A stretch of 34,889 bases of DNA from a virus, in the IMG/VR virus record IMGVR_UViG_3300022602_004010, positions 1 through 34,889 of that record. One strand, given 5' to 3'. The notes below the pieces were generated by a model, which had not been told where the DNA came from, ran no database searches, and saw only the letters and a list, made by a program, of their open reading frames with translations. A program made the translations under genes and the position numbers. Of the stretch, positions 1 through 34,889 are shown piece after piece. The stretch's first letter is position 1, and the number at the start of each line of letters is the position of its first letter.

Positions 1-281
1 AAGTAGTTGCCCAAATGTTCGCCAATCTGTGCGTAAACGTCATCGGTGGCACCACCTTTTTTGTTTAACTCAATGACTTCGTTTTTCTTTTCAACTAGTT
101 GTCTGCGTTGTTCGGCTGTGGCGGGTTTGTCTTTGTGTTGAGCGTTGAATTGTTCGTCAAGGTCTTTGAGTACCCCTTTGATGTCTCCGGCGGCACCCTT
201 GATGTCTTTGTATAATTTACAACCTGCTTTAACTGCGGCAACTGCGCCATTGGCAAGGGCAAATAGAGAAATCGGATCCAC
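1..281 (-). CDS. virion-like protein, N-terminal part (runs off left edge)
   Basis: Open frame of 93 codons that starts with GTG at 281 and leaves the window at base 1. It begins VDPISLFALANGAVAAVKAG, a hydrophobic/Ala-rich opening that I associate with structural proteins of marine T4-like phages, followed by a charged, Lys/Glu-rich stretch likely to be helical. A purine-rich run (AGGGGG) sits 9 bases before the GTG, and a tandem late-promoter-like motif lies at 296-310. No enzymatic motif is visible. Role (tail or baseplate component) is inference from the N-terminal pattern and promoter type. Confidence 0.6.
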   Translation of the reverse strand, partial: MDPISLFALANGAVAAVKAGCKLYKDIKGAAGDIKGVLKDLDEQFNAQHKDKPATAEQRRQLVEKKNEVIELNKKGGATDDVYAQIGEHLGNY

Positions 282-295
282 TTAGAAAACCCCCT

Positions 296-310
296 TATTT
301 ATTATTTAAG
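296..310 (-). promoter_or_regulatory. tandem late-promoter-like motif
   Basis: On the minus strand, CTTAAATA (310-303) runs straight into AATAAATA (303-296), 15-22 bases before the GTG at 281. It resembles the T4 late promoter core TATAAATA and matches similar sites before other virion genes in this window. Confidence 0.5.
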
Positions 311-337
311 GTGGGCGGGATCAAAAATTATGTGTAT

Positions 338-1339
338 CTAGAACTGAATAAAATGCTTTTCTTGCAAATTTGTATACAATGGTTTCATGTGAGTAGAAAA
401 AACCAACGCATCACGAAATCGTTGATTTTTTGCTCCATTGGCGTCCCACCAACGACTATCTGCAGTTTGTAGTACAAGATTTATCAATTTTAATAGTATA
501 TTTTTACTTTGAGTGTATTGGGTATTCCTGCGATGCCAAAATTTATCAGTAAAACCACTAGTTTGCTCAACTGAATCTAGATTATCAGTCCACATCATTT
601 TAAGACTAGATATTTCTAACCCAATATTCCTTAATTCATAATCGATGTTGATTTTTTTATTGGAGGTATGATTTTTCAAATCGTCAAACAATCCCACAAT
701 ACATCCAAGATAGTTGGTGATGAATCCGTAGTCGGTCCAACTTGATATCTGAGAGAAGCGGCTGTTGGTATCAAAATAGTGCCTTTTGCCCAATATGTAC
801 CCGTCGGGTACTTGGTAGTTATCTACTATCAAGGAACCGGCTCTGGCAATTTCCATACCTATCAAATTTGGGAAAGAAAGATCGATTGGATGATCTCCCG
901 AAGTAAAATCAAACAACACATAGGCTTCTTCTGCTGAATTATTTACAGTAGTACCAGTTGGGATAGTGAATATTCCATAATCGCCTTGATATAAATTTGA
1001 AATCCAATACTTTTTTCCCGAAACCAGATTTCCTTTCAAGGACAAGCTGTCGGACATTTTTTTATTAGACCAACATCCGATTTGTTTTTCGTACTCAGAC
1101 TGATAAAACAACGGTGGTGTAGTATCAGCAAATGAAATAGACATACACAATCTTGCTCCGTGATTGTGTTGTACACAATGAGCAATTCCCAGGCTGTGTG
1201 TTGCCAAGGTTAGCAAATTATTAAACCATAAAGTTTTTTGATTGGACCTGTGATCAATATCAAAATACGGTTTTAGTATCTTTAAGGTTTCTTTATTGAA
1301 GTCATTGCATTCTACGGTGTCTAAGGGTATTATTGTCAT
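338..1339 (-). CDS. acyl-CoA dehydrogenase-like flavoprotein (paralogue A)
   Basis: 333 residues. The order of motifs follows the acyl-CoA dehydrogenase/DszC-HpaB superfamily: an N-terminal helical part with HCVQHNHGAR, a middle beta domain (GKKYWISNLYQGDYGIF, about 108-124), then GMEIARAGSLIVDNYQVPDG matching the family's G-M-x-G-S-x...F-x-x-V-x-V-P turn, and a C-terminal helical domain ending QRFRDALVFSTHMKPLY, like the 'RDA...H' end of type-2 members. It is shorter than the usual 380-400 residues, mostly at the N-terminus, and the catalytic Glu of true dehydrogenases is not recognisable, so a flavin monooxygenase or non-catalytic partner is possible. Last gene of the 7067-338 operon; its ATG overlaps the end of paralogue B (ATGA). 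Confidence 0.7.
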   Translation of the reverse strand: MTIIPLDTVECNDFNKETLKILKPYFDIDHRSNQKTLWFNNLLTLATHSLGIAHCVQHNHGARLCMSISFADTTPPLFYQSEYEKQIGCWSNKKMSDSLSLKGNLVSGKKYWISNLYQGDYGIFTIPTGTTVNNSAEEAYVLFDFTSGDHPIDLSFPNLIGMEIARAGSLIVDNYQVPDGYILGKRHYFDTNSRFSQISSWTDYGFITNYLGCIVGLFDDLKNHTSNKKINIDYELRNIGLEISSLKMMWTDNLDSVEQTSGFTDKFWHRRNTQYTQSKNILLKLINLVLQTADSRWWDANGAKNQRFRDALVFSTHMKPLYTNLQEKHFIQF

Positions 1340-2337
1340 TTTAACTCTAAAAAATTATACAATTGAGAAAATCTATAAAGAGGATACATATGGGACGAAT
1401 ATGTCAAGGCGTCTCTAAATCGTTGACTGTAGTCACCTTCTTTATTTGCCCAATAACTTACTCCTACTTCTATTATCATTTGTATAATACTGATCAATGT
1501 TTTTTTACTGAATGAATATTGTGTGTTTCTGCGATGCCAGAATTCGTTTGTGGAATCGCGCTGTTTCAATGATATCAGATTGTCTTCCCATTGCATTTGC
1601 ATAGTACATACATCTGTTTCTAATTTTTTTATGTCAAATTCTGCGCCACAATCAAATTTATCAGTGTATGCTTTTAGATCCAAAAATAATTGTCTTGTGA
1701 CTCCGAGATGATTGGTAAGAAAGCAATAGCTATGGAAATTATTTTTTAAAAAGAACTGCGGAGAAGTATTTAATCCCAGTATTTGATCGGGCTTGATTTC
1801 TATATTTTTAAAAATTATGCTGCCCGGTATAGCTAATTCCATACCCAGTGGAGTAAAATTCGCAAAAGTTATTTCGTGTTCGCTCTTTGTAAGATCAACA
1901 TAAACAGATTTACTGACCTTGTTCTCGTCTAATATTTGTAGATTCACATACGAGGAATTGTGTATGTTGGTGATCCACTTTTTCATGCCATTTAATTTGT
2001 TATCAATCAATGTACACTCGTCGGCTCGTTTAATGCCAGTCCATCCTCCTGTAATCTCGTTATATTTTTTACTGAATACATTTTCTTTGGCTTCAATTGA
2101 ATCACCAAAATATACCATTAGTCTGCTGACCAAGTCGTGATGAATACAGTGTGCCAATCCCATACTGGTCCTAGCAATTAGCAATTGATTTTCAAAAAAT
2201 TGTTTAGTCTCATCATAGTCGGCCTCTGCGTAATTGATATCAACATAGGGAGCCAAGGTGGTTTTTGTATCAAGATCAAATCTTTCTTTTTTCATGCAAG
2301 GTATTAATATGTCAGAAGATTCAAGTTTTTTAATCAT
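1336..2337 (-). CDS. acyl-CoA dehydrogenase-like flavoprotein (paralogue B)
   Basis: 333 residues, the same length as the downstream neighbour and clearly paralogous: both carry FWHRRNTQY, then SK, and both end QRFRDAL..S.HM.PLY. The middle domain shows GMKKWITNIHNSSYVNL and the turn PLGMELAIPGSIIFKNIEI. Members of this superfamily bind FAD or FMN and oxidise acyl thioesters or hydroxylate small substrates as homo- or heterotetramers; a heteromer of the two paralogues is plausible. The N-terminal helical domain is short. Starts 8 bases after the beta-keto acid cleavage gene, so the pair probably acts on its product or substrate. Very AT-rich: the 60 bases at 1441-1500 are 27% G+C. Confidence 0.7.
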   Translation of the reverse strand: MIKKLESSDILIPCMKKERFDLDTKTTLAPYVDINYAEADYDETKQFFENQLLIARTSMGLAHCIHHDLVSRLMVYFGDSIEAKENVFSKKYNEITGGWTGIKRADECTLIDNKLNGMKKWITNIHNSSYVNLQILDENKVSKSVYVDLTKSEHEITFANFTPLGMELAIPGSIIFKNIEIKPDQILGLNTSPQFFLKNNFHSYCFLTNHLGVTRQLFLDLKAYTDKFDCGAEFDIKKLETDVCTMQMQWEDNLISLKQRDSTNEFWHRRNTQYSFSKKTLISIIQMIIEVGVSYWANKEGDYSQRFRDALTYSSHMYPLYRFSQLYNFLELK

Positions 2338-2345
2338 GGTTTTTC

Positions 2346-3212
2346 CTATTTTGATAATTGTAACAAATTTCTTGCATCAGAACAAGAGGCCACATTATTT
2401 CCTAGATCTTGTATAATTCTAACAGCCTTGGTAACTAGTTCTGCATTGGATTTGGCCAATATTCCTTTTTCTAGAAAAACATTATCTTCTAAACCCACTC
2501 TTGCATGTCCGCCACTCAACGAAGACCACGCTACAAAAGGCATTTGTTTGTTACCTATTCCAAATGCATACCATGTGGCATTGTTGGGTAACAGTTGTCG
2601 GGCATATTCCAATGTGGTTGTTGTTGAATCCCATCCCCATTTGATTCCGGTGGCAATTTGCCAAAGTGGATTTCCCACAATCAAGCCGTCTGCTATTAAC
2701 GATTTGGCAATGTGTAGATCGCCGCTGTCAAAAATTTCTAATTCGGGTTTGACCCCGGCTTGTTTGATAAGACGGGCCATTTCTCGTACTACCGGAATAG
2801 AATTTACTGTAATATTGTTTGTACCTCTATTCATGGTATTAAAATCCAAGCTACAAAGGTCGGGTAGTAATTCCATGACATGTGCCACACGTTCTTCTGC
2901 GGATTTAAATGCGGAATCAATTTGACCAAATACTGCTGTAGATGCACCAGTTGATCCGGGTCCGGTGGTTAAATTAATAATTAAATTAGAATTTTTGTCT
3001 CGTATACGGCCTACAACTTGTTTGTACAGTTCGATGTCCATGCTGGGTGCGCCGGTTGCAGGATCTCTAACATGAAGGTGCACCACTGCTGCACCAGCTT
3101 CGGCAGCCTCTAATGCACTGTTAGCAATCTGTTCAGGAGTAACTGGCAAATATGGTGTGTGCTTTAGTGTTGTTCCTGACCCAGTCACTGCACAAGTTAT
3201 AATGGTTTTCAT
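2346..3212 (-). CDS. beta-keto acid cleavage enzyme (BKACE/DUF849, Kce-like)
   Basis: 288 residues from ATG at 3212, which overlaps the stop of the reductase (ATGA); a longer in-frame start lacks homology. TIM-barrel family that condenses a beta-keto acid with acetyl-CoA, yielding acetoacetate and a new acyl-CoA (Kce of lysine fermentation is the prototype). Diagnostic features: opening TCAVTGSGTT and TPYLPVTPEQIA, the metal-binding HLHVRD (His45, His47), and the C-terminal GGHARVGLEDN and LAKSNAELV blocks. All are intact, so activity is likely. Its position between a reductase that could make or use a beta-keto group and two acyl-CoA dehydrogenase-like genes suggests one pathway. Substrate cannot be read from sequence. 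Confidence 0.9.
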   Translation of the reverse strand: MKTIITCAVTGSGTTLKHTPYLPVTPEQIANSALEAAEAGAAVVHLHVRDPATGAPSMDIELYKQVVGRIRDKNSNLIINLTTGPGSTGASTAVFGQIDSAFKSAEERVAHVMELLPDLCSLDFNTMNRGTNNITVNSIPVVREMARLIKQAGVKPELEIFDSGDLHIAKSLIADGLIVGNPLWQIATGIKWGWDSTTTTLEYARQLLPNNATWYAFGIGNKQMPFVAWSSLSGGHARVGLEDNVFLEKGILAKSNAELVTKAVRIIQDLGNNVASCSDARNLLQLSK

Positions 3213-3961
3213 AGTATTCGTCCCCCATCTACCACAAAACAATTGCCAGTGACAAATCTCATTTTGGTGGCGCAAGCCTCAACCACCGATGCAATGTCTT
3301 GGGGTATGGCAATTCGTTTAAGTGGAGTGGTATCTGCCGCCCGTTGATAAAATTCTGCAGTTTGATCTAAAAATCCCGTGTTCATCGAACTAGGACAAAT
3401 TGACACCACACGTACCTGTGGTGCCAATGACAATGCTAAATTTTTGGTCAAAGATTCTAGTCCGGCCTTGGCAGCAGTATAGGCCATATTGCTGCCGTGC
3501 CCAGGACGCAGCGCAGAGGCCGAGCTGATATTAACAATTAGTGCATTGGAACTTTGTTTTAACAAAGGCAACAAAGTTTTAATAGTCGAAAATACTGATC
3601 GCAGATTGACGGTCAACATTGTATCAAAAAAATCATCGGTTAGATCATCTAGATTTTTATGAGCAATAGTTTTAGAAAAACCGGCTGTGTTGACCAACAG
3701 ATCGCATTGTGTTAGATGTTCGACTGCCTGTTTAAATTCTTGTGTTTTTGTATTGTCTGCCAGTATAACTTGATGATTCAAATGACCATTTTCAAATTGA
3801 TCAAATTTCTTTTGCAATTCATCAGCATTGCGTCTAACAATGCCAATCACTTGTGCGCCCGAGATAGCAAGTTTTTGTGCAGTGGCAAATCCAATACCGC
3901 CTGCGGCACCTACAACTACAGCCACTTGTCCTTTTAAATTATCCAATGGTTCAAAACTCAT
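3209..3961 (-). CDS. short-chain dehydrogenase/reductase, FabG-like
   Basis: 250 residues, classical SDR length. Rossmann glycine motif GAAGGIG (18-24), NTAG at 91-94, structural Asn119, Ser146/147, catalytic YTAAK (Tyr161, Lys165) and a C-terminal ITGxxxxVDGG-type end (TGNCFVVDGG). Arg43-Arg44 after beta-2 suggest NADPH preference. Expected reaction: reversible reduction of a keto group, most often a 3-oxoacyl thioester or a small hydroxyacid. Overlaps the BKACE start by 4 bases, implying translational coupling and a shared pathway. Base composition (55% G+C at 3481-3540) is well above the flanking operon genes, hinting at a different origin. Confidence 0.93.
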   Translation of the reverse strand: MSFEPLDNLKGQVAVVVGAAGGIGFATAQKLAISGAQVIGIVRRNADELQKKFDQFENGHLNHQVILADNTKTQEFKQAVEHLTQCDLLVNTAGFSKTIAHKNLDDLTDDFFDTMLTVNLRSVFSTIKTLLPLLKQSSNALIVNISSASALRPGHGSNMAYTAAKAGLESLTKNLALSLAPQVRVVSICPSSMNTGFLDQTAEFYQRAADTTPLKRIAIPQDIASVVEACATKMRFVTGNCFVVDGGRIL

Positions 3962-3968
3962 ATTATTC

Positions 3969-5021
3969 CTATTCCAGTGCGTAAGTATTAACGCATCCTT
4001 TGATGCCTTTTGTTAGATCTTTTGTATCATTTATCCAATTTTTTCTCACTCGAGATAAAAATTCTTTTATGCCATTGTGTGCGTACCTTACCGAATCAGT
4101 GGTTTCACGATTTTGATTCCAAAACCAATTGTCTCTTTCGGATAACAATAAGTTTTTGGGCTTGGGGGCAACTATGGTAGTGGTATCCCAGCCCGGGTAA
4201 ATTAAAGTATGATAAATGTCATTTCTTAAATATTGCCCGGTAATTTTGCTTTGCGGAAGATGAGCACCACTAATGGACGAAAACCATGCAGGATTATTTT
4301 GTTCCATTACTTTTAATAATATATGACTTTGTTTGGCCACAATGGCCGCAGTGTCTGGTGCCCAATAAAACCATTCGTCAAAATAACCTTGGTTTGCCAT
4401 GGATTGTAATCTCAAATTGGTTTCAGAAAACACATCAATAAAACAGGTATGCCATTTGCCATTGACTTGTTTGATTCTAGGTTTTTCTGCACCCCAAAGG
4501 AAACACATACGCTTGCCGCTGTCGATTATTTTTTTGTAGTCATCAACATATTCTCGTATATAAGATCTAGCCAGACTATTGGCTGACATTATTCCTTTGA
4601 TGTTGTAGATATAATCAAATTTAACATCGGGTCTAGTGTAAATATTGGCAATAATATTACTAATATCAACTACTCGATGTTTGATATCTGGACGTGTTTC
4701 TAATATTTTTTGTGTTTTTGGAATAGCAGTAAAAAATACTTCTTCGTTGAGCACGCTGTGTTTGTTTTGATCTGCTTCGTAACTGTGGAAATGTGCTATC
4801 TCGTCTACCTTGATTCCGTGTTTGAGAAAAGTATCTAGCATACACCAACCATCGGGACCGCCACCATACCATAATACAATATAATCGTAACTGTCCCTTA
4901 TTTGTTGTGCTCGCTGTCGATATAGTTCGTCCAATGATTCTGTGGGATCTTGGGTCCAATTGAATTTACCGTACTGTTCTCGGTTGAAATGCCACTCTAG
5001 ATGTGTACTAGTGCGCTTCAT
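3969..5021 (-). CDS. degenerate PP-loop (ATP-pyrophosphatase-like) protein
   Basis: 350 residues from the first ATG. IVLWYGGGPDGWCMLD (about 47-63) sits where PP-loop ATP pyrophosphatases have SGGxDS, preceded by a predicted helix (ESLDELYRQRAQQIRDSYD) and followed by an alternating helix/strand pattern. Both serines of the loop are replaced by Gly, so ATP chemistry may be lost or altered. Later sections (FLWGAEKPRI, YWAPDT) resemble uncharacterised marine-phage PP-loop proteins as I remember them. An open, sensible frame continues upstream to 5114 without ATG, GTG or TTG (see next entry), so the real N-terminus is probably longer. Function unknown; in this operon a thiolation, amidation or ligation step is conceivable. 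Confidence 0.75.
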   Translation of the reverse strand: MKRTSTHLEWHFNREQYGKFNWTQDPTESLDELYRQRAQQIRDSYDYIVLWYGGGPDGWCMLDTFLKHGIKVDEIAHFHSYEADQNKHSVLNEEVFFTAIPKTQKILETRPDIKHRVVDISNIIANIYTRPDVKFDYIYNIKGIMSANSLARSYIREYVDDYKKIIDSGKRMCFLWGAEKPRIKQVNGKWHTCFIDVFSETNLRLQSMANQGYFDEWFYWAPDTAAIVAKQSHILLKVMEQNNPAWFSSISGAHLPQSKITGQYLRNDIYHTLIYPGWDTTTIVAPKPKNLLLSERDNWFWNQNRETTDSVRYAHNGIKEFLSRVRKNWINDTKDLTKGIKGCVNTYALE

Positions 5022-5114
5022 TTCCTCAATGGCCGATAATTTACTGTAGGTTTTAAATGTTTTTCCTACAGTGTAATAGCCAAATTGGTCACCTGAATAT
5101 TGTATAATAGAAAT
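5022..5114 (-). other. probable 31-codon N-terminal extension with an ATT start
   Basis: In frame with the PP-loop gene, codons from ATT at 5114 read ISIIQYSGDQFGYYTVGK and continue TFKTYSKLSAIEE into the ATG at 5021. The frame closes at a TAA only five codons earlier, with no standard start in between. AGGA, a good ribosome-binding core, lies at 5124-5121, 6 bases before the ATT, overlapping the stop of the previous gene as operon signals usually do. This fits a rare AUU start (known for infC and pcnB) or, less interestingly, a sequencing error that removed an ATG. Confidence 0.55.
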
Positions 5115-5122
5115 TTTTTGTC

Positions 5123-5734
5123 CTAGTTGGGGTTTTTAATTAATTCTGGATAGTCGTTTAACAACTGATCAAGATCATAAGTTGTTTGAACTTCAGAAAA
5201 TTTAATTGAAAAAAATAATCTAGTAGATTGTATATTCTCCACGCTATGTGCTTGTTTGACATTGAAAGCATACCATCCAACCGGGAAAATTTGCTTGTGT
5301 ACTATGCCTCTATCTCTAGCATCTTTATATAAAAGATTTGTGGATTCTATTTTCTTTACTTCGGCAGAAATATTATAAAGCACTGTTTCTACATTATTTC
5401 CGCCAAGATCAATAAAGTAATTTACGGCCAATGCTCGGCCTCGATCAATGTGTGGCGGTTGGCAAGAAACTGTGTTATCAAGAGATTTCATTATGCTGAC
5501 CCCTGATCTAATTTTATGCTTAGGAAAAAATTTTTGGTATTCTAGTAGAACCTGTTGATCTACTTTTTCATCTGATATGCCAAACAAGTGCAATGAAGAA
5601 TTTATTTCACCGTTGTGAAATTCATCTAACCAGCGTTTGTTGTCTGGATTAATCGGCGCATTTGCTCCTGTTTGTCGTACTAGATCAATCAAATACGGTG
5701 ACGGGGCTGGTAAATTAAGTTCAGCAACAATCAT
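5123..5734 (-). CDS. 2-oxoglutarate/Fe(II) oxygenase-like protein
   Basis: 203 residues from ATG at 5734; an upstream TTG at 5758 would overlap the ligase gene and adds nothing recognisable. The second half has the jelly-roll metal signature: HID in PPHIDRGRALAVNYFIDL, a distal His in KQAHSVENI, and an Arg 8 residues on (STRLFFSIKF) that could hold 2-oxoglutarate. That HxD...H...R arrangement and the spacing fit non-haem Fe(II) oxygenases or a related cupin-like hydroxylase seen in marine phages. The first half is helical and unassigned. Operon position between the acyl ligase and the PP-loop protein suggests hydroxylation of an activated or peptidyl substrate. Substrate unknown. Confidence 0.6.
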   Translation of the reverse strand: MIVAELNLPAPSPYLIDLVRQTGANAPINPDNKRWLDEFHNGEINSSLHLFGISDEKVDQQVLLEYQKFFPKHKIRSGVSIMKSLDNTVSCQPPHIDRGRALAVNYFIDLGGNNVETVLYNISAEVKKIESTNLLYKDARDRGIVHKQIFPVGWYAFNVKQAHSVENIQSTRLFFSIKFSEVQTTYDLDQLLNDYPELIKNPN

Positions 5735-5750
5735 AAAATATTTTTCTTTT

Positions 5751-6833
5751 CTAATCAAATTGAGATTCTAAATAACTTCTAGAGATTTTTCCGGAAGGGG
5801 ATTGTGGTATTGTAGATATATGTTGAACCAATGTTGGGCGACAGTGACTGCCCAATCTTGTTAAAAAGTTTTTGATTAACTCGGGATTGATATCACCAGT
5901 ATAAAGGCATTTTACACGATCTTTTCCAAAGATCACACATTCACCGATTCCATCTATACCAGAAGTCAATTGTTGTTCCAGGCTCATCGGGTTAACTTTA
6001 ATACCTTTAATATTGATTTGATCGATGTGGCGACCAAGTATTTTAAAATATCCTTTTTCATCTTGTTCGGCTAGATCTCCAGTGTCATACCAATCATCAA
6101 CAAAAACTGTCGGTCCCTTGATATATAATTTTTTATCAATAATTTTAGCATCAACCCCGTCGGGTAATCCCACGGTACCTATTCTTTGTTCCCCATTTAA
6201 TGGATTGGTAAAACAATGGCTCAATGCTTCGGTCATACCAAATGCTTCCACAATCGGTACATTAAATTTTTGTTTTAAATGATTATACAACAAGTTCTTC
6301 ATTGGAGCACTACATGATCTAATAAATCTCAAGTTTGCAAATTCAAATTTAGTTACTATTTGTAATATGTCCGGAATAGCTGTAATAAATGTGGGATTTG
6401 TTTTGTATAAGTTTTTTATTTCCTTGAGCGGCAAAAAATTGATCTCGCATTGTGCTTGTTTTGCAGCCCAATAAAATCCCTGCCCATGCGCATGCCATAA
6501 TGGCATAATGCTGGTATATCGATCGTTGCTGCCAATGTTATAACTACTGCAAATTTTTTTTGTTAGAATATCCAATTGAGTTTGAGTAAAACTACAAAAT
6601 TTGCTGTCGCCAGTTGTACCACTGGTATACCAAAATAACTTTTCATTATAATTCCCACCATTACGATATTGTTCGCCATTGTTGGTTATTAACAAACTCC
6701 AATCTGCACGATCCGTTAAATATTTTAGCCTATCTTTTGCGCTGTTGGGGTTTACTACCATTATACTGTGGTTGACCAATTGCGACAAGTAATCCTGTGG
6801 ATTATCAACGCACAGTACCGCTCTTGGATTCAT
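5751..6833 (-). CDS. compact AMP-forming acyl ligase (acyl-CoA synthetase/adenylation family)
   Basis: 360 residues against about 500 for typical members. All core motifs of the ANL superfamily are present: P-loop YTSGTTGDSK (69-78), AFGMTEA (near 200), YDTGDL and GYFKILGR, hinge-region KGIKVNP, and the C-terminal catalytic Lys in PQSPSGK. What is missing is the first part of the N-terminal subdomain. Expected reaction: ATP-dependent adenylation of a carboxylic acid, then transfer to CoA or another acceptor. No acyl-carrier protein is encoded nearby, so CoA or a small molecule is the likelier acceptor. ATG at 6833 lies directly against the stop of the DUF2061 gene. AT-rich (23% G+C at 6541-6600). 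Confidence 0.88.
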   Translation of the reverse strand: MNPRAVLCVDNPQDYLSQLVNHSIMVVNPNSAKDRLKYLTDRADWSLLITNNGEQYRNGGNYNEKLFWYTSGTTGDSKFCSFTQTQLDILTKKICSSYNIGSNDRYTSIMPLWHAHGQGFYWAAKQAQCEINFLPLKEIKNLYKTNPTFITAIPDILQIVTKFEFANLRFIRSCSAPMKNLLYNHLKQKFNVPIVEAFGMTEALSHCFTNPLNGEQRIGTVGLPDGVDAKIIDKKLYIKGPTVFVDDWYDTGDLAEQDEKGYFKILGRHIDQINIKGIKVNPMSLEQQLTSGIDGIGECVIFGKDRVKCLYTGDINPELIKNFLTRLGSHCRPTLVQHISTIPQSPSGKISRSYLESQFD

Positions 6834-7067
6834 TCACTCGGTCTCCATTACTTTTCTACCGTAATCACTGGAATTCCATGCACGTTCATGAAAAAAATAA
6901 ATTATACTATTAACCACTAGTGCAAATGTTACCACTCCAAGGCCAACCCAGGGATTGCCAGAACTGAGCCAACCACCAAAAAAGTTTGTAATAGTTACTA
7001 AAACACGCCATGTGATCACTTTTGCAAGCGAACGAGGAATATGTTCTTGGATTTTTGTTTTAAACAT
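6834..7067 (-). CDS. DUF2061 small membrane protein
   Basis: 77 residues. RSLAKVITWRVLVTITNFFGG near the N-terminus and IIYFFHERAWN near the C-terminus are the two ends of the DUF2061 signature (typically RSxxKAxTWRxxxT ... YxxHERxW). Two hydrophobic helices (about 19-36 and 41-60) predict an inner-membrane hairpin. Function of the family is unknown; it is often found near sulfur or small-molecule metabolism genes in bacteria. First gene of the operon running to 338, immediately abutting the acyl ligase, so it may tether or serve the pathway at the membrane. Confidence 0.85.
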   Translation of the reverse strand: MFKTKIQEHIPRSLAKVITWRVLVTITNFFGGWLSSGNPWVGLGVVTFALVVNSIIYFFHERAWNSSDYGRKVMETE

Positions 7068-7151
7068 AGTATTATCCTTAATAAACTACACAAGAAAAAT
7101 CATAATAACTAAATGATAATATGATTCTTGATAGCAAATTGATTTTTTTCT

Positions 7152-7170
7152 TTTTCATATTATATGAAAA
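7152..7170. promoter_or_regulatory. perfect 9+1+9 inverted repeat before the metabolic operon
   Basis: TTTTCATAT and ATATGAAAA flank a single central base, in the 140-base AT-rich gap between the DexA-like gene and the DUF2061 gene. The size and symmetry fit a dimeric repressor/activator operator; an AT-only hairpin is the other reading. No protein partner is identifiable. Confidence 0.4.
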
Positions 7171-7204
7171 TTTAATTAATTGTGTATCACGGCGTTGCTG
7201 AATT

Positions 7205-7212
7205 TATTTATG
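7205..7212 (-). promoter_or_regulatory. late-promoter-like octamer before the metabolic operon
   Basis: CATAAATA on the minus strand, overlapping the stop of the DexA-like gene and 138 bases before the DUF2061 start. Identical to the octamer at 17241-17248. The long leader makes it less certain than the other sites. Confidence 0.35.
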
Positions 7213-7744
7213 TTCTTACTTTTTTAATATTTAAATTTTTATAGATTTGTTGTACTGCTTGTGCCTGACTTACGCAGTCTTCTAGGGCATTGTGCAGGCC
7301 TGCCTTGTTGCGTTCTCGCGGATCACCGTGTACTCCAAACAAGGTACGCGAATCACGTATTTGATAATAGTTCCAGGGCGCTGGCCAACCCCATTGATAG
7401 TAGATGTTTTCCAACATCACAATATCAAACACCGGACCCTGTGCCCAGATGTTGTTTGCTCCAACTAAAAATCTATTCAGTTCGCGATACATGGTTTCCA
7501 CGCTGACACGATCGGTTTCGCCTAATGCTTCTTCACGCACATCTTCGGCCTGTCGCAACCACCACTCCAAGGTATCTTCTTGTACATCGCGACCACGTGC
7601 AGTTTGTTCATCTACATCGATGCGTAGATATAAACCGGGCCCGGGATCGGCTGAGGAGTAAGGATCAAACTTGACTGCACCCAGGGTCAGTATAACTGCA
7701 TTGGGCCTAGTGCTCAACGTCTCCAAGTCAAGCATCACGTCCAT
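7208..7744 (-). CDS. DexA-like 3'-5' exonuclease (DEDDh)
   Basis: 178 residues. DEDDh exonuclease core: Asp5 and Glu7 in DLETLST at the N-terminus, a third Asp in WAQGPVFDIVMLE (mid-protein), and HNALEDC near residue 150 carrying the His and last Asp. The TLEWWLRQ block and overall length match the T4 DexA / Rv2179c-like subgroup rather than RNase T or polymerase proofreading domains. Expected job: trimming single-stranded DNA or RNA ends during phage replication and host-genome recycling. Last gene of the clpS-cytidylyltransferase-exonuclease set, one base after the cytidylyltransferase stop. Confidence 0.87.
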   Translation of the reverse strand: MDVMLDLETLSTRPNAVILTLGAVKFDPYSSADPGPGLYLRIDVDEQTARGRDVQEDTLEWWLRQAEDVREEALGETDRVSVETMYRELNRFLVGANNIWAQGPVFDIVMLENIYYQWGWPAPWNYYQIRDSRTLFGVHGDPRERNKAGLHNALEDCVSQAQAVQQIYKNLNIKKVRT

Positions 7745-7745
7745 T

Positions 7746-8225
7746 TTATTTTCCTTGAGTCAGGATTGAGTGACTTTCAGCGGCCACCACACGCTTTCTT
7801 AAACTCGAACTACTAAAACTGTGACTGCGTTCATTGAACACCAGTTCAATGCCACGTAAGCCACATTCTTCTCGGCCAGTAAAATCACGGTTTCTATATT
7901 CGTCACCTAGGATACGCACATCCACCGGAAGTATCAGCAATAGGTCACATAAATCACGTTCGGCAGTATAAACCACAACTTCGTCTACATAACGGCAAGC
8001 GGCTAACTGTATTTGTCGTTCCACAATGCTTTGAATAGGAGGATTTTTACTATCCGGTCTATCAATACTAGCATCAGTCTGCAATCCCGCAATCAAATAA
8101 TCGCAGTGATTCTTGGCTTCGGCCAACATGGCAATGTGCCCGGCATGCAACATATCAAATTGACTGAATGTGATACCAATTCTCTTGCCCTCGCTTTTTA
8201 GTTTTTTAACGTGATTGAATATCAT
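7746..8225 (-). CDS. cytidylyltransferase-like protein (TagD/HldE-C type)
   Basis: 159 residues. Nucleotidyltransferase fold with the HxGH signature in FDMLHAGHIAMLAEA (about 23-37) preceded by GITFSQ, a conserved Arg/Glu region (RQIQLA) and a C-terminal SSSSLRKRV equivalent to the ISTTxIR motif. Such enzymes join CTP or ATP to a phosphorylated small molecule (glycerol-3-phosphate, heptose-1-phosphate, phosphoethanolamine) to activate it for lipid, LPS or teichoic-acid type polymers. The exact substrate is not readable. Overlaps the clpS stop by 4 bases. In phages it may supply an activated sugar for surface or DNA modification; this is inference. Confidence 0.85.
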   Translation of the reverse strand: MIFNHVKKLKSEGKRIGITFSQFDMLHAGHIAMLAEAKNHCDYLIAGLQTDASIDRPDSKNPPIQSIVERQIQLAACRYVDEVVVYTAERDLCDLLLILPVDVRILGDEYRNRDFTGREECGLRGIELVFNERSHSFSSSSLRKRVVAAESHSILTQGK

Positions 8226-8539
8226 TGATCTTGTTCGATTTTGACTTGTAATGGAAAATTGTTGTTTCTGGCCAACACGGTGACTTCAACACCTTTTTGT
8301 TCGGCCAATTCATAAGGCAACACTGCCACCACTGCTGAACCTTGTTCGTGCACTTTCATAGTGAGTGCTTCGGCTGCACCTTCGTCATAGTGAAATATCA
8401 GCTTCAGTGTTTCCACTACAAATTCCTGTGTGGTGATTTCATCATTGATATAAATCACGCGGTACTGTGGTGGTTCGGGAATATTTGTTTTGACATCGAG
8501 TCGTTGACGAACGGCAATATCGGTTTTTGTATTTGACAT
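8222..8539 (-). CDS. clpS: ClpS, ClpA adaptor of the N-end rule
   Basis: 105 residues from ATG at 8539 (MSNTKTD). ClpS core is complete: YRVIYINDEITTQEFVVE matches the family's Y-x-V-x-x-x-N-D-D-x-T-x-M-E-F-V, followed by a His in MKVHEQGSA and the LAEQKG helix. ClpS hands proteins with Leu, Phe, Tyr or Trp N-termini to ClpAP. Asn and Asp of the alpha-amino pocket are kept, but the position of the Met gatekeeper (Met40 in E. coli) is Gln, so specificity may be shifted. The phage does not encode ClpA or ClpP in this window, so it must act on the host protease. A TATAAT lies only 6 bases before the ATG. Confidence 0.92.
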   Translation of the reverse strand: MSNTKTDIAVRQRLDVKTNIPEPPQYRVIYINDEITTQEFVVETLKLIFHYDEGAAEALTMKVHEQGSAVVAVLPYELAEQKGVEVTVLARNNNFPLQVKIEQDQ

Positions 8540-8545
8540 AACAGT

Positions 8546-8551
8546 ATTATA
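8546..8551 (-). promoter_or_regulatory. -10 element (TATAAT) at the clpS start
   Basis: TATAAT on the minus strand ends 6 bases before the clpS ATG and follows directly after the hsp20 terminator. No convincing -35 hexamer at 16-18 bases. If used, transcription would begin at or within the start codon, giving a leaderless message. Confidence 0.45.
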
Positions 8552-8581
8552 AAGTAAAAAAGGGAAGTAACCTTCCCTTTT
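8552..8581 (-). terminator. Rho-independent terminator after hsp20
   Basis: A 10-base stem (8581-8572 with 8567-8558, minus-strand arms AAAAGGGAAG and CTTCCCTTTT) closes on a four-base loop and is followed on the minus strand by further T residues (six T in total). It starts about 19 bases after the hsp20 stop and separates hsp20 from clpS. Confidence 0.85.
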
Positions 8582-8599
8582 ATTATACACTAAACTACA

Positions 8600-9055
8600 T
8601 TATTTTGCAAATGTAATCTGTATCTTTTTAGGTTTGTGTTCTTCCGGAATCACTTGCTCTAATGCAATTGCAAGTATACCGTTTTGAACTGTGGCACCAC
8701 GAACCTCGATGTGTTCGGCCAAGGGGAAAGTGCGTACAAAGTTTCTAGTTGAAATACCTTTGTGTAAGTATTCAACTTCTTCTTCAGGCTTGACTTTCTC
8801 ACCACGTACAGTAAGAACATTTTCCTTGAGTTCCACATCAACTTCTTTTTCGCTGAATCCAGCAACTGCCAACTCGATAACATAGTGTGTGTCGTCGAGT
8901 TTGACCACGTTGTGTGGTGGGTAGTTACCGTCACCTTTGGTGTTGGCGAAAGTGCGATTTAGTTGTTCAAACAGTTGATCAAAGCCAATTGCGTGGCGAT
9001 GTAGTTGGCTGTGTAAACTGGGTAAATCAATTGTGTGAATGGATAAGTTTGTCAT
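8600..9055 (-). CDS. hsp20: Hsp20 / IbpA-type small heat-shock protein
   Basis: 151 residues. Alpha-crystallin domain from about 46 to 135: NYPPHNVVKLDDTHYVIELA, then GFSEKEVDVELKENVLTVRGEK, and the dimerisation/edge-strand part FVRTFPLAEHIEVRGATVQNG. The N-terminus (SLHSQLHRHAIGFDQLFEQL) resembles IbpA, and the C-terminal arm ends PKKIQITFAK with an I-x-I anchor. ATP-independent holdase that keeps unfolding proteins soluble; known in marine T4-like phages, where a role in virion assembly is suspected. Excellent Shine-Dalgarno (AAAGGAG) 7 bases before ATG 9055, but that site can pair with an upstream CUUGCU. Own leader of about 70 bases and own terminator. Confidence 0.95.
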   Translation of the reverse strand: MTNLSIHTIDLPSLHSQLHRHAIGFDQLFEQLNRTFANTKGDGNYPPHNVVKLDDTHYVIELAVAGFSEKEVDVELKENVLTVRGEKVKPEEEVEYLHKGISTRNFVRTFPLAEHIEVRGATVQNGILAIALEQVIPEEHKPKKIQITFAK

Positions 9056-9062
9056 GTTGTTT

Positions 9063-9079
9063 CTCCTTTAATAAGCAAG
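9063..9079 (-). promoter_or_regulatory. possible ROSE-like RNA thermometer hairpin masking the hsp20 ribosome-binding site
   Basis: On the message, CUUGCU (9079-9074) can pair with AGGAG (9067-9063) around a six-base loop: C-G, U-A, U-G, a bulged G, C-G, U-A. Pairing of U(U/C)GCU with AGGA and a bulged G is the hallmark of ROSE thermometers that control bacterial hsp20 genes. The stem is short; thermometric behaviour is inference. Confidence 0.45.
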
Positions 9080-9097
9080 TTTTATGACTTTTGATAA

Positions 9098-9120
9098 TGC
9101 AGCCCCACCCGGGCACTGCA
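9098..9120 (-). other. second hairpin in the hsp20 leader
   Basis: Minus-strand arms TGCAG and CTGCA enclose a GC-rich inner stem (CCC with GGG) with one bulged G and a four-base loop. It has no following T-run, so it looks like leader structure rather than a terminator of the upstream membrane-protein gene. Confidence 0.45.
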
Positions 9121-9124
9121 CAGT

Positions 9125-9135
9125 TATTTATTATA
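9125..9135 (-). promoter_or_regulatory. hsp20 promoter region: TATAAT overlapping AATAAATA
   Basis: Minus-strand TATAATAAATA combines a sigma70 -10 (9135-9130) and a late-type AATAAATA (9132-9125), 70 bases before the hsp20 ATG. The -35 region is weak (TTGTAT with a 16-base spacer). May allow expression both early and late. Confidence 0.45.
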
Positions 9136-9160
9136 CACGAATCTCAATAAAATACAATGA

Positions 9161-10621
9161 TTATTTTGTCCGTTTTAGATAATCAGCAATTTGCTCTCGT
9201 TCCAAATCGGTTAATAGATCAACATCTTGGCGCCCGGCATCAATTTCGTCCACCAGGTGTTGTATGTACAAATCATCGTAGGCCAGTAGATCTACCCGCT
9301 CGCGATCACTTTCGATCCATTTTTGTCCATTGAATTTGTACAGTCGATTGGGTAAAAAATCGGTTCGTAAAAACACATCGCCCTTTTCGGGATTGACTGG
9401 AAATTCATTTCCAAACCCGCTGTTGCTGGCTTTATTGAGTTCGATCGCGTTATCGGGCACTACAGGCACACCTGGTGCGCCACGTTGTTTCTTGCCCGGA
9501 TGCGGCCTAGCCGCATGTTGAACTGGTTCGGTTGGTGTGGCAATCACAACTGGTTCAGGCGCAGTCACATAATCACCAGGACGTTCTACGTCAGGAAAAT
9601 CTTCTTCATCAATTTCTGCCACAATCGAATCATCAATTTCTTCGCCGGTGTGTTCTTCTTCAAAGTGATATTGGTGTTTGGGTTCCACAGGATCTGGCAA
9701 CAACATTGTTTGCACATCCACTGTTCGTTCTTCTTCGGTAGGAGGTTCGCCCACATCTGCTACATACGGATCAGGGGGTTCTCCGGCCAAGTCAGTTACG
9801 ATCTCGGACTGCGTGTCTTTGGTGATCTCGCCAGATCTATATTCCTCCTCCTGCCGTGCTCGCTCTTCTCGTATCCAGGCAAATGTCATTTGACTTGCCA
9901 ACAACATTACAACTGCTAATGGATCAAATACAACGACGATTAGGATAATGACCCAGGTCACTGCTCGTTCTAGAATAGACGAATCCGGGTTCGAACCATA
10001 TACAAATGCCGCAATATACTTAATCGGTCCAACTTCTGCCTCGACCTTACGGTTCTCAGCCCGAACAGGTGCCGATTCGTCATTAAGCTGACTAATGATG
10101 ACTTGGTTGGTTTCAATGTCCTTGACAAGCAGGTTTCGGTCACGTTGCTGAGATCGACGTACAGTTGCGGCTTTCTCCGCTCCCTTTTCTGAATCTGAGC
10201 GTGCCATGATTTGGTCCACTGCCTCATCCATTTGTCTAAGTTGCTTGCGGTCGGCTTCAATGTTTTCTCGTGCAGTTTTAATTTTTTCGTCATAGATTGC
10301 AATCTTGCTTTGTACATCACCGCTTACTAGGGTTTGGTCACTGTGTGCCTTTGAAAGGTAGCCAAATATGCCCAAACTGGTAATAATCATTAAAATGGTT
10401 ACTGCGGTGATTGCATACCATTTCATTAACAAGGGCAAACGTGGCCAATGTGCCTTGACCCAACTAGCAGTTACCAATTTACCAACTTCTAGGCTTACAC
10501 CCATAATTGCAATTGGTATTGCGGCAGCAGAAAATATGGCCATTAGGCCCATTACTGAATAGTAAATGGCCACGCCTGAAATGGTTAGTCCAGAAAGTAG
10601 TAGTAATGTGGCTAGTATCAT
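9161..10621 (-). CDS. four-helix membrane protein with coiled coil and acidic C-terminal domain
   Basis: 486 residues. Hydrophobic helices at about 2-30, 33-52, 68-90 and 218-243; between the third and fourth lies a long charged coiled coil (about 100-205). After the last helix comes an acidic, Pro/Glu-rich linker (roughly 265-385) and a compact C-terminal part with GDVFLRTDFLPNRLYKFNGQKW. Similar large membrane proteins occur in marine T4-like phages without known function; coiled coil plus inner-membrane anchors would suit a superinfection, lysis-timing or DNA-entry role, but none is demonstrated. A sigma70-like promoter precedes it, unlike the adjacent virion genes, so early expression is likely. 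No clear ribosome-binding site. Confidence 0.8.
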   Translation of the reverse strand: MILATLLLLSGLTISGVAIYYSVMGLMAIFSAAAIPIAIMGVSLEVGKLVTASWVKAHWPRLPLLMKWYAITAVTILMIITSLGIFGYLSKAHSDQTLVSGDVQSKIAIYDEKIKTARENIEADRKQLRQMDEAVDQIMARSDSEKGAEKAATVRRSQQRDRNLLVKDIETNQVIISQLNDESAPVRAENRKVEAEVGPIKYIAAFVYGSNPDSSILERAVTWVIILIVVVFDPLAVVMLLASQMTFAWIREERARQEEEYRSGEITKDTQSEIVTDLAGEPPDPYVADVGEPPTEEERTVDVQTMLLPDPVEPKHQYHFEEEHTGEEIDDSIVAEIDEEDFPDVERPGDYVTAPEPVVIATPTEPVQHAARPHPGKKQRGAPGVPVVPDNAIELNKASNSGFGNEFPVNPEKGDVFLRTDFLPNRLYKFNGQKWIESDRERVDLLAYDDLYIQHLVDEIDAGRQDVDLLTDLEREQIADYLKRTK

Positions 10622-10646
10622 AGTAATAAAAGATGTTTAGTTGCTT

Positions 10647-10675
10647 ATTCTACTATGATACTGCATCAAAGTCAA
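10647..10675 (-). promoter_or_regulatory. sigma70-like promoter of the membrane-protein gene
   Basis: TTGACT, 17-base spacer, TAGAAT on the minus strand: five of six matches in each hexamer at ideal spacing, giving a leader of about 20 bases before ATG 10621. Confidence 0.65.
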
Positions 10676-10684
10676 GAGTTTTGG

Positions 10685-12850
10685 TTAACTGACAGCTCTG
10701 ATTACTGCAAAGTTTATAATCAAAGTGTCATTATGTCCAACACCAGAATTGTTATAAACATTAATAACAAAACTGCCCGTCGCTACTGCGCCTACAGTTA
10801 CCAAATATGTACCAGCAGTTACAGGAGTCTGTAAATTCACAATGACTACATCATTTGAATTAACATAGCTATTGTTAACTGTAAACGCACTAATAGCACC
10901 TCCAGCAATAGTGCCAGATGCCATTGTAATTTGTCCGGTTACTCCATTGGCTGTTACTGCGGTCGTTTTGTTGGTTGATTGAGTTACACTGCCAGCAGTA
11001 TTGGTCAATATTAAGTTAGCACCGATGCTGACATTACCCGTAACAGTAATAGTGCCGCCAACTGTTTCGTTGTTAGTAATCGCTACATTTCCGGCAGAAA
11101 CATTACCACTTAGTGTTGCTGTTGTACCAACGATGTTACCGTAATAAGTTGTTGCAATAACATTACCGCCTGTGACGTTGCCTGTGGTAACAAAGCCAAT
11201 TGGACTTGTTACACCATATGCAGGATCAATTGTGGCAGTTAGAATTTGATTGCTTGTTACAGTACCATTGGCAGTAGTATGGAATGCAATATAGCCGCCC
11301 TGTGCCGTAGAACTTATGTTATCCCCGGCAGTAAAGGTTATACGTGCCGGACCAATTGTGGGCCAACCGCCGGTACCATAAGGAGTACCGGCCCAACGCA
11401 CAATGTCTTGACCGGCAAGTACCTGTGTGGGGTTGGCTATAGTGCCGTTGAAACGACGTCCGGCAATGACTGTGTAATTGTTCACACTGTCAGAATAGAG
11501 TCTACCACTGACGTTGCCAGTGTCGGGTCCAGTTGTGTGCAACATGACACCTGAATTTTGCGGCGGTTGGCTCAAACCCAGGGCATTACCAGTGATTTCT
11601 ACTGCACCTTGATTGCTACTGTTCATTGTAACAATAAACGTTGCAGGGCCAGTTTGGAATGTGTTACCAGTAAGATATGCATTACCAGTTACTGTGGTTG
11701 GCCCAATTACAAAACTGTTACCAGTCAAATAAGTATTGCCAGTGATAGTAGTCACTTGTCCAGTAACATACGTATTACCCGATACTGTGGTTGTACCTGT
11801 AACGAATGTGTTACCAACCACGTATGTATTACCTGTCACCTGAGTTATACCAGTAACAAACGTATTACCAGTAACATAACTGTTACCACTTAGATAAGTT
11901 AGTCCAACTACCTGTGTGTTTCCGGTTACCACGGTATTTCCGGCCACAGTGGTTGTTCCTGTGACTAATGTATTACCTGTTACTGTGGTATTACCAATGA
12001 GTGCCGCATTACCAGCAATGGTTAGATTACCGTTGAATACACTAAGTCCATTATTAATGGTAGTACCAGTAATGTTCAAATTGCCCACTTGGTTGGTATT
12101 ACCGGTAATTGTAAGTATACCTGTAGTAATCACATTGCCGTTTTGATACGTTGTTCCGTTAAATGTGCTGCTTCCGTTGAACGTGCTTGTACCAGTATTT
12201 GTACTATTTCCTGTAATTGTTATATTACCACTCTGCGTAGTATTACCAGTAATATTCAAGTTACCGACTTCGGTAACGGTTCCAACGAAATAACTTTGTC
12301 CGTTAACAATCAAGTTTCCGTTTGCGACAACATTGCCTATGTGATTGGTTGGCCCAACAAAGTAAACTGATCCAAGCAAATAAGTGCCACCGTTAGTGAT
12401 CAAGTTGCCGTTGACCGTGAGGTTACCAGCATTGTCCACAGAAAATACCGGAGCGGTATATAATCCAGCTGTGGTAGTTTGAACACGCAAGTTGCCAATA
12501 AGGTTGACGTTACCGGTGCCGTTGGTTATGAGATTTAGATCTTGATTGGCATTGGTAGTACTGATATTGGCACGAACAATGCTTAAATTGCCAATGCTTA
12601 AAGGCAAGCCGGTGGTGTCAATTGTGAGTGTTCCATCTACCGATACATTGGCGCCAGGTCCGGCTTTGATTCCGCCCACCAGGGTTGATGTGGCAGGTAG
12701 TACACTGACATAGTGTCCGCCAGCGGTTACACCGTCACTGATTTTTAGTAGACCAACTGCCTCATCATAAAACATGTCACCGTATTGGCCAACATAGATG
12801 TTGCCAGTAGTGGTGTTTACTCTACTTGCACGAAACTTGCGTATAGACAT
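10685..12850 (-). CDS. beta-solenoid tail-fibre-like protein
   Basis: 721 residues. N-terminal domain (about 1-50) contains NIYVGQYGDMFYDEAVGLLKI, a pattern shared with structural proteins of marine phages that have a small 'given-grid' N-terminal repeat. Residues about 130-410 are a long run of roughly six-residue repeats (GNTxVT, GNSYVT, GTTTVS) predicting a stacked beta-solenoid shaft. The C-terminal 250 residues are less regular and end in a beta-rich tip (NSYVNSNDVVIVNLQTP ... NFAVIRAVS) that could bind a receptor. Probably a trimeric fibre or spike. Last gene of the unit transcribed from the late-type promoter at 13564-13571. Confidence 0.82.
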   Translation of the reverse strand: MSIRKFRASRVNTTTGNIYVGQYGDMFYDEAVGLLKISDGVTAGGHYVSVLPATSTLVGGIKAGPGANVSVDGTLTIDTTGLPLSIGNLSIVRANISTTNANQDLNLITNGTGNVNLIGNLRVQTTTAGLYTAPVFSVDNAGNLTVNGNLITNGGTYLLGSVYFVGPTNHIGNVVANGNLIVNGQSYFVGTVTEVGNLNITGNTTQSGNITITGNSTNTGTSTFNGSSTFNGTTYQNGNVITTGILTITGNTNQVGNLNITGTTINNGLSVFNGNLTIAGNAALIGNTTVTGNTLVTGTTTVAGNTVVTGNTQVVGLTYLSGNSYVTGNTFVTGITQVTGNTYVVGNTFVTGTTTVSGNTYVTGQVTTITGNTYLTGNSFVIGPTTVTGNAYLTGNTFQTGPATFIVTMNSSNQGAVEITGNALGLSQPPQNSGVMLHTTGPDTGNVSGRLYSDSVNNYTVIAGRRFNGTIANPTQVLAGQDIVRWAGTPYGTGGWPTIGPARITFTAGDNISSTAQGGYIAFHTTANGTVTSNQILTATIDPAYGVTSPIGFVTTGNVTGGNVIATTYYGNIVGTTATLSGNVSAGNVAITNNETVGGTITVTGNVSIGANLILTNTAGSVTQSTNKTTAVTANGVTGQITMASGTIAGGAISAFTVNNSYVNSNDVVIVNLQTPVTAGTYLVTVGAVATGSFVINVYNNSGVGHNDTLIINFAVIRAVS
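11640..12260 (-). repeat. in-gene array of about 18-base repeats coding GNT-x-V-T hexads
   Basis: Degenerate repeats such as GGTAATACxTxTGTTACT recur every 18 bases (or multiples) through the shaft of the fibre gene. They are in frame and vary at wobble positions, so selection is on the solenoid protein, though they may also promote in-frame recombination and length variation. Confidence 0.75.
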
Positions 12851-12857
12851 CTAAGGT

Positions 12858-13208
12858 TTATCCCTCAAATGGTTCGTCTTCGTCGGCAATATGAGCAAGT
12901 AGTGCAGGCATCTGGCTCATCATGGGCATGCCGGCATTGCGTTTGATGATTTCCAGCTCGTCTTCGGGAGCATCGTGTTCGTCGTCGCACTCGCAAGGGT
13001 TGCAACCACAGTCGTTACAACTGTCTTCTTCACCAGCTATTTTCTTTAACAGATCTAATTTTTGTTGTAGTGGTGGCACCATGGGGGTGACATTGATCTC
13101 TACCGGTTCGTTGGTCTGCGCCTGTGCAGTCACTGGATGCTCATTTTCAGAGCCGCTTTGTCGATCAATAACGTCAGCCAGTTTGCGTAATATTTCTGCC
13201 ATGTTCAT
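12858..13208 (-). CDS. small acidic protein with a Cys cluster
   Basis: 116 residues. Predicted N-terminal helix (AEILRKLADVIDRQ), a Pro/Thr-rich middle, a second helix (LQQKLDLLKKIAG), then a compact cluster CNDCGCNPCEC (about 65-75), followed by an acidic region and a hydrophobic helix (PMMSQMPALLAHIA). Five Cys in eleven residues suggest a metal site or disulphide knot. Conserved small proteins of this look sit among structural genes in marine myoviruses; function unknown. Lies between two virion genes, 7 bases before the fibre gene. Confidence 0.75.
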   Translation of the reverse strand: MNMAEILRKLADVIDRQSGSENEHPVTAQAQTNEPVEINVTPMVPPLQQKLDLLKKIAGEEDSCNDCGCNPCECDDEHDAPEDELEIIKRNAGMPMMSQMPALLAHIADEDEPFEG

Positions 13209-13219
13209 AATTTTGTTCC

Positions 13220-13540
13220 TTAACCGTTAGTGTATGTGTTACCAGATCCGCCACCAGCAACCGCAGTTGCAGTGCCTGATGGTGCTACGTTTCCGACCTG
13301 TGTCACTGACATGGCAGCAGTACCCGAAGTGGGCAACAGACTCAAGGTATTTCCAACACCCTGCATGTTGATTGCACTTCTTACTCCGGCTGGTATAATA
13401 GTTGTCACGTTACTTGACAATGAAGCGGGTCCGTTTATGTTTGCGTAGCAGGCAACATTGGCCACAACAATAACCTTGGTACTGTTAATTGGTGGGGTTG
13501 TAATTGTAGTTGCTGATACGTATGTGTATGAATATGCCAT
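13220..13540 (-). CDS. small Ser/Thr/Gly-rich virion-like protein
   Basis: 106 residues with alternating hydrophobic and small residues (VSATTITTPPINSTKVIVVA, TTIIPAGVRSAINM), predicting a beta-sandwich, and a Gly-rich end. No family recognised. First gene after the late-type promoter at 13564-13571 and AGGA before ATG 13540; cotranscribed with the Cys-cluster protein and the beta-solenoid fibre, which supports a decoration or fibre-associated role. Confidence 0.7.
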   Translation of the reverse strand: MAYSYTYVSATTITTPPINSTKVIVVANVACYANINGPASLSSNVTTIIPAGVRSAINMQGVGNTLSLLPTSGTAAMSVTQVGNVAPSGTATAVAGGGSGNTYTNG

Positions 13541-13563
13541 TTTTTATTCCTAGATATTGCTGT

Positions 13564-13571
13564 TATTTATC
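13564..13571 (-). promoter_or_regulatory. late-promoter-like octamer (GATAAATA)
   Basis: Minus-strand GATAAATA located 24 bases before ATG 13540, between the sedolisin gene stop and the small virion-like protein. Same spacing as at 29552, 20392 and 34671. Confidence 0.55.
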
Positions 13572-13573
13572 GT

Positions 13574-14911
13574 TTAGTACGTTTGATTCCACCCATTTAT
13601 GGTCTTGGTCCAAATGGCTTTTACATTTGACCACGTATTTGACGCGGTTTTGACTTTTACGTTGGATACATAGTGCCAACTTCCGTCTGTGCTTTTAACT
13701 TTTGTACCGCCTGATGTAATCATTGGATAGAGCACATTACCCCATGGTGCTCCTAATCCTGTAACTGCATCCCATCCAGATGTTGCAGCGTATCCAGTTA
13801 AATTGTAATCGTCATTATTGCCACTGGTAATATCATAAAACCCACTGGCATTTGAGTACAATATGGAATGTATCGATGATGTGTTGTTGCCAACTATCGG
13901 TCTTCTTCCGCCATTTAATGATATAACTCTAGCTATTAGTCCTGCTAATATAGGGGTAGAGGCACTGGTGCCATAAACTCCAGTAACTATATTACCACCA
14001 AACCAAAAATCATAACTTTGGAACGGTGCCGAAATATCTGGCACACCACGCCCTATTAAATTTCCACCAATATTTCCTAACGTTCCGGTGGTTAAAGTAA
14101 CTGTTGGGCCGTTTGTTATGCCATTAAAAGTATTATATGTTCTACCATTTTGCCAAGCAGGTACAGAAAAAAGTGTGCTTATACCACCGCCCGATGCATA
14201 TGGTGCAACTTCAGATGATCTTATGTTAGCAGATGTTAAATTTAATATAGTTCCGCCTACTGCAATTACGTTTGGACTCGTTGCAGGATATGCTGCCGAA
14301 TCAGGACCATAGAGTCCAAGATTTTGATTCCCTTCAGATCCGTAGTCTCCGCTAGCTGCTAAAACCGTAATTCCTTTTGCGGCAGCATTTGCCAATGGAG
14401 TTTCCAAGAAAGGACCAAGACCATAGTATTCATCAATGGCGTAACTTATTGAAATAACATCGCAGTTTTCTGCAACCATTCGATTTATGATATTAGTCCA
14501 GTTTGAAACTATTCCAGATTGTGTAGATGCGTTGTTACCAACAAATATAACAATATTAGCAGATGGAACAATACTGGCAACACAATATAAGTCTAGTGTG
14601 TTTTCTAAGCTGTCGTTTGCAGGATTGTTTATATTTCCATCAAAGGTCCCGCCGCCATCAATTGATATAGTAGTGATAGTAGGCGGAGATGCTATACCCA
14701 AATTAGATAAAGATGCAACTAAATCACTGTATATAAATCCATTGCCTCCACTAAAAATACCAACTTTAACATTAGCACCATTACTTGTGGGAAAATTATA
14801 TGCAGTGGCAACTTGAAGAGTGGTGATATTCCCGCTGATACCCACAATGTTACTAAATGAAGCAGTTACATTTCCGATACTCGAAATGCAAGAATAATTA
14901 TTTGCTTGCAT
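13574..14911 (-). CDS. sedolisin-type (S53) serine peptidase with virion-like C-terminal tail
   Basis: 445 residues from ATG 14911, two bases after the preceding stop; an earlier TTG at 14932 lies inside the previous gene. The catalytic core follows sedolisin/kumamolisin: QVATAYNFP opening, Glu103 and Asp107 (ENTLD), Asp189 in SGDYGSEG, VIAVGGT, SGGGIST..PAWQ, Ser316 in GTSASTP, and a Ca2+-site end (FYDITSG ... SGWDAVTGLG). Spacing Glu103-Asp189 is 86, as in kumamolisin. The usual prodomain is absent. The last 50 residues form W-x-x-V-K repeats (GSWHYVSNVKV, NTWSNVKAIWTK) like ends of phage adhesion proteins. Probably a virion-borne protease that degrades host surface protein or matures fibres. 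Phage sedolisins are unfamiliar to me. Confidence 0.88.
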   Translation of the reverse strand: MQANNYSCISSIGNVTASFSNIVGISGNITTLQVATAYNFPTSNGANVKVGIFSGGNGFIYSDLVASLSNLGIASPPTITTISIDGGGTFDGNINNPANDSLENTLDLYCVASIVPSANIVIFVGNNASTQSGIVSNWTNIINRMVAENCDVISISYAIDEYYGLGPFLETPLANAAAKGITVLAASGDYGSEGNQNLGLYGPDSAAYPATSPNVIAVGGTILNLTSANIRSSEVAPYASGGGISTLFSVPAWQNGRTYNTFNGITNGPTVTLTTGTLGNIGGNLIGRGVPDISAPFQSYDFWFGGNIVTGVYGTSASTPILAGLIARVISLNGGRRPIVGNNTSSIHSILYSNASGFYDITSGNNDDYNLTGYAATSGWDAVTGLGAPWGNVLYPMITSGGTKVKSTDGSWHYVSNVKVKTASNTWSNVKAIWTKTINGWNQTY

Positions 14912-14913
14912 AT

Positions 14914-17223
14914 TTAGAAAGTCTGATACCAAATATCGCCAACGCTACCTTGGCTGTTTGTTGGTGCAACATTTGCAACCCAAGTATATCTTGCTACATT
15001 AGACACCATTGCAATGTTGCCATTTGCAATTAGATTAGTGGTGGCAATAACATTTGCACCACTTACGTTTGCAGTAGCAGATACTCCACCAATCATGGAA
15101 ATTAACGATTGTGTAAATGTTGCAGTTTGTACTCCACCAATTTGGAACACACCGTTACCACCAGAAGTAGCAAATGCCAGTGAACTGGATCCGTTGTAGA
15201 CCGACGAAGTTGTGGTCGAAAAATGCGAGTTTGCATAAGTTTCAAATGCGCCAACATTGGCACTGAGTGTGGCAACCACTGTGTTGGCTGCAGTAATTTG
15301 ATTGCCTAGGGTTACACCGGTTGTGTACAGTCCGGCAGCGTTGGATTGCCAAGCAGTGGTTATACTGTAAATTATACTTGCACCATTTGAATACAAATAA
15401 TTGTTGGTGAATATGTTGCCTACTGTAATATTTCCTGCAGTATAAACTGATCCTACAGTAACACTTCCTGACATAGATACATTACTGGTATTAGAGCCAA
15501 TAGTGATAGTATTAGCAGTATTAAATATTGTGGCCGATGTTGATGTTGTTCTTAATCTACCACCAGTGACATAGATATTTCCACCAACTACAGTATTTCC
15601 AGTGTTGTTGATATTTCCTACGACTGTTAGGGTGGTCACATTGGCTGTCACAATATTGGCAAATGTGACGTTGGCATTGCCAACAGTGATGTTACCACCC
15701 AGGTATGCGACTAGATTTACATTCGAATATATACTATTCTGGAATCCGCTCACAAGATAATTTGCGGCATTGATATTGGCATTGAGGCCGGCTATTGATA
15801 CTGCCAAGGCAGCCTCGTTGGCATTGTTGGTCAAGATGTCATTGTACAATACCGCAGTATTTGCTTGCCAAGCAGTGGTCACTGCGGCAATGGCTGTGTT
15901 GGCAGCCTTGACATTGGCATTGGTACTGGCAATCGCAGCATTGGCTGCGGGAATTACACTGTTTTCAATGTAGTTGATTGCACTGTTGATATTGCTGGCA
16001 GTATTGCCCAAATTGGCATAAATTGCCAATACGTTGGCACTGAGCGCAGCGGACAAATTAGAAACAGTGTTTGAATTGGTAGAAATTTTTGCGTTGGCAG
16101 CCGCAACATTGGCTGCCGACAGTGTCAAGTTTGCTGTAAATTCGTTATTCAAGACCGATACGCTGGTAATTGTGGCGCTCATTTCAGTTGTCAATGTGGT
16201 CAAATTACTGTTGATACTGGTAACATTGGAACTCAATGCCGAAGACAAATTTGCAACATTGCTGTTTACTAGAGCAACACTGGCAACTGTGGTTGCAACT
16301 GTGGCCGAAATATTGCTGACATTGCTGTTAATACCAGGAATAAGAGTATTGACAATTGTGGTAATATTGTTCAGTGCACCGTTTAGATTACTGTCGTTGT
16401 TTAATATGTTTGCAGTATTGGCCTGTATTGGTGCAATCAATGCGTTCACATAACTGACCACTGCTGAATTAGCAGTGACAATGGCAGCATTGGCCGCGGT
16501 GATGTTGGCACGCAAACTGCTGATTTCAGTTTCTTGAACGGCTGCGTTGGCAGTGACCGATGCAATTTGACTGTTAACATAACTGACAACACCGGTATTG
16601 GCAGTGACAATGGCAGCATTGGCCGCGGTGATATAATTGGCCAGCGTTACTTCGTTGGCGTTGTTGGTTTGTATGTCTGCATACAGCGTTGCAGCATTGG
16701 CTTGCCAGGCTGCGGATACTGCGGTTATTTGTGTAGATTGTGTTGCGGCATTGGCAAACAACACATTGATATTGTTCAATGCGCCATTAAGCGCAGCATT
16801 GGCAGTAAAACTGTTGGCCACTAGAGCGCTCAATGATCCGGTTACCGATTCGACATAGTTTACCACCGCGGTGTTGGCGGTAACAATTGCGGCATTTGCG
16901 GCCGCGACATTGGCTTGAATTGCGGTTATGGTTGAATTTGTGGGAAGATAATACCCTACATTGGCATTGCTGTAGGTGTATTGACTAAAGATTGAGTTAA
17001 CGTAACCGGTGCTGGCTGCTCCGGTTACATCGTTAACTGAAAGAAGAATATTACCAGTTCGATTGGCAACTGTTAAAACTGGTGCATTCAGTGTGATTGT
17101 GACATTGCCGTTTGCAATATTGGCAAAGTTGTCATCAATTATTTCAAATGCGTTGCGTAATGGTGTGCCTGTGCCATCATTGGCAGAATTACCTGTGAAT
17201 ACGTAAGAAATAAAACCCATCAT
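14914..17223 (-). CDS. long Ala/Asn-rich fibre-like structural protein
   Basis: 769 residues. N-terminus YVFTGNSANDGTGTPLRNAF and EIIDDNFANI is a widespread opening of fibre or baseplate-attached proteins in marine myoviruses. Residues about 90-560 are low-complexity helical repeats: AANAAIVTANTAVV occurs three times with variants, and AAWQANAATLY-like blocks alternate with it, predicting a trimeric coiled coil or helical shaft. The C-terminal part turns beta-rich and ends QGSVGDIWYQTF, another virion-protein hallmark. ATG at 17223 (or 17220). Expressed from a CATAAATA late-type promoter 18 bases upstream, with the sedolisin gene following at once. Confidence 0.82.
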   Translation of the reverse strand: MMGFISYVFTGNSANDGTGTPLRNAFEIIDDNFANIANGNVTITLNAPVLTVANRTGNILLSVNDVTGAASTGYVNSIFSQYTYSNANVGYYLPTNSTITAIQANVAAANAAIVTANTAVVNYVESVTGSLSALVANSFTANAALNGALNNINVLFANAATQSTQITAVSAAWQANAATLYADIQTNNANEVTLANYITAANAAIVTANTGVVSYVNSQIASVTANAAVQETEISSLRANITAANAAIVTANSAVVSYVNALIAPIQANTANILNNDSNLNGALNNITTIVNTLIPGINSNVSNISATVATTVASVALVNSNVANLSSALSSNVTSINSNLTTLTTEMSATITSVSVLNNEFTANLTLSAANVAAANAKISTNSNTVSNLSAALSANVLAIYANLGNTASNINSAINYIENSVIPAANAAIASTNANVKAANTAIAAVTTAWQANTAVLYNDILTNNANEAALAVSIAGLNANINAANYLVSGFQNSIYSNVNLVAYLGGNITVGNANVTFANIVTANVTTLTVVGNINNTGNTVVGGNIYVTGGRLRTTSTSATIFNTANTITIGSNTSNVSMSGSVTVGSVYTAGNITVGNIFTNNYLYSNGASIIYSITTAWQSNAAGLYTTGVTLGNQITAANTVVATLSANVGAFETYANSHFSTTTSSVYNGSSSLAFATSGGNGVFQIGGVQTATFTQSLISMIGGVSATANVSGANVIATTNLIANGNIAMVSNVARYTWVANVAPTNSQGSVGDIWYQTF
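16472..16503 (-). repeat. 32-base direct repeat, copy 1
   Basis: Exact 32-base match to 16601-16632, 129 bases (43 codons) apart in the same frame, inside the fibre-like gene. It encodes the core of the AANAAIVTAN repeat. Confidence 0.85.
16601..16632 (-). repeat. 32-base direct repeat, copy 2
   Basis: Second exact copy of the repeat at 16472-16503. Identity at the DNA level, including wobble positions, indicates recent duplication or gene conversion within the shaft. Confidence 0.85.
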
Positions 17224-17224
17224 T

Positions 17225-17243
17225 ATACCCTGTTATAGGGTAT
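17225..17243. other. 6-bp inverted repeat just before the long fibre gene
   Basis: ATACCC and GGGTAT flank a seven-base loop immediately before ATG 17223. It would form a small hairpin in the 5' leader and contains the AGGG that could act as ribosome-binding site, so it may modulate translation. Confidence 0.4.
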
Positions 17244-17248
17244 TTATG
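17241..17248 (-). promoter_or_regulatory. late-promoter-like octamer (CATAAATA)
   Basis: Minus-strand CATAAATA 18 bases before ATG 17223, in the 107-base gap after the UV endonuclease gene. Best match in this window to the T4 late TATAAATA core. Confidence 0.6.
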
Positions 17249-17330
17249 ACTAGAGTCCTAGTTGGCGTGCTTTAAAGACGCAATACAATTAATGAACAAG
17301 GGATTGTCTGCTGACCAAACATCTTTAAAA

Positions 17331-18401
17331 TTAGGAATTGGACGTGGAGTCTGCTTCAATCTCAAGAATAGGACTCACGGTATCTTTATTGCCTTTCCAG
17401 AACTCCGCCAATTGGGCACTAGCTAGATTTTTCCCTTTTGCTTCAACTTGTACGTCAGCCCATTCCCAATGCTCTCTAGCCCAATCATTTACGGCATTAT
17501 TCCACATAAAATCACTATGTGCACGGAGTTTTTGTTTTTTATATCCTCGCGATAATAATTCTTCAAGATTAGGGAGTTCATTTATATTGTGTCCTTGAAG
17601 TACATCTTCTCTGCTTTGAGAGTAATGTATCACTGGTCGAACACCTCGCCATGAATCAATCACACGTAAACATCTATCATCTTTCCCCTTGATATACTCT
17701 CCGGTTCTGACGAAGTGGTGGTGTATATCAAGCACGAGTGCACAGGTGTCTGCGAGTTCAAGGCTGGCGTCAAGGCCCCAAGACATTTCGTCATTTTCAA
17801 TTGTAAGGCAGTTCCTAGCCTCGGGTGATAAACGTCCAAATACGTCTTTAATTCCCTGTGGACCCTTACGCCCGGAGATGTGAACGTTGATTTTAAAGTC
17901 CTGGAATCGAACGCCGTATCCCATCCAACGGGCCATATCTGCATGATACTCAAACTCCTCTATACTTCTATTTACTATATCTGGATTGTCGCTGGCAAGA
18001 ACACAGAATTGTCCGGGATGGAAACTGATACGCACACCCAGACGTCGAGCAGTCTCACCAATGGGTGCAAATATCTTGGCACAGTGGTCTTGTATCTCCG
18101 GTCGTTGCCACCAAGCCTGCCAGTCCTTTTCGGTATAGCCTTGCAGCATTTCACTGCCCAAACGCACCATTCTGCGTTCGGCGGGCAATGTGGCCACACG
18201 CTCAATCAACTTCACCGCGGCTGCAGCATTGTGATTCATGATCTCCCACTGCCGTTGCTCGGCTTCACTCTTGTGCTCACGTAGCCAGCGCATGGTGGTG
18301 CTCCGCCCGTTTAGGTCTCGATCCTTAGCGTTCACCTTCATGCCACCACATTCGGAAGGGTCGTTAAGCCATTTGCAACAAAAGCCGATTTTTTTAGTCA
18401 T
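17331..18401 (-). CDS. uvsE: UV damage endonuclease (UvdE/UVDE)
   Basis: 356 residues, TIM-barrel endonuclease that nicks DNA 5' of UV photoproducts. Diagnostic blocks: KIGFCCKWLND start, RISFHPGQF (metal His), INVHISG, LTIENDEMSW, LDIHHHFV, HYSQSR, HSDFMWN and VQVEAKGKN, together supplying the His/Glu/Asp residues of the Mn cluster. Common in T4-like marine phages and consistent with life in lit surface water. ATG at 18401 is fixed by the conserved KIGFCCKW start. A consensus sigma70 promoter (TTGACA-17-TATAAT) ends only 5 bases before this ATG and there is no Shine-Dalgarno sequence, so the message may be leaderless. Confidence 0.96.
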   Translation of the reverse strand: MTKKIGFCCKWLNDPSECGGMKVNAKDRDLNGRSTTMRWLREHKSEAEQRQWEIMNHNAAAAVKLIERVATLPAERRMVRLGSEMLQGYTEKDWQAWWQRPEIQDHCAKIFAPIGETARRLGVRISFHPGQFCVLASDNPDIVNRSIEEFEYHADMARWMGYGVRFQDFKINVHISGRKGPQGIKDVFGRLSPEARNCLTIENDEMSWGLDASLELADTCALVLDIHHHFVRTGEYIKGKDDRCLRVIDSWRGVRPVIHYSQSREDVLQGHNINELPNLEELLSRGYKKQKLRAHSDFMWNNAVNDWAREHWEWADVQVEAKGKNLASAQLAEFWKGNKDTVSPILEIEADSTSNS

Positions 18402-18406
18402 AACGT

Positions 18407-18435
18407 ATTATACTGTTTGCGCCATTCTTTGTCAA
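18407..18435 (-). promoter_or_regulatory. consensus sigma70 promoter of uvsE
   Basis: TTGACA, 17-base spacer, TATAAT on the minus strand: a perfect match. Transcription would start at about 18400-18401, the first base of the uvsE start codon. Confidence 0.88.
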
Positions 18436-18866
18436 CTGTAGATCCATCCCAGATTTTCCAGTCGATGAATCCAGGTAAAAATTGGAGTATCAAAGTACAG
18501 TTCCCATCGACCGTTCCAGCCCATGTAAGTTGCGCTGGCGTGAAATTCGGGCAAATGGTCCTGCTGGCTGGCCCAGGGTTCGGGATAAACCGGATAGTAT
18601 CTACTGCTCCATTTGAACCGGTCCAGTCGCATGCCTTCAAATTCCACGTATTCGATTTCCAGTGCTGTTTCGGGCAAGTCATTGGTTTTGTTGTAAAAAT
18701 CCAAAAATACCGTGTGTGCACCAGCAGACAAATCCAAATCAAAATTCAGTGCCATGGGCTGTGACACGATCAATTCGGTGTTGACAGTTGCGGCATCAAC
18801 ACCATAATTGATTTTGGGCACACCGTGTGGAATCAGCCCAATACTAAATCTGGTACTGTATTGCAT
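18432..18866 (-). CDS. beta-sandwich protein, possibly carbohydrate-binding-like
   Basis: 144 residues. The stretch LNFDLDLSAGAHTVFLDFYN and the following ETALEIEYVEFEGM alternate as in Ca-dependent carbohydrate-binding modules (beta-sandwich with exposed acidic loop). The C-terminal half is rich in Trp and Tyr (WSSRYYPVYPEPW, WELYFDTPIFTW). No catalytic motif. Its ATG lies inside the end of the radical SAM gene, an overlap of 23 bases, so the two are probably translated together and may form an enzyme-substrate or enzyme-partner pair. Assignment as carbohydrate binder is tentative. Confidence 0.7.
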   Translation of the reverse strand: MQYSTRFSIGLIPHGVPKINYGVDAATVNTELIVSQPMALNFDLDLSAGAHTVFLDFYNKTNDLPETALEIEYVEFEGMRLDRFKWSSRYYPVYPEPWASQQDHLPEFHASATYMGWNGRWELYFDTPIFTWIHRLENLGWIYS

Positions 18867-20133
18867 CTAAAAATTCTCGATATTCAGGATAAAAATCGTG
18901 TGCATTTAATCCAAATTCTTGATCCCAACGCTGGAGCCATTTGGCCAATTCTACACGCAATTCTGCGACATTTTCGGGCTCGGGTTGTTGCAACATACGT
19001 ATCATGGCATCACATTCTCTTCTAAGCGTGGTTCCCAATACACCAACATTGCGCCCGGTTGACAGTCCCACAATGTTATCGGGCGAGATTTGATCTTTGA
19101 CAGTTTGGTAATTTTGAACAAGAGTTTGTCGAAATTCAAAAGGCAACACCGACACCTGCAGATATCGAGGATTGATCAATGGTATTCCCTGTATCGGCAG
19201 GCCCATGTTCCAGGCCCACAATATGTATCGGTGATAATTGTTTATGTTCAACAGTTGCGGCACTGATCTAAGTACTACATGAAATTGATCAGTTTGTTGG
19301 GCATGTAGTAGTTTGATATTGTCAAGCACGGTGTCAGTGTCGCTGAGTTGTCTAATATAGTGATTGTTGGCTTCAACACTTTCTATGCTGATTTCTATAT
19401 CGCAACTGCGAAACCGTTTTAGTCGGTCCACTAGACCTTGATTCATTATTGTGCCGTTTGTGACAAAACTAATAGATATTGATTGGCGACGGTTTTCCAG
19501 TAAAAAATCCAGCAGTTCGGGAAAACGTTTGTTCAACAAAGGCTCCCCGCCCATGAAGTGCAATCGATTCAGGTTGGGCACTGACATTATGCTGTCAAGA
19601 AAATTTTGCCAGGCCACCGGATCCTGTGTCCAATTTTGATTGGCCGATTGATCTATCAATTGCCATTTGGTAAAAATACTGCTTATTCTGCTGCTGGCTC
19701 GCGGATTGCACATCTTACAGGCAAGATTGCATTCATTTCCCAAATCCACATGCCAGTCAATGGGTTGACGAGTGATCTCATCAGATTCGAATATTTCGTA
19801 CATTGGTCCCTGCAGATAACTTCGATCAAACGCCTGCTCGGTAAAGATCACACTTTTGAAATTTTCTTTTATTCGCCGGCTTTCATATCCAACACTTTCT
19901 TCACGATAACAACCGATGCATTGCGAAAGAGGATTCTCGGTTTTTATTTTGGCTCGCATCAACTGCATGGGTTCAGCCGAATACCATTCAGACACAGTCA
20001 TGCGTTTTAGATTGTATTTTTCGAGATTGGTGTGCGGTGCATGTTTTTCACTGCAACAGGCTCCGAAACTACCGTCCCAATACACATGGAGGTTGGTCCA
20101 CGGCACGTTGCAAAATACGTTTTGATTTGCCAT
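18844..20133 (-). CDS. radical SAM protein with N-terminal auxiliary Cys clusters (twitch/SPASM-like)
   Basis: 429 residues. The [4Fe-4S]-SAM motif is CNLACKMC (Cys135, 139, 142), followed by the GGEP block (FMGGEPLL) and SFVTNGT. Before it lie Cys8, Cys26-Cys27 and Cys72-x2-Cys75 in an arrangement shared, at the same 18-residue spacing, with the radical SAM protein at 33013-34191; these probably hold one or two extra Fe-S clusters. SPASM or twitch domains normally follow the barrel, so an N-terminal set is distinctive. Such enzymes often modify peptides. Preceded by a small conserved gene and overlapped at its end by the beta-sandwich gene. Substrate unknown. Confidence 0.88.
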   Translation of the reverse strand: MANQNVFCNVPWTNLHVYWDGSFGACCSEKHAPHTNLEKYNLKRMTVSEWYSAEPMQLMRAKIKTENPLSQCIGCYREESVGYESRRIKENFKSVIFTEQAFDRSYLQGPMYEIFESDEITRQPIDWHVDLGNECNLACKMCNPRASSRISSIFTKWQLIDQSANQNWTQDPVAWQNFLDSIMSVPNLNRLHFMGGEPLLNKRFPELLDFLLENRRQSISISFVTNGTIMNQGLVDRLKRFRSCDIEISIESVEANNHYIRQLSDTDTVLDNIKLLHAQQTDQFHVVLRSVPQLLNINNYHRYILWAWNMGLPIQGIPLINPRYLQVSVLPFEFRQTLVQNYQTVKDQISPDNIVGLSTGRNVGVLGTTLRRECDAMIRMLQQPEPENVAELRVELAKWLQRWDQEFGLNAHDFYPEYREFLDAIQYQI

Positions 20134-20141
20134 TGATTTTG

Positions 20142-20366
20142 TTACTGGATTGGTTGGTCCACATCCATGTTGTCGACGTCGGGTATACCAAACAGTTTCA
20201 GTATCCGGTTGACATTTTTGGGTGCTTTAAAAGGAACATGTTCGGGCAAAAATACACTTTTTAAATCACCATTTGAGTCTAGTATAAATCCATAATCCTC
20301 ATTTGTGATATCTCCGGGATATTCTGATTCATCGAATGTATCAACCAGCATTACTTGTTTACCCAT
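20142..20366 (-). CDS. small conserved phage-type protein
   Basis: 74 residues, acidic. A first half with an exposed loop (SEYPGDITNEDYGFILDSNG) is followed by LPEHVPFKAPKNVNRILKLF, a patch I associate with short hypothetical proteins of marine T4-like phages. No enzymatic motif. First gene after a consensus sigma70 promoter and a late-type octamer, 8 bases before the radical SAM gene, so it is expressed with it and might be its peptide substrate or accessory; this is only suggested by position. Confidence 0.72.
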   Translation of the reverse strand: MGKQVMLVDTFDESEYPGDITNEDYGFILDSNGDLKSVFLPEHVPFKAPKNVNRILKLFGIPDVDNMDVDQPIQ

Positions 20367-20391
20367 AATTGACTCCAGTGTTGTATAATAG

Positions 20392-20398
20392 TATTTAA
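20392..20398 (-). promoter_or_regulatory. late-promoter-like heptamer (TTAAATA)
   Basis: Minus-strand TTAAATAC 26 bases before ATG 20366, inside an inverted repeat formed by GTATAAT and ATTATAC (20409-20383). Lies downstream of the sigma70 promoter, so this unit may be read both early and late. Confidence 0.45.
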
Positions 20399-20402
20399 CA
20401 CA

Positions 20403-20432
20403 ATTATACTACTCTTGCGATGCAATTGTCAA
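20403..20432 (-). promoter_or_regulatory. consensus sigma70 promoter of the radical SAM unit
   Basis: TTGACA, 18-base spacer, TATAAT on the minus strand, with the -35 inside the end of the wall-hydrolase gene. Both hexamers are perfect. Confidence 0.8.
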
Positions 20433-21014
20433 CTCGGACGTTTTGTCCGCATAAAATATATGACCGCCGATTCTATTGATGCGATGCTTTTGTCGAGCCC
20501 AAGTTGGGTGAATATGGACCTCGTGAAAATACTCAGCGTCCGCATATTTGTCACGGAGTTCTTGGTATCCACCTTCAAGAAGTTCTCTAGCGACGGCAAC
20601 ACTATTTTCCCAACGGCTATCTGTATAGTTAATTTTACGTACATTTTCACATCTCCATGAGAATTGGCAAACTACTCGGCTTGTCCAAACTGTTTGAGTT
20701 TCCTTTATTCGCTCGACTGTTTTAAAAACTACCCCTGTGGTAATTTCTCTAACACGAGTCACTGTTTGAGGTATACTAAAAACGGTCTTTTGATTTACAA
20801 CTCCGCAAATGCTATTTGGGAATTTGTCATCACGGCTTCGGTTAATGGTAACCAGGCCCACTGCCACTTTGCCTTCTTCACTTTCTAAACCGGCTTCGTA
20901 ATAGATATTACGAGCCAAACAATCTAGGTCATGTTTATTGACCTCATCTGCATGACCGGGTGCCATTACGGTCAGGGCTATGATTGCTACTAAGATACCA
21001 AGTATCTTGTTCAT
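20409..21014 (-). CDS. secreted cell-wall hydrolase (SleB / Hydrolase_2 family), likely endolysin
   Basis: 201 residues. Cleavable signal peptide: Lys3, hydrophobic core to about 18, and cleavage near GHA-DEV (22/23). The mature domain opens LDCLARNIYYEAGLES with catalytic Glu40, then GKVAVGLVTINR, CQFSW near 117 and a C-terminal GGHIFY. Family members are peptidoglycan lytic enzymes (SleB, CwlJ). With a Sec signal it would reach the periplasm without a classical holin pore. Strong AGGAGG ribosome-binding site before ATG 21014. Stands alone between two promoters, flanked by virion genes, in keeping with a late lysis gene. Confidence 0.9.
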   Translation of the reverse strand: MNKILGILVAIIALTVMAPGHADEVNKHDLDCLARNIYYEAGLESEEGKVAVGLVTINRSRDDKFPNSICGVVNQKTVFSIPQTVTRVREITTGVVFKTVERIKETQTVWTSRVVCQFSWRCENVRKINYTDSRWENSVAVARELLEGGYQELRDKYADAEYFHEVHIHPTWARQKHRINRIGGHIFYADKTSELTIASQE

Positions 21015-21044
21015 GTCATGTCCTCCTATTTTCTTCTTGTAATC

Positions 21045-21052
21045 TATTTAAG
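21045..21052 (-). promoter_or_regulatory. late-promoter-like octamer (CTTAAATA)
   Basis: Minus-strand CTTAAATA 31 bases before the wall-hydrolase ATG, same form as at 303-310. The rest of the 120-base gap is AT-rich, with TATTATAACTATAG as a possible sigma70 -10 region but no good -35. Confidence 0.45.
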
Positions 21053-21137
21053 AACAATTATCTATAGTTATAATACTAGATAAGTCATTTGTGATTGTCT
21101 TAAATAACGATCTTGACGTTTTTTCGCCATTAAAACC

Positions 21138-22943
21138 CTACTGATTCTGCGTTATATACGTACTTAATGGTATATTTTGGGTCTGTGCTTGAACTATTGC
21201 TAGTTGCGGTCCGGGGTCGTTTGTGGCAGTGATTCCTCGACTTTGAGCAATACTGCTGTTGATATTTTCTGCCACTGCTGATCTTAAGGTATCTCCGGCA
21301 GAGTCGCTGGTGATCAAGTTGGCAAAAAATTGATAAGTTTGAAACTGAGTTTTGTCACTGGCTAGCCCGCCAAATTGTGTGGCCAACGAATTTAACGTTT
21401 GTGGTGTTGCAGGAGAGATGCTGACTCCAGCTCTTGACAAATTTGTTACCTCGGTCGCCAATTGTATTAAAATATTATAATAAGCCGCTGCAGATGAATT
21501 TACCGCGGTGGTATTGGGTGTAGAATTTAATGCTAGATTGATATTGTTGACTGCGGTGCTTACTGTAGATATACTCACCGGTGAAGTCACATAGTTACCG
21601 ACTGCAGTCTGTAGAGCCTGCATCAACGAGTTCAAGTTGATTGCCGAACTCACTGTGTTGTAATAGGAATTGATTGTGCTGAATTCAGCAGTGTAACGGT
21701 ATCCGGTAACTGCACCAAGATAATCGGTTATTATCGGAGCTCCAAACGGGCCCAACCCGGTTCCTAGAGTGTTATTGATATTGCTTACCACAGTGCCAGA
21801 CAGCATGACAGCATTGGCATTTGCGGTCACATTTGCGGTATACTGCGGAACTTCAAGGCTGTTGATAAAATTGGCCAAATCGTGCCAAGAACTGAAAGTA
21901 CCTTTGCCAATCTTGGGCTGTAAATACGCACCAAAACTGTTAAAATCGGTGATTCCCAAACTATTGAGTTGTGCATACGTTGCGGGATCGACTACATTTT
22001 GCAAAGTCAAATAATCAGCCAAATTGGCAGCAGTGGTTGCAATTCCGGTAGCAGTGACAATGGCGTCTAGTGCAGATCCGGTAACGGTTTTGTATATTGC
22101 AGAAACAACATCAGTACTGTTGCCAGTCACACTGGTTGTGGTGGTTGTTGTAGACAGTGCAGGTAATTGCACCTGACCAACCGGTGTTGTGGTGGCCACT
22201 GTGCTGGCCTGTATTGCAGTGGTTGATTGACTCTGTGGTATTTGGGATAAATTGTAAATATTCAATCCGGCAGTGGTCAATTGTTGTGATAAATTGCCGT
22301 ATTGTCCCAAGCCTTGATTCAACAAGTTTTGCCCAAACACATAGGGATCGCCGGCAGTTCTAATATTGTTGATATCGTACATGGTGCCCCAATTGGCAAT
22401 TGCATTTGCAATCGTGGAGCCGGTTGAGCCAAATCCCAGAGTAGCCAATTGTGCCGGTCCAGTGTAGCCCAGTCCCGATTGACCATATGTTCGATTTTGA
22501 AGGATATTTGCACTTGACACTGTGTCAAATATGCTGTTGGTGTAGCCAAACACTGTTAAAAATACATTGGCAAATTCTGACATGCCGTAATAAAATGGTG
22601 CTCGGGCTTGATTGCTGACTGTGTTGCTAAAACTGGCCACTGCCAAATTGCCCACTGTGTAATAGGCTATGTTGGCACTGGATACTGGAGCAACATTTGC
22701 GGGATAGTAATCTATCAACCACAAACCATTGACAATGCCTGCTCCGAGACTGCTGATGGCATTGGCAATATTGCTTTGAATATTTGCGTTGGCAGTTGCG
22801 GCAGTGGCAAATATACCAGACAATATCGATACCGGTGTTTGATTTTGAAATGTGGCAATTTCACTAACTAGATTGGCCGATACCGACAATCCCTGTCCGT
22901 TAAGAATGGTGTTTGTTGCAGTTAATTGTATTGCCGAAGACAT
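21138..22943 (-). CDS. large tail-tip/baseplate-like structural protein
   Basis: 601 residues from ATG 22943, which overlaps the PAAR gene's stop (TAATG). An upstream in-frame TTG exists at 23009 inside the PAAR gene and is not needed. The sequence is Ala/Asn/Thr/Ser-rich in both helical (ANANIQSNIANAISSLG) and loop segments, with a more ordered domain at about 290-400 (YLTLQNVVDPATYAQL, SLGITDFNSFGAYLQP) seen in marine-phage virion proteins. No enzyme motif. Its coupling to the PAAR spike tip suggests a spike-associated or tail-tip component, possibly the shaft that carries the PAAR cap. Confidence 0.78.
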   Translation of the reverse strand: MSSAIQLTATNTILNGQGLSVSANLVSEIATFQNQTPVSILSGIFATAATANANIQSNIANAISSLGAGIVNGLWLIDYYPANVAPVSSANIAYYTVGNLAVASFSNTVSNQARAPFYYGMSEFANVFLTVFGYTNSIFDTVSSANILQNRTYGQSGLGYTGPAQLATLGFGSTGSTIANAIANWGTMYDINNIRTAGDPYVFGQNLLNQGLGQYGNLSQQLTTAGLNIYNLSQIPQSQSTTAIQASTVATTTPVGQVQLPALSTTTTTTSVTGNSTDVVSAIYKTVTGSALDAIVTATGIATTAANLADYLTLQNVVDPATYAQLNSLGITDFNSFGAYLQPKIGKGTFSSWHDLANFINSLEVPQYTANVTANANAVMLSGTVVSNINNTLGTGLGPFGAPIITDYLGAVTGYRYTAEFSTINSYYNTVSSAINLNSLMQALQTAVGNYVTSPVSISTVSTAVNNINLALNSTPNTTAVNSSAAAYYNILIQLATEVTNLSRAGVSISPATPQTLNSLATQFGGLASDKTQFQTYQFFANLITSDSAGDTLRSAVAENINSSIAQSRGITATNDPGPQLAIVQAQTQNIPLSTYITQNQ

Positions 22944-23509
22944 TACTGTTGTGCCCCCACTTTGGTTACTGTGGTAACACCGTTCTGAGTAACAGATGAA
23001 ACTGACCATGTTGATCCATCTGCATTTGTTCCTCCGGTTTGTATACTGCTGTCAGAAACACCCGGCTGACTGTATGAAGTTGTGGTAACTCCGTCTGGGG
23101 GTGTACCCGATGTGGTACCTGCTAAACCTGCTGATGCTGCTCCACTGCTTGCACTTTCTGATGTGGCATTGGTAGCATTTGTGCCACCACCGCCTCCAGA
23201 AGGACTACCAATCATGACTGTGGGAATACCAATTGCGATCTTGTGCCCACAATCACATAGTGCCCCGATGTGTGCAACCGGTATACCCATGACTCGTACG
23301 GTGGGTACGAAAGTTGCAGAGATAAATGGTCCAGTTTGGCACAAGGGTTGTATCTTGGGATTGCCGTGTGGTGTAATTGGACTGCCTTGATATGCTATGG
23401 GATTTCCAGCCACCGTCACAGTGGGAATACCCACCATGACCATACCCGGGGGTGGTGCTGGCGGTGCCGGTGTGGTCCAAGATACTTTTTGTACGGCAAC
23501 TGCGGGCAT
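22943..23509 (-). CDS. PAAR-repeat spike-tip protein
   Basis: 188 residues. Residues about 20-105 hold PAAR-type features: Pro-rich start (PAPPAPPPG), TVAGNPIAYQGSPITPHG, and VMGIPVAHIGALCDCGHKI ending GIPTVMIG, with His and Cys residues placed to bind the single metal at the tip of the cone. PAAR proteins sharpen the spike of contractile tails (T4 gp5.4). The remaining 80 residues are Gly/Ser/Thr-rich and flexible, perhaps an attachment to the next protein. Lies between an LSm-like small protein and the large structural protein it overlaps, in the same unit as the reductase genes. Confidence 0.88.
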   Translation of the reverse strand: MPAVAVQKVSWTTPAPPAPPPGMVMVGIPTVTVAGNPIAYQGSPITPHGNPKIQPLCQTGPFISATFVPTVRVMGIPVAHIGALCDCGHKIAIGIPTVMIGSPSGGGGGTNATNATSESASSGAASAGLAGTTSGTPPDGVTTTSYSQPGVSDSSIQTGGTNADGSTWSVSSVTQNGVTTVTKVGAQQ

Positions 23510-23803
23510 TTAAACTAATTGTATTCCTGTAGTGGTTTTGAGATAGTGTTTTTCAATATCTGCAACAACCGGGGCATGCATCAATATATGCTGACCTTTC
23601 AGTGTCACATTAGTATTTACCTCCCCAGAAATTAGGGTCTGCATGAGACCAATACCCTCTCGTGCCGGAACCACTGTACAAGGTTTGCTGACAATAAAGT
23701 CGCCTTCGATACTTTTGTTTACAATTTTGGCAATGATTTCATCGCCGGTGACTAATTTAAAGCAGACGATGTCACCGTCGGCATACGATTTATTGACTAA
23801 CAT
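23510..23803 (-). CDS. small conserved protein, LSm-like beta-barrel
   Basis: 97 residues. CFKLVTGDEIIAKIVNKS near the N-terminus has the strand-turn pattern of Sm/LSm-type barrels and is a recurrent small protein in marine T4-like phages; GIGLMQTLI and KHYLKTTTGIQ follow. No catalytic residues. Follows the glutaredoxin gene and abuts the PAAR gene. Possible roles: RNA-binding or virion assembly factor; neither is shown. Confidence 0.75.
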   Translation of the reverse strand: MLVNKSYADGDIVCFKLVTGDEIIAKIVNKSIEGDFIVSKPCTVVPAREGIGLMQTLISGEVNTNVTLKGQHILMHAPVVADIEKHYLKTTTGIQLV

Positions 23804-23805
23804 TT

Positions 23806-24051
23806 TTATCCTTTTAGTGTTTGAAAAAATTCTGGTGTTTGTCGGGCCAGGCCGGTAAACCCACCCTCCACCAACAACTTGCCATCTTGATAAATTTGTG
23901 GAACTGTTCTGTGTCCTTCTGCGACTATAAACTCACGTGCACTGGGAGTTTCTTCAATATTGATTTCTTCAAATGCAATACCTTTAGATTTCAATAAGTT
24001 TTTTGCCTGTACACAATAGGGGCAATTGTTTTTTGAGTATACTGTTATCAT
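23806..24051 (-). CDS. glutaredoxin
   Basis: 81 residues with the dithiol active site CPYC (Cys10, Cys13), cis-Pro motif RTVPQIY and the GGFTGL glutathione-binding end. Provides electrons for ribonucleotide reductase, whose large subunit in this window ends with a redox CxxC tail. Encoded two genes downstream of nrdB with a 4-base overlap to the small protein between them, so its link to deoxynucleotide synthesis is direct. Confidence 0.96.
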   Translation of the reverse strand: MITVYSKNNCPYCVQAKNLLKSKGIAFEEINIEETPSAREFIVAEGHRTVPQIYQDGKLLVEGGFTGLARQTPEFFQTLKG

Positions 24052-24431
24052 ATTATTACCGTTTTTATTTCTAGTGTTTGTTCGGTATCAGCAAGATACC
24101 GATTGTGCCACGTGACCCATTCAGGATCATCACTGAATGCATCGCACGCAGCCTGTGTGGCCCAGATTCGAGTACATTGTGTCTCGTATGTACTGTATGT
24201 AGCCAAATCAAAGTCCAAGGTCAAATTTTTATTATCAATTTCGGCCTGTTCCAGTTTACACTGTGCGGCCCAGGCTGCATCATATGCCTGTTGATCCGCA
24301 GGTGCAAGAGTATTTCGCCATTCTGGTAAAGACAAAAATGGCAGAATGGGTTCGTTTGGCGCTGCGGGATTTTTTTCGCCTTGCCAATACTTTTCGCCTA
24401 ACCAATAAACATATTCTTTACGAACGGGCAT
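24048..24431 (-). CDS. hypothetical protein between nrdB and glutaredoxin
   Basis: 127 residues, Trp/Ala-rich helical sequence (WRNTLAPADQQAYDAAW, CTRIWATQAACDAF), acidic. No family recognised; several Trp and Cys residues are spread evenly. Fits between nrdB and glutaredoxin with an overlap of 4 bases at its end. Could be a reductase accessory or a chaperone-like assembly factor; evidence is positional only. Confidence 0.72.
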   Translation of the reverse strand: MPVRKEYVYWLGEKYWQGEKNPAAPNEPILPFLSLPEWRNTLAPADQQAYDAAWAAQCKLEQAEIDNKNLTLDFDLATYSTYETQCTRIWATQAACDAFSDDPEWVTWHNRYLADTEQTLEIKTVII

Positions 24432-24439
24432 TGCTGTTC

Positions 24440-25540
24440 CTATAAATCTGGCAGAGCTTCGTAGTCAAGATCTTCGCTCATGACTCCAAGAACATAACTG
24501 GTTGATTCTGACTCTTGTAAGGCTGTTTGCTTCTTGCTGGTGTCAGTGTGCTTGTTGAACCACGGTATTGGTGTCGATCTTGGTGCAGGTGCTTGGTACT
24601 TGATACCGATGTCTTTTAGTGCACCTAATGCGGTATAATCAACAAAATCCTTCAAGATATTGGCGTTTAAACCTATCACAGGGCCTTTAATAAACAGGTA
24701 GTCAGCCCAGGCTTTCTCCTCACGTATCACGTCCATGTACAGTTGATACACTTCGGCTTCACACTCGTCCCGGGCTTCGGCAAAACGTGCATCGTCCTTG
24801 ATCGCTTGATTGATTAGATATGCAGTCCAGGCTTTATGCAGTAATTCATCTTGCAGGATCAATGATATAATATTGCCATTGCCCATAAAAATTCTGTTCT
24901 CGACCATAGCCAGGCTTGTAGCAAAACTAACCATGAAACGGAATGCCTCGAGAGCATAACTGGCGTTGAGTGCCAACCATATGGCCTTGACGTGTTCTTT
25001 TTCTGTCACCGGAAGTCCTATTTCTTTAGAACAGTTTAGTGTGTGTAAGGCATCATAATATTTGCCAACACTACTAGCCATGCTGATGATCTCCTGTGTG
25101 TCATGTATGGTGTTGAACACATCCTTGGGCACATTGTATATGTTGCGAATAATGTGGCTATAACTTTTGCTATGAATGTTGGTTTCAAACATCGACCATA
25201 TTAGCACCAATGATTCTAATTCCGGAAGACTTACACACGGACTAAACACTTGTACAGGACCACGTCCTTGTAAACTGTCTAATGCCGTTTGACGTAACAA
25301 GTTACTTGTGAAGATATGCTTAACTGCATCACTTGCGTCTTTGAAGTCATTTGAATCTTTAGTTAAACTAATCTCTTCCGGCACCCAAAAGAATCCTCGT
25401 TGTTGCTGTTCAAAATTAGCAATTTTGGGATACTTAAATTCTTCAAATCTCTGAACGGTGACCGGACCGGCTGGATCTAAAAACATTGTTCGTTTTAAAT
25501 AGTTGGTTGGTTTTGAAAGATCGTACTGTGCTTTGCTCAT
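24440..25540 (-). CDS. nrdB: class Ia ribonucleotide reductase, small subunit
   Basis: 366 residues. Ferritin-like subunit that holds the diiron centre and tyrosyl radical. ALDSLQGRG supplies the first metal Asp, FETNIHSKSYSHII supplies Glu, His and the radical Tyr (as in E. coli NrdB IHSRSYTHI), and LQDELLHKAW supplies the second Glu and His pair. The C-terminal tail EDLDYEALPDL is acidic, as needed for docking to NrdA. With nrdA and glutaredoxin it gives the phage its own dNTP supply. ATG overlaps the homing-endonuclease stop by 4 bases. Confidence 0.97.
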   Translation of the reverse strand: MSKAQYDLSKPTNYLKRTMFLDPAGPVTVQRFEEFKYPKIANFEQQQRGFFWVPEEISLTKDSNDFKDASDAVKHIFTSNLLRQTALDSLQGRGPVQVFSPCVSLPELESLVLIWSMFETNIHSKSYSHIIRNIYNVPKDVFNTIHDTQEIISMASSVGKYYDALHTLNCSKEIGLPVTEKEHVKAIWLALNASYALEAFRFMVSFATSLAMVENRIFMGNGNIISLILQDELLHKAWTAYLINQAIKDDARFAEARDECEAEVYQLYMDVIREEKAWADYLFIKGPVIGLNANILKDFVDYTALGALKDIGIKYQAPAPRSTPIPWFNKHTDTSKKQTALQESESTSYVLGVMSEDLDYEALPDL

Positions 25541-26145
25541 TGTTTTTCCTTACAGTTATCAAAATGCCAACGTGCCATTGATATTGCTCCGCCTGTTTTA
25601 TTGCAATGTGGGCAGGTTTTATTTGGACGATCTGGTTTCGATTTCATTGTTTCTCTTGTTTTATTTTTTGATTCTTCTTTATGTTTCGTTGGTCCATTTC
25701 CGCCATTAGCCAATTGTGCCTTACGCATATTTTCTTTATGTGAGTCACTTTTTGGTTTACGCATTTTCTGTTTAGTTTCTTCACTTTTTGGTTTTCCTTT
25801 AGAAGATAAAGTTTTACCAAACGTAGAAAATACTTTTGTACCTTTAACAGAATCAAAATATCTTTTATTAATACATAGCGGATTATTAATATGTTCTTTG
25901 ATTAATGTCTGTTCATAGTCAAAGCATTTATCAATGTCTGTATTGGTATAAATTATTTTATATTCAAAAGAATTATTACCGGTATCTTCTCGCAAAGTTG
26001 CTACTTCTTTCGAAGAACTAAAATAACTATTCCATAAATCTTGCTCGGGCAAAACATGTTTTTCTATATGCTTATATCTTGACCCATAGTAAAACTTACC
26101 AGTTGGGATATGTTCAATATAGTAAACGTATGCTGGTATATCCAT
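25537..26145 (-). CDS. GIY-YIG homing endonuclease with NUMOD3 and zinc-finger end
   Basis: 202 residues from ATG 26145. YVYYIEHIPTGKFYYGSR is a GIY-YIG nuclease core, with Arg of GSR and Glu of DYEQTLIKEH as catalytic residues, then a CINKRY end. NUMOD3 repeats (GKPKSEETKQKMRK, SDSHKENMRKA) supply DNA binding, and the C-terminus CPHCNKTGG ... WHFDNC is a zinc-finger-like module. Freestanding homing endonucleases at the nrdA-nrdB junction occur in T4 (mobE). Here it fits the junction with TAATG and ATGA overlaps. AT-rich and Lys-rich compared with its neighbours, as expected for a mobile gene. Confidence 0.93.
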   Translation of the reverse strand: MDIPAYVYYIEHIPTGKFYYGSRYKHIEKHVLPEQDLWNSYFSSSKEVATLREDTGNNSFEYKIIYTNTDIDKCFDYEQTLIKEHINNPLCINKRYFDSVKGTKVFSTFGKTLSSKGKPKSEETKQKMRKPKSDSHKENMRKAQLANGGNGPTKHKEESKNKTRETMKSKPDRPNKTCPHCNKTGGAISMARWHFDNCKEKQ

Positions 26146-28466
26146 TATAATTTGCAACTTTCGCAATCGGCTCCATCATCAAAATCAACAGCTTCTAACA
26201 TAGCGGGTGCCTCTTCGGCACCCGCTTTAGCACCCTGTTTATTCACGAGGCTATAATAGAAGGTTTTCAGACCCCACATATGAGCCTGCATTAAATTTTT
26301 AACAATTAGAGTAGTGGGCACTTTGCGTCCGGGAAAATGTGCAGGATTATAAAACGTGTTTGTACTTATACTTTGATCAATATAGGCCGCTAGAACCGCT
26401 GCCGTTTTTAAATAACCATCACAGTCCTTTTGATCCCACATCAGCTGATACTTGTTACGTAGTTTGTGATACTCGGGCACAACCTGTGTTAGACTTCCAG
26501 CTTTGCTTTCTTTGACACTGATCAACTGCATGGGCATTTCGATGCCGTTGGTGCTGTTGATAACAACACTCGAACTTTCCACAGGTGCAATAGCCATTTG
26601 TGTGGCATTGCGTACACCCCACTGTTTCATGTTGGTTCTTAAGGTTTCCCAGTCCAGTTCTGGTGTAAAGTCTGTGAGTTCATTCACTCCTTCTGCTCGT
26701 AATTCCCAAGGGAATATGCCTTGTCCATAACGTGTGTGATCCGAGTCTGCACACTTACCACGTTCTCGAGCAAGTTCTACAGTGGCTTCGGTCAAGTAGT
26801 AGGCCTGATGTTCCATCCAACTTTTTACTTCGGACAAACTTTCGGGATTGCCATATTTGAGGGATCTCTTAGCATGCCAATACGCAAGATTTGTGATTCC
26901 AATTCCGATTGGTCTAATTTCGTCATTAGACAGTCGGCTTTGTACGGAAAGAAAATCTTGGTAGTCCAGGATATTGTTAAGGCTGCGATGCAGGATACGG
27001 CAAGCACGGCGCATATCTTCAGGATTTCTGAAAGCACCCCAGTTGATCGATCCCAGCGTACAGAGGGCGATACGACCATCAGTATCATCAAGGCGCTTAA
27101 AAGGTTTAGTAGGAAGTAATATTTCACAACAAAGGTTACTCTGGTAAATTGTATGATATTCAGGATCAAAAGGACCTTGACCCTGCACGTTGTCAATGAA
27201 CACCAAATAGATGCGTCCAGTGTCAGTGCGCTCTTTAAGGATACCGCTCTTGAACACTTCTTCAGCAGTCATTGTTTTCTTACGCAAGTCTGCACGCTTT
27301 TCGTACTCGACGTAAAGTTGTTCAAAACGTGCAGTGTCTTTGTAGAACGCTTCGTACAAGTCCGGGACTTCATTGGGATCAAAGAAGGTTATGTTTTCTT
27401 TTCGTTTGAATCGTCTCCAGAAGAAGGCTGAGAGTACGACTCCGTAATCCATAAATCTAACTCGCGTTTCTTCAGTTCCTTGGTTATTTTTAAGAACAAT
27501 AAGGTCATCAAACTGGTGATGCCAAATAGGATAAAAAACAGTAGCACTTGCATTTCGTATGCCTCCTTGACTACAACTTCTCAAGTCTCCAAACCATTTC
27601 TTTAAAAATGGTATCATGCCGGTGTGCATGATTTCGCCACCACGAATAGGACTACCAAGTGGTCTTAATCTTCCAATCTCTAATCCAATGCCGGCACGTT
27701 TGCTGGCATATTTTGCCATCATTTCACCAGAAGCAAATATAGAATCAAGGTCGTCATCGCTACGGATAAGCACACAACTGCTAAACTGTTTAGTTGGAGT
27801 GCCAAGCCCAGCCAACACAGGAGTAGCAAGAGTAAACAAACCATCGGATGCCGCTTGATAGTATTCTTTAATGTAACGCATCCTTGCACTATTCGGCTCT
27901 TCTTTGTGAAATACAGTGGCGGCCGCGACCATATATCGAATTTGTGGAGTTTCATAAATTTCCTTTGTGGCTCGATTACGTACTAGATACTTTTCGATAA
28001 GTTGTTCAATGGCGGCATATGAATATTGTTCATCTTTTGAATGATCCAACATGTCATTCATTCGGTTCCAATCATCCTCAGTATACCACTCGAGTAGTTC
28101 TGTAGTGTACAGGCCTATTTCAACATTACGCTTAACGATTTCGTAAAGGTGAGGAACTGTGTAACTACCATACACATCCTTACGTAGCATACTCAAGCGT
28201 TGCTTGCCGGCCACGTATTGATAATTGGTGTGCCCCACATCGGGATTGTGTTCAACGTCAATTAGATCTACGATTGCTCGTAGTGTTATTTCATCAATTT
28301 CTCTAGTGGTAATGCCATCATAAAAGTGCGGTTGACTCTTGATCTCGATCATGCTCTGACTTACGTCAGCTATACCACTGCATATTTTTGCTATCTGCGC
28401 TTGCCATTTTTCTACTGCGAGTGGTTCTTTACGTCCACTTCTTTTTGTTACTTGAATTGTTGTCAT
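26145..28466 (-). CDS. nrdA: class Ia ribonucleotide reductase, large subunit
   Basis: 773 residues, E. coli NrdA length (761). N-terminal ATP-cone (TKRSGRKEPLAVEKWQAQI), substrate-site Cys in FSSCVLI, catalytic centre SNLCCEILL with Cys and Glu, the second redox Cys in ALCTLGSINWG, the radical-transfer Tyr pair in LKTFYYSLV, and a C-terminal CESCKL tail for glutaredoxin reduction. All residues of the radical path and redox chain are present. Eight bases after the 149-residue conserved protein; TAATG coupling to the homing endonuclease that separates it from nrdB. Confidence 0.97.
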   Translation of the reverse strand: MTTIQVTKRSGRKEPLAVEKWQAQIAKICSGIADVSQSMIEIKSQPHFYDGITTREIDEITLRAIVDLIDVEHNPDVGHTNYQYVAGKQRLSMLRKDVYGSYTVPHLYEIVKRNVEIGLYTTELLEWYTEDDWNRMNDMLDHSKDEQYSYAAIEQLIEKYLVRNRATKEIYETPQIRYMVAAATVFHKEEPNSARMRYIKEYYQAASDGLFTLATPVLAGLGTPTKQFSSCVLIRSDDDLDSIFASGEMMAKYASKRAGIGLEIGRLRPLGSPIRGGEIMHTGMIPFLKKWFGDLRSCSQGGIRNASATVFYPIWHHQFDDLIVLKNNQGTEETRVRFMDYGVVLSAFFWRRFKRKENITFFDPNEVPDLYEAFYKDTARFEQLYVEYEKRADLRKKTMTAEEVFKSGILKERTDTGRIYLVFIDNVQGQGPFDPEYHTIYQSNLCCEILLPTKPFKRLDDTDGRIALCTLGSINWGAFRNPEDMRRACRILHRSLNNILDYQDFLSVQSRLSNDEIRPIGIGITNLAYWHAKRSLKYGNPESLSEVKSWMEHQAYYLTEATVELARERGKCADSDHTRYGQGIFPWELRAEGVNELTDFTPELDWETLRTNMKQWGVRNATQMAIAPVESSSVVINSTNGIEMPMQLISVKESKAGSLTQVVPEYHKLRNKYQLMWDQKDCDGYLKTAAVLAAYIDQSISTNTFYNPAHFPGRKVPTTLIVKNLMQAHMWGLKTFYYSLVNKQGAKAGAEEAPAMLEAVDFDDGADCESCKL

Positions 28467-28475
28467 TGATCTCTC

Positions 28476-28925
28476 TTAATATTTTTCTAATTGTAATTCT
28501 TTGGCAGAATATCTGTAAAGAAGTTGTAGTGTGCTATCGAACTGTTCAATATTTACAATCTCCCTATCAATCAAATTAGCAATATATTTCCCTTGATTGA
28601 ACCAAGATAAATTATACTCGTAATCGTTTTTTGGATCTCGATAAACTCTAAATTCTATATCCAACTCGGTTCTATGCTCGGTCAATAACATAGTATACAC
28701 TATTCCTAGACTTTTTGCAACATCACAATAGATGTTTTCATCCAAGAGTTGCCAGGGATCGGGCCAAGATTCGGGATTGCTATTGTCTAGATAGTACGGA
28801 GTAAAAGGTGCACTGTTCCATAACTCTACCGTTTGTTGTAGTGCTGCTGCTAGTGATATTGAATTGATGGACTCTCGAAACTCACGCCAAGACCGTAACC
28901 GATCTTCGGTTTTAAGTTGAAACAT
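28476..28925 (-). CDS. conserved marine-phage protein of unknown function
   Basis: 149 residues. Opening LKTEDRLRSWREFRESI, central SWPDPWQLLDENIYCDVAKS and NLSWFNQGKYIANL are segments I recognise from a conserved small protein of marine T4-like phages that has no assigned activity. Mixed alpha/beta, rich in Trp and Tyr, without signal peptide or membrane segment. Placed between a fibre-like protein and nrdA, both in the same orientation; could belong to either the virion or the reductase set. Confidence 0.78.
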   Translation of the reverse strand: MFQLKTEDRLRSWREFRESINSISLAAALQQTVELWNSAPFTPYYLDNSNPESWPDPWQLLDENIYCDVAKSLGIVYTMLLTEHRTELDIEFRVYRDPKNDYEYNLSWFNQGKYIANLIDREIVNIEQFDSTLQLLYRYSAKELQLEKY

Positions 28926-28932
28926 ATGTTAT

Positions 28933-29529
28933 TTAAACTGATAGTACCTGGTACTGTATATTTGTTGAACTGACTGTGGTATAGGTTAATCCAGCATACG
29001 TGCTGTTTGATACCATCGAAAACACAATGTTGGTTGGAGCAGTTACAGATTCGGTATATTCTTCATCGTAAGACACATAGGATATAGCGCTGTTGTAGGC
29101 AAATTTGATTTGACCGGTTCGCATGGTACTGCCACCTTGATTGAGAGTGTATGTGATTATGCCGGTGTTTGCGTTGAATGCTGCCAATGTGCCCGATCCT
29201 GATACGGTGGCCGAATATGTGGTGGCTCCACCTGCGAGTGCAGCAACTTCAGCAGTCAACGTTACAATGTTACCTTGTATGATTGCCACATTGCTTTGTA
29301 ATAATGCCACGTTGGCAGTAAAATTTGTGGTAAAATTCAGTATGCTGTTTTGTGTCAGGATCTCGGTTTGTCCCAGTGCCGGAGCATAGTCCGGTGCACC
29401 AATCACACCATTGCCGATGTACAATCTTTGAGCATCAGTACTCCAGCCCAGTTCGCCCGCGGCCAATTGAGGAAGATCTTGTTCTAAACCTCTACGTACT
29501 TGTACTTGACTTATTTGCGTTATTGCCAT
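28933..29529 (-). CDS. fibre-associated structural protein
   Basis: 198 residues from ATG 29529 (a GTG directly before it is possible). N-terminal QVRRGLEQDLPQLAAGELGW and DAQRLYIGNG is the hallmark 'ribbon' module found at the start of many tail-fibre and head-decoration proteins, which in other phages repeats several times. A short coiled coil (ANVALLQSNVAIIQGNIVTL) follows and the C-terminal 100 residues are beta-rich, possibly a receptor- or partner-binding tip. First gene after a CTAAATA late-type promoter. Confidence 0.82.
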   Translation of the reverse strand: MAITQISQVQVRRGLEQDLPQLAAGELGWSTDAQRLYIGNGVIGAPDYAPALGQTEILTQNSILNFTTNFTANVALLQSNVAIIQGNIVTLTAEVAALAGGATTYSATVSGSGTLAAFNANTGIITYTLNQGGSTMRTGQIKFAYNSAISYVSYDEEYTESVTAPTNIVFSMVSNSTYAGLTYTTVSSTNIQYQVLSV

Positions 29530-29551
29530 CACTAAACCTCAGATAATACTG

Positions 29552-29558
29552 TATTTAG
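29552..29558 (-). promoter_or_regulatory. late-promoter-like heptamer (CTAAATA)
   Basis: Minus-strand ACTAAATACAG centred 25 bases before ATG 29529, in the 30-base gap after the radical SAM gene. Matches the late-type motif set of this window. Confidence 0.55.
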
Positions 29559-29563
29559 TATTT

Positions 29564-30541
29564 TTATAAAGTGTAGTTCCAATAATCTTTCAGCATGTGA
29601 CTGCGATTTTCTGCTGGCAACATGACATTTTTTGGACCGCTAAATCCGCACATGTTACAAACACGTTCAGGACTGCGTTGACGTTCAAACCAGGCAGCGA
29701 TTTCACTGTCGGTGCTGGTGGGACCAACTGTTTTGTAGTCCTGCAAAAACGGCTGCCAGTAGTTTTTGTCAGCAATATTGAAAGTGTTTAATGTGTGTTC
29801 TAGCACACCCATGGGCGGGCATTTCCATAATGTCCCACGATAAAGAGTCACAAACTCTTTGGCTTGGCACTGCTTGTGACTGTGTTCGTACCACTTGTCG
29901 GTGTAGTCATAAACCGGAGTCATTTCTTCTGCAAATCCCGAATAGTGTGTGCACCAGGGCAGTCGGTATTGTTCGCAGGTGGCTAGAACCATTCTGGTAT
30001 CACGTCCGTTGACATTTAGAATATACCAAATTTTTGTGTTGTTCTCATATTCGTCCAACCACAGGCGCCATTCTGCTGTTTTGACCCTGGGCCGCGACAG
30101 ATGATATTCTACCACACGTTGTTTTAGCAATTCGACATTTTCGCGCACTTTGCTCAAGTAAGGTTCCACACCGGTCTGTATACTCACGATGGTGTTCAGG
30201 CCCACGCGGTCTTCGTCAAACAGGGTTGGGATGTGGTCAAACATTCTATCGATGTAATAGCCGTTTGTGTTTACACTTATGCCCGGTCTCGGTCCCCATA
30301 CTTCTCGAGTCATTTCGGCCCAGCGTGCAAATTCCGGATGCAACAGTGGCTCACCACCAAACAGGCCCACGATATCGGGGTCCAGTTTTTCACTCCAGAA
30401 CTGCATCCACTCGCGACTTTCGTCTACTCCCACTAGGCCTTTTATTTTTTTATGATTGCTGTGTGTGATACATCCAACACAGGCCAGATTACAACTGCGT
30501 ATGATCGGCAAGTCTAGATGTTCAAATTTGATTCGTTCCAT
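29564..30541 (-). CDS. radical SAM protein (SPASM-type Cys in the C-terminal half)
   Basis: 325 residues from ATG 30541, which overlaps the nuclease stop (TAATG); an upstream GTG at 30580 would sit inside that gene. SAM motif CNLACVGC (Cys17, 21, 24) begins only 16 residues from the N-terminus, followed by FGGEPLLHPEF and VNTNGYY. Later Cys residues (WCTHY, KQCQAKEF, WKCPPMG, CNMCGF) are placed like the auxiliary clusters of SPASM or twitch enzymes. The architecture differs from the other two radical SAM proteins here, which carry their extra Cys before the barrel. Function unknown; peptide or sugar modification is typical of the class. Confidence 0.87.
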   Translation of the reverse strand: MERIKFEHLDLPIIRSCNLACVGCITHSNHKKIKGLVGVDESREWMQFWSEKLDPDIVGLFGGEPLLHPEFARWAEMTREVWGPRPGISVNTNGYYIDRMFDHIPTLFDEDRVGLNTIVSIQTGVEPYLSKVRENVELLKQRVVEYHLSRPRVKTAEWRLWLDEYENNTKIWYILNVNGRDTRMVLATCEQYRLPWCTHYSGFAEEMTPVYDYTDKWYEHSHKQCQAKEFVTLYRGTLWKCPPMGVLEHTLNTFNIADKNYWQPFLQDYKTVGPTSTDSEIAAWFERQRSPERVCNMCGFSGPKNVMLPAENRSHMLKDYWNYTL

Positions 30542-31251
30542 TATGTGCTTAGATAATATAATTCTACTCGTTTGTTCCACTCCTCAGTCCAATACTGAAA
30601 CTCGTCTCCTTCGACAACAAATTCAAGGTATTCGGGCCGGGAATACGTCTGATCTTCCAATAATCGAGGCTGAACTGCCATCAAAATTACACCGGTTGAA
30701 ATATCAGTGCCGTGAGTGTTATTGTGTGCGGCTGCATAGGCTGCCAGTTGAATAAAATAGTCGCCGATGTGTTCACGCTTTTTGGGTTTGTTGCTTTGTT
30801 TGAAATCCAGTATAGCTGGCCGACCTTTCCAAACTCCAATGCAGTCTGTGGTACCAGCATACAAGCCCGAATAGTAAACTGGGACTTCACTGCCCCAAAA
30901 TTCATCCACATTGCACAAGCCTTCTAGTATGACTTGTGCGGCCATAAACCAAGAAGGATGCGCATAAGGATTTGACGGCAGGGGTTTCATGTCATTGCTA
31001 AGAATATAACTTTCAAGATAACTGTGCATACGTGTGCCACGATTGGCAGCTTCTGTGGTTATTGCTTGTGCACGGTCATGACCAATAGCATCTCGCCAAC
31101 GTTGTAATGCTTCTCGTTTTTCTGCCGGAGCAGTCCTATCTAGTATAGTGGTCACGCTGGGCACCTTGGCGCCATCAGGTAAACAATAGTGTCTCTTGCC
31201 TTCTATGGTGGTTCGAGACAAGGGCTTGTAATCGTATTTGGGATTAATCAT
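30541..31251 (-). CDS. PD-(D/E)XK nuclease (RecB/Cas4-like exonuclease)
   Basis: 236 residues. The core reads GTTDCIGVWKG (metal Asp), AILDFKQSNK (D-x-K) and a Gln-containing helix (DYFIQLAAYAAAHN), the usual order of the PD-(D/E)XK fold used by RecB-type exonucleases. Upstream PSVTTILDRTAP and RGTRMHSYLESYIL supply the helical cap. The four Cys of Fe-S Cas4 enzymes are absent. Likely role: end processing in recombination or host-DNA breakdown. Overlaps the start of the radical SAM gene by one base and follows the glycosyltransferase-like gene by 6 bases. Confidence 0.85.
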   Translation of the reverse strand: MINPKYDYKPLSRTTIEGKRHYCLPDGAKVPSVTTILDRTAPAEKREALQRWRDAIGHDRAQAITTEAANRGTRMHSYLESYILSNDMKPLPSNPYAHPSWFMAAQVILEGLCNVDEFWGSEVPVYYSGLYAGTTDCIGVWKGRPAILDFKQSNKPKKREHIGDYFIQLAAYAAAHNNTHGTDISTGVILMAVQPRLLEDQTYSRPEYLEFVVEGDEFQYWTEEWNKRVELYYLST

Positions 31252-31257
31252 TGTGCA

Positions 31258-32316
31258 TTATAACATAGATTCAATTTGTTTAGCAGCCTGTGTTGTCCAT
31301 ACCGTGTTCATGATATGTTGGTAATTGTGTTCGACTATGGGCTGTATCTTTTCAAATATTTCAAGTTGTGGTTGACTGCATAGATATTTGACCTGTTCAA
31401 ATGCTGCCGCAAATCGCTTGTGGTTGTCTTTTATAAGATCATAACTTTCATCAATGATGCCGTTGAAAGTTTGAAAGCCCTGTGCACGTAGATTTTCTAA
31501 AAATCTATAACCGGTAAAGGCCACAAACAGTCTACGTGCTATCATGGGCTTGGCAGTTTTTTCTGTGTAAAAACTGATTGAGTTATCATCTCCGGTTTCG
31601 GCCACAATGCTGTAGGCAGTATCATTATACACCTGTATGGGAATTATTCTGCTGAGACTGGTTTCGATATGATGATATCGTGCACGACTCACTGTGGTTG
31701 CGGGATGATCCAACACAGTGACACCGGTCTCCCAGATGTAATAATTGCCCACATTGAACTCGTTGCCTTGCCATCGGTCTCCGTAAGGTATAATAAATTG
31801 ATCCTGTAGATGATTTTCCACAACCAACTGATATACAAAATCTCGATGTGGTTTTGATTTACCAAGCAAGGCATCAAAACTTTTTGGCTTGACCGTGTAA
31901 GGTGTAATTTTTGCCAGTTTGTTGGGCAGTTCTTTATAGACCCAGGAGGTGGTTTTGTACCAGTCGCCCCAAAACATAATATTAAAACGTATAGGCGAGT
32001 CGTTTACTGTGCCAGGCAACACATAATAAACATTGTCACGGTGTGAACGTTTCCAAATATCCCAGTGATAATAATGCAGTTCGCTTTCAATGGAAAACAC
32101 ATATCTACTGACTGCGCTTAGTTGTTGTATTTTATCTTCGTAAGCGATATCGCTATCGTAATCGCACTGTAGTCGATGTCCGGTAAATGCCAATTTGACT
32201 GGATCTGCACTTGATAAAAATACTGCCAGGCTACGACACAATGTATAGGGTTGTCGAAAATTGATTTGTTGTAACCATTCAAGATCTATGCGGTCGCAGT
32301 CGCGATAAATTATCAT
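31258..32316 (-). CDS. glycosyltransferase-like protein
   Basis: 352 residues from ATG 32316, overlapping the iscA stop (ATGA). The C-terminal third has [20 protein letters not shown] followed by [19 protein letters not shown] and [14 protein letters not shown], the pattern of a phage/bacterial family resembling FUT/exostosin-type transferases (...TEK..KP...PF...G...L...GF.TF...WDESYD). The N-terminal part is unassigned. Nucleotide-sugar donor and acceptor are unknown. Its coupling to Fe-S assembly and radical SAM genes makes modification of a peptide or surface glycan possible. Assignment rests on motif resemblance only. Confidence 0.6.
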
Positions 32317-32636
32317 ATTCGAAAACTTTCCCCACAACCGCAACGATCGCGCTCGTTGGGATTGAGGAATTTAAATCCCTCATTTAAACCTTCACGTACA
32401 TAATCCACAGTCATGCCATTGAGGTATACCGCGGATTTTTTATCAACCAAGACTGCAAAATCGGGTTGTGCATAATTTATGCTAGATTCATCTGCCAGAT
32501 ATTGATCCACATATTCTAACACATAGGCCAAGCCCGAGCAACCCGTGGTCTTGACTGCCAAGCGTATTCCTACTCCACCACGCTTGGCCAATAATCGTTT
32601 AACTTTGTTTGTGGCCGCTTCAGTTAGCGTGATCAT
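32313..32636 (-). CDS. iscA: IscA/ErpA-type Fe-S carrier
   Basis: 107 residues, A-type carrier. All three cluster ligands are present: Cys33 in TTGCSGLAY and Cys99, Cys101 in CGCGESF. Takes a [2Fe-2S] or [4Fe-4S] cluster from a scaffold and delivers it to apo-enzymes. Overlaps the iscU reading frame by 17 bases and the next gene by 4, so the two Fe-S genes are translated together. ErpA, IscA and SufA cannot be told apart with certainty from sequence alone. Confidence 0.95.
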
Positions 32637-33003
32637 GCTTTTTTCTATAATCTTCTACTGCCGCCTTGATGGCGTCTTCGGCAAGAATGGAACAGTGGAT
32701 TTTGACTGGGGGGAGAGCAAGCTCTTCAGCAATTGTGCTATTACTGATAGTTCTTGCTTGGTCCAACGTTTTGCCTTTAACCCATTCTGTAACAAGAGAG
32801 CTTGACGCAATCGCTGAACCACAACCATATGTCTTGAATCTGGCGTCTGTGATGATTCCATTTTCAACCTTTATCTGAAGTTTCATTACATCTCCGCAGG
32901 CAGGTGCTCCCACCATGCCGGTACCTATAGTGTCATCTATTTCAAATTTTCCCACATTACGAGGATTTTCGTAATGGTCAATGACCTTTTCACTGTATGC
33001 CAT
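32620..33003 (-). CDS. iscU: IscU Fe-S scaffold
   Basis: 127 residues, full E. coli IscU length. Cys36 and Asp38 in GAPACGDV, Cys60 in [11 protein letters not shown], His102-Cys103 in VKIHCSIL, and the HscA-recognition motif LPPVK (96-100). Nothing essential is missing, so it should assemble clusters using the host IscS desulphurase and HscAB. The phage does not encode those here. Placed 9 bases after the radical SAM gene at 33013-34191 and overlapping iscA. Full IscU plus IscA next to radical SAM genes points to Fe-S supply for those enzymes. Confidence 0.96.
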
Positions 33004-33012
33004 ACTGCCTCC

Positions 33013-34191
33013 TTAAAAGTATTCTGCCAATTCAGGCACAACTGCGCCAACTGATTGATTCCTGTTTTGATCTAGTATTGTTGTGTATCTTTTAAAACGT
33101 TCAAATCGTGCTTGATCAAAATTGTCCTGTTCAAGAGTGACAATTAAATTTTGTATTCCCGGACGAGCCTGTGCTCCCGCTATGTCCAACGCCGCAGTCA
33201 ATTGTTCAATCAACATGGGTCTTAGTTTTACAGGAACATTGTCTAGTGCCAACTCATCTATTCCGCCCACTATGTTGATACCATGATTGTCCTTGGCAGT
33301 GGGATAATTATCAATTACAAATTGTACTAGATCTGGTACATTGAAAATATTGTATATGCTTATACAACTGCCAAACATCAGATAGTGATGCATCACTTGT
33401 TTTATATTTTCTGTCACTGTTGCAAAGTCTGATCCGGATCTAATATAGTCATTTACGGCTGCGGTTCCATCTAGACTCACTGCCAACGTCAAATGTTGAA
33501 ATCTATTTAATATCGTTAAAAACCGGTCCGACAAATGATTTAGACTGGTATTGATAACCAAGTTTACTTCAGGATTTACATCAGCCAATTGATTTAACAA
33601 CGCCAGGTTCAATGGCTCCACCAACGGTTCGCCACCAGCAAGATAAACTTTGGTTATATCTTCTGTAATTTCAACTGCATGATTGATCCTCGGATTGTCC
33701 ACAGTCCAAAACTTGTCAGGCCATTTCGCTGTCAACTTTGAATATTCTTGATTGATACTGCTACTGCTTCCACTATTGCACATACGACATTTCAATGTGC
33801 AGGTATTACTGTATCTTAGATCATAACTAATAGGAGTTATGGGTCGATTCTGTTGAAAAAACTGTATGTTTCTTTTTAGTTTAATTGACTCGAGGTAACC
33901 AGTGGAATTGAGCCAAACATTTGTTTCAGACAGTCTGGGACTTCTAATTCCTTGATCTTCAAGTTGATAGCAACTTGCACACTGTTTCGGCTTTAGGCCA
34001 TTCAACATCTGTGTTCTAATAGAGTTCATTGTACTAGAATTGAAACTATCAAAACTGTTTTGATCCGGCGTATCAAATTGTTTTTCGTTCGAGTAGCAAC
34101 AGATGTTGTGTTGCCCTTGCATGTTCTTTTCTTGATGCACAAAAGGCAAAGCACAAAATGTGCCTGCCTGTGTCAATTGATTTAAGTCCAC
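33013..34191 (-). CDS. radical SAM protein with N-terminal auxiliary Cys clusters (twitch/SPASM-like)
   Basis: 392 residues from GTG 34191; a later ATG would cut off the conserved FCALPF start. SAM motif CTLKCRMC (Cys131, 135, 138), LAGGEPLVEP and VINTSLNHL. Before the barrel: Cys13, Cys31-Cys32 and Cys71-x2-Cys74 with the same 18-residue spacing as the protein at 18844-20133, although overall identity is low. Two paralogous N-terminally clustered enzymes in one phage suggest different substrates. Directly upstream of iscU and iscA. Substrate unknown; peptide modification is the usual role for the class. Confidence 0.87.
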   Translation of the reverse strand: MDLNQLTQAGTFCALPFVHQEKNMQGQHNICCYSNEKQFDTPDQNSFDSFNSSTMNSIRTQMLNGLKPKQCASCYQLEDQGIRSPRLSETNVWLNSTGYLESIKLKRNIQFFQQNRPITPISYDLRYSNTCTLKCRMCNSGSSSSINQEYSKLTAKWPDKFWTVDNPRINHAVEITEDITKVYLAGGEPLVEPLNLALLNQLADVNPEVNLVINTSLNHLSDRFLTILNRFQHLTLAVSLDGTAAVNDYIRSGSDFATVTENIKQVMHHYLMFGSCISIYNIFNVPDLVQFVIDNYPTAKDNHGINIVGGIDELALDNVPVKLRPMLIEQLTAALDIAGAQARPGIQNLIVTLEQDNFDQARFERFKRYTTILDQNRNQSVGAVVPELAEYF

Positions 34192-34192
34192 T

Positions 34193-34324
34193 TTATCTTA
34201 TATCCGCCGTGTGTTTATGTTTAACTGACTTTTTTAGTATCTTAAACCAAACTTGTTTCTCTCGGGCTATGTCATGTTGGAATATTGCCTTATAGAGTTT
34301 TTTACGCAACTTACGCAGTTTCAT
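34193..34324 (-). CDS. tiny basic protein
   Basis: 43 residues from ATG 34324, one base after the stop of the secreted Gly/Tyr-rich protein (TAATATG). Very basic (MKLRKLRKKLYKAIF ... WFKILKKSVKHKH), one amphipathic helix. A longer version starting at 34474 would overlap the neighbour by 150 bases and has no support. Could be a nucleic-acid binder, a membrane-active peptide, or the substrate of the adjacent radical SAM enzyme, whose start follows at once. None of these is demonstrated. Confidence 0.55.
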   Translation of the reverse strand: MKLRKLRKKLYKAIFQHDIAREKQVWFKILKKSVKHKHTADIR

Positions 34325-34325
34325 A

Positions 34326-34643
34326 TTAGTTTGGAACCAGTGCCATCTTTTGTGTATTGGTTTGTGGATCTGTAATCTGTTGCCAGTGATAACCAGCTGG
34401 TGGTTGTGCATATACTGGGGAAGGTTGTACCACAACTGGGGGTGCCGCATAAACAACACCAGGTTGTTCAACAACTACAGTACGTGGTTGAGCCAGTTCA
34501 TAGCCAATTACTCCGCCAACTAGTGCAGGAGCAACCCAACCAGCACCGTAGCCACCACGGTAATAGCCACCACGATAGCAACAGGCTTCTGCGCTTGCGG
34601 TTAATACTGATGCCAAAATTACAAGTGATAGGATTTTTTTCAT
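34326..34643 (-). CDS. secreted Gly/Tyr- and Pro-rich small protein
   Basis: 105 residues. Signal peptide: Lys2-Lys3, hydrophobic core to about 15, cleavage probably at SAEA-CC near residue 20 (a lipobox-like LTASAEAC is not canonical). Then RGGYYRGGYGAGW, a hydrophobic glycine patch (ALVGGVIGYELAQP) and Pro/Val/Gln-rich repeats (QPGVVYAAPPVVVQP). Resembles small periplasmic or outer-membrane proteins of bacteria with a glycine-zipper patch. Strong ribosome-binding site (AAAAGGAG) and a late-type AATAAATA 28 bases before ATG 34643. Host interaction or lysis are possible roles. Confidence 0.82.
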   Translation of the reverse strand: MKKILSLVILASVLTASAEACCYRGGYYRGGYGAGWVAPALVGGVIGYELAQPRTVVVEQPGVVYAAPPVVVQPSPVYAQPPAGYHWQQITDPQTNTQKMALVPN

Positions 34644-34670
34644 GTTACACTCCTTTTAAGTAGTATACAA

Positions 34671-34678
34671 TATTTATT
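34671..34678 (-). promoter_or_regulatory. late-promoter-like octamer (AATAAATA)
   Basis: Minus-strand TTAATAAATATTG 28 bases before ATG 34643, in the 56-base gap after the partial gene at the right edge. First promoter candidate of the unit running to 29564. Confidence 0.5.
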
Positions 34679-34699
34679 AACTAAAGTCTAAGGATTTGG

Positions 34700-34889
34700 T
34701 TAACCAACGGCTTTTTTGGCCATTTTTTCTACAGTTTTTTCTGCGTTGGGTTTTGATCCGCCGCCAGTGGATCCGCCACCTTCACCGTCTGGGGTTTCGG
34801 TTTCGTTCTTTTTAAATATGATAATATTTTCGCCAGTGATACTGTCGGTGCTCAATTTTTCAACTACATTATCTAATGCACCCGAATCA
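34700..34889 (-). CDS. C-terminus of an unidentified protein (runs off right edge)
   Basis: Last 62 codons of a gene that enters from the right and stops with TAA at 34702-34700. Reads DSGALDNVVEKLSTDSITGE, then a charged stretch, a Gly/Ser-rich linker (GEGGGSTGGGSK) and a basic end (EKTVEKMAKKAVG). The linker plus basic tail is common at the end of virion scaffold or capsid-associated proteins, but no family can be named from this fragment. Confidence 0.65.
   Translation of the reverse strand, partial: DSGALDNVVEKLSTDSITGENIIIFKKNETETPDGEGGGSTGGGSKPNAEKTVEKMAKKAVG

Follow-up and report, generated by a model that had tools for sequence, protein, structure and literature searches.

Eight metabolic genes, closely packed and all encoded on the minus strand, were found at positions 338-7067 of the window, i.e. 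the whole analysed stretch of 34,889 nucleotides (IMG/VR record IMGVR_UViG_3300022602_004010). The operon is real and phage-borne (Table 1), and the genes very probably form a module that the phage carries and whose members work together. According to the best reading, which is based on protein families and held tentatively at somewhat below an even chance, the cargo operon of a T4-like phage may encode a short acid-tailoring pathway for a small acyl or amide group. In this reading the phage lineage carrying the operon is T4-like, and the source is probably a freshwater virus of bacteria. Phage metabolic genes are mostly known singly, propping up host pathways. Here, versions of a set recur in at least 13 other phage contigs, and these phages therefore seem to have a limited acid chemistry of their own. 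If true, a conserved set of a ligase, a C-C bond enzyme, flavoproteins, an oxygenase and an ATP-dependent partner would give phages a chemistry of their own, by which they would feed on dissolved acids or make a decoration possibly relevant to host defence or adsorption. Because only a few small genes are involved, heterologous expression would offer a direct test.

Table 1. Features of the operon and its surroundings in the window.
Feature	Positions	Strand	Basis
Phage flank protein	1-281	-	59% homologue in phage contig G009 (55194-55979)
A1, predicted acyl-CoA-dehydrogenase-fold flavoprotein	338-1339	-	Aligned with A2 and phage relatives; GxKxW beta-domain motif kept
A2, acyl-CoA-dehydrogenase-fold flavoprotein (modelled)	1336-2337	-	AlphaFold2 model and Foldseek; profile match to ACAD chains
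BKACE (DUF849) family enzyme	2346-3212	-	PF05853, 1.6e-91
SDR dehydrogenase/reductase	3209-3961	-	PF13561, 3.4e-44; pairing with BKACE conserved
PP-loop-like ATP-using protein	3969-5021	-	65-77% relatives in L002, L003, L005, L013
OX, 2OG/Fe(II)-oxygenase-like protein	5123-5734	-	HxD...H...R motif
Compact ANL adenylate-forming ligase, 360 aa	5751-6833	-	PF00501, 5e-24
DUF2061 small membrane protein, first operon gene	6834-7067	-	PF09834, 4.9e-13
Candidate promoter TACACA-16-TATAAT overlapping an inverted repeat	7152-7186	-	Consensus matches only
Phage flank 3'-5' exonuclease	7208-7744	-	phrog_255, 1.1e-44

The layout given in the preliminary description, eight minus-strand genes with overlaps or gaps below 110 bases, was confirmed. 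A1 and A2, as well as BKACE and SDR, overlap by 4 bases, and the A2-BKACE, SDR-PP-loop, PP-loop-OX, OX-ANL and ANL-DUF2061 gaps were determined to be 8, 7, 101, 16 and 0 bases, respectively, the largest being 101. Two starts were corrected: ATG at 3212 (288 aa) was preferred over TTG at 3275 for BKACE, and ATG at 5734 (203 aa) over TTG at 5758 for OX. The Pfam search resulted in no match for A1 and OX, and in none above the cut-off for A2 and the PP-loop protein. Most of the operon genes were 60-78% identical to their phage relatives, A2 43-46%, and dN was well below dS in comparison with these relatives (dS saturated). The low dN, the overlapping genes, the intact frames and the repeated co-occurrence in diverged contigs argue against neutral passenger genes with no joint function. 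The passenger explanation is very improbable, although different phages carry differently composed sets and ANL often stands alone, the compact form being widespread in phage contigs. In the case of the putative operator proposed at the head of the operon, a 9+9 inverted repeat, TTTTCATAT/ATATGAAAA, does exist at 7152-7170 beside a promoter-like site. However, the surrounding DNA is very AT-rich and promoter-like sites were not commoner in the real sequence than in shuffles, so the operator is unproven.

The order exonuclease-adenylyltransferase-ClpS-Hsp20 is common to the window and phage contig G009. In the latter, homologues of both flanks, the 1-281 protein and the exonuclease, enclose different cargo, which indicates that the module occupies a variable slot. 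One module-bearing relative is a 124 kb contig with T4-like portal and baseplate genes and a protease gene. Because phage genes flank the module and this 124 kb phage contig carries it, the assembly chimera, a bacterial catabolic operon fused to a phage contig, was rejected and is hardly credible. The closest relatives are also of phage origin, with 78% identity compared to at most 56% for bacterial ones, and a search of 300 Burkholderiales genomes, run without a positive control, turned up neither the phage PP-loop family nor close relatives of the ANL ligase. The same gene order in a bacterial chromosome, which the preliminary description had named as the sign of a chimera, was detected for the SDR-BKACE sub-block only, often with TctC, in Burkholderiales, and to that extent favours a bacterial fusion. 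Embedded among phage genes and common to other phages, the set has the properties of a phage auxiliary metabolic module.

The adjacent SDR-BKACE pair was present in 13 other viral contigs, all uncultured, and was accompanied by an ANL ligase in 10 of them, a PP-loop protein in 9 and a DctP-like protein in 10. PP-loop or DctP genes were almost never found at ANL loci without BKACE (Fisher's test, about 1e-9, with denominators entered by hand and some near-duplicates retained). The set thus recurs in other phage contigs, contrary to the possibility raised earlier that the genes would co-occur in no other phage genome. Iron oxygenases are found near the core in the window (OX), in L012 (an OX homologue), L014 (Rieske), L015 (Asp_Arg_Hydrox) and L016 (2OG), and in L007 by sequence motif. 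In cultured phages, BKACE and the PP-loop protein had no match, the ANL matches reached only 23-28% identity and resembled bacterial ligases, and the DctP matches reached only about 24%. No matching module was found in the literature searched on BKACE, TctC/TRAP and BGCs in phages, which agrees with the preliminary statement that no phage module with this set had been described; the reported lack of a carrier protein in the module was also borne out. As with phage auxiliary metabolic genes, the metabolic genes of the window descend from bacteria and occupy a variable slot flanked by phage core genes. In contrast to them, the window carries a multi-gene module with BKACE that has no counterpart in the cultured phages or the literature searched.

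Wherever a phage relative has BKACE, the SDR gene adjoins it. The glycine-rich nucleotide motif and YxxxK are present in the SDR, whose active site is intact as described earlier. NADPH-using reductases often have no acidic residue after beta-2, and since such a residue is absent from the window SDR, its cofactor is probably NADP(H). A phage-versus-bacteria switch of this residue was considered and abandoned, as many bacterial SDRs have no acidic residue either. The phage BKACEs form one group, as do the phage SDRs, and both groups stand beside Burkholderiales SDR-BKACE catabolic pairs. The pair was therefore probably gained in a single event and has since spread from phage to phage.

All 14 phage and all 80 bacterial rows keep the BKACE zinc ligands H46/H48/E243. 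The ligands of Kce are His46, His48 and Glu230. The RxGxEDN motif is also intact in the window enzyme. The preliminary claim of intact BKACE motifs holds for these residues, but not for the catalytic Tyr, replaced by Phe, or the CoA-contacting Arg226-equivalent, replaced by Asn. The catalytic Tyr of Kce is important (Tyr145 in CcaKce, Tyr173 in PdKce; PMC12871164). Because these residues deviate, acetoacetate and acyl-CoA can no longer be taken as the sure outcome of the reaction. At the Tyr145-equivalent position, the window, every phage row and all 79 readable bacterial rows of the branch have Phe, which was therefore rejected as a mark of phage-specific chemistry. The closest solved relative is BsfD of the flavophos cluster (PDB 9ZSC, E 1e-80), which shares the Phe, acetylates instead of cleaving, and is used in biosynthesis (PMC12871164). 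BsfD has the CoA-contact Arg226 and a phosphonate-binding insertion, whereas the window BKACE has no such Arg. The BsfD-type Phe and the SDR without an acidic residue were both counted for tailoring, the occurrence of this Phe throughout the bacterial branch against it.

The sequence leaves undecided whether, as the preliminary description put it, a host acid is salvaged or an acyl group is built. In salvage, more of an organic acid would be taken up and broken down with the help of the phage: the acyl form would come from the ligase or the host, SDR would oxidise a beta-hydroxy acid, and BKACE with acetyl-CoA would split the beta-keto acid into acetoacetate and a shorter acyl-CoA, feeding energy and precursor supply. 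This is possible but on the doubtful side, ranking not far behind tailoring. The bacterial SDR-BKACE pairs most closely related to the phage ones belong to catabolic operons, which was counted against tailoring. In Burkholderiales operons (Variovorax, Limnohabitans) the same adjacent pair, with a BKACE clade neighbouring the phage clade, is often accompanied by TctC, and phage L003 retains the order SDR-BKACE-TctC. The Limnohabitans operon carries an intradiol (aromatic-ring) dioxygenase and an FAD monooxygenase, whereas ligases and other oxygenases are found in the phages. In Pseudomonas simiae, neighbouring SDR and BKACE genes, in the same order as in the window, serve to degrade deoxyribonate, the acid being oxidised to a beta-keto acid before BKACE acts (PMC6365646), and the window pair may act similarly. 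Unlike in P. simiae, the pair has neither a lactonase nor an MFS transporter as a partner in the window, where ANL, PP-loop, ACAD-fold and 2OG proteins accompany it. Neither a deoxyribonolactonase nor a sugar-acid transporter was found in the window, and no deoxyribonate operon with lactonase was identified among 369 class-mates in a search confined to the matches themselves. Near the module, the TctC binding protein of L003, L008, L015 and L016 starts like a signal peptide, and an MFS transporter is found in L007 only; both point to uptake and count against tailoring. An aldehyde dehydrogenase near the pair in L007 was, like these, counted for salvage.

Other observations are unfavourable to salvage. 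No signal peptide was present in 12 of 12 DctP-like proteins examined, which indicates that this protein is not a plain uptake protein and was counted for tailoring. The CoA-contact Arg was lost in 9 of 14 phage BKACEs, compared to R/K kept in 79 of 80 bacterial ones (relatedness uncorrected). The PP-loop, ACAD-fold, oxygenase, ATP-grasp and desaturase partners would be superfluous for breakdown. ATP-grasp, desaturase and several PP-loop genes lie within the same loci as the module core, which gives the set the look of tailoring rather than plain catabolism. The recurring iron oxygenases were likewise counted for tailoring, and the recurring oxygenases and ATP-dependent ligases make us lean to building. 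The biosynthetic direction is nevertheless given slightly less than an even chance.

For the preliminary claim of two acyl-CoA-dehydrogenase-like proteins, support came from a profile match with ACAD chains (best 6e-4) and from the AlphaFold model of A2 (pLDDT 84.0, pTM 0.86), which matched acyl-CoA dehydrogenase 7w0j in Foldseek with an E of 3.6e-12 and a TM of 0.74. By this model A2 has the ACAD fold; A1, a diverged paralogue with 33% identity to A2, is predicted to have it by homology. Both share the fold and the GxKxW flavin-domain motif with the acyl-CoA dehydrogenase superfamily, but are 333 aa long and only 11-16% identical to solved members, and the catalytic Glu was not identified. 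His63, His67 and His316 were invariant in the alignment with phage relatives. OX has the 2OG/Fe(II) signature H95-x-D97...H163...R172, i.e. the iron triad and an Arg for 2OG, kept in a 46% relative (L187) and in L012, while no Pfam or NCBIfam family profile matched. On paper, the family set of 2OG oxygenase, SDR, BKACE, ANL and ACAD presumably fits carnitine/gamma-butyrobetaine-like chemistry, in which the oxygenase would make a hydroxy acid, SDR would oxidise it and BKACE would cleave the resulting keto acid, with CaiC/CaiA-like ANL and ACAD proteins; the transporter and aldehyde dehydrogenase of L007 would suit it as well. Such chemistry is very improbable, since no protein reaches a specific carnitine-pathway model and the scheme leaves the PP-loop and DctP-like partners without a role. 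The substrate-contacting Glu is common to other BKACEs and hence not diagnostic.

The ANL ligase motifs, reported as intact, were verified: the P-loop TSGTTG..K was found in 71 of 71 phage homologues and the canonical A10 K[IV][SD]R in 63 of 71, with PSGKISR in the window. The window enzyme has 360 aa versus about 500 aa of full-length ligases due to a shortened N-terminal end, the profile match to solved ligases starting at residue 66 against 172. Full-length versions are found in L008-L012, L014 and L015. Compact ANL genes of other phages neighbour short DegT aminotransferase, acyltransferase-like, epimerase and glycosyltransferase-like genes, which was counted for tailoring; neither an acyltransferase nor a glycosyltransferase is encoded in the window's module, which was counted against it. 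The DUF2061 gene adjoins ANL in L003, L017 and others.

All of the pathway chemistry is read from protein families. In the acid-tailoring pathway, the compact ANL ligase would adenylate a short acid, oxidation of this acid would fall to the ACAD-fold flavoproteins and the 2OG/Fe oxygenase, and SDR and BKACE would interconvert beta-hydroxy/beta-keto acids and acyl thioesters during infection. At the expense of ATP, the PP-loop protein would introduce nitrogen or sulphur or link the parts. The product, a small acyl or amide group, may decorate phage or host surface glycans or virion proteins, or be released as a small molecule. The original proposal of an acid-processing pathway is supported, as phage-borne and recurring.

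Several relatives of the putative PP-loop protein have SGGADS (L002, L005, L013, L014, L016), whereas the motif of the window and L003 is atypical, GGGPDG instead of SGGxDS. The best Foldseek match was LarE, at a borderline E of 1e-3 and a probability of 0.98 with a model pLDDT of 65.6. It is unlikely, taken as a whole, that the pathway builds a novel acyl/amide decoration with BKACE repurposed in the building direction and that the PP-loop and signal-less DctP-like pair is also a general phage tailoring unit, found in other large phages beside radical-SAM enzymes and cysteine-repeat tail-locus proteins. A PP-loop gene was located near a DctP-like gene in 67 of 80 sampled loci, mostly among tail genes, and this was counted for tailoring.

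The eight-gene operon of the preliminary description was confirmed in the window, with the starts of BKACE and of the 2OG/Fe-like oxygenase (OX) corrected. The assigned genes of the 34,889-base IMG/VR record all lie on the minus strand; in the operon, neighbouring genes are separated by 0-101 bases, apart from two junctions with a 4-base overlap.

Genes of the operon in order of transcription
Order	Gene	Position	Strand
1	DUF2061	6834-7067	minus
2	Compact ANL ligase	5751-6833	minus
3	OX, 2OG/Fe-like	5123-5734	minus
4	PP-loop-like	3969-5021	minus
5	SDR	3209-3961	minus
6	BKACE	2346-3212	minus
7	A2	1336-2337	minus
8	A1	338-1339	minus

Pfam support was strong for BKACE, SDR, ANL and DUF2061, and the same search gave no useful match for A1, A2, PP-loop and OX. 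The OX sequence has the pattern H95-x-D97...H163...R172. A1 and A2 matched acyl-CoA dehydrogenases weakly at the profile level (6e-4), and the A2 fold is clearly of this type (AF2 pLDDT 84.0, pTM 0.86; Foldseek TM 0.74, E 3.6e-12). Since fold matches also included dibenzothiophene monooxygenases and the nitrososynthase DnmZ, and the dehydrogenase Glu could not be located in A1/A2, the two proteins may be either dehydrogenases or oxygenases. The PP-loop model was mediocre (pLDDT 65.6), with borderline best matches to LarE-type sulphur transferases; the activity of the window protein is uncertain because its loop reads GGGPDG.

In the phage contig G009, a 59% homologue of the protein encoded at 1-281 lies at 55194-55979, and the exonuclease-adenylyltransferase-ClpS-Hsp20 run of the window has a syntenic homologue from 61125. 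Between the two, G009 carries different cargo, its own module copy being elsewhere. The 124 kb relative G001 encodes portal, head protease, baseplate wedge and SbcC/SbcD-like genes. Thus, the module is movable cargo of a T4-like lineage. Cultured phages yielded no match to the PP-loop or BKACE protein, and a search of 300 Burkholderiales genomes, run without positive control, gave no match for the phage PP-loop family and close ANL relatives. The nearest BKACE carriers include freshwater bacteria, which suggests a freshwater origin of the window. The window NrdA is closest, among cultured matches, to that of Xanthomonas phage X1 (60%), and a GIY-YIG-type homing-endonuclease-like gene lies between nrdB and nrdA (24440-28466).

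An adjacent SDR-BKACE pair was present in 13 viral contigs besides the window (L003, L005-L016; L004, a near copy of L005, was not counted). Within about 10 kb of the pair, ANL was found in 10/13, PP-loop in 9/13 and DctP-like genes in 10/13 contigs. BKACE-less ANL homologues are common in phages (71 ANL loci fetched), almost never with PP-loop or DctP nearby; the association of the latter with BKACE gave Fisher values of about 1e-9, to be read as an order of magnitude only, the counts being hand-entered with some near-duplicates. The DctP-like protein lacks a signal peptide, and 67 of 80 sampled loci have a PP-loop gene near it; a DctP-like gene could lie beyond the left end of the window, which is a fragment. 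Oxygenases of the non-heme iron type appear repeatedly near the core genes. The compact ANL neighbours in other phages are short DegT, acyltransferase-like, epimerase and glycosyltransferase-like genes. Genes in all relatives were called mechanically, and some neighbour labels (acyltransferase-like, glycosyltransferase-like, SGNH-like) are sequence readings without profile match. The compact 360-aa ANL family is widespread across phage contigs (L019-L089), often as a lone gene or beside an SGNH-hydrolase-like gene (DUF6071). The module-bearing contig L010 also carries Bax1-I-family membrane protein (2790-3515) and ClpP protease (6589-7296) genes.

Trees were built from 94 BKACEs and from 35 SDRs paired with BKACEs; in each, a well supported branch separates the phage sequences from the others (100/100 and 99/97, respectively). 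The sister group of the phage BKACEs is mostly Burkholderiales. The sequences point to a single acquisition of SDR-BKACE by phages, which is likely but short of proven because the bacterial rows were the best 80 matches from one scan and the phage rows were collected through their resemblance to the window sequences. The phage copies are maintained by selection (dN 0.14-0.50 vs saturated dS). SDR lies directly upstream of BKACE in 21/80 bacterial loci, and TctC is frequent. The surroundings of the Limnohabitans MAG pair are catabolic: intradiol dioxygenase, PEP-mutase-family lyase, zinc dehydrogenase, TctC and FAD monooxygenase. A salvage role of the module, with which this descent fits, is the somewhat less probable of two readings, also favoured by signal-peptide-like starts on TctC proteins of several relatives and the MFS transporter in L007. 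In that contig, a 2OG-oxygenase-like gene, the transporter and an aldehyde dehydrogenase lie beside SDR-BKACE (11240-16098), the last being close to L-piperidine-6-carboxylate dehydrogenase (610 bits vs cut-off 730).

The zinc ligands of the window BKACE are complete. Its nearest solved relative is BsfD of the flavophos cluster (9ZSC). BsfD catalyses acetylation rather than cleavage, which its authors attribute in part to a Phe at the position of the catalytic Tyr (PMC12871164). This Phe was found in the window BKACE and in all readable bacterial relatives of the set, and is therefore a trait of the whole branch. Another SDR-BKACE pair has genetic support for a role in deoxyribonate breakdown (PMC6365646). 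The position of the CoA-contacting Arg226 of BsfD is R/K in 79/80 bacterial rows and lost in 9/14 phage rows, including the window, in counts that ignore shared ancestry; the loss hints at an altered CoA use.

We infer the direction, substrate and product of the module, and lean towards biosynthesis over salvage. A biosynthetic or tailoring role is tentatively suggested by the recurring oxygenases, desaturase and ACAD-fold proteins, the ATP-dependent ligases (ANL, PP-loop, ATP-grasp), the probable NADP(H) preference of the SDR, the genes that accompany the compact ANL elsewhere among phages, and the signal-less DctP-like protein near PP-loop genes.

At L190:6615-12113 and about 45 more loci among L188-L267, from large phages, a radical SAM gene and a 104-aa protein precede signal-less DctP-like and PP-loop genes within a tail-gene block. 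The radical SAM gene matched a PapB-type ranthipeptide maturase model below cut-off (E 2e-21), and 18 of these loci also encode a 117-128-aa protein ending C-terminally in NCNCNCACNC-type repeats; the arrangement resembles a RiPP-like modification cassette. The window itself encodes three radical SAM proteins (18844-20133, 29564-30580, 33013-34191), one with a SPASM match, a subtilase-family peptidase (13574-14932; PF00082 6e-12) among tail-fibre-like structural genes, and phage-borne IscA-like and IscU-like iron-sulphur genes that lie side by side and overlap each other (32313-33003).
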